From: Rapana venosa
Taxonomy: Eukaryota; Mollusca; Gastropoda; Neogastropoda; Muricidae
Reading direction: 5' to 3'
NCBI GenBank assembly: GCA_028751875.1
Contig: CM054144.1
Coordinates: 17,887,799 to 17,951,798 of the forward strand
Length of the DNA stretch: 64,000 nucleotides
Each line of letters starts with the position of its first letter. Position 1 is the stretch's first letter. Below, one piece after another: positions 1-64,000 of the stretch. Under the pieces are notes generated by a model. That model was not told the origin of the DNA. It searched no databases and saw nothing but the letters and a program-made list of their open reading frames with translations. Position numbers and translations under genes: made by a program.

Positions 1-1180
1 TGCTGAGTTACTAGGGGCACGACAGAACGAGTCAGGGTGTCGTTGTGTATGGGGAAGCCACGAGGAAAGGTTTAGGAATAGCGGCACGAAGACTGCCTGG
101 GAAGGAAAACAAAACAGCCAGAGGTGTGAAGGTGGAAGGAAGACATGCAACACAAGACAACTGGGGGTTGTTGTTTTTTTTAAAGAGTTAGATATAACCT
201 CCCATCACGGCCATACAAATGGATTGGAGGTCAGTGTAAAAAAATGATAAGGGTTCTAAATTGGAAAAAAATGAGAAGAAGAAGATTCTAACCTCCTTCA
301 TCTCATTTTTTAAATTCATTTTTTAAACAGATGTTTTCCTTTCAACTTCATTCAATGGTGTTTAGTTTGACAAAAACAAACAAACAGAAACGATCATGAA
401 TGTCTCAAAGTTTGTTGTTGGTTTGCACCATCCAGCACATGATATTAATATAGGTCTAGTGAAAAAGAAATACTGTGCTTGTGTGATAACGTAAAAAGCA
501 CGGTGGTCATAAGCAGTGTCATGGTAACGTCAGCATGTCGTTATAGGAGCATAACGGTCAACAGATGACTATGGTATTGCGCTGTATAGTACAGCCTACT
601 GCTTTTAGTCACGGTCTACCTCTCTGCACTGCCGCCAGCGCCTGGGCTTTATCACAGTTCTTGATTAAACCATCGACGCTGCGGGCAACAGCAAAGTGAG
701 AGGCTGTATGATCAGTGGCTTTCCCACTCATGAAATTCCACTTTACAGCTTAGTCTTTAGTGATCGACTATGACTCTGACTAGGAGGCTTGACTCGCACA
801 GTCCTTATGTGCTGCAGCCCTGGGGGCTGGTTGGCCTTTGGAGAACATCTCCAACGCTGACTGTCCTTATGCCCACTTGGCCGAGAGAGTGGGGATGTAC
901 TGTGGGCAAGGCATCTCCACTATAATAAAATTTCTGCCCAGTTTCCAAAACAGCAGCTGCCTCCTCTGCTGTTTTGGAGGTCATCGTCGGACACGACGGA
1001 CAAACATATATCATACATAACCTCTCTGCATGAAGTGTGACCTGCTCACCCTGGACAGAGCATGTCGCCTCAAGAGCAACCCCGTCCTTACTCTCCCCTC
1101 TCTGAATGTGTCTGTTGCTCTGTGAGAGTGGATTTTAGCACAGCAGAATATTGCCAGATTCAACACTCTCATTCCTGTGG
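1..1180. other. Non-coding stretch, no gene recognised
   Basis: Only short unconvincing reading frames are present and none resembles a known protein. A 17-base string (catggtaacgtcagcat) at about 519-535 recurs at about 2109-2125, so part of this stretch belongs to a dispersed repeat. The 780-1110 part is less AT-rich than its surroundings and could be an old retroposon fragment, but I cannot assign it. Confidence 0.4.
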
Positions 1181-1184
1181 GTTC

Positions 1185-1370
1185 TTTTGAGCGTATCCAA
1201 TGGCATATTACAGAAAGGACCTCGCTTTATCCTCTTGTTCGAAAGACTAGCACCCAGACTTCGACTCATGGTCTGGTGCATGGGGGAAAATGTTTCTGTT
1301 TAGACGGGGATCGAACCTGCAACCTGTCGCTTTCCACCAATCTACGATGCAAAAAAGCGTATGGGTGGTG
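1185..1370 (-). repeat. tRNA-derived SINE, family C
   Basis: Read on the minus strand this has a pol III box-B-like word GGTTCGATCCC (plus strand 1309-1319) followed by a body with a 'catgcaccagaccatg' block and a 'gtctgggtgctagt' block. The same order of words occurs on the plus strand at about 28390-28565, so this is one of two copies of a SINE family here. A functional tRNA is excluded because no cloverleaf can be closed. Confidence 0.6.
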
Positions 1371-1429
1371 TGTGTTTTTTTAACTGGTGCTGTAAGTTTG
1401 CGCTGTGGTAATAATGAGAAGAAGAAGAC

Positions 1430-1515
1430 TATGACAAATTCTTCTATTTCGAGGATAATGAATAAGCACTCGTGTGCTTTTTTACATCCAGTCCCCGCCC
1501 GTAGGGATACATCTT
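1430..1515 (-). repeat. SINE family A, tail-A fragment
   Basis: The reverse complement matches the 3' part of the A-tailed SINE seen complete at 21.3 kb: 'ggactggatgtaaaaaagca', then 'agtgcttattc' and 'tatcctcgaaata'. The head and middle are missing. Confidence 0.65.
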
Positions 1516-1728
1516 AATAACCCAATACTCATACTCTCATACAGTAGAAATAAATGGAAATAACCCTTTCAAAAACTAAAACAAAACAAACAACAACAAA
1601 AAGAGAAACAAATAAAAGAAACCCCCACCCCACCCCCATCCACCCCAAAAAAGAAAGGAAAAAAAAGAAGAAAAAAACAACAAAAGTCCCCCTCCTCCCA
1701 AAAAACACCCCAAACAAAAGAAAATCAA

Positions 1729-1729
<1 letters not shown>

Positions 1730-1761
<32 letters not shown>
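1730..1761. repeat. Poly-G run of about 32 bases in low-complexity A/C-rich DNA
   Basis: The flanks (1560-1850) are A-rich with short C runs and encode nothing credible. The length of a run like this is rarely accurate in an assembly. Confidence 0.9.
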
Positions 1762-1762
<1 letters not shown>

Positions 1763-2039
1763 ATGAAGAAAAAGGGAAAAACAAACAAACAAACAACCCC
1801 CCCCCAAAAAAAAACAAGGAAAAAACCCAAACTTATGAAGTCATAACAATAAACATCTACACATTGTAAAATGGTACACATAGTTGTTACACGTAACAAT
1901 TAGATATTGACATAGGGCATTCATTAAAATTCAAGTACAGCCGACAAGCCCAATATTGAAAATATAAAGTATGAATCAGGATACACAACACAACAATAAA
2001 CAACAACTATAACTATAAGCAAAACAATAAAAGGAGAGA

Positions 2040-2110
2040 GAAGAAGAAGAAGAAGAAGATGATGATGATATAGCATTTACATAGCGCTGAATCTTGTAAA
2101 GCAAACAACA
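2040..2110 (-). repeat. LINE/SINE 3' tail fragment
   Basis: An (AAG)n/(ATG)n run abuts a word meaning 'cttgtaaagcaaac' with 'atagcgctgaat', the reverse complement of the 3' terminal sequence shared with the CR1/jockey-like elements at 30.3 and 62.3 kb. Confidence 0.5.
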
Positions 2111-2280
2111 TGGTAACGTCAGCATTATCATAACGATCGGGTATGGGCCACAGCCACAAAACAGGAAAGCATGTTTTGAATGGCAAAAATCTTGTTTTGA
2201 ATGGTAAAAACCAACTGCAGCACATGGCCAGTAATCTCGAGGCTCGCTTCTCCCTCTTCTCCTTCTCACCTCTTTTTTCC

Positions 2281-2608
<328 letters not shown>

Positions 2609-2612
<4 letters not shown>

Positions 2613-4197
2613 GAAGAGGAAGCAGCTACATCAAGAGTATCCTTACCATTACCTATACTGAGGGAAGAAGTGGAAGAAGCCATTCGCAGTTTACCAGTAG
2701 GAAAGTCCCCAGGAGCAGACAACATACCAGCAGAGCTGCTCAAGCATGGTGGCGAAACAGTCATCACACATGTTACAGCTATCTGTCAGAAGATTTGGGA
2801 GACAAAACAGTGGCCAACAGAATGGACACAATCACTCATCATACCCCTGCCCAAGAAGGGGAATTTACGCCAATGCCAAAACTATAGAACAATCAGCCTC
2901 ATCAGCCACGCCAGCAAGATCATGCTCAAAGTTATTTTGAATCGACTCAAGAAGGAGGCAGAAGAACACCTTGCAGAGGAACAAGCTGGTTCAGGGCAGG
3001 CAGGAGCACAATCGAACAGATTTTTAACTGCCACATCCTGATGGAAAAACATCTTCAACATCAGAGAGACCTGTTCCACAACTTCATCGACTTCAAGAGG
3101 GCTTTCCACAGAGTATGGCACGAAGGCCTGTGGCAGGTCCTCAGAATGTTTGGCATTGAAGAAGGACTAGTGCAAACCATTCAAGCACTATACAACACCG
3201 CAAGCAGTGCAGTCCTTCTGAACAATCAGGTCGGAGACTACGTCGAAACCACAGTTGGGGTCCGACAAGGATGCCTGTTATCTCCAGTCCTGTTTAATCT
3301 GTTCTTGGAAAACATTATGAGAGAGACCATCCATAACTTTCACTCTACCATCTCCATTGGCGGCAGACCCCTCAACAACTTACGGTTTGCCGATGACATT
3401 GACCTCATGGGCGGAAGTAACACAGAGCTGCAAGATCTTACGACCAGACTTGAGAACAGAGCTGGAGCATATGGGATGGAGGTGAGCTCGGAGAAAAGTA
3501 AAGTACTTGTGAACAGCACGAGCAACGCCACTGCTAAAATTTACATGAACGGCCAGCAACTGGAGGAGGTAGACGCTTTTAAATACCTTGGGGCTACACT
3601 CACAAAGGACGGGCGATCGACGACAGAAATCAAAGTCAGACTAGCCATGGCAACATTTCCATGACAAAACTCACCACTATATGGAAAAGTAAAGAGATCA
3701 GTTTCCCAATCAAACTAAAGCTCTACAAAGCCCTAATTCAGACTATCCTGCTGTACGGAAGTGAAACCTGAACATTGACTGCTGAAACAGCAAAGCGAAT
3801 CCAGCCATTTGAAACAAAATGCCATAGAAAACTGCTGGGCATATCCTGGAGAGAGCGAAAGACCAATGAATTTGTCAAGAGTCAAATAACACGGCTGGCA
3901 GGTCCACAGGAACCCCTTCTCACCATAGTCAAGAAGAAAAAGCTGACATGGTTCGGCCACGTCACCCGCCACAACACTCTGCCAAAAACAGTACTGCAGA
4001 GAACACTCGAAGGTGGCAGAAAGAGGGGAAGACAGAACAAGTCATGGATGGACAACATCAGAGAATGGACCAGGATGAATGACTCGGCACTACTGCGCAG
4101 AGCCGAGGACCGAGATGGATGGAGGAGGCTTACCACGGCGTCGTCTTTCGTGTCTCCTCCACGACCGCCAAGGTCACGGGACTGATGATGATGATGA
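2609..4197 (+). pseudogene. RTE-like LINE copy 1, 5'-truncated and frameshifted
   Basis: This is a damaged copy of the non-LTR reverse transcriptase found intact at 5.4-7.3 kb, in the same orientation and nearly identical base for base. It keeps the RT motifs (KSPGADNIP, VRQGCLLSP, a FADD catalytic box near 3390) and the C-terminal region. It is broken in at least three places: one G is missing near 2989 relative to copy 2, one base is missing near 3655, and a W codon has become TGA at 3769-3771. The end carries a (TGA)n tail at about 4183-4198. The 5' end lies exactly where an (AAT)n array stops, so no target-site duplication can be recognised. The element cannot make a full protein. Confidence 0.88.
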
Positions 4198-4199
4198 CA

Positions 4200-4535
4200 T
4201 TGAATAAGCAGTGCATTTGCTTTTTTTTCATCAAGCCATCTATCTCAAGAAAAAAAAGAGGGAATAAAAGATCATATATATGCAGACATAGAATGAAAAC
4301 CTAATCAATGATAAACCATACAAATCAAACAAGACAAGGCAATGATATATGCATACATGGAATTAAAAACAAAACACAAAAAATTGTACAATATTAAGCC
4401 ATACAATTCAAACATTTTTTTTAAAAATCTCCGGAAATGATATCCACCATAATACAAACAAACAAGCAACAAAGAAAAAGCAAATAAAAACAAACAAAGA
4501 AGACAAAACAAAATAAAAACAGACACACCAGCTGC

Positions 4536-4566
<31 letters not shown>

Positions 4567-5427
4567 ACATACACACAAAAACCTTCAACCATACAAACAA
4601 CTGAACAAAACAAACAAAACAAGATAAAACAACAAGAACAACCACAAAAAGCAAAAAAACAAACAAACACAAACATATGTACACAACAACAACAGCAACA
4701 ATAACAAACATAAAACAAAAATAACAGCCCAAACAAATAAAGAACAGTATAGAACTAACAAAAGACGAAAAAGAGTCCAAAGTACCCCCTCCCCCTCCCA
4801 AGAAAACCACCCTAAAACAAAGGAAAAACCCAAACAAACAAACAAAAGCAAAAATAAATCAGAACTCCACCCCCACCACCACCAACAATAACAACAACAA
4901 CCAAATGGATATAAACAGAGGAAACTGGTGTATAGTTTCCTTTTAAATCATTTAAACACTTAACACACACGTACACACCCTCACCCATATCTTCTTCACC
5001 ACATATACTCATATATAAAGGAAAACAAGAAACAACCAAACAGACATTGGATTCAGAGCAAAAAAGTAAAACAAAGACACCCATTCTCTCCCTCTCTCCT
5101 GATCATATACACCATGTACATGTGGTGTTTTGTGTTTTTTTAATTTAAGGCAGAACTACCTTAATCCTTCCATCAAAGAATAAATTCAGGCAATATAAAC
5201 CCACCCAGAAATTCTAACATCAGCAATAACACTTTAAGCCATCTAATACATGGACTGGTATAACTTTTGCCTTTTTAAGCTTGAGAGGAAAACACCTTTT
5301 TCTCAATACACAAGTTGTATAGATATGTCAGTGTTTCAACAATAACCTGACTAGCGAGTTTTATAATCCGCCCATATAACTTGTCTAGATCACTGTTCTA
5401 GAATTCGTTTGCATTTTGATGCTTTCT
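4200..5427. other. Spacer between two LINE copies, A/C-rich low complexity
   Basis: 4300-4900 is dominated by caaa-type simple sequence with a poly-C run passing into (CA)n at about 4534-4577. 4900-5427 is AT-rich and looks unique. I see no exon, RNA gene or recognisable element. Confidence 0.6.
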
Positions 5428-7267
5428 AATACGTCAAGGCCAGAGAGAAGTGGATCAGTGATCAATGTGATGAGATCGAAAAAAACATGAAAGTGGGCAA
5501 CAGTAAAAAGGCATACGACACCCTGAAGAAACTCACAAACCACTTCAAACCAAATCATCAGTCATTGAAGACAGCTCCGGAAACCTCCTCACAGAAAGCT
5601 CAGCTGCATTGAACAGGTGGTCTGAATATTGTCAAGAACTGTACAACTACCCAATACAACCTGACAAGAGCATAATAGAAGAGAAAGCAGCAACATCAAG
5701 AGCACCCTCGCCATTACCTATACTGAGGGAAGAAGTGGAAGAAGCCATCCGCAGCTTACCAGTAGGAAAGTCCCCAGGAGCAGACAATATACCAGCAGAG
5801 CTGCTCAAGCATGGTGGCGAAACAGTCATCACATATGTTACAGCTATCTGTCAGAAGATTTGGGAGACAAAACAGTGGCCAACAGACTGGACACAATCAC
5901 TCATCATACCCCTGCCCAAGAAGGGGAATTTACGCCAATGCCAAAACTATAGAACAATCAGCCTCATCAGCCACGCCAGCAAGATCATGCTCAAAGTTAT
6001 TTTGAATCGACTCAAGAAGGAGGCAGAAGAACACCTTGCAGAGGAACAAGCTGGGTTCAGGGCAGGCAGGAGCACAATCGAACAGATTTTTAACTGCCAC
6101 ATCATGATGGAAAAACATCTTCAACATCAGAGAGACCTGTTCCACAACTTCATCGACTTCAAGAAGGCTTTTGACAGAGTATGGCACGAAGGCCTGTGGC
6201 AGGTCCTCAGAATGTTTGGCATTGAAGAAGGACTAGTGCAAACCATTCAAGCACTATACAACACCGCAAGCAGTGCAGTCCTTCTGAACAATCAGGTCGG
6301 AGACTACTTCAAAACCACAGTTGGGGTCCGACAAGGATGCCTGTTATCTCCAGTCCTGTTCAATCTGTTCTTGGAAAACATTATGAGAGAGACCCTCCAT
6401 GACTTCCACCCTACCATCTCCATTGGCGGCAGACCCCTCAACAACTTACGGTTTGCCGATGACATTGACCTCATGGGCGGAAGTAACACAGAGCTGCAAG
6501 ATCTTACGACCAGACTTGAGAACAGAGCTGGAGCATATGGGATGGAGGTGAGCTCGGAGAAAAGTAAAGTACTTGTGAACAGCACGAGCAATGCCACCGC
6601 TAAAATTTACATGAACGGCCAACAACTGGAGGAGGTAGACGCTTTTAAATACCTCGGCGCTACACTCACAAAGGACGGGCGATCGACGACAGAAATCAAA
6701 GTCAGACTAGCCATGGCAACATCTTCCATGACAAAACTCACCACCATATGGAAAAGTAAAGAGATCAGTTTCCCAATCAAACTAAAGCTCTACAAAGCCC
6801 TAATTCAGTCGATCCTGCTGTACGGAAGTGAAACCTGGACATTGACTGCTGAAACAGCAAAGCGAATCCAGTCATTCGAAACAAAATGCCATAGAAAACT
6901 ACTGGGCATATCCTGGAGAGAACGAAAGACCAACGAATTTGTCAAGAGTCAAATAACACGGCTGGCAGGTCCACAGGAACCCCTTCTCACCATCGTCAAG
7001 AAGAAAAAGCTGACATGGTTCGGCCACGTCACCCGCCACAACACTCTGCCCAAAACAGTACTGCAGGGAACACTCGAAGGTGGCAGAAGGAGGGGAAGAC
7101 AGAACAAGTCATGGATGGACAACATCAGAGAATGGACCAGGATGAATGACTCGGCACTACTGCGCAGAGCCGAGGACCGAGATGGATGGAGGAGGCTTAC
7201 CACGGCATCGTCTTTCATGTCTCCCCCACGACCGCCAAGGTCACGGGTCTGATGATGAATACGTCAA
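5428..7267 (+). mobile_element. RTE-like non-LTR retrotransposon copy 2 with target-site duplication
   Basis: The body runs from about 5438 to 7257 and is flanked by a direct repeat aatacgtcaa at 5428-5437 and 7258-7267, a good 10-bp target-site duplication. The element is 5'-truncated: no endonuclease domain is present and it starts within the linker upstream of the reverse transcriptase. A single frame break near 5550 separates the first 35-40 codons (containing KWISDQCDEIEKN) from the main frame. It ends in a short (TGA)n tail, as is common in RTE-type elements. Near-identity to copy 1 and the clean flanking duplication imply recent insertion. The clade is tentative: the protein is of the type often annotated 'craniofacial development protein 2-like' or 'endonuclease-reverse transcriptase'. 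Confidence 0.85.
5609..7252 (+). CDS. Non-LTR retrotransposon reverse transcriptase (partial ORF, uninterrupted)
   Basis: 547 codons are open. The protein would copy element RNA into DNA at a nicked target site. Visible parts by residue: pre-RT block KSPGADNIPAELL (54-66); NYRTISLISHASK (113-125); fingers motif GFRAGRSTIEQI (149-160); motif A FIDFKKAFDRVWH (181-193) with the first catalytic Asp; VRQGCLLSPVLFN (240-252); catalytic box FADD (282-285), a Y-to-F variant of YADD; thumb KYLGATLTKDG; and a basic C-terminal region with WFGHVTRHNTLPK and RRGRQNKSWMDNIREW. The first codon is TTG and the frame continues upstream, so the true start is lost with the truncated 5' end. No endonuclease domain is present, so this copy is unlikely to move by itself. 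It is an element gene, not a host gene. Confidence 0.85.
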   Translation: MNRWSEYCQELYNYPIQPDKSIIEEKAATSRAPSPLPILREEVEEAIRSLPVGKSPGADNIPAELLKHGGETVITYVTAICQKIWETKQWPTDWTQSLIIPLPKKGNLRQCQNYRTISLISHASKIMLKVILNRLKKEAEEHLAEEQAGFRAGRSTIEQIFNCHIMMEKHLQHQRDLFHNFIDFKKAFDRVWHEGLWQVLRMFGIEEGLVQTIQALYNTASSAVLLNNQVGDYFKTTVGVRQGCLLSPVLFNLFLENIMRETLHDFHPTISIGGRPLNNLRFADDIDLMGGSNTELQDLTTRLENRAGAYGMEVSSEKSKVLVNSTSNATAKIYMNGQQLEEVDAFKYLGATLTKDGRSTTEIKVRLAMATSSMTKLTTIWKSKEISFPIKLKLYKALIQSILLYGSETWTLTAETAKRIQSFETKCHRKLLGISWRERKTNEFVKSQITRLAGPQEPLLTIVKKKKLTWFGHVTRHNTLPKTVLQGTLEGGRRRGRQNKSWMDNIREWTRMNDSALLRRAEDRDGWRRLTTASSFMSPPRPPRSRV

Positions 7268-7613
7268 AGATTGTCATTTGCTAGAGATTAAATGGAAATT
7301 TAATATGTTTTGAATTAATACATTGTTCTAAGTAATGAAGATCATTTCGCTTGACTTGTCACATGTTTTAACTTAATTTGCTACATTTGAAAAATGGCTG
7401 TTTAATTCATCAGCTGATATGTCTCTAATGAACTGCTGACTTTCTGAAACATGTTTATTACATAACGTAGTGATTGTTATCCAAATCTGGCGAGAGTCAC
7501 TAGTGGTAATTAATGTTGACAGTAATTACGCTTTGATCTGCGTTTAATGGAATTCACTTTATTCCTTTGAATCCCAAGTTGTTCATTTGTACCAAACGTT
7601 GACATGAATAGAC
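7268..7613. other. AT-rich DNA, nothing recognised
   Basis: This lies downstream of the LINE target-site duplication and before a TA microsatellite. No gene or repeat was recognised by eye. Confidence 0.5.
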
Positions 7614-7713
<100 letters not shown>

Positions 7714-7715
7714 GG

Positions 7716-8060
7716 AATAGTAGTGGAGGAAAACAAACGCAGGTAACCACTACATACGTGGATAGTTTGATCTTTGATCTTCTGTGTGCTCATAAGCAAA
7801 AGGAATAAAGGAACTGGCAGGTGGTAAAAATCTCCACCCTTAACAACAAACAACAACAATAACAACAACAACAACAACAATAACATGGAATTTGTATAGC
7901 GCTGAATCTTGTAAAGCAAACAAATCAAAGCGCTTGCATTTATAACATTCACGGGCCAGAAGTTGCTGCAGTGGTTCGAAACTACGACCTCATGGACCCA
8001 CGAGATGTAGGCTAGGCCTAGTCAAGCACTCTTATCCACTCTTATCCACCCAGCTGCGTT
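7716..8060 (-). repeat. Composite tRNA-derived SINE (family E) interrupted by a LINE tail
   Basis: The reverse complement contains a tRNA-like head ('cagctgggtggataag', 'gggtccatgaggtcgtagtt') ending near 8055. Further on are body words near 7818-7850 ('aactggcaggtggtaaaaat', 'ctccacccttaa') that also occur at 57.2 and 46.8 kb. Between them, at about 7868-7930, is the reverse complement of the shared 3' tail 'cagcgctatacaaattccat'. The 34-base segment starting 'tagtggaggaaaacaa' recurs at about 35760. Confidence 0.55.
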
Positions 8061-8109
8061 TTCCTCCAAATTGGGGCGAATTAGATAAAAAGATAAAATG
8101 ACCTCAGGC

Positions 8110-8216
8110 TATTATTTGACGTCAGTTCCGTTTTGATCTCATACTAAGAGAAACTTCCGCTAGGCCTAGTTCGAATGGTGTGGAGCTCTAGGACAAGTGA
8201 AAAGATTAGCTTAAAA
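8110..8216 (+). promoter_or_regulatory. Putative TAF7 promoter with CRE and ETS-like sites
   Basis: Directly upstream of the TAF7 start there is a perfect palindromic cAMP-response element TGACGTCA at 8117-8124 and an ETS/GABP-type word ACTTCCGC at 8153-8160, 57 bases before the ATG. Both are typical of TATA-less housekeeping promoters in animals. I see no TATA box. Transcription start sites are not known; the assignment rests on motif identity and position. Confidence 0.55.
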
Positions 8217-11200
8217 ATGAACACAAAAGGACCTGCAAAGAAGAAAGATGGTGGTATTGATGGAGTTACTGATCTCGAGCAACAGTTCATACTTCGGTTG
8301 CCACCGGTTGGTGAAAATTCTGTCTACAATTTTCCATAGCAAAGTTTTGTATTCTAAGAAACTCGATCAGCTGGCAGATAGGCTAGTGAGATAGTGAAGA
8401 TCATAGCCATACTCTGATACTGGAGAGTGGATTTATAAAGTTCTTGATATTTGTCGTTTGGTGATCAATGACGATTTTCTGTTTTATTTGGTCTTTGACT
8501 CTTGCTTGTTTGTGGGGAGAGAGAGAATGTGTTTTTGCACACATGTAGTGTGTACACTTGTTTTCAAAATATTCAACAAAACATGTTCAAAATGTGGGCC
8601 TAATATAAAATAGTAATTTTTATTACTCATGTCTACAGGCTCAAGGTATGAATTTAATATAATTTTAATATAGATATACATATTTATCATGGAATACCCT
8701 ACTCGCCACGACCGCGCTAAGTGGAGCCAGCTGGTCCGCCGTTCGTCCACCATGCAGCGCCCCTACGACCCTGGCGGGTTACGGGACCAGTGAATAGTGA
8801 ACCCTACTCAAACATCCCACAGGTCCATGAAGTTGTGGGTTTGAATCCTGCCAGTGTCTCACTCAGTCACTGTCTGGTGAATTACTAATTCATTTAGATA
8901 GTCTGATTTTGCAGGAAGATCAATTCCAACACAGCCTTTTTATCACAAACCTATTTTGATTGCATGCACATGGTCCAGAATTGTTGCAGGTTCCTGTCAG
9001 GTCACATCATTTTCATCATAAATTATGGTTACATAACACATGCAAACCTTTTTTTCCTTCCCCTTTACGGCTTTAGAATATTTTAAATCAAATATTGTCA
9101 ACTTATAGAGTACGATATATTTATATTTATAAACAATATTCTCTCCAAATTTGAAGTGGTTTGGTTCATTCAGAAGTTATGACTATTTTTGTAATTTTTC
9201 TGAAAATGTTAAATGTGCCTTCTGCACAGGTCATTTTAGCCTTTTCTCCAACTTTGAGGCAAAATAGTTGCTAAAGGGATGACCCTACCACTCCTAAAAA
9301 AAATTACGATTAATCTGTATATATATATAATAATAATAATGTATGGAATTTATATAGTGCTGCATCTTGTAAAGCAACAAATCAAAGCGTTTTTTTTAAT
9401 ATCGAGGATAATGCAATAAGCACTCATGGGCTTTTTTACATCCAGTCCCCGTGTGTATGTGGTTTTGTAAATTTTGTCATCTTCCCATCGGCACACAATG
9501 GCCTACTCTTACAAAAAGCGGAACAGGATTTAACGTGTGCGCAAGATGTTCTGCATGCGTTCGCAGACGGGGCCTCGGTTTATATATATATATATAAACA
9601 AATTCAAACAATTTCAAGAGAAATGATTGAAAAATCTTGACACTGATGGGTCCCAAACATGGTACATTGTGAAATTTCACAAATTTAGAAAAAGGGTTAA
9701 ATTTTCAGTTTTTGGCACTTCAATTTTTTTTTTATACTTATCAGATTCTTTTAAGTTTTTGTTTCCATATTCTGTGTAGTAAGTAAAAGAGAGACTGTGA
9801 TGATTTAAGCCTTAAGCCATTAAGGGTGTACCTTGCTATTTGAAAGAAATATGATTTGTCACCAATTATATTGCGAGCACTTCACAGTAGTGTCAAACTT
9901 CAAAAGGCCATATCTTTAAAACTATTTAAGATATCACCATAATTTTTTTTGTATTATGTTTCTTTTAATAATATCTTTATTTCTAAAGCAAAAATATAAA
10001 TTATAAGCCATAACTCATAACTGCATAAAAAATGTTTGCTGCCGCTACCTAGTATCTTAGGCATCATAGGTGCATGCATATACATGTGTGTGCGTGCATG
10101 CATGCGCGTGCGTGTGTGTATGTGTGCTTAGTTTAAAGCATTTTCTTTTTTAAAGCAAAGGCTACAATTGGAAAAAAATTAGAACAAAAAGTCTGAAGTC
10201 AGAGTATGGCTGCCTATATCAGTATATGGCAGGGTACTTAAAAACAGTACACAAACTTCTCATCCAGTGTGCACTTAAATCTTAATCTCAGTGATTCCCA
10301 GGTGGGATTGGTGAGTATGACTGAGAGCACGTTCTGGGTGACCGATCCCCAGCTGGCTGATACGCAGCAATAACGAAAAAATAACAAAAACCAGAGAAGT
10401 CCATTTATGCTGAAGTTAGCCCTATCTTCTTGGAACATTGCCCAGTAGCATAAGAATGCTTTTCTTTTTTAGATCAGCATTGGTATTATCCTCTGAAATG
10501 TTACAAATAATACATAAATAAATAAATGCAGTATGAGTTTGTGAACCAATTGACAGAGTGTGTGTCACTGTGTGTGTGTGTGTGTGTGTATGTTGTGTGT
10601 GTGTTCAATATTTATTTAAGAGTGGAGGTGTTTACAATCTCCCAGGTCAACTTCAAGTGCAGACCACCCAGTGCCTTGATATTGATTCCCTCTCTGTATA
10701 CACATGTATGCAGACTCTAAGATCAAACAAACATGCATGTTAAACTTAAAAATGAAGATCCCATAATTCATGTGACATTGCCAGCATTCAGTGGCCTACC
10801 AAAACACAAACATATCCAGCATACATCCCTGAAGTTGGAATGCAGCTACCTTCAGCAGTTCAGGGTGGGCAAAATCTCACCAGGACATTGGTGAACCTTG
10901 GAGCTCTAGCCGAGGAACAGAAAAGATCAAAACTAAAAAATAAACTCATTCATCTTTCATTCTTTGATAATCTAGCTTAGTCCAGTTATCAGAAAAAAGA
11001 AACTTGAATGGGGATCTTGACAACAAACATCTTTTAGAGGATTCCTATTTCCATGTTGATGTAGTACTATGAATATGGCATTAATAGTTATCTAAATCAT
11101 AACATGTTGCTGTTATATATAATAGTTAATTAATACTTTTAATACAATAATAGTGATAAAACATGATCCTCTCAGTCTTGGGTGTACAGAAGCTAAAAAC

Positions 11201-13326
11201 ACAGCCCATCACAGCTTAAAAAATGTCTCTGCTGTTAACAAATGTCAGAAAATAAGTCAGACCCCCTGTGTTTAGGCAGCTCCAATTATACATGTAAACC
11301 AAATGCTGTGTAATGGCACAATAATTTTTTAAAGTTTAACTTAGTTCAAGTGGTGCTATCCGTTTACTAATAATAAAAGTGATATTGATTGATCATGACT
11401 ATCAAATGACTAAACTGGTCTAAAGTGTTTGTTGTAATTGATCATGTGTGTCTTTTTTTTTCCCTTTTTTTTCCTTGTTAATCAGGCTGCTGCTGCTGAT
11501 CTAAGGAAGGAGATGCAGTCCACTTCAGGAGCCTTGTTCAAGGACAAGCTGGGTCTCAGCATCGAACTGGACTCTGACATGAGACATGGACACGTCCGAT
11601 ACAACAACTACATCTTCAATTCCAAAGTAAATATTTGTTTTTACACAATAGATACACACATGTATACAGTGGTGTAGATGACCCTTTTGAAAAGATATAA
11701 ATATTACATTCTTTTTTATGGTTTTAGTTTTGTGAAGAGAAAAATGTGATCAGGGATTTTTTATTTTTAGATATTATAATTTAACAAAAATATTGAAACG
11801 CTGTGTCAGTGCAAAAGCTGATTTACTAAAGTAAATGACTTTGATGGATTATAATTTTAACTGTCAGTAGCTGAGTGAGAGGGTTCAGACTGTGAGCATA
11901 AATAGGAAGAGTAGAGGGAAGGGCAGGGGAGATAAATGTGACCTGTTTTTGCTGATCGTTGTACGGTTGTAGGGAAGTAATTTAAAGGCAGACTGTCAGT
12001 GTTGAAAAAATGCATGATTTCATCTTATTCCAATGCCATGGATGTCAGGGTTTTTTTACCTCCTCCCCCCCCCCCCCCCCCCAAAAAAAATAAACCCCCA
12101 AAAATAACAACAAAAACCACCCTTATTTACTTTTCTTGTCTTTCTCATCTGCCATTTGTCTCTTTCACTGTCCCTCTCCTTGCCAATCTCTGTCAGATAC
12201 TGAGATAGACATAGTCTGTCCATCTGATTTTATTCACCCACCCCACATTCTTATTATTTTCTGTGTGCTTTGGATGAGACTATAAACCAAGGCCCCGTGT
12301 GCGAACGCATGCAGAACATCTTGCGCACATGTTAAATCCTGTTCCGCTATTCGAAAGAGTAGGCCATTGTGTGCCAGTGGAAACAGATGACAGAATTTAC
12401 AAAACAGCATACACACGGGGACTGGATGTAAAAAAGCACATGAGTGCTTATTCCATTATCCTCGATAAAAAAAAAAATTTGTTTAAATAATAATGTGTTT
12501 CTAATGGTAAGCATTCTGATAACCTAGTAACTCCACTCGCAGTCACACTCACACTCACACACGCACGCACACGCACACACACACACACATACACACACAC
12601 ACAAGTATGACTGAGTAGTTAATGTCATTGTGAATTCAGAATTCAAATGACTGCTGCCACAAGTGAATTGGACTCGTATGGAATACACTTTTTTTTTTAT
12701 TGCATGATAATGAATATGAGGAGGAGGGTGTTGATGCTCTTGGGGTTCAGCTTGGTTTGAGATTACATGACATTGACAGGGCTGTGCACTATCTTTCCCT
12801 GGTGATAACACTTACAATATATGCTAGCATGCCTGAGAGATACCTCTAGACACTTGTGGAATTGCAGTTTTTATCAGTTGAATTTAAGCAACATTCTCAA
12901 ATCTGGGGGGAAAAAGCCAATAATATGCCAGTTGTGTTGATCCAATTCTCTCATTAAACTCACAGCACACTTAGCTGTAAGAATGTTGCTGACAGGAGCT
13001 GAAAAAAAAAAAAATCCTGCAGACATCTATGTCATTGGTGAGACTCGAACCTTACCATTATAGCAAGGAGTCAGTGAACTCTGACCCTTCCATGGGGAGT
13101 TTATTTTGCCAACCACCCTGGCTAAGCCTCTTGTTGCTGTTGCATGTTTTGTTTTCGTTTGGGGGGTTGTTTGTTTTGTTTTTTAGTTAGTTTGTAAACA
13201 TATTTTTGTGTGCTTCAGATGTTGGACCTACCATGCATCATTGAATCACAGAAAACGCTGGACAAGAAGACATTTTACAAAACGGCAGATATCTGTCAGG
13301 TGAATTATTCAGGCTAAAACTAACAA

Positions 13327-13364
<38 letters not shown>

Positions 13365-13404
13365 GTGATGTGTTGTGAGTGAAATAAATCTATAGGAATA
13401 AAGT

Positions 13405-13435
<31 letters not shown>

Positions 13436-16400
13436 GGAAAGTTCAAGATCATTTTATTTTAAAATAAATTATGAAAACACACCCAGCTGACATTGCACAC
13501 ATGATGTGTTCAGGTAGCATGGTATCACAATACTAAGAAAAAAAATATGTTTAAAAAAACACAAAAACATTATTCTTTACTAAAACATATATATATATAA
13601 TTACCATCTAATCAGAATGATCATTTTCAAGGAAAGGTATAAGTTTTCAAAAATAAAATTAATCATTGTTCATTTTCAGCATAGCTGCTTTCTGAATTGA
13701 ATTAAAACATAAAGTTTTTAATTGTTGAAGAGGGGATTCTCTATTCAGTATTAGAGTATCTTTGGAGAGGTTTTGTGTGTGGTACTGCATCAAGCACTTA
13801 TGCTATGATTTTATGTTCAGAGACATAAATAATATTTTTCAGTGTAATATTTTTTTAAGGAATAAGAAACAAAAACTAAAGTACCAAGCAGTTTTTACTA
13901 GATGGGTTAAAGGAAGTTTTGTTTTTTGAACATTTGATATTTGTTTAGTTTGTTAATGGTGTATTAGGGTTTCTCCCCTCTCATTTGCCTTTTTTTTGTC
14001 CATTCTCCCCGATTCCAGATGATGGTGTGCACGGCAGATGAAGAGATCAATATTGAAGAAGTAGATAGTCCAAAGAAAAAGGATAAAGACAAGCGACACC
14101 TCTGGAACCATGGCAGTAAGTGGAGTTGGCATCTTTTGGTTGTAGCAGTATTCATTTATGTGTTCATGATGTTGGTGGTGATTATGAATTTAACTTACTT
14201 CCACACAGCCAGCTCTCTTCTCTGCTTTTTACAAACCCACCAGTGCTGTGCTGTAATGCTAGAGAGCCTGAAAAGTAAATCATTTAAGTCATAAATGGAG
14301 GTGTCCTCCATTTATCACAGCTCATGTTTCTGTCTTTTTTCATATTTATTTATTTTTCATTTCTTATGTTGTTTCCCGGCTTAAGATCTTATCAACCACA
14401 TTTTAATTAAAAGTTCTTTCTTTGGGTCTGATGATCATGAGCTTTTTAAGTTTTATGCTCCAAAGAAGTACACAGTAATCATTTTTTGCAATGTTACTCT
14501 TTAAATGTGTTAGGTTTTGTATCATGTATCATATATGACCTGTGTGTGTATGTGTGCTTTTGAAAAACATTTGACTATTGACATTTTATTTAATAGATTT
14601 TGGTCTGCAGCATACCATGTTTGTAATATCTGTTTGTTTTAACTATTGATTGTTTGTCATTGGTTGCATGACTGTGTAAGATTAGGTTGAATGCATGCGC
14701 TTTGATTTATCTTTGCAAGATATAGTGCTATACAAGTTATTATAAATCTTGTCATACCTGGAAAGTTCTAGGATGTTTCTTCATGTCAGACAACAAAATA
14801 AATATATATGTATTAAAGATGCAGGTATCATAACAGATGACATAAGTTGTATTACTTACTTTTCTCTCTTTCTCAATCTCATTATAATGATTTCATTACT
14901 GTTTTTTTCAGTCACTCCTCCGTTGAAGAATGTCCGCAAAAGACGTTTTCGTAAAACCATGAAGAAGAAGGTAGGTAACGTAATTATCAGTATGAAAGGC
15001 TATTGAACATTTACATCTGACAAATAGTACAATATGGGTATTTTATGGCAAGTGTTACAATAAGGGTATTTTATAGTATCACTGTATCTTGAGCTCTCAT
15101 ATATATCTTGGTTATATTTTTGCTTAGCGGTTATGGAGCGCAAATGTTTTCATATTTTGAGAAAGGTTCAAGGCTCTGCTAGAATATAAATTTTTGCTTG
15201 AGGTGTCCTCCATTTATCACAGCTCTTGTTTCTGTCTTTTTTCATATTTATTTATTTTTCATATCCTGTGTTATTTCCTGGCTTTAGATCTTATCAACCA
15301 CATTTTGATTTAAAGTTCTTTCTTTGGGTCTGATGATCATGAGCTTTTTAAGTTTTGTGCTCCAAGGGAGTACACAGTAATCATTTTTTGCAATGGTATT
15401 CTTTAAATGTGTTGCTTTTTGTATCATGTATCATACTGACTCATTCTTAGTTATGTCTTTTTCTTCCCACAGTGGATCTGACATAAGCATACCTGGGGGT
15501 TGGTTGGTTTATCAGTGTGTCTCTTCGGCATTTATCATTTACTGTCTGTCTTCTGTACACATGCAGACGTACATAAACATACACACAAACACACACACTC
15601 GCGTACACACGCACATATACACGCTTACAAACACGCACAAACACACTCACACATGCACACGCACACACATACAGCAACAAAATTCCACTGTTGCAGCTAC
15701 AATATTCTAACACAAAAGAATCAATGACTCAAATATTGGAATCAGCTTTAATACAAAAAGGCAAAGTGTGTTACTATTTGATGCAGTCGTTTGCATCAGC
15801 ACCATACAACCAGATAACAAACCTGCCTTTTTGCAGTACATGGACCAGCCAGAACTGGAGAAAGAAGTGCGGCGACTGTTTCGCTACGATGCAGAAGCCA
15901 TTGATGTGAAGTGGGAAGTGTTGACAGAAGACGAGAAGCCGCTGGGGAGCGATGCCGGGCAGACGTCCGGACACATCCAATCCAGTGGGGCCTCTAGAGC
16001 TGTGATCAATGACAACGATCAAACACCCATGGATGTTGGTGAGTTGGATGGTCACTTCATTGGGTCGTTATGTTTTTTTGGTGTGTGTTTGTGTGTGCAT
16101 GCGTGCTGTTGACATGGGGTTCCAATGATGATTGTGGATGATAATATCTGTTGTGAGTTCTTTTCAAACTTGCTTTTGTTTGCAAAAACAGTGTGTGCTG
16201 AATGTTACATATTTATTTCACCTGTTTTGTATCTGCACAAAGAATTTAAATTCATTAATTTTAAAAAATTTGTAGCTTATATCTCGCTACCACTGAACAT
16301 ACGAAATAGCATATTTCATGTTTTCCGTCCTTGATCATTCTCTATTGAACTGGATGGCCCAGAACCATGATGTCATTGCCGGAGACAAGTTCCTCAGTAT

Positions 16401-17445
16401 AACTTCACAATTCAAATATTTAGGAAGTCATACCATTTTTTTTTCATCCCTACAGTGTGACTCTATCTCATATGGTGCATGTAAATTGTGTGTGGACAGC
16501 TCTGTACTTTGGAACATTGAGCAGTTCAGAGGATGAGGACGACAAGGAGGTGAACATCATGGACAGTGGGGAGGATGAATTGTCACGCCTGGGTGAATCC
16601 AGCATGCAGGCACCTGAAAACCAGAGCACCATGGGTGCTGAAGGTGCGGATGACACAGGTGAGATGAGAAGAAAACTGCCAGTGTAGGGCTTTTTTTTTC
16701 TCTTCTTCATTAAACGCTTCATTAAACACTTAGACAGCAACTATTGTTGTCTGCCATATGAGTGAAAATGGGTTGGGCTGCTTTTAAGCGCCGGACAAGT
16801 CAAGCCCAGCACATTCAGTTTTGGCGTGGAAGAGAATTGTTATCTTTCAAGTCTTTCTGACAAAAAGGTGGGAGAATGGACCAAGAAGGTGACAGGAAGA
16901 AAAGGAACAAGGCAGAAACAAAGAGAAGGATAGAAAAGATGGAATTCCTAGCACAGAATTTCCAGAAGATGGGGATGCTATTTTTTATACTGACAGGCCC
17001 CTGGCATCCCCTGAGGGGAGAGTGGGGGTTGAGAAGATATTTAAAACAACTCACCATCTCTGTGTGGCCTATAGCCTCGTTTGTAAGAGAAATGGGGGCA
17101 GGATAGCCTGGTGGTTAGAGTCTTCTTTACACTCATGATCTGATGGCCTGGGATTTTCCCCTGAAGTTAGCTTAAGTGCTAGCCCCACTCCCCAAAAAGT
17201 CCTTCGGATAAGACTATAAACTGAAGCCCCATTTGTGAATAGCTTGCCTTTTGGAAGAGTAGGCCATTTCTTGCCAGTAACAACATGTCAAAATTTTTAA
17301 AACATATGCACACAGGTGTCGTTTTTAGACACCTTCGTCGAAGTTGGAATGCAGCTACCTTAATGATTTTCCTCTCCTGTTTCATTTCATAGCTCTCCCT
17401 GCTTTTCAACAGCCCAAAAACTCCCATCACCCTGCCAAAGTGTAT

Positions 17446-17504
<59 letters not shown>

Positions 17505-20500
17505 TTGGACTTGTTAGAACTATTACTTGCTATTGGTTGCATGGCTGTGTAAGAATGAGTTGAGTGCAAGCGCTTTGATTTGTCTGTGCAAGATACAGCG
17601 CTATATAAATTCCATTTATTATTATTAATGGTGGTTGAAAACAGCTGCATATGTAAAATCTCACCATTGGAGAACCTTAGGATCCTAGCTAGGAACAAGA
17701 GAGAGAGAGATGGTACAGAAGCGATTTTATGTTTTCAGTATTTTCGATTGTCACAACAGATTTGTGTCTGTGTGAAAATTGGGCTCTCTTTTTTTAGATA
17801 GGCTCATTGTCTCAATGCAGTGTTGTTCACAAATTTGTGGTTTTGTTTTCACACTCAACATACACGCACTTGCACACACACACTCACACAGAGGAAGGGG
17901 ATAGATGAGTGTGTACCTATAAGGGTTGGGTGATGGTTTTGAAAGTTAAATAAGCCACAACTTGGAAAGGACTATTATAATCTTAATCTTAGTGCCAAGA
18001 CTCCTGTTGGTGGCTTTACCTGAGTAATATATATAAGATTACAGAGGTGTATTATGCGACAAAATGTCCCCTTTCTCTTTAGTACAGGTATATAGATTGG
18101 CCTAGGAGCAGGGGGACAATGTTCCCTTTTTTCATTTTAGGAGGTCCTCTGTCTCTCTTTTTTATTTAAAATCCTAGAATCGACACTCAGGATGATGACA
18201 GTAAATTTTTGGAGATTCGTTTTGTTTTGGGACTACATAACAAGGCTATATTCTTCCTTGTATCTCATCACCATCAAAGTGGAAAAATAGAAATGCTTAA
18301 TTTACACAGGACATTTGAATAACATTTTAGGATATTCATCTGTTGAATGTTGAAGGGTTAGTTTGTTGCTTTCTTTTTATTTTACTGCCTGGTCTTATGT
18401 TGTGCTAGTGCTGCATTCTTTTGGGTTTCTGCTTCACATTTCAGTTTTGGTGGTGATATCAGATGAAGTTAGTGATTGTTATGAGTTGTTATGTGGCCCC
18501 CCCTTGACTTTTCCTTCGATGCCATTCCTGCGGTCAGAAGCCAGTTGTCTCATCCTGACGCAAGGGACAGGACCTGCTGTGGGGTCTCTGGGGCTGTTTC
18601 ATATGGACCGTCTGGAAATGTGACAGACCCAGGTGGTGCAGGTAATATGAGCACAAGTAGCAACATTCAGTGTGTGTTGATCAGCTGATTTCAGCAACAA
18701 GGACAGTTGTGTTGTTCAAAGCTCATACCAAAGGGAGTTCAGGGTAAGAGCTGGCAGACCCTGCAAAACCCTGGCTTTGATCATGGGATTCATTGTTGTG
18801 ACCTCTCTGCCAGGACTTAAATGCAGTTATCACTGCACTGAGGCAGCAATCTCAAAGCAAGACTAAGGCTAAACAGTCTTACTCTTCCTATTTGAACTGA
18901 TTCCATACATAGCCTTAAGAAAATGGAATTTTGCAGCAAAAAATACCCTAAATGATACTTGGCCTATAAACTGAGAATGGCCCCCATGTCACCTGCAGGT
19001 TATTCATTAACCGCGAGCAATAATTCATTGCTGCAGTGTTATTGGGTGTATTTATGCCTGTGTTCAGCGGACCTGCAAGAAAAGCTACAAGAGCTGGTGC
19101 AGCAGTTGGAAGAGATCCGGGAAAAGCGTCTGGAGCTGGAATCTCAGATGGCTGAGGAAGACAATGACATGATGAGAGTGAGTGATTCACCACCTCTCTG
19201 TCCTCAGAGAGCTTGCAGTAGGATGGGTTTGAGTGCTTGGAGTGGAAGAGGAGGAGGAGTTGTGTGAATGAAAGAGAAGGAACCGGGCCTGCTGTCTCTG
19301 TCGTCCTGCCATCTTTTGTTTTGCTTTTCTGTGGGCTGCCAGAAATTCGCATGGCTCTGTTCTCAAGGGTTCTTTTGCTTGTACCATTGTTTTCGTTTGG
19401 TTCCAGTGTTTCCAGAGCTGAGCATTACTTTTTGTTGCCGATGTTCCAGTTGGGTAGGACACATCCAATCTGAACTTTAGATCTGCAACGTGCACATTTG
19501 ATCTTCTGCATATGTGTTGCATGGAGCTCTTGTTACTGTCATTGCTGAAAGGCTGACAAACTGGGAAATCTTTAACATGTACCAGTAGGTTTTATGCATA
19601 TGTTCATGTGTGTTCAAAGAGGTCTACTTGCTTTGACCTATGAGATGGGAAATATCTCCATCTGACCTTTGGCAAGACTCAGCCAGAACTTTCAGATACA
19701 AGTGAAACTCTTTCTGTAATCCTCTAAAATTCCTCCCTGCCCCTGAATTCAGCTGTTTACCCCAGACTGATGTGTGGTTGATATGAATGAGGTTATGTAA
19801 GTGTTTGCAGATGATCAAGACGAGAGTGAGGAGTTGTCCATAGGTCATAGGAAAAAAGCTGTGCGGGTATATGAGGTGACCATTAAACAGTAAGTGTTTT
19901 GAAATTACTTAAGGCTGGTTGTACGACCAAGGCTTTTGCAAGTAAGCCAAGTGTAGTAAGGTAAGATTAGCAAGCCGGAGCAGAATGTTAGTAGAGCACT
20001 GTGTAAAGGTTAAATAATAGCTGCAGGTGTGGACAGCCTAATGCATGCCATGTTCACTGTTCTCAAGCCAGGGCTACTTGTCTCGCCAGATCTACCAGCT
20101 CTGAACCTGCTGGGAAACAGCGTCTGCTATATCCTCAACGATCTCAGTCCCAATCACTTCACTTATTTCTGGGGTACAAGGCTTCTTGGAAGATGACATA
20201 ACAGAGGACAACAGTGCAGGACGAGCTTTATTACGACGATCTAACGATCGCTTGTAGGCGTGAATCAGAAACTCTCTCCCCCCTGGGGTCGCCTACCAAC
20301 GTAATGACCAATGCAGGAACTGACAAGGACGAACTACAATTTCTGTGATTGGTCAAAAGTGAGGCACTTAGCCAACCAGAAACATCAATGGAGAACTTCG
20401 GTGGAAGTAGTGCTTAATTTTAGAGATTATACCAAAGGCAGTTGCCAGGGTGCACTGTTTGTTCAAAAACGCGCTGTCCATGATTTTTTGCATCCGTTTG

Positions 20501-22354
20501 GGCGCACTGCCCACATTGTTTTGCGGCAATTTTTAATAAAATGTGGGAATCCCGCAAGGGCGCACCATAGAATCAACACTGGTTTTCTGTGTTCACATCA
20601 ATTATCTAAAAAAGATAATCAAAGAAATGACAAAACTTTGAATTTTCACTCTTTTTAACAGCATGATATTAAAATCTTTAAAACTAGGGACGAACAATGC
20701 TTGGTCTTACCAATTTCTGTATGACAAAAGTTAACTCCATGTGCAAGAATTCAATCATAAAAAGTAGTATTTATTGCTGTACTTGCTGAATTCTTATCTT
20801 GGAATAGCGAAATATCTCCTGACTGATGATGGAGACTGGTGAGTACAATAATATAACACATTATACTAAGAGTACTGAGGGTATTGTCAGCAAATATTAC
20901 ATGTCCCTTTTTTTATGAGGGGGGTGGGGGGAAATGCCCCCTTTTTTCATTTTAGGGGGCCCTTTGGCCCCTTTTTCTGGAATCCTAGAATCAACACTGG
21001 AAAACTAAATCATTTCATGTCAGTTGTATTGAGCAACAAATAATTATTTTCCTCTGCATTCTTGTTCTGTTGTGTCCAACCTTGTGAACAGTGTTTTGAA
21101 AACAACGCCGATAGGTCAAGAAGAGCGGGCTTGGTCTTAACACTGCATTCACCACAGAATTTGGCCAAATTTAGAAGGCATAATGGTTGTGTTGTGCACT
21201 AGTTTGACATTATTTTCCTAGCACAGTGCAGTATCTGATACTAACTTTCAATGTCTTTTGCCTTTGCTGCAACATTGTAAGTTGGGACGGGATAGCCTAG
21301 TGGTTAGAACATTGCCCTCGCAATCTGATGACCAGGGTTTGATTCCCGTTCAAGGGGATATTTTCCCCTGGAGTTAACATCAGTGTCGACTCCACTCTCC
21401 CCTTCGGATGAGACTATAAACCGAGGCCCTGTGTGCGAACGCCAGCAGAACATCTTGCGCACACATTAAATCCTGTTCTGCTTTTCATAGGAGTAGACCA
21501 TTGTGTGCCGGTGGGAACAGATGACAAAATTTACAAAACCGCATACACACGGGGACTGGATGTAAAAAAGCACATACGTGCTTATTCCATTATCCTCAAT
21601 ATAAAAGAATAAAATAAAAAACTAAATAAAAATAAGGAAAAGAATTCACCTTTTTTTCGAACATAAAAAAACCATGTCTCATCTCTAAAATACCTATGAA
21701 CAAAGTCACGTAAATAAGCTGTGTTTTTGTTTTTCAGGATAGAATAAGGGAGGATCTAGAACGGTTTCTCCAGGAAGAGAGTGAAAAGGAGAAAGAGGCA
21801 AGTTCACTGATCACAAGAAAAGACTTGGCGATTGTCATTTTCTCTTTGACTAGTGCACACACACACACACACACACACAGAGCACTCATCCATACTTTCA
21901 CTCACTAACTCACTCACTTTTCTTTCATGTTTAACATACTTTTTTTTGAAACTTTAAATTTTTAACTATCAGAAATTTGTGATAGTATAGATGTTTTTCA
22001 ATATTGAAACATCAGTTATCTTTATGTATCTTAGCAAAATAAACACTTAAAAAAAAAATGTTTTCTTCAGAATTTAATACTAAGATAATGTTGTGACCAT
22101 ATAGATGTTCATACAATATTTATACAACAGCTTTTCTTTCACATTTGATGCAGATTAAAAATTAATATATTAACTTTTATGTTTTAGATATTTTCAAAGC
22201 TATCACATTTAAAAGTTGTATTATCCAGTTTTGACATTATATTTTAGGTTAAAAAACAACAACTTTATTTATTGCCAGAAATTAACTTTTGGTTTCCTTT
22301 GTTGTTTCCTTTTTTCAGTATGAAATCTTGTCTGCAATGTTAAACCAAGGGTGA
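8217..22354 (+). CDS. TAF7: TAF7, TFIID subunit 7 (10 coding exons)
   Basis: Transcription initiation factor TFIID subunit 7; the family binds TAF1 in the nucleus and restrains its acetyltransferase activity until the preinitiation complex is built. Coding exons by eye: 8217-8306, 11486-11626, 13219-13299, 14019-14115, 14912-14970, 15837-16038, 16530-16658, 19068-19177, 21738-21797, 22319-22354. All phases join, giving 1005 nt and 334 aa (human protein 349). Family signatures: LEQQFILRLPP in exon 1, LGLSIELDSDMRHGHVRYNN in exon 2, DLPCIIESQKTLDKKTFYKT in exon 3, LWNHG in exon 4 joined to TPPLKNVRKRRFRKT in exon 5, LEKEVRRLF in exon 6, an acidic stretch EDEDDKEVNIMD in exon 7, and a C-terminal coiled coil (residues about 268-323). 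The intron after exon 9 begins with GC (AG|GCAAGT). The least certain border is the exon 7 acceptor: a stronger pyrimidine-rich acceptor at 16458 would bring in a stop in the required phase. Confidence 0.92.
9335..9580 (-). repeat. LINE 3' tail joined to SINE A (both minus)
   Basis: 9335-9390 is the reverse complement of the 'cagcgctatataaattccat' type tail after (TAA)n. 9393-9580 is the reverse complement of SINE A from its A tail ('ggatgtaaaaaagccca') back to 'aaaccgaggccccgtctgcg'. The tRNA-like head is absent. The junction suggests insertion of one element next to or into the other. Confidence 0.7.
10600..10930. repeat. Composite repeat with SINE B-tail module
   Basis: 10835-10925 has the B-tail words ('gaagttggaatgcagctacc', 'ttggagctctagccgagg'). 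10620-10830 contains, in reverse, the words following the same module at 56.9-57.3 kb ('tatgctggatatgtttgtg', 'ggatctt', 'tctgcacttgaagttgacct'). The same modules in the same relative order at two distant places point to one composite repeat family. Confidence 0.55.
11627..13218 (+). other. TAF7 intron 2
   Basis: It contains a poly-C run at about 12065-12082, a truncated SINE A (12265-12478, plus strand, from 'ggatgagactataaaccaag' through the full A tail) and a (CA)n-rich tract at 12540-12603. No further gene is seen. Confidence 0.65.
13331..13434. repeat. (TG)n tract and poly-G run in TAF7 intron 3
   Basis: (TG)n at about 13331-13362 is followed, after 43 bases, by an uninterrupted G run of about 28 at 13407-13434. 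Both lie between exons 3 and 4. Confidence 0.9.
14298..14533 (+). repeat. Direct duplication, copy 1 (upstream of TAF7 exon 5)
   Basis: About 235 bases starting at 'gaggtgtcctccatttatca' recur 902 bases downstream at 15200-15434 with roughly nine of ten bases the same by eye. Copy 1 begins inside a short inverted repeat, ATGGAGG-tgt-CCTCCAT. The unit is non-coding and matches no other repeat in the window. The two copies bracket exon 5. Confidence 0.85.
14655..14745 (+). repeat. LINE 3' tail fragment
   Basis: 'gcgctttgatttatctttgc' followed by 'aagatatagtgctata' is a diverged version of the 3' terminal segment of the CR1/jockey-like LINE at 62.3 kb. The preceding words ('ttggttgcatgactgtgtaa') also match the copy at 17.5 kb. 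Confidence 0.65.
15200..15434 (+). repeat. Direct duplication, copy 2 (downstream of TAF7 exon 5)
   Basis: This is the second copy of the 14298-14533 unit, same orientation, ending at 'gtatcatgtatcata'. It differs by scattered substitutions such as ttaattaaaag versus ttgatttaaag, so it is not a very recent event or simple assembly duplication. Confidence 0.85.
15560..15672. repeat. Impure (CA)n tract in TAF7 intron 5
   Basis: A degenerate CA-rich run with GC interruptions. It lies about 165 bases before the exon 6 acceptor. Confidence 0.85.
16750..17010 (+). repeat. Dispersed repeat family G
   Basis: It begins with 'gggctgcttttaagcgccgg' and 'acaagtcaagcccagcac' and continues with a purine-rich part 'gagaatggaccaagaaggtg' to 'cctagcacagaatttcc'. 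The purine-rich part recurs in reverse at 25.83-25.97 kb and about 39.29-39.42 kb; the first part recurs in reverse at about 39.63-39.70 and 45.16-45.23 kb. I see no tRNA-like head. Probably an old non-autonomous element. Confidence 0.6.
17092..17705 (+). repeat. SINE family A/B head with B tail, split by a LINE end
   Basis: The pol III box-A-like word TAGCCTGGTGG starts near 17104; the SINE continues through 'ggataagactataaactgaa' and the B tail 'gaagttggaatgcagctacc' to about 17365. The B tail then resumes at about 17634 ('aaaatctcaccattgg', 'cctagctaggaacaaga'). Between them lies a LINE 3' end with a short repeated ttaatg at the two junctions, so the LINE inserted into the SINE. Confidence 0.75.
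17366..17633 (+). mobile_element. CR1/jockey-like LINE, 3' end only, nested in a SINE
   Basis: It matches the 3' end of the element at 61.3-62.4 kb in order: 'tcctgtttcatttcata', 'catcaccctgcca', a long (TG)n tract (17453-17502), 'ggacttgttagaac', 'gcgctttgatttgt' and 'gatacagcgctatataaatt', then (ATT)n. It is the severely 5'-truncated product expected from target-primed reverse transcription. Confidence 0.75.
17706..19067 (+). other. Rest of TAF7 intron 7
   Basis: Mostly AT-rich unique sequence. An open, Ser/Gly/Pro-rich stretch at about 18490-18660 ends at a good donor (GGTGCAG|GTAATA), but no upstream acceptor gives a stop-free phase that fits exon 7, so I do not call it an exon. Confidence 0.5.
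19178..21737 (+). other. TAF7 intron 8
   Basis: Apart from the SINE at 21.28-21.61 kb it is largely unassigned. A short segment at 19811-19825 lies between a good acceptor and GTGAGG and would encode MIKTR in phase as a 15-nt microexon. Two related words ('cattttaggaggtcctctgt' at about 18135 and 'cattttagggggccctttgg' at about 20950, each followed by 'aatcctagaatc') mark another low-copy repeat. Confidence 0.45.
21284..21615 (+). repeat. SINE family A, full-length copy
   Basis: Best reference copy. Box A is TAGCCTAGTGG (21293-21303), box B is GGTTTGATTCC (21336-21346). The middle contains 'gatgagactataaaccgagg', 'gcagaacatcttgcgcacac' and 'gtgtgccggtgggaacagat'. The A tail 'ggactggatgtaaaaaagca' and 'cttattccattatcctcaat' passes into an A-rich end 'ataaaagaataaaataaa'. 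Internal promoter, about 330 bp size and multiple dispersed copies fit a tRNA-derived SINE transcribed by RNA polymerase III. Confidence 0.88.
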
Positions 22355-23400
22355 CCAAGGAAAACCTATGAAGATCAAAATGCCACCAGTGGAGTGATGT
22401 CTGTTGTGGGTGAGAGGATTGTGCAGCTGGTCCAGAATCATTCACATGATTTTTTGTTTGTCCTTTTTTCTGTAAAAAAAAAACGTAACGGTTTCCCATA
22501 ACCTATAAGGTCGTAGGGGAGCAAGGCGTCAGAGACCTCACTTCTCTAGGAGCCAGCATATTGAGGGTGGTGCCCATCTCCTCTCCCTCACTGCTTTACC
22601 TTCCCTGAACCTAAAGAGGGCAGGTACCCATTTACAGCTGAGTGAACTGGGGGACTTTACTGAAGCCAAGGCGCACAAGCAAAAATCTTTGTGAAAGCCC
22701 ATGGAAACCAAAATGCTACACAATAGAGCGTGACATGTTTAGCTGTGTGCAAGGGAGATGTGATTGTTCCTGTGGGATGTTATTCAGACTTGTGTTCAAG
22801 AGTGATGCTGGGAGAAAGTAGTTCAGAGCCTGAACACAGAGCCTGATGCATGTGTGAGGATTGTTTTTATGTGTGTGTAAAGTTAAACAAGAGCGAACAA
22901 GTGTGTATGGAGGGTGAGCACTATAGACTTGACATACAGGACAAGAGAAGAAGATGAGTAAGAACAGATGTTAAGAAAAGTAGATAAGTCTCTTTGTATG
23001 CAAGAAGAGAAGAATAATTTTGACAAGGAGTATGAATGAGTCTTTACACAGAGCAAAAAATGTGAATGAGTTTGCTGTATGACGGAAGAGTGAATGAGTT
23101 TTTATGCAGTACAAGAAGAATGGATGAGTTTGTATACAGAACAAGTTTGTTTGTTGAGCAGCATGCTGTTTGAAGGAGAGAGAAAAAGGAAAACAGTTAA
23201 TGAGTTTGATAAGCAAATGAATTAGCTGAAAAAGAGAAAATGAGCTGAAGTGGTGTTTGAATTGAAACTGTAAGTCCTGTGATAATGGACAATAATAACC
23301 TAAGAGTGAAAAGGTGCATGTGAAGTGAAATTATGTTGTGATGGAACAGTTCATGTTTATTGAGGTTGTATTGTAATAAAAGCATTCCAAAAGTCCAAAT
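22355..23400 (+). other. TAF7 3' untranslated region with polyadenylation signal
   Basis: From the stop codon to just after an AATAAA at 23375-23380. No further coding potential. 22950-23230 contains a degenerate tandem pattern in which AATGAGT or GATGAGT recurs about every 30 bases ('tgaatgagtttttatgcagt', 'tggatgagtttgtatacaga'). Confidence 0.65.
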
Positions 23401-24606
23401 TTGTCATGGGAGTTTATTTTGCATGTTTGAATACAATTATTTTAAAACATGTCTTTAAAACATCTTAAAAAGAAAAAAAATGCTGAGTAATACTTTACTG
23501 AATTTCACTAGTGTGAGTGTGTTGGGGTTTTTTGTACTAACTTCTTTCAAACCTGAAAAAAAAACATTCTTACAATCTGCAGCCAAGTGACTGGGCTTGA
23601 TTCGTAACAATGTTAAATCATATAGTTAGGTATTAGAAGAATGGCCATCTCACAATTTCCTGAGCAGGCCTCAGTTGATTTCTGGTTCATACAAACTTTC
23701 ATATAAATGTTAAACCACAGGTGAACAGGCCCTTGAATAAGTACAGGTGAAAAACAATTAATTGTAACTGAATACAAGAAGGGACTCTTCTCACTTTGTA
23801 TTGTTGGCTTTTGATTGCATGCACTTGTGTTGATTTCATTGTTGTGAGCCCTATATTATCAAATGCAATATAATTATTAGACATTTCTTTCTATTGTTAA
23901 TTTCTTTTTTTGGGTATATAATATTCTGACCATGCTTGTATTATCAGCCCAGTTTGAACTAGAAATCTCGAATCCTTCTCAGCATCTTAGCTGGTTTCAT
24001 AATTTGTCTCTTGGATTAGATAAGACATCTGGTATCTTTGTGAGCTGGGCATTCTTCAAGACTATGTTCTAGAGTTAGGTTGCTGCAGAGAACACAGGGA
24101 GTGAAGAACTTGTCACTCCCAGGCCAAACAAAGTCAAAATAAGACTAAAAACCACTGTTCCACCTTATGGCACAGTGTACTCATGCAGATTTCTTTGACA
24201 CGTCAGTAACTTTCCAGTTGTAATGATCACCACAACAGCAACATTTAGTGACTGCTCCTCTACTTCTTTTGCCAACAAAGTCCATTATTTATTTATTTAT
24301 ACCACTTTAAGTCACGAAATTTCTCTGCGTGAAATTATGTACACAACAGAGTTCAAGAAAATAAAAGGGAGTGTGCATGTACACATATTGCTGTCTGTCA
24401 AGTCTATATGCTGCCTTTCTTTGTATTATTTGCTCTATATACTTATCAGTACTAATATTTAACAAGTCCAAAGCTATAATAAATAGTTGACTAACTGAAT
24501 AAAGGTGATCAAAAACCCATTTTAAAATCATGTTCTGCACTAATGGAAAAAAAAAGAATCTAAAAATGATCATGTCTAAGAACAAAAATGTCTTCATACA
24601 AAACAG
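23401..24606. other. Intergenic DNA between convergent TAF7 and NSDHL
   Basis: AT-rich, with no gene, RNA gene or recognised repeat. The two neighbouring genes end toward each other here. Confidence 0.55.
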
Positions 24607-24612
24607 TTTATT
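24607..24612 (-). terminator. Candidate NSDHL polyadenylation signal
   Basis: AATAAA on the minus strand, about 210 bases past the NSDHL stop. It is the first canonical hexamer I see after the stop, but cleavage there is inferred. Confidence 0.45.
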
Positions 24613-24824
24613 CTTTCTTAAATAATTATGTGCCCAAAAGTTACTTTGCCTGTTTCAAAAACTGTCCAGGCATTTATATCACAGCTGGATTCAAATTTCA
24701 AAACAACACACTGAAATATTTTTCAACATAATTCACAAACTTGCATTTCACACAATAACGCACACAAAAAAGGCACTCCACTGTCATGATTCTTTCTCAA
24801 CAACATTGCTGTAATACAACTGTG

Positions 24825-27800
24825 TTATTTGTCTCCATCCCCTCCGCTCTTCAACTGATCAAAGGCCTGCACAGTGCGCTGGATACCTTCATCCATACTC
24901 ACTAGAGGCTTGTACCCCATGTCTTTCTTCGCTCGCTCACACAAGTAAAAATGATGGGTACCAGCCAGGGCCACCTTCATGGGAGTGAAGGTTGGGGTGA
25001 AGGAAACAAAAGGACTGAGAACTTTGCTGACGACCATCAGCAGAACAGCTATGATGTAGACCAGGAGGTAGGGAATTTTGATGTGGGGAGCGTCATAGCC
25101 TAGGCCTTCCACCACACGAGACATGAACGTCCAGAAGAAGATGGGCTCATCGTTGGTGATGTGGTATGCCTAGGTAGGACACAAGAAGCATTTACGTTTT
25201 TAGCTTTGTCATCAGTTCATTAATAAACAAAATGTCATTTATCATGTAACATTATTGACTGGCATTAACTAAAATACTGAGGTGAGTCCTTCATATCAGG
25301 CATGAGAATTGCCTAAAGTGCTTGGGGCGCACAGAGGCTAGGAAAAAAAAAAAAAGGTCAAGGGCCACCTAGGCCCTGGTGAGGGTCCAGGGGGCAAAGC
25401 CCCTCAGATGAACTTGATGTTGAGGGCCTTTCATGGCCTCCCCTGGCAGGTTATTCAGTATGTAGCATACAAAGAAACCAACACAAAACATCTTATTTCT
25501 CACTTCTTTGCAGGTACTGCAGTGCTGTTCAAGATCCTCACTCTTTTTTTAAGCACCTTCTTGAACAATCTTTGTTGTGCATATAATATTTAAAGATATT
25601 TATGAGGAATAAGGATTGGAGTTTAAAAAAACATTTTTTATAACCATTTTTGCGCCAACTTCTTACAGAAAATCTTTTTGCTGCAGTCTCCAAGTAATGA
25701 ATCCAAGAAAAGTATCAGACACAATACATACAGTTGGCACAAACACTACAAATTTGGTAATCACCTCTTCTGTCCATTCATCATATTCTGATCCTCCCAT
25801 CCTTTCATCCCATAAACAGCATCCCCGGATCCCCACATGGAAATTCTGTGCAAGAAATTTCCACCTTTCTCTCTTTATTTCTGTCTTTCTCCTTACCTTT
25901 CTATCATCTCTCTTACTTATTTTCTGCCTTCCCGGTCCATTCTCCTGCCTTTTTTTCAAGCAAATCTTTCAAAAAATATTATGTTTTCATTATATGACAC
26001 TTTGCCTGTGTTCTTTTGTTCTGGCAGCCAGGTTGTGATGTTTAAACACTGGGATGGGCACAGGATGTCCATTCTGCAGTGTTATTTGCCCATGTGGAAT
26101 TTTTATGTATATTTTTTGTACTTTAAAATGTTTTTTATAAATTTTTATAATCTGGGGATGATGAATTAAGCAGAATGGTTGGCGTCCTCGGCACAGAACT
26201 GGTTTATCAGCCTTAAAGAATGAAATGATTTAGGTATTGTGTCATTTTTTTCTTCTTCAGGACAGTGTTCGAGATTTGGTGGTTTTAGGTGTTGGTTTTG
26301 AATTTGAAGTGAAAGTTACTGGAGCGACTGATACTGATTGAGGTGACAGCCCTGATATGGCTTTCGTGATCGGTAGGGCTATAAACAATATGGAATGAAC
26401 GAAGGATCCCATCATAGATCCTCAAAGTTGGAATGCTGCTACCTTCATGGTGGGCAAAACCAGTCATATATGCAAAGCCTCACCCTTGTTGGAGCTCTGG
26501 CAGAGGAACGGGAAAAAAGTTCTAGCTTAGCTGACTCCATGGTTTTAGTCTTTGAATTGAGTCGTCTGCAAAGACATTGAGAACTGGCCCCAAGAAAAAG
26601 GGACTTTTTGGTGTTGATTAGAAAACTGTGTTCTCACCTTTCCGCATACTGGGGAACCCTTAGCCAGCTTCTCACTAGCCAGGATGTGTCCATGAACCAC
26701 ATTGTCCACATAGGTGAAGTCCACTATATTCTTGCCATCACTGCACAAATCCAATTTACTGACTGGTATAAGTTGTGTATCTACAATTCTGAAAATGCTC
26801 ACCTACACACACACACACACACACATACATACAAACGCACACACACACACACACACATACATACAAACGCATGAGTTGAATATCTGTCCCATATGGGCAG
26901 GTGAATACAATCTGTTGAGATGAGATGTAGGTGAGGAGGTTTTCATGGCAAAGTAGTTGTCATAGAAGGCTGCAATACAGGTCTGAAACCTGGAGCTCAG
27001 TAATCTGCCAGATTCTGCCCAGCTTCTACCCACAGCTGAGTCATTAATGGGCTAAAAGAAAACACTAAGTAAAAAAATAAAAACCCAACCAGCCAAACCA
27101 AAAAACCCCACCACACCTTCACCAACTCCTGCATATGCACTTCTCACAAAGTTTCTCTCACATTCTGTTCTGTTGCACTACCCTCTCATCCATCCATCCA
27201 TCACTCTTCACTTCACTTGACCTCTCCCTTAACTCTTTGAGGAGTGGTTGGGACACTGCACTGAATGTTTCAGAGTGCATCATGGGCAAGCTGAACCTGG
27301 TGGAGCCCATCCTTCTCCAGGTCAAGGCTTACATGCTGGGTATAGTCATGTCATCCATGCCACAGCTGTCATACTCTTTTGCAACAGATGGATCATGGTT
27401 TTTGTTTCGTTGTGTGTGGGTTTTTTTTTGTTTTTGGGGTTTTGTTTTTTGTGTGTTTTTTTCTTTTTTTTTTTGGGGGGGGGGGGGGGGGTAATTGTTG
27501 GGTTGTGTTGGGTTTTTTTTGGGGGAGTACACTTTTATTTCTTTTTTTTTGGGGGGGGGGGGATATTTTGCTCCTATATGTTCCAACACTAACACAAGCA
27601 GTTGAACTGTGGTTGAAAGCAGTCTTCCACACCTACTTCTTGATAACAGAATAAAATTCAAACCATAATCACATATCTTACAATATTCTTGTAGATTTCA
27701 ATTATCTATGTACATGAGCAAGTGACAAATAGCTGGGTGATGACAATCAGCAAACACTGAGAACTGTAAAAAATTAATCTGATTTAAACTTTTCATGCTA

Positions 27801-28665
27801 GAATGATGCTTTTTCTCCTTAAGACATAAAATGATATCCCCACCCCCCACTGCCCAATTTTGTTTTATCTTGTCTACTTTAAGTTCATTTTTAGTTTGCA
27901 TTCGTATGTGGCTGCTAATGCATTTAATTAACACTCCACTATTCCAGTAACAATACAGATGCACAAAACCATTCTTTCAAGCACAAGAAGCATGGCATAT
28001 GACCTCTACTTTGCACACACAACACTATATCAACCTAAAAAGAAATACATAGGCCTACACATATGTCCAAAAACTTACCCGATGATAAACTTGAATTTGC
28101 CCCGGCGAGCCAAGCCCACAGTGGTGGGCACCAGATGAGGATCCCGAGGACCAAAGATGCCGTGGGGACGAACGGCCACAGTGTGAAAGTCGGCTGAGTT
28201 GGCTGCTAGAACTATCTGTCCAAAAGACCACAAGTCTGATCTGAAAAGTGGATACCTTGTTCATGTGTTTTGAGCGCAAGTGTGTTTCTGTGCATTAGTA
28301 TATGCATGGTTGCATATGATTACAAATGTGTGTGTGTGCACGCGCATTTCCTTCATATTCAACACAGCATATCCAATAAATATAAAAATTGAGGTGGATC
28401 AGTGGCCTAGAGGTTACATGCCACACTGTATAAAAAGCAAGAAGTTGGAAGTTCAATCCCTGTCTGAATCCAAACGTTCCCTCATGCACTAGACCATGTA
28501 TGGTGGTCTGGGCACTAGTCAGTCTGATGAGATGACAAACCAAAGTCCTATGTACAACAAGCATTTAGCACCTGTAAAAAAAAAATTTTTTAATAAAGAG
28601 CTGTCCCTGGAAAAAATTCCATAGAAAACCCCCCACTCTCTAAGGGAAACAAACACACAGCAGGT

Positions 28666-28697
<32 letters not shown>

Positions 28698-31600
28698 GGG
28701 GGGGGGGGGGGCACAGTTCTTGCAGTGACACACTTTTGCCAAGGAGGGCAGCCCAAATTTCATACAGAAAAATGTGCCATGACTTAAAGTGGTAGACAAT
28801 ACAATACAATAGAAGACAAAACCCAGTTCTATGCACTATGCAAGTCTTGGTTTTTCAAGCTACAATACGTTTTCTGCAGGAGATTCTCACAATGTAGGTC
28901 AGACAATATACCCCATCTTCTCCATCAAGTTCCCTGTTTCCCTCAGCTGGCACATTCTGTTGTCAAAAGATTTATCAAAATTAACATTGACAGCTTTTTT
29001 ATCAGTGAGACAATCATATCCATACATGGGGGATGGGATAGTCTCGTGGTTAGAGTGTTGCACTTGTGATCTGATGGCCCAAGTTTCAGCTATAACCGAG
29101 ACATATGCTAAAGGGAATTTTTTCCCCTGGAATTAACATCAGTACCAACTCCACTCTCCCCAAAAGTCCTTTGCATGAGACTATAAATTGAGGTCTCATG
29201 TGCAAACACATGCTGAGAACATCTTGCGCACATGTTAAAATCCATTCCGCCTTTGGGAAGAGTAGGCCATTGTGTGCCGTAAGAACAGACGACAAAATTT
29301 ACAAAACTGCATGCACACTGGTGTCGTGTTTAGACAGCATCCTCCAAGTCAAATGTGGCTACCTTAATGGAGGGCAAAAGTTGCATACACAAAAGTTCAC
29401 CATTGTTGAACTTCAAAGCTCTATCCAAGTGACAACAACAAGTTTATACACAAAATTTCCTTGACCTATGTTTTTAATGGTTTTTGCACAGCCCTAAACC
29501 TGCTCTGAATGCCTTATTGGATGGCATGCTCCTCCCTGATTTGCCTTCCCAAAAATCATCATGATGAATTATCAAGTGTTTCTGATAGTTTGCACAGGAT
29601 CTGGCTCCTCACCACTCTCTGTAAGGCATGGGTAGGGAGATGTAAGGTTATGCTGGATCACGGAACACTTAACTGAATTGATCTGAGATAGAACACAGAT
29701 CATGGCACTATTGATCTTTACTACTGATCAATGCATAACGATTTATTGAAATCAAGCTGTGCTGAAGATGTCAGCCTTTTAACAGTTAGCTTTTTATCCC
29801 CAGTTTACAACAAAAAAGAAAATCAGAAACTTCATTTTTTTCAAAAAGATCAACTAAAAGGCATTATACAAATGTAGCTTTCACTTTATTTAATTATTAT
29901 CTGTTGGCTTCATTTGTGTTGTTTTCATCACTTGAGTTAACGTGGGGTATGATACTGTGCCTTTTTCATTTGGGGTTTTGTCACAAAAACTTGCTACAAG
30001 TCATTATTTTGCAGATGAGATTCTCTGTTAGTTTGGTAGTGTTAGGAAAAAGTTCAAGTTTATGAATTATTTTTACTATTTTCTTTTCTTAAGGTTGAAA
30101 CAGCCTTGTAAGTTTTTATGACCTGTTACAATGCATCAAAGAGTGACAGTTATTACAGAAATTATTTGATTGTTAGGTATAAAATGAACTTGATATTTTG
30201 GCTTATTATTGCGTTATCAATACATATGGTATGTTTATTATATTTAAAGAAACCACATGATTATTTTATTTCATATGTTAAACACACACACACACACACA
30301 CATGTGCGCACGAGTGAATATAGTTAATAATAATAATGATAATAAATGGAATTTATATAGCACTATATCTTGCAAAAACAAATCAGAGCGCTTGCATTCA
30401 AACCGCTCCTACACATGCAACCAACAATGATTAACAATATTTTAACAAATTCAAATGCGCGTACACACACACATGCACACACACAGGTTATACATTTCAT
30501 CAGGGTGATGGAATTTAGGCTGTTAAAGGCAGGGACAGACATGAGATGAAACAGGAGGGGAAAATCTTAGGTTTGAAATAGGCATGTTTTGAGGCTGGAT
30601 TTAAAGCTGTCATAAGTAGGCTTTTCACAAAGGGAGAGAGGGAGGTCATTCCAGATTGATAGACCAGAAATAGCGAAAGAGCGACGGCCAACAGTGGATT
30701 GGTTGAATCTAGGTATTCGTAAGCGCAGGGTATCTGCAGCAGAGCGGAGGGAACGAGAAGGAGTGTACAGGTGAAGACATTCAGAGATAGAAGGGTGCTG
30801 TTTTGTGTTAGGCATTTGTAACAGAGGGTACGATCTTGCATTTTACTCTCTGTGGCACAGGCAGCCAGTGGAGAGATTGCAGGAGAGGAGTAATATGCTC
30901 ATATTTTTTTCTTTTTGAGGACTAATTGAGCTGCAGAGTTTTGTATAACATTGAAGGGAGTGGATAGATGATGCTGGCAGACCAGCCAAGAGAGAATTAC
31001 AATAGTCCAGATGTGAAAGAATAAGAGATGTTACAAGTTTGGATGTTGCATCAGTGGACAGGTACTTTCGGATTGCACTTATATGCCATAATTGATAGTA
31101 GCAAGACTGGCAGGTCTGGGTGATGAATTTTTGCATAGTGTGATGCTGATAACAACAGCTAGATACTTGACCATTACTAATACTATTCATGAAAATGCTA
31201 TATGGGTTTAAAAATTAAGTACATAAACACACTAAGAGCATAGAAATGTGACAATACAAAAACATAACAAGCAACCAGTAATGGGCTTTTCAAATATATT
31301 TTTTATTAATAATGCATGCACACATACATAACAAAACCTTCAAGTTACACACTTTACAGATGGAAAATCAGTAGTCATCATAGGCTATTATCGAGGCATT
31401 ACTAGATAATATCTATAAGTGAAATATCATTAAAATATCAATAATAAAAATGATCACAGGAATATTTTTAAGTTGATGTAAAACATTGTCCTTCAAGTAT
31501 GCATGGAAAAAGAAAGAATGATAAAAATGCTGAAACTTCCAAACTACACATCGGTCAAATAAATGATGATTTGGACTTCATGTAGGGCTATAATGTATCT

Positions 31601-34600
31601 AAACTGGTACCAAAAAGATATAAAGAAAAAAAATCCCACAATTTTTTTCCACATATTTTTTTTAAATGTTTAAAACCCACTGAAATTATTCTAAGAAACA
31701 GAAACCATGGGGGAAAAAGTTTAAGCATAATGTAACCGTGTGTGAGTGTGCTTGCATGCATGCATGCATGATGTTGCGTGTGTGTGTGTGTGGTGTGCTG
31801 GTGTGGTGTGATGTGTTGTGTTTGTGTGTATGGTGTGTTGTAGCATCTGTGTTTGTTGTCCGTCCCGTGTGTTGTGTGTTTGTATTTGCATGTCCAAGCA
31901 CCGTGTGCTGTGTGTCGAGTGAACACATAATGTGTTACCATTACAGTCATATGTTACACTTCGAGCTGACTACTTATACCATTTAATTGTGTGCTTGGTT
32001 GATTTTTTCAGACATTATCGCCACTCAGACTATCTCCTGTCAAAGTTCATCACAACCTCATGAGACAGCTAATCTGATAAATTGTTCCAGACAATAATAA
32101 CAATAGTTACATCTAAGGATGATTATCCCTTGCATGATATTCGTCCCCAAAATGAATAAAGTTCTTTTTAATTAAATGAAAGATCTGGAGTAATGTAGTA
32201 TGCAATTTGTCCAATGACAATACAAAATTATACAGAAGATAATCTTCACACACACAACAATTTAAATAAATGGAAAAAGTTTGAATCAAAAAAACATTGA
32301 AGAAGTACCATATTAAAACAACAACTGCAAAATGAATACATGTAACCTTACTAGCATAGCGCTAAAAGGTCACTTTCTTATAGCAGAGTAAAATAGCTGA
32401 TTATATACAGATGTTGGAAAAACAAGAAAAAAATCTTGTACCTATTGCACATGTAAAAAAGTCATTTCTTATAGCAGCAAACAAAGCATGATTTATCAAG
32501 ACTGGAAAAAAGAAGAAAAAGTTATAAATTGTTTGAAAAACAAAAGCAAATAGGTCAGGGACATTTACAACAATAAAAAGAGAGAGAAGAAGAAGAAAAA
32601 AAGAGACAACACAAAGAAGAAGAAAAAACAACAGCAGAGAGAGAGAGAGAGGGGGGGGGGGAGGGGGAGAGGAGAGAGAGAGGGGGAGGGGAGAAGAGAG
32701 AGAGAGAAAGGAGAGAGAGAGAGAGAGAGAGAAGAGAGAGAGAAGAGAGGTAAGAGAGAAGAAGAAGAGAGAATGAGGAGAATTGAAGTGAGATACTGTA
32801 CACGAAAGAGTCAGGCCTATGAATAAGAAATAAAAATGAAGAAAAGAAAATAATGCAGAATTTATCAGCGCTGGATATGTTGTAAAGAAAAATCAAGCGC
32901 TCTAATATGATAATAATAATAATAAATGAGATTAAAAGTACTGAATCTTGAAAGAAAAAATAAAAAGATACTGACTCACCTGAGCGCTGATTGTTGCTTA
33001 CAAGAATCGTATAAAATTCCATAATTATTATATACTGTATAACTGAATAACTAACAACTGATGTATAATGGGAATAACCTACCAATGATGTATAACTGAA
33101 TAACTAACCAACTGACGTATAATGTTGCTTTAATGATTACATAACCAACATATGATATAACTGAATAACCTAACCAACTGATGTATAACTGAATAACCTA
33201 ACCAACTGATGTATAACTGAATAACCTAACCAACTGATGTATAACTGGATAACCTAACCAACTGATGTATAACTGAATAACTTAACCAACTGATGTATAA
33301 CTGAATAACCTAACCAACTGATGTATAACTGATTAACCTAACCAACTGATGTATAACTTATTAACCTAACCAACTGATGTATAACCGAATAACCTAACCA
33401 ACTGACATGACTGACTCACCTAACCAACTGATGTATAACTGAATAACCTAACCAACTGAGATGACTGACTCACCTAACCAACTGATGTATAACTGAATAA
33501 CCTAACCAACTGATGTATAACTGAATAACCTAACCAACTGATGTATAACTGAATAACATAACCAACTGATGTATAACTGAATAACCTAACCAACTGATGT
33601 ATAACTGAATAACCTAACCAACTGACATGACTGACTCACCTGACCAACTGATTGTGAAACTGTGCATTTAGCTAAATATCTGCTAGGTGGACATGTTGGA
33701 AATTTGGTGTGGCATATATATCGAATACCCTGTATTCAGTGCCCGTTTCTTTGAAACACGAAAATGTCTTAATATTTCTATACACTAAAAACCCAAACGA
33801 CATGAAACTCTTTTCAAACAGTTCTAGCATGAATTAGAGTTTTAACACTTTCTGCGTCTATCAGTCCACAGAGAAATTTTCCACAGGCAATTATCAACAC
33901 TTTTTTCCTTTCATTTACCCTTTTCCCTCATTTGTCATTTTCTCATTTCTGTTGATTTCAACCTTAAGTCAAGCCCAGCATCAGGGCCATCATTCATATG
34001 GCCAGACTTGCTGATGAGAAGTTGTAAACAGCTCTGAAGTCAATTCAGCACAGTAGCAGAAACATCTGTCTCCCAAAACAGTCCAAAACGAGCCCCTGTC
34101 ACCCTTACCTTAATCAAATCAAGGTCACAGTGAAAATCAGACATTTTGAGAACAGTGTGATAAATGCATTTGTGAGTAATGCTCTGCTGAAAATACCCAA
34201 TGCTCACTCTAGAATATTAAAGAAAAATCTACCTATCTTTTAAAAACTTTTTTTTTTAAAAGACCTATACACCTGAAAGAAAACTTGACTAAGAATGATA
34301 TCATAAAAAATCCTTGATGCAATCTATTATAATAAATCTCAATTAGTCAACAGCTGCCAACTATACATGCCATTTTTGTTGGTATTATAATTCAGTTTAA
34401 TAGCTCTAGACATAAACCTCACTTATTTTCTTAAATCAATTTGATTTTAAATTCAAAACAAACAACTTGAAGAGCAAAATAGAATGAATCAGTAAAACAT
34501 AAATAAACACAACTATCACAGAGTATATTCAAATACAAAATCTGTCTAGCATGCCAAGTCTGAAGGGCTATCATCAACAAATATAATGATTACATTACAA

Positions 34601-37600
34601 TCCCTTGAACAACAATATCATATCAGTTGTTGGTTTAAACAAAAACTAAAACAATACCATAGTTATAAAATTGTGTTTTAAAAAACACCTATATTCAAAA
34701 ACACAAAAAAGCAAGCTTTTAATGTTTTCATTAAATGTTATGAAAAAATTTAAACAGGAACACCATATCAAAACAATCTGTTCAACCATAAATGGTGCAC
34801 TAATATAAACTTTTCAGAGTGTGATATCTAATCGTTATCAAACGAAGAAAAAAAAAGGGAGCAAAATACCATCAGTACTTTATACAGAAATAAAGAAAGA
34901 AGACAATTTTTGAAGGACTCATAACAAAACCAAAAAAGAGGGTATTTGTCAGAAATTGAGGAGGACGGAGAGTAAGATGTTGCTTTTCATATAATACACG
35001 CATGCACACACACGCGCACGCATGCACATGCACACACACACACACACACACACAGAGGAAGGAAACAGAGAGATCTAATTTTTTATTCTTTCATTTAGAG
35101 GATAGTAGTTTAAGTACTCATGTACTTTTTTTTTTACATCAAGTCCCAGTGAGTGTGTACTTTTATAAGTTTTGTCATCCGTTCCCACCAGCACACAATG
35201 GCCTACTCTTCCAAAAGGCAGAAGTTTTAACATGTGTGCAATATGTTCTGCATGCATTCACACCTAAGTTTATAGTCTCATCCATAGGACTTGAGAGACA
35301 GACAGACAGGCAGACAGAGAGACAGACAGACAGACAGACAGACAACAGACAGAAAATGAAAAACAAGGAGGAGAAGAAGAAGAAATCTAAAAGTCTACAA
35401 AAAACAAAAAAACGAAAAAAAAACCCATAAAACAGCTCCTTTTGATATTAAAAAAGAGATCCTCCTGCTTCCACTTTTTCAAATGAGTACAAGCCAGACA
35501 ACTATATGAAATACAGATTAAGTAGTTAGATAAAATTCCAACACCACACAGATCTGTTCTTAAACCAAAGCTAAAGCTCAATTTCAAATAATATCAAATA
35601 AAATCTCAACTCCGTTCCAGTCAAAAATGGGTATAATCAATAGGTATACATGCGCACTGCAAAAACAGGAGAGAGAAAAGAAGAAATGATTAAAAAATAA
35701 ATATTCAAAACAAGAATTCCATGATTTTCACATAAAAAACCACATATTCTTCAGAATATAGTAGTGGAGGAAAACAAGTGCAGGTAACCAATTACAATTT
35801 TTCAATGAAAATGATTTATCAAAGATTCAAATAATTTTTGTGTGGAAAAGACAAAAACGAATCCCTCTAAAAATAATATCTTACAATGAAGCACTTAAAG
35901 CATAAAAAATGATATATAACACTATCACAAAAGTTTTTTTCATCATAGAAAAGGTAGAAATAAAAACACAAATAGATTCTGACTATTTCTCCAATTTGCA
36001 TGTATCAAGTTGGTGAATCAAATGCTTCTGAGTATAAGCCAAATAAGCATATCAACTGTTGACCATCTATTCTAATAAAGTTCAGGCATTTCAACAAAAC
36101 CATGCATTTGATTCACAAACTGAATTTGAAAAATACAAAATAAAACAAAATCTTAATCATTTCTAAAAACGGTTTTTACTGGTATATACATCTAAACTGC
36201 AGTTAAATATGAATCATTTTCACTCACAACTTACTTTTGTTTTCCCTAAAGACTTAGGTTATAAAAAATATAAAAAGTTCAAAATTTGAAATAAGAAGAA
36301 GAAAAAAAGCACCACACCAACGATGGCATGGACATCAGAGGCCACATTCATGACAATACTTCCAGGATTACTCCCATGCTGGCATGACAAGGTTTACGGG
36401 TCGTGTGCTGGATGGTGCCACATTGCTGGAGGGAATCTGGCTGCCATTGTCGGGAGAAAAGCAGTCCTCATACCTCTCCTTCACCTGCAGGGGCTTCACT
36501 TTGTTGCTGGTGCTCAGGAACTTGTGCAGGACCACACCCACCACAGCTGCACTGATGATGCCAACGGAGGCGATGCCAACAGCCCCAAAGATGAGGGTTT
36601 TCTGCAAACTGCCATTGTCACCAAGTCCTGGATTCTTGCCGTCTTCCCCAGTGGACGATCCAGGAGGTGATTGTGTGGATGAACCCAGGTTTATCTGAGG
36701 AAAGCTTGTTACCCGGACACGTGGGATGGTAGTGGTAGTGGGCTTTTTGGTTGAGGTTGTGGACGTTGTTGGAGCAGTTGTTGATGTGGTGGTAGTGCTC
36801 ATACTGGTGGTTGTAGTGGTGGTGGAGGTGGAGGTGGTGGTGGTTGTCAGTAGCAATACTATGATTTGAACTTGGCTATGACTGATCCCTTCCACATTAC
36901 TCAGTTTGATTTGGAGAGTTCCATTCCAAGCCATGGAAGTAGCAGTGACTGTCAATGTGACCTCATCTTTAGTTTGGTTCACAGCAATCCCTCTGCTTGT
37001 GTCTCCCTTCCCTGACAGCATAGATCCATCAGGCAGAACCCAGGACACCTCTGGTGTAGGATCTCCAGCAATGTGACACTTGACTGTGAGAGAGTCCCCA
37101 TCTTTCACAGGCTTTGGCTGCTCACAGGAGGACACTGCAGGAGGCACACACATCAGGCTGTGATCGGCAAGCTGGGCCAGACTCTGGTATTTCACTCTAT
37201 CCGGGGAGTTGCAGATCATCCCATCAGTTCCATGAGCACTGACGATGTGCTGGGGGTACTTCTTCAGCCACAGCAAGGTACAGGTGCAGTGCCAGGGATT
37301 ATCCCCCAACTTCACTTTGTCCACACGTTGAAACAAAGGCTCCAGGGTGTGGGACAGCTCTGTCAGACGGTTGAAAGACAAGTCCAAAAGCTTCAGGTGC
37401 TGAAAAACAGTCGGAAAGATAAAATCCACTGGGACTTTCTGTATATCATTGTCACTGAGGTCGAGGGCTTCCATGGCATCCAGGCCCATGAAGAGGGTAG
37501 AGCTGATGAGGCCAAGCTTCATACTGCCCAGGTACAGCTCCTTCAGACTGCTCAGTCCCTGAAACACTCCTGGCTGCAGGGAGCACCCTTCATTACCTGT

Positions 37601-40600
37601 CAGAATCAGGGATCTTAGGCCATGGAGGTCATGGAAGACTCCAGGTTCCAGTTTGCTGATTTGGTTGAAGCTGAGATCCAGGGTCTTCAAGTTGCTCACA
37701 CCTGAAAAGGCATCCCTGTCTACGGTGGTCAGCTGAGTGTGAGAGATCACCAGGGTCTTGAGGTTGGGGAAGATCTGCAGGTCCTTCTTGGTGAGGTGGT
37801 GAAATGCCAAGGAACGGGCGTATGAGCCTCGGATGACCAGGTGTTCTGTGTCAGCAGGCAGACCCACAGTGAGGCTGTAATAGCCTGCACTACTGCACAT
37901 GACACTCTTGACCACTGGATTACATGTGCACTGACTGGGGCACACTGCAGTGATGGACATTGTCCATAATGTTATCACCATCACCACCACAATGGACACA
38001 TGCTGAACGAAAAGAAGGGCCATACCCTATTATCAAAAATTAGTATCAAGATGCAGCAACAAGTCACAAATGCCTATGAAACCACTGATCTTACTTTCTC
38101 TCAGAACCAAAATCTTTAGATGTTTTGTGTTTAAGCCTTGTCTTTTAGGGCAGGGCCAGTCTCTCACAGTGGCAACCAATTACGCCCTGAAGTTAGTTCT
38201 AAGTTTCCTTTACTTCATGCAAGCTATATATGTGACTGATAGGGTATCTGGGATCTTTGGGCTGGCACACTAATCACTGACATTGCCCCAAATCTGGCTA
38301 GAAGTTTCCTCCCCTTTCCATTTCATTTACACACACGCGCGTGCGCACACACACACATGATCACACATACACACAAACACACACACACACACACACGAGG
38401 ATCACACACACACACACAGAGGATCACACACACACACACACACAGAGGATCACACACACACTTACAACACACACACACACACACACACAGAGGATAACAC
38501 ACACACACACACCTGGTGCTACCCCATTCAACATCTGTCAGTCAAATTAACATGTTTGCGTTGCCCCTCCTCCCACACCACTCAGTCAGGCTAGGAAGGC
38601 TAATCCACTCCTCTGATAAGTCAGGCTTACCGATTTGTGGCTGTGGGCCATTTATCACGTCTCGTTCGCTGGGTGGCGATGTTACCCTCACAGCAATCCA
38701 CTGTTTCTCCCCTGTGAGCATTGTCTTCACCACCACTCTGATACTGTGTGCTAAACTCAGCAAGTTATCTGACTGAGCTGCTCCTCTGTGTACGTCAACC
38801 CAAGTGTTGATGTGGATTAAACTTCTGTTTGCAAAGTGTCTGTGGTATGAGAAATTACCCCTCTGAAGGTTAATTACTATAAACTACAGCCTTGACACAC
38901 TGTGGTTGATAAATGTGAGGGGGTTGGCTGGAAAAGACACAAAAGAGGTGAATCGATGAATGAATGAATGAAAGTTTTAAATGGTCCAGCACTTATTGAC
39001 CACCACACGCACTCTTGATACCAGACACCACTGAGAGAAAGAAAAATCTGATAGACATTTGGCAAGGAGTAGAACACTTTACGAAATTCACTAGTCACAG
39101 TTCTCATACCTATTACTTGGACCTTTTTTTTATACAAATATACAGACATTCTATACACATTAAGTGTAAAGTCTGCAATCTTATCTAAAAGGCATGCAAA
39201 ATCTGGCTGAGTGGTAAAAACTCTGGTTTAAGCATATTTCTTCCCCATGGGAATACCGGGGGTCTGTCAGTATAATAGCATTGCCACCTTCTGAAAATTT
39301 TGTGCTAGAAATTCCCTCTTTTCTATTCCTCTCTGTGTTTCAGCCTTGTTCCCCTATTTTTTCCTTCTGGTCTTCAAGCCGATCACCTTCATTAACAATT
39401 TTTTGCCTTCCTGGTCCCATTGCAAGCCGAGGAAGAAAATGGCAGAAACATCATTGAATGGACAGGAGGAGTCTCTCCACAACCAGCGCAAGCATCTGCC
39501 CAAACCACACGGCAAATGGAGCAACGTGCAACGTTTGTCACATACAGTGCTCCAACTGACCACGGAGGGATACGCAAACAGATGAGATGAAGAATAGTCC
39601 ATTATTCTGCTTTTTTCCATAAAAACTAAAAAGATAGGATGTGCTGGGTCTGACTTGTCAGGCGCTTAACGGCAGCGCAACGCATCTGCACTCATATGAC
39701 AGATGATAGGGTCTAACAGATGGAGGGGACAAAGTATGCGACTTCATGTAGAAGTGAACCCACAACCTCTCACTTTCATGAGGGCTGTATCACCATAAGT
39801 CTATGGAAGCTGGTGGGTAAAGTAAACTTTCAGATATTTTCTTGTGTTACTAATGTCAAACACTTTTCAAACTGAAAATCAGTTAGTCAAGTCTGTTTGC
39901 ATGAGTTAAAAGTGGGCCAAATACTCAAAATAGCATGATAAACAAAATAAGTAAACATGTACAAGTAGCCATATCATGATAGCACAAACAAGTGAGCAAG
40001 ATTCAATTATCAGAAAATCACACACACACACACACACACACACGCATACACGTACACTCAAACACAAGAGTGCGTGCGCGCACACACAGACACACACACA
40101 CACACACACAGCCACCCATCCACACACACACACTATTTCAAACAGATATGACTCAATCCTCAACAGGATTAAGAAATGATCAAACACAACTCCCCAACCA
40201 TCCCCCCACCCACCTACCCCCACCCACACCCAAAAAACAACAGCAAAAAACCCACCCAGAACCTGGCACAATGAACAGAATTGGTAAACCCACCCATCAC
40301 TATATTTACCTCAAACATTCAAATCACTGTGAAAGGGTTTGTTAAGTGAGAAATAGCCATGTATTATCAGCTGTCCAGTCCAATGTCAAACTCCAGGGGA
40401 CCCTCTGCAAGCCATAGCTCAGTTGTTTTTTTTCTTTTCTTTATACACAACCGACGCCAGTTTCTCTCGGGTCTGCCTCATTGCAGGAGGTAAGTTTTGA
40501 AATGCAAGCAGGTGACCCCAAGTTTCTCCTCCCCCTCCTTCTCCTCTGATAAGCATTCCTGAAGGAAGTTAATCCCACTCCCTTTAAATCATGATGAACG

Positions 40601-42049
40601 AAAAAGATAAAAGCCGAGCATTGATCCACAGCTTCTAGAAGGTTGGCTTTGGCAGAATATTGCGCATACAGAGGATTTGGGATTAGCCGCAGGAGAGGTG
40701 TTCTTTGTGTGATAGGAGTAGCCTATTGCAGGGTATGTGATAGTAAACAATAAGTTTGGTGTTTTTTCTTTTTTCATTCCTCAGCTAGAGCTCCAAGGTT
40801 TGCCAATGGTGACATTTGTTAGTATGAGATCATTCTTGCCCAACATGACGGCAGCTGCATTCCAACTTCATGGATAAGGTCTAAACACAACACCACAGTA
40901 AATGCACTTTAAAAAAATATTTTTGGGTCATCCATTCTGACAGGCACGAATGGGCTACTCTTCCAAAAGTCAGAACAGATTAACATGTGCGCAAGATGTC
41001 CTATATATATTCGTTCAGGGAACCTCGGTTTATAGTTTTATTCAAAGGACTTTTCAGGGAAGTAGAGTCAGTACTGATGGAAACTCCAAGAGAAAAATCC
41101 CCTTGATGGTGGCCCAAACCTAGGCTTGATCCTGGGCCATCAAATCATAAGCACAATGCTCTGTCCACTAGGCTATCCTGCTCCCACCCCCACCCCAAAA
41201 AACCCCCACCTAATTCAGGGCATCTTTCTTGAAATTTCACACAAGTGGTATGAAGTATTGCCTAAGCTGGTATTAAAATGGGAAATCATACTTATGGTTT
41301 TTTCTTTAGTATATTATTTGCTCCCAGCTCATTAAAACATGAACTGTGCACACTAGTACACATGCACACATCTGTGCATAAATGTATGTGTGCATGCACA
41401 TGTGATGAGTTCTCTCTCTCTCTAACACACACACACATACACACACCTTAAAAGTACAAAGTTTGAAATGAATCCTGTTTTCTTTTTCATTCTCTACCCA
41501 CATAACAACACGATACTGTCATCAATAGCACTCCCTAAATCTGTTTCAAAATGACGCACACTATCACTTCAATGCATTAGAAAATGACGACAAATTTTGC
41601 CGCTCACTTTGTAATGCACACACACCTTTACGCAAAAACTGATATCCATTCTGTAGTACAGATGACAAAACAAAACGAAACGAGGAGGTCATTTCACAAA
41701 AGCCACCATTAATCACTGAAAGGTGGACACCAGTTTGGGCCAAAGTCCACGAACAACATCCGAGTAAAAAGTTCACAATTTGCCGTCATGGAAGTGTTTT
41801 CTGATAATGCTGACAAACGATACTGATTACCAGGATGGACGAGGTGGCTCTGGGCCAATACTGACTGACTGATTTACGCATATTTCACTGTCCTGACCCA
41901 TGGTTCTGGCCCAAGCAATTAACACAACAGTGTGAATGAGCCAAACATGGGCCTTACTGTCAGCACTATCTTTGATGTAGGGGGCTAATTAAGATTAAAT
42001 GCCTTTTAAATCAAAGATGCTGGCAAAGATACAATCACTGATACACAGT

Positions 42050-42090
<41 letters not shown>

Positions 42091-44876
42091 CTACTGTGTG
42101 CCGGTGGGAACAGATGACAAAATTATCAAAACTGCCTGCACATGGGGGACAAGATGTAAAAATAGCACATGAATGCTTATTCTGTACCCTTGAAATAGAG
42201 GAATCTACCAAGAAACAAAAAAAAAAAAGGAACACACACACACACATACACACAAGGTCATTTACCCATATGCAAGACAAAATGGTACAATGAAATAAAA
42301 CACAGCAAATATAAAATATATGACTGACAGAAAGAAATGAAAGAAAAGAAGTGCAGGCAACATGTTAAAACTTCAATATGAAATGAACATTTTCTTAAAA
42401 CTACCAATAGTAGTAAAAAAAAAACCCAACAACCAAATGCATATATGACGCTCCACCATGAAATGAGTTGCACTGCACCTGACCCACTTTTCTGCTAGGA
42501 GCCATTTTAGGGAGGTGGGGGTCAGGTTGTTGACTTTGAGATTTTGGTTGATTATAAAACTCTAAGCTTCCTTCTACTGACATACCAAGGTGGAATGTTT
42601 TCTTTGCTTTAGAAATGCTTTTAAGAACACCCCAGCCGTCATTCTGACCACCTATTGTGATACAAACTTTGTCAATTTCTCATTTTGTCACTTTCTGGAG
42701 TCTAGCATTTCAATTTGTAATAACTTTTCATTGAATTGTCTGATTTTCAATGTGTCTTTTTTGGTGTTGAATAGCCTTTTAAATGCAAACTAAAAATATA
42801 AAAATGCCAACAACTAAAAATTGACCCACGGTGCAATGTGACTCCTTTTGTGGCGGAGCGTCACATATAACATGTCACAACAACTTTATTATTAAAGACA
42901 TGACATGAAAATTTTCTTTCTTTTTAAAAATGAAACATTAAGTTGATAAAACCTCTTAATATATTTTTGGATGATACCACTGGAATATTTTGTAAGCAAG
43001 GATCATAAGTTTTGTGACTTGTTAGTTTTCTCAATGGTATTTGTCGTCATTACAAAAATATTGCTCTATTTTCCCTGTCATAGCAATGCCTGTGAATCTA
43101 AATTTATAACAGGATGACCAGACAGCTGAATTGTTCTGACACAGATGTTAAAAACACTTGTGATGGAAATAGTGCATGCATGTGAGCATGCATTCATTGT
43201 GTGTGTGCGTGCATGTGTGTGTGTGTGTGTGTTGAGCAAGTGTGTATGTGTATATCTGTCTTTGGACAACAATTCTTCAAATAAATTACAATTTCAGCTA
43301 ACTCTAGCTGAAGGACAGTCTCTTAAAAATAAGTTATGCCTTGTGACTATGAACTAAAATAAGGTCAAACGCAATGCAAAATTATCACTCTTTTTTTTTT
43401 ATAGCCACTTCTTTATCATGAGCTTTTTAAGGCTACTGGACAGACCGGGTGCATACATGAACACACCATCAAAAGTTTTCAGGTGCAGATATGTCTTTAC
43501 TGGCTTGGCTCAAGATCAAGACTACAACAAGACTTTTCTTTTGTTTTCACACCACTTTTTCACATCCTTTTAGCTGTCCACCTGTACGACCTCTTTATGT
43601 TGTCATGCACTGAGTCTGATGCCATACAGCACAACAAAGAATATGGATATGACCAGCCACCATGGTGCAGTGGTTAGTACAAAGGACTCAAGGCTAGGAG
43701 CTTCGTCAGAGGCAGTAAGTTTGTGAGGGTTTTGCCAGAGCTCAGGCCAGCCCTTACACAAGAGTTGAGAGTTCTACATTTTCAGCTGGAACTCTGGAAC
43801 TATTCAGGCATGCATCATCCAGTTTATGGATGTAAATGTAGAAGGCACAAGTTTGAAGGCCCAAGTTACATAGCAGACACTGCAGGTGTCTTGCCCCTAC
43901 TTGATGCTTTATCTCACAATAGGAAGGCATTTTATAAAAGGAAGTGTACAGTACAAGCCTGTCAAAAAAGTTGTAAACCTGTTGAACATTCACAGCCTCA
44001 TCATCATCATACCATCAATGTCACTGATCATAGTACAGTTTTAAAAAAAAAGAATCAATGCACCACCCCCTCCCCCTCTATGCAATAATCTCGTAGTGAT
44101 TATCCCTTCCATGCCCGAGGCTCTTGGAGTCAGAGGCTTCATGGGGGACTGTCACTGGATAAACATGGTTACTGTTGTGGAATTACATTCAGTTTGGCTC
44201 TATGACTAAATTATCATTACCATTGAAAGGGAACTTTATACATATTGCCCTGTGACAATCAGTAAGTTGCTAGCCATCACAAGTGTTTTTAACACCTGTG
44301 TCCAGATAATAGACTGAAAACAATGAGACAGAAAACAAGCGTTAGCTTTTGGCTCACTTCTGTGTAAAAAAAAGGGACAGAGAACAACAGAGAAAGACCT
44401 AATGGCAGAGAAGATGCCTGTGAGTGTGCACTTATTGCACTGTAAGAACTATGCATATGTTTGTATTTTTTATTCCTCAGGTAGAGCTAAGAGGTTCACC
44501 AATGCTGAGATTCTGCGTTATGCACCCATTTTTTTAAGGACACCATTATGGTAGCTGCATTCCAACTTCAGAGGTGGTGTCTAAACACAACACCTATGTG
44601 CATGCATTTTTTTAAAAACTGTCATCTATTCCTACCAGCACAAAATGGCCTACTGTTCCAAAAGGTGGAATGGGTTTTAACATTTTGGCAAGGTGTTCTA
44701 CATGCGTTCACACAAGGGGCTTTGGTTTATAGTCTCATCACAATGACTTTTGGGGGAGTGGAGTCAGTACTGATAACTCCGAGGTAAAATCCCTAAAACA
44801 AGTGCCTCTGTGAGGGCTCAAATCCTGGACCCTAAGATCACAAGCACAATGTTCTAACCACTAGGCTATCCGTCCC

Positions 44877-44908
<32 letters not shown>

Positions 44909-45717
44909 ATTCCTTTTCCCACCTGCCCACTATACACACAATAGCACAATGGTCAGCTGAGTGATAAATAAAAGAAAAGTTTAAAAAAAACAACAACACA
45001 AACATGCTGACTCATTCTTAAAAACGCACATGGATTCAGGCTTAAGCAAATGCACATACATACACACATGCACACACACACACACACATGCCCATCTTTC
45101 CATTGCTTCTTACTTCTTTTCTTTGTCTTTCAAAACAACCCACTCTTGAATATTCCTCATACCGAAGTTGGAGGTGCTGAGCCTGACTTGTCAGGTGCTT
45201 AACGCAACACAATGCATTTTTGCTCGTAAGACTTCTTCTTCTTCCTTTTTTGTCATGTTTCTCCCAGGGGAGGTTTGACATTGATGAGCCTTCTCCATCT
45301 CTCTCTGTTTTGAGTTTGCTCAAAAATAGACGTAGCAATGAGATGTAGTTTGCTCATAAGACTGACAATGTTAATTGCTGTTTGAGTGTTCGACCAAGAA
45401 GAAGAGAAGAAGGATGTTCCTAACTCCACCATACCAAAGAAAAAATATCAACACTCACCTGTTCTTGCAATATTTTGGTCTCTGTATAAGCGTCAATGGG
45501 TTTTGAAGCATAAGGCAGCTCCTCTTCTTTCCCTGCTTGAATGTCTCTTCCTTCATACACCACACTAGCACTGCTGGTCAGCACAAGACGCTGTTGATAG
45601 AAATGTTTTGTTGCTCTGGTCAATTATGGGTCTGTCATGTATATATATATTTATGAGACTTAATCTGTTTCTGATTTGTATTTAGTGTACTGTTTAATGC
45701 AGTGTGTGTGTGTGTGT

Positions 45718-45789
<72 letters not shown>

Positions 45790-45829
45790 TTGTGTGAGTG
45801 CAAGCGTGCTTGTGTGTGTGCATGTGTGC

Positions 45830-45907
<78 letters not shown>

Positions 45908-45965
45908 TTTTGCACACAAACACAGAGAAAATGTGACATATCTTAACAGTTTAACACCCTTTCTT

Positions 45966-46028
<63 letters not shown>

Positions 46029-46678
46029 TCAACATTGTATTTTGAATGCTTTTATAAGTCAATTTTCTTGATTTTTTTGGTTGTGAGGGCAGGATGGAAA
46101 AAAAGTTGTATAAACTTAATCTTTTACCCTCAATAAAGATCATTTTGACTTGACTTGACTTGACTTGACATACATACACACACACACACACAGAAAATGG
46201 AACATACCTTAACACCGGCTTTCTTGCACAGGGAGATAAGCAGTTTGGTGCCCTCCACATTGACTTTGTGGAAAAGAGCTCTGTTATTGCTCAGCGGAGA
46301 TGGGGAGGCACAGTGAAAAACACAGCTGACTCCTTCAAGTGCTGCCAGTACATCCTGTGGGAGACATTTATTTCCATGACTGTAAATACAAATGTCATAC
46401 TACACAGTTATTTTTCTCTAAACAGAACAACACCAGATCCTTCTTCTCTCCCTTAACTCCATGAGGAGCTGTTAGGGCAGTGCAATGAATTTTTCAGGCC
46501 CTATCTCTTGGGTAAGTTGAACCTGGAGGTGCCCATCCCTCTTCAGGTACAGGGTGCCTGTAAGATATGTTTATGTTTCTATAATCCTCACAAAACTGAC
46601 ACAGATTACAGGATCTTTGATGTGCATATTTTATCTTGTGTGTGGTGTGTTGTCTTCGATTTTACGTCGGTTCACTCT

Positions 46679-46716
<38 letters not shown>

Positions 46717-47997
46717 GTGTGCGTGCGTGTGTGTGCATGAACAGAATTAAGTCACTGGCAGGCCTGTACGACCCAGAAGATAGTAAACATCCCCACCCCC
46801 AATTCACCAGATGCTGCTGCCAAGATTCGAACCCACAGCTTCATGGACCAACATGAATGGAAGACAAATGTCTAAGTCTAACCACTCAGCTATTGTATCC
46901 ATCAAAATAGATATAGATCCTTTAATAAAATATTTTTAAAAATTAGATTATTACAGTTACAGGTCTGGTTACTTTATTTCAAAATTGATATAAAAAATGC
47001 CCCAAACACAAAAGTTATCTCAGTTACATATCTAGATAGAGCATAACAGAACCTTCATCCATCTGTCCCCTCAACACTGGCAATAGTAAGTCAAATAAAG
47101 AGACTAACACTAAATTACTGTGGGATTATTTTCAATAAACTGACATTATTTGGTCCCTTCACATACAGACACCTTCAATGCTGATTAAATTATACAGCAG
47201 GGGGGCAGGATAGCCTGATGGTTAGAGTGATGTATTCATGATCTGCTGACTCAGGTTCGATTCTTGTTCAAGAGGATTTTTCCTCTGGAGTTAACATCAG
47301 TGCCAACTCCACTCTCCCCAAAAGTCTTCCGGATGAGACTATAAACTGAGGTCCCGTGTGCGAATGCACACAGAACATCTTGTACACACATTAAAACCTG
47401 TTCTGCTTTTCAGAAGAGTAGGCCATTGTGTGCTGGTGGGAACAGATGACAAAATTTACAAAACTGCATACACACAGGGACTGGATGAAAAAAGCATATG
47501 AGTGCTTATTCCATTATCCTCGAAAGAAGAGAATAAAATACTAAATAGATAAATAAATAAATAATAAATAAGTAAATAAATAAATAACAGTACCAACAAC
47601 ACCCACATGGCCATGACAATGAAAATATGCCTGCAGTTTGCAGAAAATACCCCATAACATTGCTGAAATGGTGCACTGAAAATGAGATACTGACCTTTTC
47701 ATTGCACAGATCACCAATAACAAATGAAATCTTGCTATTCTCAAATGTTTGCCTGATGTCAAATGCCCTGACAGAGTAGCCTCGCTGAACCAGATGTTCA
47801 CACAGATGACGGCCCAAGAATCCACAGCCACCAATGACCAGGTAGTCTGTCTGCACACAAACAATGAAACATGCATGATGGTTCTCATGGTGAATAGTAG
47901 TTCTGTGCATTTATTCTTGATTAATGCCATTCACAGTACTTGAATAAATCCTAACAGCAAATGCTGTGTTTGTGTGTGTGAGAGAACGAGATATTAA

Positions 47998-48067
<70 letters not shown>

Positions 48068-48260
48068 AGTCCACAAAAAGTATCCAATAAGCAAACAAGA
48101 AAACCACATGAAAATGGCAAGAAAGGTTTGTTACCTTTATCAGACTCATCGTTTTTGCTGTTTTTCTCAAATGTACGGAAGGTCTGTTGCAATACAGAGC
48201 GATTGTCTTCAGTTCTTTCGCGTTGGAAAGTACTGATAAATCGGCTGCCCTGCTGACCAA
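24825..48260 (-). CDS. NSDHL: NSDHL, sterol-4-alpha-carboxylate 3-dehydrogenase (7 coding exons)
   Basis: The family is an NAD(P)-dependent enzyme of the endoplasmic reticulum that oxidatively decarboxylates 4-carboxysterols during C-4 demethylation in sterol synthesis. Coding exons on the minus strand: 48260-48135, 47850-47695, 46354-46208, 45590-45459, 28215-28079, 26740-26638, 25169-24825. Phases agree, giving 381 aa (human 373). Visible features: Rossmann cofactor motif GGCGFLG (49-55), [16 protein letters not shown], the S-S-A-S block (149-152), catalytic YTETK (Y178, K182), [38 protein letters not shown], a hydrophobic segment (about 300-318) for membrane attachment, and [13 protein letters not shown]. 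The start is uncertain: M1 at 48260 gives normal length; an internal ATG at 48149 (MSLIK) has a good context. Intron 4 is about 17 kb and holds another gene. A divergent centrin gene starts 548 bases away. Confidence 0.92.
25800..25970 (-). repeat. Dispersed repeat family G fragment
   Basis: Reverse complement of the purine-rich half of the 16750-17010 repeat ('aggagaatggaccgggaagg', 'gcacagaatttcca'), in NSDHL intron 6. Confidence 0.6.
26325..26520. repeat. Family F fragment joined to a SINE B-tail module
   Basis: 26340-26395 is the reverse complement of the family F start ('gtttatagccctaccgatca', 'gccatatcagggctgtcacc'). 26418-26520 carries B-tail words in plus orientation ('aaagttggaatgctgctacc', 'ttggagctctggcagagg'). 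The F-plus-B pairing is also seen at 56.8-57.2 kb. Confidence 0.6.
26801..26872. repeat. (CA)n microsatellite with duplicated interruption
   Basis: Two blocks of (CA)n, each followed by 'catacatacaaacgca', suggest internal duplication of a 38-base unit. Lies 60 bases upstream of NSDHL exon 6 (intron side). Confidence 0.85.
27230..27390 (+). repeat. Dispersed repeat family H
   Basis: 'cccttaactctttgaggagt', 'catgggcaagctgaacctgg' and 'agcccatccttctccaggt' recur in order at 46.45-46.55 kb ('cccttaactccatgaggagc', 'gggtaagttgaacctggagg'). At 46.5 kb it is followed by the modules of a family E composite, so H may be its distal part. Confidence 0.5.
27415..27565. repeat. T/G low-complexity block with poly-G runs
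   Basis: T-rich and G-rich homopolymers alternate, including G runs at about 27475-27491 and 27550-27562. Long frames over it are composition artefacts. Confidence 0.85.
28390..28565 (+). repeat. tRNA-derived SINE, family C
   Basis: Box-A-like 'tggcctagaggtta' near 28401 and box-B-like AGTTCAATCCC near 28450 are followed by the family body 'cctcatgcactagaccatgt' and 'ggtctgggcactagtcagtc'. It pairs with the minus-strand copy at 1185-1370. Located 175 bases upstream of NSDHL exon 5, in intron 4. Confidence 0.6.
28663..28711. repeat. Poly-G run of about 49 bases with one interruption
   Basis: A G run broken by a single A near 28697. One of several very long G or C homopolymers in the window. 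Confidence 0.9.
29027..29440 (+). repeat. SINE with B tail, complete copy
   Basis: The head resembles family A ('gatagtctcgtggttagagt' and the middle 'gcgcacatgttaaaatccat'), but after 'acacactggtgtcgtgttta' the sequence is the B tail ('gtggctaccttaatgg', 'ttcaccattgttgaactt') instead of the A tail. Good reference for the B version. Confidence 0.78.
30325..31180 (-). mobile_element. CR1/jockey-like LINE, 3' half of ORF2, 5'-truncated
   Basis: The reverse complement matches the plus-strand element at 61.49-62.40 kb from VKYLGVVID-like codons through the C-terminus ([41 protein letters not shown]), then the CA/TG tract and the tail (30335-30380) ending in (TTA)n. At least one frameshift breaks the frame near 30815-30840. 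Lies in NSDHL intron 4, in the same orientation as NSDHL. No catalytic RT domain remains. Confidence 0.82.
31190..32575. other. NSDHL intron 4, AT-rich unassigned part
   Basis: Contains a TG-rich degenerate tract at about 31735-31880. No exon, RNA gene or clear element is seen elsewhere. Confidence 0.5.
32576..32970. repeat. (GA)n purine tract followed by decayed LINE tails
   Basis: 32576-32775 is an almost pure purine tract of GA, GAA and G runs, capable of triplex (H-DNA) formation. 32855-32970 has two degenerate copies of the 'agcgct' LINE tail separated by (AAT)n. Confidence 0.7.
33050..33650. repeat. 28-bp minisatellite
   Basis: About 20 tandem units whose core is 'ccaactgatgtataactg' plus 'aataacctaa', with measured spacing of 28 bases between successive cores (for example 33181 and 33209). 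Three variant units read 'actgacatgactgactcacc' or a close relative, at about 33405, 33455 and 33620. The upstream edge (33000-33180) is more diverged. Non-coding, within NSDHL intron 4. Confidence 0.93.
33660..34985. other. NSDHL intron 4, unassigned AT-rich DNA
   Basis: No gene, no RNA gene and no recognised repeat; only short A-rich or T-rich runs. Confidence 0.5.
34995..35345 (-). repeat. (CA)n, SINE A fragment and (CAGA)n
   Basis: An impure (CA)n at 34995-35053 precedes a minus-strand SINE A fragment (35095-35290) with a damaged A tail and the middle 'ccattgtgtgctggtgggaa'. It is followed by a (CAGA)n run at about 35297-35345. The tRNA-like head is missing. Confidence 0.75.
35350..36367. 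other. Downstream flank of the nested LRR gene
   Basis: A-rich sequence that probably includes the 3' untranslated region of the minus-strand LRR gene. I do not find a convincing polyadenylation hexamer within the first several hundred bases. A 34-base segment near 35760 ('tagtggaggaaaacaagtgc') is shared with 7716-7750. Confidence 0.45.
36368..38023 (-). CDS. LRR and Ig-like single-pass membrane protein, nested in NSDHL intron 4
   Basis: Single-exon frame of 551 codons. Residues 1-27 form a signal peptide. A cysteine-rich LRR cap follows (C28, C32, C34, C43), then about six leucine-rich repeats (88-233, e.g. [28 protein letters not shown]), a C-terminal LRR cap starting NPWHCTC (242-292), an Ig-like region (300-390), a Thr-rich, probably O-glycosylated stalk (393-433), a transmembrane helix (about 476-499) and a cytoplasmic tail of about 50 residues containing RYEDCF. 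NQT (349) and NGT (367) are possible N-glycosylation sites. The layout suggests a cell-surface recognition or adhesion protein, as in LRR-Ig families; ligand and role are unknown and I cannot name an orthologue. In the Ig-like region the first Cys (316) and Trp (328) are present, but the usual second Cys is Ile372. The gene lies inside NSDHL intron 4 on the same strand. Confidence 0.88.
   Translation of the reverse strand: MALLFVQHVSIVVVMVITLWTMSITAVCPSQCTCNPVVKSVMCSSAGYYSLTVGLPADTEHLVIRGSYARSLAFHHLTKKDLQIFPNLKTLVISHTQLTTVDRDAFSGVSNLKTLDLSFNQISKLEPGVFHDLHGLRSLILTGNEGCSLQPGVFQGLSSLKELYLGSMKLGLISSTLFMGLDAMEALDLSDNDIQKVPVDFIFPTVFQHLKLLDLSFNRLTELSHTLEPLFQRVDKVKLGDNPWHCTCTLLWLKKYPQHIVSAHGTDGMICNSPDRVKYQSLAQLADHSLMCVPPAVSSCEQPKPVKDGDSLTVKCHIAGDPTPEVSWVLPDGSMLSGKGDTSRGIAVNQTKDEVTLTVTATSMAWNGTLQIKLSNVEGISHSQVQIIVLLLTTTTTSTSTTTTTTSMSTTTTSTTAPTTSTTSTKKPTTTTIPRVRVTSFPQINLGSSTQSPPGSSTGEDGKNPGLGDNGSLQKTLIFGAVGIASVGIISAAVVGVVLHKFLSTSNKVKPLQVKERYEDCFSPDNGSQIPSSNVAPSSTRPVNLVMPAWE
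38329..38512. repeat. (CA)n tract with repeated 'gaggatcaca' interruptions
   Basis: CA repeats broken at near-regular spacing by 'gaggatcac' or 'gaggataac', so a higher-order unit has been duplicated. Located about 300 bases upstream of the LRR gene start. Confidence 0.88.
38513..39270. other. Upstream flank of the LRR gene, unassigned
   Basis: No gene or recognised repeat. Part of NSDHL intron 4. Confidence 0.45.
39285..39715 (-). repeat. Dispersed repeat family G, two pieces
   Basis: 39290-39425 matches in reverse the purine-rich half of the family ('ctagaaattccctcttttct', 'gccttcctggtcccattgca'). 39640-39700 matches the other half ('gtgctgggtctgacttgtca', 'ggcgcttaacggcagcgcaa'). The pieces are separated by unrelated sequence that may be an insertion. 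Confidence 0.55.
40017..40133. repeat. Impure (CA)n microsatellite
   Basis: CA-rich with GC interruptions, followed by C-rich low-complexity DNA to about 40260. Confidence 0.9.
40780..41190 (-). repeat. SINE with B tail, complete copy
   Basis: Read on the minus strand: tRNA-like head ending at 'aggatagcctagtggacaga' (41160-41180), the middle 'aaactataaaccgagg', and the B tail 'catgaagttggaatgcagct' to 'ccttggagctctagctgagg' near 40785. The box-A word is conserved. Confidence 0.78.
42045..42215 (+). repeat. (CA)n tract and SINE A tail fragment
   Basis: (CA)n at 42050-42087 abuts a truncated SINE A beginning at 'tgtgtgccggtgggaacaga' (about 42096) and carrying the A tail ('gatgtaaaaatagcacatga'). 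Confidence 0.75.
42220..44470. other. NSDHL intron 4, mostly unassigned
   Basis: Includes a TG-rich tract at about 43198-43232 and a possible tRNA-like head at about 43660-43740 ('catggtgcagtggttagtac'), which I cannot tie to any family here. No exon recognised. Confidence 0.45.
44474..44910 (-). repeat. SINE with B tail, complete copy, next to poly-C
   Basis: Minus-strand copy: head near 44850-44875 ('ggatagcctagtggttagaa'), middle 'gagactataaaccaaa', B tail 'gaagttggaatgcagctacc' to 'tagctctacctgaggaa'. A poly-C run of about 33 (44877-44909) directly abuts the SINE head. Confidence 0.78.
45702..46024. repeat. Very long (GT)n array followed by an (AC)n array
   Basis: A GT array of about 200 bases (45702-45906), with a short impure middle (45788-45835), is followed 60 bases later by about 58 bases of (AC)n (45967-46024). 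The two are complementary and could fold back. They lie in NSDHL intron 3, between exons at 45590 and 46208. Confidence 0.95.
46060..46170 (+). repeat. Retroposon 3' end with AATAAA and (TTGAC)n tail
   Basis: 'ataaacttaatcttttaccc' then AATAAA (46132-46137), 'gatcattttgac' and a run of TTGAC pentamers to about 46169. A polyadenylation signal followed by a short tandem pentamer is the typical end of a non-LTR element. The element body is missing. Confidence 0.55.
46445..46910 (-). repeat. Composite family E/H repeat with tRNA-like head
   Basis: The minus strand starts near 46905 with a box-A-like word 'tagctgagtggttagac', then box-B-like GGTTCGAATC near 46828. Body words follow ('tggtgaattgggggtgggga', 'ctgccagtgactta'); then come a (TG)n expansion (46678-46735), a module shared with 56.9 kb ('ggatctttgatgtgcatatt' on plus) and family H sequence (46445-46550). 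Confidence 0.6.
47201..47545 (+). repeat. SINE family A, full-length copy
   Basis: Head 'caggatagcctgatggttag' with box-B-like GGTTCGATTCT, then the standard middle and A tail, running into an A-rich (AAAT)n end up to about 47588. It lies just downstream of NSDHL exon 2, in intron 2, on the strand opposite to NSDHL. Confidence 0.85.
48000..48066. repeat. (TG)n-(GA)n compound microsatellite in NSDHL intron 1
   Basis: (TG)n at 48000-48028 followed by (GA)n to 48066, about 70 bases past the exon 1 donor. Confidence 0.93.
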
Positions 48261-48808
48261 CGACCTGTGACGTAGTGTCGGATGATTGTGTCATACGATC
48301 ACTTTCTGATGCCTTAGCAGTCTTGAAAAGTTGTGCTTAGCAGCTGATCTATTTGAAACGGAACAATGGCATCACTCATCGAACAAACAGTGCAGCTGGC
48401 CGGAAAATAATGAAGCTCTTGCAACAGATATAGGTTACCGGCGCGGAAAACTTACCGTGATTTTAACAGCCATTTTCGCTACGCTTCGTCAGCACAGGGG
48501 GTTGTATCAAAACAATTTTTGGCCAGGGGAATACCACCAGTCCCACAAACATTGTCTGTACCATCAAATAGGACACTTTCAAGCTTAGCAAATTCATTAG
48601 ATAATATATTTTATTAGTGAATTAAATATTAAAGCAGAAAACAATTAACTTAAAACATTTATGCTTGTTTACATGAAAGCCACAGTTCCATACCACCTTT
48701 TCTTTTCTTTCTTGAAGTGCGGTCCTAAAAATCCGGGTCTTTAGGCGGCTGAGTTTCGTCTCGAAGATCAACAAAGCAGTCGATTTGCTGTTGACTATTT
48801 CTGCAAGG
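48261..48808. promoter_or_regulatory. Shared divergent promoter of NSDHL (-) and centrin (+)
   Basis: 548 bases separate the two start codons, so both promoters and 5' leaders must lie here unless an upstream non-coding exon exists. The stretch has more CpG than nearby DNA (e.g. 'ttaccggcgcggaaaac' near 48434), an ETS-like CCGGAA at 48400-48405 and a half CRE (TGACG) near 48266. No TATA box is obvious. An ATG at 48294 on the NSDHL side opens a 53-codon frame overlapping NSDHL exon 1 in another frame, so it could act as an upstream ORF. Confidence 0.6.
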
Positions 48809-51800
48809 ATGGTTAGTGCATATTGTTTTATCACATCACTGTATATTTGCATTCAGATTAGACAACTGATCATCATAAATAAGCTTGTATAGTTAGGTTT
48901 AGCTGATTGTCTTAAAGTTGCCCAAAGTACCAAATTAGATGAAGCAAACCCAAAAGAATGGTGTTGTGTAGATACAAGTCGATTATTTTGGTTATATTAT
49001 TGGGATAATTAGCCTACTATCTCAGAAGCGCACATGTTTGATTTTTATCACGGCTATTGTATTACCACGCAAATTTAACAATGATATGTATTTAAAATAG
49101 TTAAATGATATTTACTTGCTTAAGTTTAATTGCTTTACATCCGAGCATGTTGAAGCATGAATTGTTAGGACCTGAGGATGAGACCAGCCCTTTCTAAGTT
49201 GTTGGTTTTTTTTTAAGTTAAAAAATACTGTTAAAAAGTAACAAAAGCATTCGAGAGGTAGAGTGTATAAATTATTGAATTATTTTCTTATCTGTTATGA
49301 TATAATTGATATTAAAATTGGGTCCAACAAGAATACATTCTATCCAGACATTTGGATGGTTGGTTGAAAGATGTTGATTCCTAAAGTTGATGATGGACAA
49401 CACAACACTAGCCGTATCTGTTGCAGTCAAACTTTAAGAAAACCACACTGGCAGGAGGAGGGCGCAAAAAGACAGGACCCAAATGTGAGCTTACAGAGGA
49501 GCAAAAGCAAGAAATCCGTGAGGCATTTGATCTGTTTGATGCTGATGGATCTGGCACCATTGATGCCAAAGAACTCAAGGTCAGTTGTCGATTTGTTGCT
49601 TATACTCTAATCATTCTTTTGAGTTAATAATTTTACACTGCATACATAGTAGTTTGTGTGTATGTTGTTTTGATGTTTGTTGGTATTTTTGTTGTTGATT
49701 GTGCATCTTTGAAAATGAATGAAGAATTTCAAAGGAATGAAAATGAATAAATATTAACCAAATGCAGGAAATATTCATAATGCTATTATAGGGTACTCTT
49801 TTTAAAACAAAAATTAACTTTTTTTTTTTAATCTGTTGTAGACAAAAATACGCATCAGACATTAAGAAAGGCTATTAGTATTACTCATATTTCATCCGTC
49901 GTGTTACTTGAACATGAACTTGTAACACACACACTCACTCACTTACTCACTTACTCACTCACTCATAAACCACCAGCATTCAGTGCATTGTTTGACAGAG
50001 AAAGAAAAGAGATGCATTAATTTTTTTTTCAAAATTTGACTCTCAATATAAAACACCACAAAGTAACAGAGGGAGACAGAGATTGGGGCAATGGGAAGGT
50101 GGTGGGAGGGGGTGGAGAGAGAATACAAAAGAGCCGTAAAATCTATTTTTCATCTTTTGTATGATGTTTGGCATGACTTTTACACAGTAAAGTATAGTTT
50201 GATGCATCAAAGTTTGATTAGTTCATAATTGCAAAGAAACTTTCTATATAAAAAAAAATTAAAAGCATGGGAATGGGATAGCCTAGTGGTTAGAACATTG
50301 CGCTAGGAATCTGACGACCCTGGTTTGATTCCCATTCAATGGGGATATTTTCCCTTGGAGTTAACTTCAGTGCAGACTCTTCTCTCCGCAAAAGTCTTTT
50401 GGATGAGACTATAAACCGAGGCCCCATGTGCAAACGCACACAGAACATCTTGTGCACACGTTAAATCCTGTTCCGCTTGTCATAAGAGTAGGCCATCATG
50501 TGCCGGTGGGAACAGATGACAACTTACAAAACCACATACATACGGGGACTGGATGTAAAAAACACACAAGTGCTTATTCCATTATCCTTGATATAAAAGA
50601 ATTTTTATAAATAATAAAATAAAAAAACTATTGCATTAAATCATGAATAGAAATTGGTGTATTTTCTGATTAAATATATAATATTTCTTTTTTATTAGAT
50701 GCTGTCATATGTGTGCAGGCTTTGGGCTGGTGTGTGTGTGGTGTTGTTTTGTGTGTGTGGGGTGTGTGTGTGGGTGTGTGTGTGAATTTTCAACAACATA
50801 AATTCAGACTTTTCAAAGTTCTGTAAAAGGTTCCCAGGGGGAGCTTAGGATTGAGCAAAGAAAGAGAAATCAAAAAGTGATTGCTGAATTGACAAAGGGG
50901 TACAGGGAGTATCATAAATACTTTGAATTGAACCCAGAGTCATGGTCAATACCAGACAATCCATTGTAGCTTATAAACCTTTTACCTACTAGGTTTTGCT
51001 TATTTCATCATTTTACTGTTTCCATAAAATTCAATTTTAAATCTGTGAACAAAAGACGCTTACATCATGACTTAGTGTGATTGCGTTTTTGAATAGGGTG
51101 GGGGTTCTTTTTTCCCACAGATTTTTTTCAAGCTTTTCTTTCTTTTCTTTTATATTGAAGTATTGGGTTTGTGATCACATGCAAATAGGGAATTTAGAAA
51201 GTTCATTTCTATGTTGCTTTTCTTTTCTTTCTCCATTAGAAGGGGATGGATCAGTTTACGTTAAAAGTTTTGTTTCAATAAAACAGATTGCCAAATCAGA
51301 GCAATTGCTTTTATTTTTCCTCGAAAAACAGGGTTCCTTTAAATTTGAGGGACACAAGGGGGCTAGAAATCCTTTCACCCCACCATCACTACTACAAGCC
51401 TTATATTTTTGAATAGATTTTGTCCATCTTGTTAAGCCGTTTCTTTGCCAGAAAATGCTTGGCAACTTATTTTTTAAAAGTTCTTGCTAATCTATTAAGT
51501 TGTGATATATGGAGAAAGGCAAAAGTAGATGAAAAGAAGTATAAAGAACTCAACAAACTGGTTAAGAAAAAATGTAATGAAGCCAAGGAAGAATGGATCA
51601 ATATGCAGTGCAAGGAAATTGAAATGAATGCAAATTTTGATAGCTAACTTATGCATGAAAAAATAAAAGATGTGACAGGGAAGAAATCATCTGCAAAAAC
51701 AGGTTGTATAAAGTCGAGAGATGGAGATATACTCAGGGAAAAAGAAGATATTCTTAACAGTGTGGTCAAAAATACATCGAAGATTTTATACCACGACGAC

Positions 51801-53719
51801 AGAGGTCCACTCCTATATTAGCAACGAAGATGGCCACATAATCGTGGAAGACGAAGGTGAGACATGCACTCAGCAAGATGAAAGTGGTAAGGCGCCAGGA
51901 CTGTGATACCCCATCTGAATTGATAACAGCCGTGGATGAAGTGGGAATTAAGGCAGTCACAAACTATAAACAATATATATGACACAGGAGAGATTCCGAC
52001 AGATATGAAGAAGTCCATCTACATTGCAATCCCTAAGAAACTGGGTAACAGCTGATGTGACCAACATCGTTACAATCGCCTGATGAGTCACCTCCCAAAG
52101 TTCTTTTACGAATACTCATGAAAAGGGTGAGAAAAAATAAAAAATTCCCCGAAATAATCAGAACGCCCAATTTGGTTCATGGCAGAAAAGGCACCAGAAA
52201 TGCAATCTTCGCATTGAAAAAAATTCATTGGAGATCATCGAGGTCCAGAAAGACCTGTTTCCTTGCTTCATGACTACTCAAAGCGTTCGACAAAAGTACG
52301 CACTCCGACTTGTTTGATATTCTGGCAGGGCTATACATCGGACGGGAAAGATTCTTCGAGTCCCCAAAAAATATATATGGGAACAGGAGGCAGCCATTAA
52401 AGGGCGACAATGACATTTAGTCAATATTGACCAATCTGCAGGGGTGTGAGGCAGGGCTGCGTGTTCTCGCCCGAAATTTTTTTAATGTATATAGTGAAAT
52501 AATTCTACGAAATATTGAGAATCATGAGGGAATTAGTGTAGGTGGCCCCAACATCAACAACCTGGATATGCGATGACACAGTCCTTATCGCTGACTCTGA
52601 AGAAAAACTGCAAAAGATTTTAACAACTAACAGACCCAAAGCGAAAAAAAAAGGATTACAGCTCAATGCAAAGAAGACAGAATGCATGGTGATCTCGAAA
52701 AAAGCTGTTGTACCACAATGCAACATAGCCTGTAAAGGAGAGAGAATCAGACAAGTAAACACCTTTAAATTCCTTGGTTGTACTATCACCCCAGACGGCA
52801 AGTGTGACACAGAAATCAAGAAGAGAATCGGTCAATCTAAGGCAACTTTTAACAACATGAAATGCATTTTTACCAACAGTAAGATAAGCCTCAAGACAAA
52901 GATCCATGTTTTGAGAGCCTACGTATGGTCCATTCATCTGTACGGATGTGAGTGCTGGACCCTAGCCAAGGACACAGAACAGCGACTAGAAGCAGTGGAA
53001 ATGTGGTTCATCCGGAGAATCATGAAAGTCTCATGGACAAAAAGGAAAACAAATGCAGAAGTAATGGAAATGGCTGGGTACAAGAGATCCCTTCTCAACA
53101 CCATCAGAGAAAGACAGCTCAAATTTTTCGGCCATATAATCAGGGCTGACGGACTAGAGAAACTGTTATGGAGTGGCAAAATCTGTGGAAACAAGAGCAG
53201 AGGAAGACAACACACAAAATTCACAGACAGCTTAAACAAATTCGCAACGAATAAAGAGGGCACCAACAATGAGCTCATGAGAGGGACCGAGAACAGGGAA
53301 GAATGGAGAGCCATGATCGTCGATGTCTGCAGGACCAGACCGGACACTTGAAGAAGAAGAATATGGTCTGTTGTGCTTCTTAGTGTCTTTCATATTCATT
53401 GAAGCAGTATTACTTTTTTTCTTTCTTGTTCTGTTACAGGTACCATAGATTTCAATGACTTCTTGACAATCATGACACAGAAGATGAGTGAGAAAGATGC
53501 CAAAGAAGAAATCTTGAAAGCCTTCCGTCTGTTTGATGATGATGAAACGGGCAAAATCTCTTTCCGAAACTTGAAAAGAGTAGCCAAAGAACTTGGTGAA
53601 AATCTTACAGATGAAGAACTTCAGGTAAGCTGTTGTTTCTGACTTTTTGATAATGTTAAAAATTAACCAAAAAAGTATATGAGCACATTTGGTTATGATT
53701 TTTTTTCTTAGGAGGGGGT

Positions 53720-53759
<40 letters not shown>

Positions 53760-54808
53760 GAATAGATTAGTAGGAGTGGGGAGCAGGCATAGATGGAAAT
53801 AGAAACAAAATCAATAAAAAGCATGCATATCTATTTTGAGATTTTCATGTCTTAAGAGATGTCTTATTGATTGGGTTTTTTTTTTAAGTTCTGTGAATGA
53901 AGCAAGCCATTTCTTTTTATTTTAATTAATAGATATAGCCTATTGAGTCAGTATGGAGGAAGACTGACATCAGTTTTTGTTTGGTTTTGAGTGCAGCCAT
54001 TCTTCTGGACCCAACAAGCAAAGATAGTCATTTTCAGAATCAGTGCTTTTTGATGCTTGAGGTGTTGTTTTATTATTGTTGGTTTTTTGTTGAGTTTTGT
54101 TTGTTTTGGGTTGATTGGGTTCTTTTCCTTTTCTTTTGTTGTGTTTTGTGTGTTTTGGGGTTGGTTGGTTGTGTTGTTGTTTGGGGGTTGTTTTTTTTTT
54201 GGGGGGGGCTTTGGTTTTGTTGTTGTTGATTTTTTTTTTTTGGGGGGGGGGGTGCTAAATTTTCCTTTCAAAAAGGAAGTGGTGGGGGGGAAATGATCAA
54301 GGCTTTTGAGAGTTTTCTTTTTTGCCAGCACTTTTCGTCTGTTTCATTGCTCTAGTTAATACAATACGACCCATCCATCCCCTCCTCCCTGAAAAAAAAG
54401 TTGGGATTTGTTGGTTATGAATTGTGCAACTCATAAGTAGGTCTTGTTCTCATTCTTCTCCATTGCTTACTACAAACTTCCAACTTTTTCTGTATTTTGA
54501 TTTAATGGTTGTCATTCAGTCTTAGTCTCAAATGGATGCTAACTTTGATATTAACTGAGCATTGAAAATTGGTTGATGGGATTTATGCATGAATTTACAG
54601 TATTCATCTGGCTCGAGTGTTCAGTTGTCCCTAACCAAGTTAGATACTAAGATTTGATAATTCTTAGTGTACAACTTAATATGATCAGTCTTTTAAGTAG
54701 CTTACAATTATTTTCCAGGAAATGATTGATGAGGCAGACAGAGACGGAGATGGGGAAATCAACCAGGAGGAGTTTTTGCGCATCATGAAGAAAACCAGCT
54801 TATACTGA
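48809..54808 (+). CDS. CETN2: Centrin (CETN2-like), EF-hand protein; exon 3 damaged in this sequence
   Basis: Centrins are calmodulin-like calcium binders of centrioles; centrin-2 also takes part in nucleotide-excision repair with XPC. Coding exons: 48809-48811 (ATG only, donor GTTAGT), 49427-49579, 50830-50905 (degenerate), 53440-53624, 54719-54808. With a normal exon 3 the product would be about 170 aa (human CETN2 172). Visible features: start SNFKK, basic N-terminus, [19 protein letters not shown]-hand loop 1 [12 protein letters not shown] (39-50), [18 protein letters not shown], loop 3 [12 protein letters not shown] (112-123), [18 protein letters not shown], loop 4 [12 protein letters not shown] (148-159) and C-terminus KKTSLY. 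Loop 2 falls in exon 3. Exon 2 ends in phase 0 while exon 4 needs phase 1, so skipping exon 3 gives K-V-P-stop: exon 3 is obligatory. The single-codon first exon is inferred. CETN2 identity over other centrins rests on close similarity and on the NSDHL neighbour. Confidence 0.85.
49580..50829 (+). other. Centrin intron 2
   Basis: AT-rich, with a (CACT)n-like run at about 49926-49968, the SINE at 50.27-50.62 kb, and a TG-rich tract at 50731-50782 just before exon 3. Confidence 0.6.
50272..50625 (+). repeat. SINE family A, full-length copy
   Basis: Head 'gggatagcctagtggttaga' (perfect box A TAGCCTAGTGG), box-B-like GGTTTGATTCC, middle and A tail all present, ending in 'aaagaatttttataaataat'. 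Small deletions exist in the 'gatgacaacttacaaaacca' segment relative to other copies. Confidence 0.87.
50830..50905 (+). pseudogene. Degenerate centrin exon 3 (about six bases short)
   Basis: Between centrin exons 2 and 4 the only similarity to the missing 28-residue segment is here, after an AG at 50828-50829. The string carries recognisable pieces in order: 'gagcttaggattgag' (for A-L-G-F-E), 'caaagaaagag' (P-K-K-E), 'aaatcaaaaag' (E-I-K-K), 'tgattgctgaattgacaaag' (M-I-A-E-I-D-K). No single frame is open across it because single bases are missing between most pieces. The expected length is 82 nt and 76 are present. The expected donor GTGAGTAT reads GGAGTAT, again one base short. Order, orientation, position and phase all fit exon 3. 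It could be a consensus error or genuine decay. Confidence 0.7.
51500..53360 (+). pseudogene. RTE-like LINE fragment inside a centrin intron
   Basis: A second reverse-transcriptase lineage, clearly different from the 2.6-7.3 kb pair. 51500-52540 holds the linker and palm region as pieces in changing frames ([25 protein letters not shown]; the motif A region; [10 protein letters not shown] near 52450). The YADD box near 52567-52580 lacks one base. 52560-53351 is open without interruption and encodes thumb and C-terminal regions ([63 protein letters not shown]). It ends in a (GAA)n tail. It lies in sense in the intron between centrin exons 3 and 4. Confidence 0.85.
53706..53758. repeat. Poly-G run of about 50 bases, 80 bases after centrin exon 4
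   Basis: Nearly pure G with a single T near 53720. Later in the same intron, 54080-54295 is a G/T-rich low-complexity block with more short G and T runs. No coding content. Confidence 0.9.
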
Positions 54809-55840
54809 AAACTCAGGGACTCTAGCTATCAAATTCATCTCATTGTGTGTCATTTGTTTCATAGTCTTGAGTCTTCCATCACACATACTGTCACAGCTCA
54901 GACTTACTGCAAATCATCAGCTGAAAAGTAACTTGCATGAAGTGGATGAAATCAAATTTTGTCTTAGAAAAATATAAAGAAAGCAAGAGATTTTCTTGTG
55001 CGAAATGTTATTCTTTTATCATGGTTAAGAATTGTATGGACTGACGGATTGAAAACGGATCTGAATGCTTCAAGACCCAAGGTAGTTCTAATGTGATCCG
55101 GAATTAACGCAGCTTTAAGTTTCAAGGAACAGTCTTTAGGAATGAGAACCAATTGTAGACTGGCTGTGAAAAAGCCCTTGAAGCTCGAGTATTTTGCTTT
55201 TGAGGGCAGCGCAATAGTAGTGATAAACGTGGAAACCCACCTGAGCACACAATTACAAGGTCATTCTTTTCTGTACAAACTTCTTTCAGTTATGATTTTG
55301 TTGTATAACCTCTTTCCATGATATTAATGGGTGTTTGTCAGCTGTGTGCTTGTTGCAAAAGATAAGGAGAGCCAAAGGCACCAGTGTAAATAGTCCTTGT
55401 GTGAATGTGATGATTGAAAAAATCAGTTCCGTTTTGTGATTGGCATTTTTTTCATTTCCAGATAATGAGCTTTGTATACTTAAATTATATTCTATTCTAA
55501 GTGACAAGGCTCATTTCGCTTTTTTTGGGGGGGTCTTTTTGATCTTTGGAAGAGGAATTATGTTGACAAAAAATATTTATTTTGGCATTTAACTGCTGAA
55601 CTAGGGAATGGAGGGACATATAAGTGGGAGGGAGTTAGAAATATAGATTCAAGAAGAGGAGAAATCGACATCTGTAAAATTTTGCAACATACATCTCAAA
55701 AACTGATGAATCAGCAGCTTGTATCTGCAGCAAAAACATCTAATTTGATCATGTATTTTACTGTGTAGCATTTTCTGCTGGCTGTATTTTGAAGTTAACT
55801 TTTTGCACTTCGGCCGCCTGATCTTTTGAATAAATGGATT
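54809..55840 (+). other. Centrin 3' untranslated region with polyadenylation signal
   Basis: Begins after the TGA at 54806-54808. The first clear canonical AATAAA on this strand is at 55829-55834. No exon or repeat is recognised inside. The extent is inferred from the hexamer. Confidence 0.5.
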
Positions 55841-56800
55841 GTTTCTGTTATGAGTCAAAATGTAGAGGTCAGCTATTTGTTTTGTTTGTACAAGTCCATT
55901 TCTTCACAGTTTTTCTCAGAGTCAAATCAGCTTCAAAAAAACATTCCAGTATTAATGGTAATTATAATGAGCTTGCTATTGATTAAAGTCTCTAAACCCA
56001 GCATTTCACATTCATAAAAAGGTCGCATGAATGTAAGAAAACTTTTGTTGTCTTAAATCATGTGGAAATATTGTGACAAAAACCAGTAAATTTGTCTGAA
56101 TTGTTCTTGCTTTTTTTGTTCTACTCAGAGACAAAGCAGCAATTTGAGAAAAGAGATAGTGTGCATGCTTGTACATTGTCTGTGTGTATGTTTGTGCGTG
56201 TGTGTGTACATTTCTTGCACCTGTGCATTTCTTATTTAACTCTGTACATGCTCCTTTAAAAAAAGTCAGCTCAAGTTTTTAATGTGAACACACAGTCCAC
56301 TTAAGAATTATATAAGTTTATAAGAAGTAGTTAACACTCCAGTATTTTCAAATTATGCAGTTTTTCTCATGCAGAAGGATTATATCAAAATTGATGTTGA
56401 CTGCAGCAGTATTGCCCAAATTTTTCTTCTACACACACACACGTCAGAATCAGCATACACAAGGCACAGCTTTTATTTTTTCCTCAACATGTGTTACTGT
56501 TTTTATAAAAAAAATCTAAAGCATGATTTACACTAGTTAAGTATATGTTCTGAATTTTACTCTGATTCAAAGCACAAGTTATATACATATATATATTTTA
56601 CATTGTAAATTGTGCCACACAAACTGAGGAATGTCTCAAGGATTATCGTGGGGAAAAAAACATTTTTTAAAGCATAGAAAAAAGAATAATACTAATGCAT
56701 TTTCATTACAGATTAATCACAAATACTGTATATTCCATAAAGATAAAACCAGCCAAGTTTCTTCTACTTTTTACATTTCACTTTTTCTTTTTTGTTTTGT
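55841..56800. other. Intergenic AT-rich DNA
   Basis: No gene or recognised repeat, apart from short TG and CA runs near 56180 and 56430. Confidence 0.5.
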
Positions 56801-56802
56801 TC

Positions 56803-57365
56803 CTTGGCTAGAGCTCTGAGGTTCAGCAATGGCGAGACTGAGGTTCAGCAATTTTTGCCCACCATGAAGGTAGCTGTATTCCTACTTTGGGGATGTATGC
56901 TGGGTATGTTTATGTTTCCCTAAACCACCAAACACTGACATGAATTACAGGATCTTTAACATGCATATTTCATTCTGTATGTGTGTACACCCAATCCAAT
57001 CCTGTTGTTTATAGCCTCGCCAACCACAGAGGCCATATCAGGGCTGTCACCTTGTCAACTTTTAAATCTCAGATTGAAAATGTGCCACTATATACAGATT
57101 AAAAAAGGGTGTAAAACTAACTCTACTGTCGTTCTTTGTATCAATGCCCTGGCCAACCCTAAGGGTTAACCCAGGACAGGGCACCACGTTGTGGGATCAA
57201 CCACACAAATAATTTAGGTACTGGCAGATCTGCACTTATGTTGACCTGGAATATCATAAAAAATCCCCACCCTTAATTCACCAGATGTCACAGAGATTTC
57301 AACCCATGACTTCATGGACCCATGGGATTGTAATTAAGTGGTTTTAACCACTCAGCTATATAGTT
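56803..57365. repeat. Composite repeat: B-tail module, family F and tRNA-like family E head
   Basis: Order on the plus strand: reverse B tail ('ttggctagagctctgaggtt', 56803-56890), the 'tatgctgggtatgtttatg' module, family F (56990-57200: 'tcctgttgtttatagcctcg' to 'ttaacccaggacagggcacc'), then a reverse family E head (57215-57365) ending 'ttaaccactcagctat'. Modules also occur separately or in the same order elsewhere (10.6, 26.3, 46.5 kb). Confidence 0.65.
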
Positions 57366-57559
57366 ATTGACATGGTCTAATCCAACAGAAAAACCAAAAC
57401 AATTTTTTTTTTTTTTTTTGGGGGGGGGCGACCTACCTTTCAGTAATACACCATATGATACAAGTAATTTACAAGAGTCACATATTGGTTATACCAGAAT
57501 GTGTCAAAACCATATTACTTCCATACCCAGTAACATGTTGACAAAAGGACTGAGGATTT

Positions 57560-57815
57560 TTGGTCATCAGTTCTTACCAGCATGAATACCAAGCTCTTTT
57601 GAAAGGCAGAATGTGTGTTAACGTGCATTTGCACATGGGACCTCGGTTTATAGTCTCATTGGAGCATTTTTCAGAGAGTGGAGTTGGTACTAATATTAAC
57701 GCAATAGAAACTCCCTTTTAATGGGCGTCTCAGTGGTGACTCAAAATCAGACTTAATCCCGGGCTGTCAAATCAGGAGCCAATGCTCTAACCACTAGGTT
57801 ATCCTGTCCTCCACT
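57560..57815 (-). repeat. SINE family A/B, tail-truncated copy
   Basis: The minus strand shows the head 'aggataacctagtggttaga', a damaged box B and the middle 'tgagactataaaccgaggtc'. The sequence departs before the tail, so A or B cannot be assigned. Confidence 0.7.
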
Positions 57816-58489
57816 CAAGGTCTTGTGTTTGAGGGAAAAGCTTGCTTGGGTTCAAAAGGGTATCAATCCCACAATATAGTTTTCTGTTAGTATTACATCC
57901 AGACTTGATCTACCATACATGTGTGTGTGCATGTGTGTGAGTAAAAAGTATGTTGTGTTTCATTTTAATTTTTGCGAGATACCCAAACGTAAACTTACAT
58001 GCATTCCTGGTTAAGCAGCAATGGATGCATCTGCGGTAAAACTTGAGCATAGCTAGATTCCTGGGAAGATCAGAAATGCCTTTACTGGGCTGTATACCTC
58101 ATATTCATGCACGGTTACTCCCTCACATACAAACTCAAAACAAGCAACTGGTTGTGCTGCAAGGTTAAAGGGAGATAATAGAGATATCTCTTGACCTGCA
58201 AAGGAACTAAAATACACCTTAAACTTTATGCAGAAGCAGTGTGGTGCATGCGTATGACTGCAATCAACTTCTATAGACCCATTTTTTGTTGTGTGTGTTG
58301 TGTTTTTATTACAGAGGCATTGGCATGCATTCACAGTTATATAGGAGCGAGAACTTGGAACAATCCTTTTCAAAAATCTTTGAGGGGTGGGACACAATGA
58401 CTTTTTGTTTTGTTTTGTTTGTTCCTTGACAAGAACTCTTGGGTCACCAAATTATGTATATACGACAGTACTTGTCCACCATGTAGGTA

Positions 58490-58620
58490 ATCTTACACAG
58501 TTTAAAACCAACTCTACTGTCGTTTTTTGTATCAATGCCCTTGTCAATCTTACTGATCAATCCAGGACATAAATGATACATAAGATAAAACCAAAACCAC
58601 ATTCCTGAAAACCACTATTC
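58490..58620 (+). repeat. Family F, 3' part
   Basis: 'taaaaccaactctactgtcg' to 'gataaaaccaaaaccaca' matches the second half of the 58.95-59.2 kb copy. A reverse B-tail fragment lies just upstream (58420-58490). Confidence 0.65.
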
Positions 58621-58949
58621 TTAATACCAAACTGTGACAGGCATGTGAATACATCTGAATATGCTGTTTGTGTATATTTGATGATTGTCATTCTGAAATT
58701 TCCTTTTCATTTTATTTCTGCTAGAAGCCAACTACCCAACCCATCTCCGGCCTCTCATTTTTGGCTGGGGGGGGGGGGGGGGTTAGGGTGGTAGGCTTTC
58801 CTCAATGCTCTGACCAACAGTGACACAATGACCAACCAACATTTGGTCGCTTTAGAATTTTCACACTATCATTTGAAATCTTGGACCACGATGGCATGTT
58901 CGTTCCAATATGCTTTTTAAAACATGGATGTGACAAAAGCTTCCAACTA

Positions 58950-59205
58950 ATCCAGTCCAATCCTGTTGTTTAAAGCCCTGCCAACCTCAGAAGCCATGTC
59001 AGGGCTGTCACCGTTTCTAATTTTAAATCTCAGATTAAAACTGTGCACCTATATACAGATTAGAACTGGGTATAAAACCAATTCTACTGTCATTCCTTGT
59101 AGCAACGCCCTGGTCAACCGTAAGGGCCAACCCAGGATGGGCACTGTGTTGTGGGAAAACCACACATATGAGATAAAACCAAAACCAGATTCCTTAAAAC
59201 CACCT
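58950..59205 (+). repeat. Family F, complete copy
   Basis: Starts 'ccagtccaatcctgttgttt', includes 'gaagccatgtcagggctgtc', 'ctcagattaaaactgtgcac', 'ccctggtcaaccgtaagggc' and 'ggcactgtgttgtgggaaaa', and ends 'gagataaaaccaaaaccaga'. About 250 bp, no box A/B recognised and no coding frame. Reference copy for this family. Confidence 0.75.
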
Positions 59206-59509
59206 TTTTCTTAGTGACCAACTGCAACTCTTTCATATCAAACGAAAAAAAGCCTGATTCTCTCAGGAAGTTAGAAATGTTAAGTGGAGCATCACGAAAA
59301 AGGATATTATGGAGTCTGCAGTAATATGCTTGTGCCTAATATCCTAGACATCTCGACACTCCAGAACTAATGCTTGATGGTTACTCACACATCACAAGTC
59401 ACACACCAGGGGGTTCCCTCACCTTGAAGCAAATGAATGGCAATGATACGAGAATGACCTGTGTGTATCCTGGTGAGCACAGTTGCTTCCCTCTGGTTTT
59501 TGGCACACA

Positions 59510-59622
59510 GAGGGCGAACTTCTTCCAGGTTAAGGAAAATCAATTAAAGTTTATTGTCTGACTCAGCTTTCCATTCCAGGGTGAACTTCTTCCAGGTAAA
59601 GGCAAATCAATTAAAGACTACA
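59510..59622 (+). repeat. 67-base direct repeat
   Basis: 'gaacttcttccaggttaagg' plus 'aaatcaattaaag' at about 59516 recurs 67 bases later ('gaacttcttccaggtaaagg', about 59583). A two-unit tandem duplication. Confidence 0.75.
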
Positions 59623-59913
59623 CGTAATGTTCGCTTTTAGGTTTCATATCTGTGTATGGCATGGTAGACTTAAAAAGATCTTTCCCGTGGCAAGTCGGTC
59701 AACCGTTTCAGTGCCCCAAATTGCCCATGGGCCTCAGGATCCATACCAAAACAACGTCACACCCATCCCATCTTCAGGAAGTAAGCAGTTCATAGATCTC
59801 TTGGAGCTTAGGATGATTTATGTTCCTACAAGCGATAGCCTCCAGTGCTGAAAATGAATCTGCACACATCAAGAAACCTTCCTCTCCAGATTACTGAATC
59901 AGTTTTAGGGACA

Positions 59914-60135
59914 GAACAAGAATGCCACGTTCAGCTGCAGTGCTCAGCAGCATGAGGCAAAGAGAACAAGAAGAAAGGCTGCAGACCAGCGTCCGACTCT
60001 TCTGTGCCCTCTGCCATAGGGACTGTCATTCCCATGTCAGACTGTTCAGCCACACCCTATGCAATACCAGAATAAACACCTAGAGCGCAACTCCATAGTC
60101 TTCCGAGACTGAAGGATGCCTACTACTACACATAC
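59914..60135 (+). pseudogene. LINE ORF C-terminal end with Cys/His motif
   Basis: An open stretch ending at TAG 60081-60083 encodes a basic region (MRQREQEERLQTSVRLF) followed by CALCHRDCHSHVRLFSHT. This C-x2-C...H/C arrangement is characteristic of the extreme C-terminus of some non-LTR retrotransposon reverse transcriptases. The short 3' end 'ttccgagactgaaggatgcc' then (TAC)n follows. Nothing upstream resembles the catalytic domain, so this is a severely truncated copy. Confidence 0.65.
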
Positions 60136-60177
60136 AAATACTCGATTCCTCAATATGGCCACACACACACACACACA

Positions 60178-60425
60178 CCAATCCAATCCTGTTGTTTATA
60201 GCCCTGCCGACCAGAGGCCATACTTATCAGGGCTATTACCTCGTCAACTTTTAAATTTCAGGTTAAAACTGTTTAGATATGTACAGATTAAATCAAGGTA
60301 TAAAACCAAATCAACGTCCTGGCCAACCATTAGGGTCAGCCCAGGACGGGCACCGTGATGTGGGAAAACTACATCAACCACAGAATAAAATAAGATAAAA
60401 CCAAAACCAGGTTCCTTAAAACTGT
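60178..60425 (+). repeat. Family F, complete copy
   Basis: Begins directly after a (CA)n run with 'caatccaatcctgttgttta', has the internal 'ggttaaaactgtttagatat' and 'ccattagggtcagcccagga', and ends 'gataaaaccaaaaccaggtt'. A short deletion relative to the 58.95-kb copy removes the 'ctactgtcgtt' part. Confidence 0.75.
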
Positions 60426-60429
60426 AACA

Positions 60430-61210
60430 CACACACGCGCGCGCACACACACACACTGATTACTTTCTAGCCAGCTCCCACTCCCCCTCTCAAACCCAAA
60501 CATACATGCACCCTTGCTATAAAAAAAAAATTTAAATCACTCCCACAAAATCGATTTGATAAATCTCAAACATTCATTTACTCCCCATCCCCTCCCCCTT
60601 TCATACACATTTGGCCCTACATACATGAATACTACAGCATGCATCTTTCATACACACATTTATGATACAAAGAATTACAACAAACTCACGCAAATAACCT
60701 TGTCCATACAAAAGGCCATTACAGGCCTGATTTCCTAAAGCTACAAACTTGTAAATGATACAGCATGAATCTTTCAAACAACTTTTGTTTAAGATACACA
60801 TGTTGGTGTAAAATCTGCATCAAAGATCAGTGCATAGATTTGTGACCAACACAAACTAATGACATATGAGCCCATACCACAGCTATCACAGGGGTTTTTT
60901 TTTCACATCTCAGATTTGTAAAAATATATAAATAAATAAAACCTATTACAGATAATAGATACATATCAAACATCAAATAGTAGCAATTTGACACACCACA
61001 CCCCCAAAACACACACACACGCATCCACTTCTTCCTTATCACTCTTGTAGCATTCCCTCACCCCCACCCCACCTCCCTCAAGACCTATTCTTCTCTTAAA
61101 TGACTTCAACAATTGCATACATCCATCCACTCACCCCCACTAACATGTCCTAGATAGCTTTCCTTGTACACTTAGGACAGCTCTCCAAGTACTTTGTCTT
61201 AGATTTTGTA
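60430..61210. other. Intergenic DNA, nothing recognised
   Basis: AT- and CA-rich with short (CA)n runs near 60428 and 61005. No gene or element is identified. Confidence 0.5.
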
Positions 61211-61214
61211 CTTT

Positions 61215-62186
61215 GGATGTAAAAAAAAAAAAAAGCACACAAGTGCTTATTCATTTCTACGCTGATGACTCTCAGATTCTAAGCAGTGACACTCCTGAAA
61301 TCTGCCTTCTCTCTTGACAAATATGTCACTCTGCCTTCAAGACATTCAAAACTGGATGATACAAAACAAGTTCCAGCTAAATGCAGATAAAACCGAAGCC
61401 ATGATTATAGGGACCAAACACAAACTCTCTTCCATCACAACAGATTCAATAGAATTTGGCAATACATCAGTTCTGCTATCCAGTGCAGTTAAGTATCTAG
61501 GTGTTGTTATTGACAACACACTCTCTATGCAAAAATTCATCACCCAGACCTGCCAGTCCTGCTACTATCAATTACGGCGTATAAGTGCAATCCGAAAGTA
61601 CCTGTCCACTGATGCAACATCCAAACTTGTCACATCTCTTATTCTTTCATGTCTGGACTATTGTAATTCTCTTTTGGCTGGTCTGCCAGCATCATCTATC
61701 CACTCCCTTCAACGCAAACAAAACTCTGCAGCTCGATTAGTCCTCAAAAAGAAAAAATCTGAGCATATTACTCCACTCCTGCAATCTCTCCACTGGTTGC
61801 CTGTGCCACAGAGAGTAAAGTACAAGATCAGTACCCTCTGTTACAAATGTCTCCACAAAACTCTACCTTCATATCTCTGTGAATGTCTTCACCTGTACAC
61901 ACCTTCTGTTCCCTACGCTCTGCTGCAGATACCCTGGGCTTACGAATATCTAGATTCAACCAATCCACTGTTGGCCGTTGCTCTTTCTCTATTTCTGGTC
62001 CATCAATCTGGAATGACCTCCCTCTCTCCCTTCGTGAAAAGCCTACTTACGACAGCTTTAAATCCAGCCTCAAGACATAGGCCCTACCTATTTCAAACCT
62101 AAGATTTTTCCCTCTTGTTTCATCTCATATCTATCCCTGCCTTTAAAAGCCAAAATTCCATCACCCTGCTGAAATGTACAAACTCT

Positions 62187-62269
<83 letters not shown>

Positions 62270-62460
62270 TGTACATTTGAATTTGTTAGAATATTGTGAA
62301 TCATTGTTGTTGCTTGTGTAGGAGCGGATTGAATGGAAGCGCTCTGATTGGTAATTGCAAGATACAGCGCTCTATAAATTCCATATATTATTATTATTAT
62401 TATAATTATTATTATCATTATTCCATTATCCTCGATATAAAAGAATAAAATAAAAAGAAA
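61215..62460 (+). repeat. SINE A tail split by a nested LINE
   Basis: 'ttggatgtaaaaaa...gcac' and 'acaagtgcttattca' (61215-61253) are the first part of an A tail. The continuation 'ttattccattatcctcgata' and 'taaaagaataaaataaa' appears at about 62418-62458, after the LINE. The short shared ttattc at both junctions is the apparent target-site duplication. The SINE head and middle are missing on the left. Confidence 0.7.
61254..62410 (+). mobile_element. CR1/jockey-like LINE, 5'-truncated, frame largely open
   Basis: It starts at the RT catalytic box: FYADD is encoded at 61255-61269. After one frame break near 61310 the frame is open to about 62100: [95 protein letters not shown] second break near 61905-61920 displaces [20 protein letters not shown] into the adjacent frame. 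The 3' untranslated part holds (TG)n (62188-62268) and the tail 'gatacagcgctctataaatt' with (ATT)n. Not mobile by itself. Confidence 0.82.
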
Positions 62461-62483
62461 TAAAAGTGCTTTGTCCACCTAAG

Positions 62484-63410
62484 GAACCTCTCCACGTATG
62501 TTGTACTCATACATGAGCTCTCCACGTACATTGTACTCATACATGAGCTGTCCACGTACTTTGTACTCAAAGAAGAGCCCTCCACGTACATTGTACTCAA
62601 TAAAGAGCTGTCCACGTACATTGTACTCATACATGAGCTCTCCACGTACATTGTACTCATACATGAGCTCTCCACGTACATTGTACTCATACATGAGCTC
62701 TCCACGTACATTGTACTCATAAATGAACTCTCCATGTACATTGTACTCATAAATGAGCTCTCCATGTACATTGTACTCATAAATGAGCTCTCCATGTACA
62801 TTGTACTCATAAATGAGCTCTCCATGTACATTGTACTCATAAATGAGCTCACCATGTACATTGTACTCATAAAAACTCTCCACGTACATTGTACTCATAA
62901 AAGATCTCTCCATGTACATTGTACACATAAAAGAGCTCTCCATGTACATTGTACTCATAAATGAGCTCTCCATATACGTTGTACTCATAAAAGAACTCTC
63001 CACATATGTTGTACATAATTATAAAAGAACTCCCCACGTACTTTGTACTCAAAGAAGAGCTCTCCACGTACGTTGTACTCATAAGAGAGCTCTCCACGTA
63101 CGTTATGTTGTACTCATAAAAGAGCTCTCCACGTACGCCGTACTCCCAAGAGAGCTCTCCACGTACTTTGTACTCCTAAGAGAGCTCTTCACATACTTTG
63201 TGATCCTAAGAGAGCTCTCCACGTACTTTGTACTCCTAAGAGAGCTCTTCAGGTACCTTGTACTCATAAAAGAGCTCTCCACGTACTTTGTACTCCTCAG
63301 AGAGCTCTTCAGTTACATTGTACACATAAAAGAGCTCTCCACATACTACATACTCAAAGAAAAGCTCTCCACGTACTTTGTACTCCTAAGAGAGCTCTCT
63401 CACATGTGCT
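62484..63410. repeat. 30-bp minisatellite, about 30 units
   Basis: Typical unit: 'gagctctccacgtacattgt' followed by 'actcataaat'. The period is 30 in the first two thirds and slightly irregular after 62870. Sub-blocks differ: units with 'catacatgag' (62484-62710), then 'cataaatgag' with 'catgtac' (62720-62860), then 'cataaaagag', then units with 'cctaagagag' (63140-63400). Since 30 is a multiple of three and the unit has no stop in several frames, frames of up to about 170 codons open on both strands. They carry no protein-like signal and I regard them as artefacts. Confidence 0.95.
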
Positions 63411-63599
63411 TGTTCAGGTATTATTCCATTTGATTGTCTGGTGTTCAGTAGTTTCTATAAGGAGAAGGGAATAGGATTAAGTGAAAACTATGACAATATT
63501 TAAGGTGATCTGCAAGTTGTGATAAAAGCAGTTGCTGAAATAATTTTTCAGTTCAGTGGTTGGAACGCTGCTGTAGAATCTATCGTTTCGGCATAGTTT

Positions 63600-63840
63600 A
63601 CCCCCCCCCCCCCCTTTTTTTGTGTACATCCTGCCTCATTTTGCGTTCATTTTAAATAGGTCTACATGATTGTCTGAATCACCTAGCAGTGAATGGACAT
63701 TAAACCAATGAGAAGAAACACACACACACACACACACACACAACACACACACACACACACACGTGTGCGCGCATGATTTTTTTTCATTCCCTGGCTAGAG
63801 CTCTAAGATTCACCAATGGTGAGATTTTTGTATGTGATCA

Positions 63841-63872
<32 letters not shown>

Positions 63873-64000
63873 CATCATTTAGGTAGTCGCATTCTGACTT
63901 CATAGGTGGTGTCTAAACACACCTGTGTGTGTGCTTTTTAAAAAAAATGTGTCATCTGTTCTTACTGGCACGAAATGGCCTACTCATCCAAAAGGCAGAA
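63600..64000 (-). repeat. (CA)n, poly-C and a B-tailed SINE running off the window
   Basis: A poly-C run at 63600-63614 and (CA)n at 63717-63762 precede a minus-strand SINE starting with its B tail ('tggctagagctctaagattc', about 63792). The tail is split by a poly-C run of about 29 (63841-63869). The SINE middle ('gaaatggcctactcatccaa') continues to the end of the window. Confidence 0.78.

Follow-up and report, generated by a model that had tools for sequence, protein, structure and literature searches.

The window, a 64,000-nucleotide stretch of Rapana venosa chromosome 11, carries a gene for NSDHL (sterol-4-alpha-carboxylate 3-dehydrogenase; 24825..48473, minus strand) and a five-exon gene for a CETN1/2/4-type centrin (48809-54808, plus strand); both identities follow from best matches and domain families rather than from a tree. 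The 5′ ends of the two genes face each other, diverging from one short interval, and the neighbours of the pair are TAF7 and CLN5. An earlier note on this DNA had read NSDHL as a minus-strand gene facing a plus-strand, CETN2-like centrin and had supposed a mollusc host; both points are borne out, the first coding exons lying a few hundred bases apart in the genome of a neogastropod.

NSDHL was delineated by tblastn with the human protein and with the joined window exons, which placed coding exons, with approximate borders, at 47695-47850, 46208-46354, 45456-45590, 28078-28215, 26638-26739, and 24828-25169 (all minus strand). The joined exons match PF01073 (E 4e-67), and identity is 91% with a protein of Nucella lapillus and 88% with one of Babylonia over 86% of the query. 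Six of the seven matches in a genome search with NSDHL are the window's own exons; the seventh, on chromosome 24, is distant (25% identity). For the first exon there are two minus-strand alternatives, both read from the sequence. A candidate first coding exon at 48456-48473 would start at 48473 in a favourable context (AAAATGGC), encode MAVKIT, end at a GTAAGT donor, and be in frame with the acceptor at 47850 (cag before ACAGAC); the other exon, at 48135-48294, could start at 48294 (MTQSS..., phase 1) or at 48149 (MSLIK, phase 0). The start is ambiguous among these three positions. Relatives are listed as isoforms X2/X3, whose short N-termini differ.

The first exon of the centrin gene is predicted to consist of the ATG only (48809-48811; donor GTTAGT). 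In a paralogue on chromosome 8, exon 1 is likewise a single codon, followed by a donor and preceded by conserved sequence. Exons 2 (49427..49579) and 4 (53440..53624) were located by similarity search with the human protein, and exon 5, which contains the stop, likewise by similarity (54719..54808). Between start codons, the two genes are 335, 514, or 659 bp apart for an NSDHL start at 48473, 48294, or 48149, respectively; the 548 bp reported earlier was not reproduced. Two protein-coding genes on opposite strands, with facing 5′ ends and starts less than 1 kb apart (335-659 bp, counted between candidate start codons), constitute a bidirectional pair, and NSDHL-centrin in this snail is a further case among the known pairs of this divergent kind.

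The coding exons of the chromosome-8 centrin, all five of which are recognisable, have been conserved, and the assembled sequence of exon 2 shows a one-base deletion. CLN5 lies convergent behind centrin on both chromosomes, in the same order. No NSDHL was found by tblastn beside the chromosome-8 gene within ~21 kb upstream. A genome search with TAF7 returned matches on chromosome 11 only, so the duplicated block is not extended by that gene. PMC8152183 describes a genome duplication in the neogastropod lineage, and the chromosome-8 centrin is probably a copy from that event rather than from a smaller duplication, an attribution based on two shared genes.

Exon 3 of the window's centrin (50830..50905, plus strand) is recognisable but damaged, with seven to nine indels depending on the alignment. 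A human peptide query for this exon gave no match in the window; the chromosome-8 exon used as a DNA query found it, with 77% identity over 100 columns (E 2e-9) and an alignment score of 80, whereas none of 300 shuffles exceeded 33. These lesions could mark a decaying pseudogene, in which exon 3 was lost once the genome duplication made the copy redundant and the pair persists here as a relic. The splice donor of exon 3 is GG rather than GT, joining exon 2 to exon 4 would yield a stop, and chromosome 8 holds a second copy whose exon 3 is clean. Yet exons 2, 4, and 5 differ from their chromosome-8 counterparts mostly at third codon positions (11, 1, and 68 substitutions at positions 1, 2, and 3; exon 4 has 34, with none at position 2), and the window copy of these exons carries no indel. 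Furthermore, the intron before exon 4 contains a LINE-type retrotransposon (51511..53367, plus strand; PF00078), for which 40 other matches at 91-97% were listed in the genome. Of the indels private to this element, 40 fall within 51620-52669, and the ~700 bp that follow are free of them. The indel-dense stretch (51.6-52.65 kb) looks like the mark of unpolished long-read sequence, and the assembly was made from PacBio CLR reads with wtdbg and Pilon, according to PMC10432487. Because this stretch lies close by, the damage to exon 3 is more likely an assembly error than the sign of a pseudogene; in view of the LINE indel profile, the pseudogene alternative is given very little credence. What looks like a broken gene in this published assembly is probably a gap in polishing.

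In and around the interval between the nearest start codons (48474..48808) there are two clusters of CpG dinucleotides, one on the NSDHL side (48150-48487) and one on the centrin side (48720-48781), set apart by an AT-rich middle of 232 bp that is free of CpG (48488-48719). CpG observed/expected reaches 0.82-0.90 in nine 500-bp windows starting at 48001-48401 (98.0-99.5th percentile of the whole stretch), a peak that covers both gene starts; GC is ~41% in the best CpG window of the interval, and higher CpG scores occur elsewhere, in some windows near 7.2 kb and 9.1-9.3 kb. No TATA[AT]A occurs on either strand at 48100-48860. A centrin-proximal element (48717..48782, plus strand), putatively 5′ UTR or core promoter, is common to the chromosome-8 centrin (local alignment score 46, reached by none of 200 shuffles), and a looser alignment extends from it to the ATG. 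It is the only part of the interval that the chromosome-8 gene shares: for the NSDHL side and the middle, compared on the same strand, the score was reached by 26 and 132 of 200 shuffles. When searched against the genome at E <= 1, the segment 48290-48830 matches itself alone; that search was insensitive enough to have missed the 66-bp chromosome-8 similarity as well; a repeat origin of the interval is thus unsupported, within the sensitivity of that search. The centrin 5′ element shows no RNA structure beyond that of shuffles (z 0.09), and no Rfam family reaches its gathering score at 46000-55500.

The snail pair resembles that of human Xq28, whose members lie on opposite strands: the same two genes are involved (with the snail centrin taken as pro-orthologue of CETN1/2/4), their promoters, putative in the snail, lie within a few hundred bases, and CpG enrichment may be common to both. 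It differs in the AT-rich, CpG-free middle and the ~41% GC of the snail interval, and in its neighbours, which in human are MAGE genes, GABRQ, and ZNF185. In human, the CpG-island probe cg15511516 is listed within TSS200 of both NSDHL and CETN2 (PMC13230595), and one methylation region is assigned to both genes. A turkey gene list runs ZNF185, NSDHL, CETN2, so the two are apparently neighbours in birds too. Only in Rapana was adjacency observed directly; the human and turkey arrangements come from published annotation. According to PMC2871058, divergent pairs that are strongly conserved tend to have related functions; the HSP10/HSP60 pair discussed there is likewise divergent, under 1 kb, and common to distant animals. 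Unlike pairs of that type, NSDHL and centrin have products with no obvious functional tie, and NSDHL is missing beside the second centrin copy.

The divergent pair was likely inherited from the common ancestor of molluscs and vertebrates; a human CpG probe within 200 bp of both promoters, together with the mollusc pair, makes common descent the simplest reading. The earlier proposal that the pair has stayed together since before the protostome/deuterostome split accords with the mollusc and human cases. Linkage in other animals was gauged by whether the longest contigs listed for the two proteins are of equal length, which holds in 5 of 16 species and fails in 11. Six of these 11 reflect mammalian centrin-1 and three are on small scaffolds (Nucella, Lymnaea, and Lamellibrachia), leaving the starfish Asterias (21,693,562 versus 28,088,862) and a hybrid of the amphioxus Branchiostoma (21,068,153 versus 26,009,725). 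These two cases, and an observed adjacency confined to vertebrates and this snail, would fit genes that were joined separately in vertebrates and gastropods. Such convergence is nonetheless improbable: with 29,649 genes (a count from PMC10432487), the chance that two named genes become divergent neighbours is ~2/29,649 × 1/4, or ~2e-5 by our own rough sum, and even allowing for a few other pairs here that might have caught the eye, the coincidence is very unlikely. Equal-sized longest contigs in the urchin and two acorn worms also point to old linkage; with lungfish and camel they make up the five species of this kind, in which equal size shows one chromosome at most, not adjacency. Among the matches listed, no title or abstract opening describes NSDHL-CETN2 as an ancient head-to-head pair.

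A single bidirectional promoter within 48474-48808, under selection for joint expression since before the protostome/deuterostome split, would account for the short interval and the joint CpG peak, and in human cells PMC11942224 names the H3K4me3 peaks at both genes jointly as a reference that is alike in all samples. We consider it unlikely, since the CpG clusters are set apart and the chromosome-8 centrin has only the centrin-side element in common with the window, with the caveat of the exon-2 deletion there; more weakly, a human single-cell study names NSDHL among cholesterol genes and CETN2 in a different gene list (PMC11411778). With CLN5 in the same order and no NSDHL found upstream, the chromosome-8 centrin leaves unsupported the earlier suggestion that the two genes are constrained by a promoter in common. 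A shared element could have decayed past detection on chromosome 8, and the exon-2 deletion, if real, would mean that this copy is broken and that the natural experiment fails. Very improbable is a pre-bilaterian pair in which selection coupled sterol synthesis with centriole/cilium production through one element between the starts, until the neogastropod duplication released it; if that were true, chromosome 11 with the pair and chromosome 8 with centrin alone would be a natural test of the purpose of the shared promoter.

We favour, as reasonably probable, an old divergent pair whose two promoters abut yet can be separated and which closeness, for the most part, has preserved; two promoters are preferred because the chromosome-8 centrin, without NSDHL, shares only the centrin-side element. 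Each gene would have a short promoter of its own, the two lying at opposite edges of the CpG-free middle (~230 bp), with starts for NSDHL probably near 48480 and centrin probably near 48700, as judged from the CpG clusters, the start context, and the conserved element. Abutting promoters would have open chromatin and divergent polymerase entry in common, with a core of its own on each side, and the pair may have been retained since any breakage within such a short stretch would harm one promoter or both; co-expression need not be invoked. After the neogastropod genome duplication, chromosome 11 would have kept both genes and chromosome 8 centrin and CLN5 without NSDHL. Since the duplicated region kept centrin without its partner, the pairing, though old, is probably not indispensable.

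The deep conservation of divergent pairs is used to argue that gene order is constrained by shared promoters. The duplication in this lineage offers a seldom available control, a single genome in which the same centrin occurs once beside its partner and once alone, and recognisable similarity between the two chromosomes is confined to the centrin side of the interval; the question of constraint thereby becomes testable within one species.

The NSDHL-centrin divergent gene pair is real. A single NSDHL gene lies on the minus strand, with coding exons running from 47850 to 24828 (tblastn, human NSDHL query); the joined protein matches PF01073 (E 4e-67) and is 91% identical to the Nucella lapillus protein and 88% to that of Babylonia areolata, with 86% of the query covered. 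The centrin begins at 48809 on the plus strand; the closest solved relatives of its exons 1-2 are centrin-2 chains, and two residues separate exons 2, 4, and 5 from Nucella centrin-1. The opposed orientation described in the earlier note is confirmed. The 548-bp spacing it gave was not reproduced: three candidate NSDHL starts (48473, 48294, and 48149) leave 335, 514, and 659 bases, respectively, to the centrin ATG. We favor the putative minus-strand start at 48473 (MAVKIT), on its start context and its donor, GTAAGT, which joins in frame to the acceptor cag|ACAGAC. NSDHL relatives have short N-termini that vary, and several carry an isoform X2 or X3 annotation; alternative first exons may therefore be in use.

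The 17-kb NSDHL intron contains, on the same strand, an intronless open frame of about 550 residues (36371-38026, minus strand) with leucine-rich repeats, an immunoglobulin domain, and, by eye, a probable membrane span. Exons of TAF7 (a TFIID subunit, PF04658) at 11.4-19.3 kb on the plus strand lie tail-to-tail with NSDHL. A plus-strand open frame of 581 residues at 5507-7249 resembles a LINE reverse transcriptase by eye and has a second, partial copy at 2292-4182; 62482-63430 is repetitive, with open frames on either strand. A SINE-like family of about 320 bp, its members about 70-90% alike, occurs at 47241-47561, 50280-50640, and 21294-21632, and at many other R. venosa loci examined.

In human, NSDHL and CETN2 lie on opposite strands. 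Linkage in other animals was approximated by asking whether the longest contigs carrying NSDHL and centrin were equal in size, a proxy for one chromosome rather than for adjacency. The protein searches listed 120 matches each of 1129, 6911, and 448, far from all species, and 16 species, counted by eye, had both proteins and a contig size among the matches listed. Contig sizes were equal in five: Strongylocentrotus purpuratus (33,320,444), Ptychodera flava (50,616,078), Glandiceps talaboti (27,529,565), Protopterus annectens (863,342,500), and Camelus dromedarius (118,545,724). Six of the 11 unequal cases are mammals represented by centrin-1 (Galemys, Orycteropus, Echinops, Sorex fumeus, Thomomys, and Talpa), and they are uninformative because mammalian centrin-1 is a retrogene located elsewhere in the genome. 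Three others (Nucella, Lymnaea, and Lamellibrachia) are on scaffolds below 4.5 Mb. The remaining two, Asterias and a Branchiostoma hybrid, have their genes on large contigs and so speak against the pair being universal, with the caveats that Asterias has centrin on two contigs, of which the longest alone was compared, and that the hybrid carries two parental genomes. Gastropods, a chiton, and vertebrates appear among the 120 NSDHL matches listed, and no row named as a bivalve does in either search, possibly because bivalves have lost sterol synthesis.

In the vertebrate literature, a human CpG-island probe is annotated to the TSS200 of NSDHL and CETN2 alike (PMC13230595), the two genes share the assignment of one differentially methylated region (PMC6251202), a turkey region contains ZNF185, NSDHL, and CETN2 (PMC8470100), and a duck study places both among the genes nearest its markers (PMC9317390). 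Their appearance in separate gene lists in the part of PMC11411778 consulted is a weak hint against tight co-expression. No description of the pair as ancient was found among the literature matches listed.

Human CETN2, searched against the whole genome, had 67 matches at E <= 0.01, mostly below 60% identity; the weaker ones we infer to be other EF-hand genes. CETN1/2-type exons were found at two loci, the one described here on chromosome 11 (three exon matches; 86, 84, and 69%) and another on chromosome 8 at 17.819-17.823 Mb (four; 87, 86, 84, and 76%); chromosome 31 has a remoter relative (75% over 28 residues, 55% over 42). On both chromosomes the centrin is followed by a convergent CLN5 gene (PF15014), at 3966-8686 on the minus strand of chromosome-11 locus L031 and 1998-7858 on the plus strand of chromosome-8 locus L030 (local coordinates; in each, two exons by Pfam and two more by parallel order). 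This convergence is a mark of a duplicated block. Six of seven genome matches to NSDHL are on chromosome 11, the seventh being a 25% identical sequence on chromosome 24 that is also a general PF01073 match; all four matches to TAF7, which lies beyond NSDHL, are on chromosome 11, and the nearest recognized gene pieces upstream of the chromosome-8 centrin belong to alpha-galactosidase. NSDHL is therefore present in one copy of the region and absent from the other. For the ancestry of neogastropods, to which the muricid Rapana belongs, PMC8152183 argues a whole-genome duplication.

Each centrin copy carries apparent damage as assembled. Exon 3 of the chromosome-11 gene was not found in the window by peptide search; chromosome-8 exon 3 used as a DNA query matched 50822-50914 (77%, E 2e-9), with one insertion and six deletions in two of the three alignment settings (two and seven in the third) and GG at the splice donor where GT is expected. 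Joining exon 2 directly to exon 4 would produce a stop. Exons 2, 4, and 5 have no indels on this copy, and their substitutions relative to chromosome 8 fall 11/1/68 at codon positions 1/2/3, the sole second-position change being in the stop codon; those in exon 3 (5/1/5 or 3/3/3) settle nothing by themselves. A LINE in the following intron (51511-53367, plus strand) was profiled against nine other genomic copies, from 40 other matches listed, a difference being private when it departs from 80% or more of the copies that span the position. Between 51620 and 52669 the private differences of the window copy number 20 deletions, 20 insertions, and 35 mismatches, and from 52670 to its end none, none, and six; the dense indels stop abruptly near 52670. 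A real insertion is expected to age evenly. The likely cause is a stretch of long-read sequence left unpolished, and we infer that it reaches back 700 bp upstream to exon 3. The genome searched is a version (2,004 contigs, versus 5,242 sequences in the paper) of the PMC10432487 assembly, for which wtdbg was run on PacBio continuous long reads and Pilon was used for polishing. The chromosome-8 centrin would be broken if a one-base deletion in its exon 2 (about 7820 of locus L028) is real; against this, its exon differences from the window copy are mostly at third positions, and its diagnostic residue (SNM) is present in an intact Nucella protein. The deletion is possibly the same kind of assembly error, and the Nucella centrin, sharing that residue, may represent the chromosome-8 duplicate.

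The centrin start codon appears to form a one-codon exon, also present on chromosome 8, and the sequence upstream aligns between the copies from 48717 to the ATG, which points to a centrin promoter or 5' UTR at 48717-48808. Three parts of the interval were compared, on the same strand, with the 1.1 kb that precede the chromosome-8 centrin, using 200 dinucleotide shuffles each. The score of the centrin side (48700-48811; 46) was reached by 0 of 200 shuffles, that of the middle (48488-48699) by 132, and that of the NSDHL side (48150-48487) by 26; six comparisons with the other strand and the next 10 kb (one strand) gave no standout (32, 69; 38, 61; 58, 132 of 200). Where NSDHL is absent, the centrin half is the only recognizable part, a pattern that agrees better with two separable promoter cores than with one indispensable shared element, although a shared element could have decayed past detection on chromosome 8. 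A low-sensitivity genome search with the interval returned one match, itself. In the nine 500-bp windows with starts from 48001 to 48401, CpG observed/expected is 0.82-0.90, at the 98.0-99.5th percentile for the window as a whole; there are 20 CpGs in 48150-48487, six in 48720-48781, and none between them (48488-48719). Higher values near 7.2 kb and 9.1-9.3 kb, and almost equal ones in the LINE around 52.0-52.6 kb, speak against CpG as a promoter mark.

The earlier note had proposed an ancient pair constrained by a shared promoter. The pair stands, and is probably old; the proposal that it needs a shared promoter to stay together is weakened by the chromosome-8 centrin, since duplication has provided a natural experiment in which a centrin occurs both with and without NSDHL.
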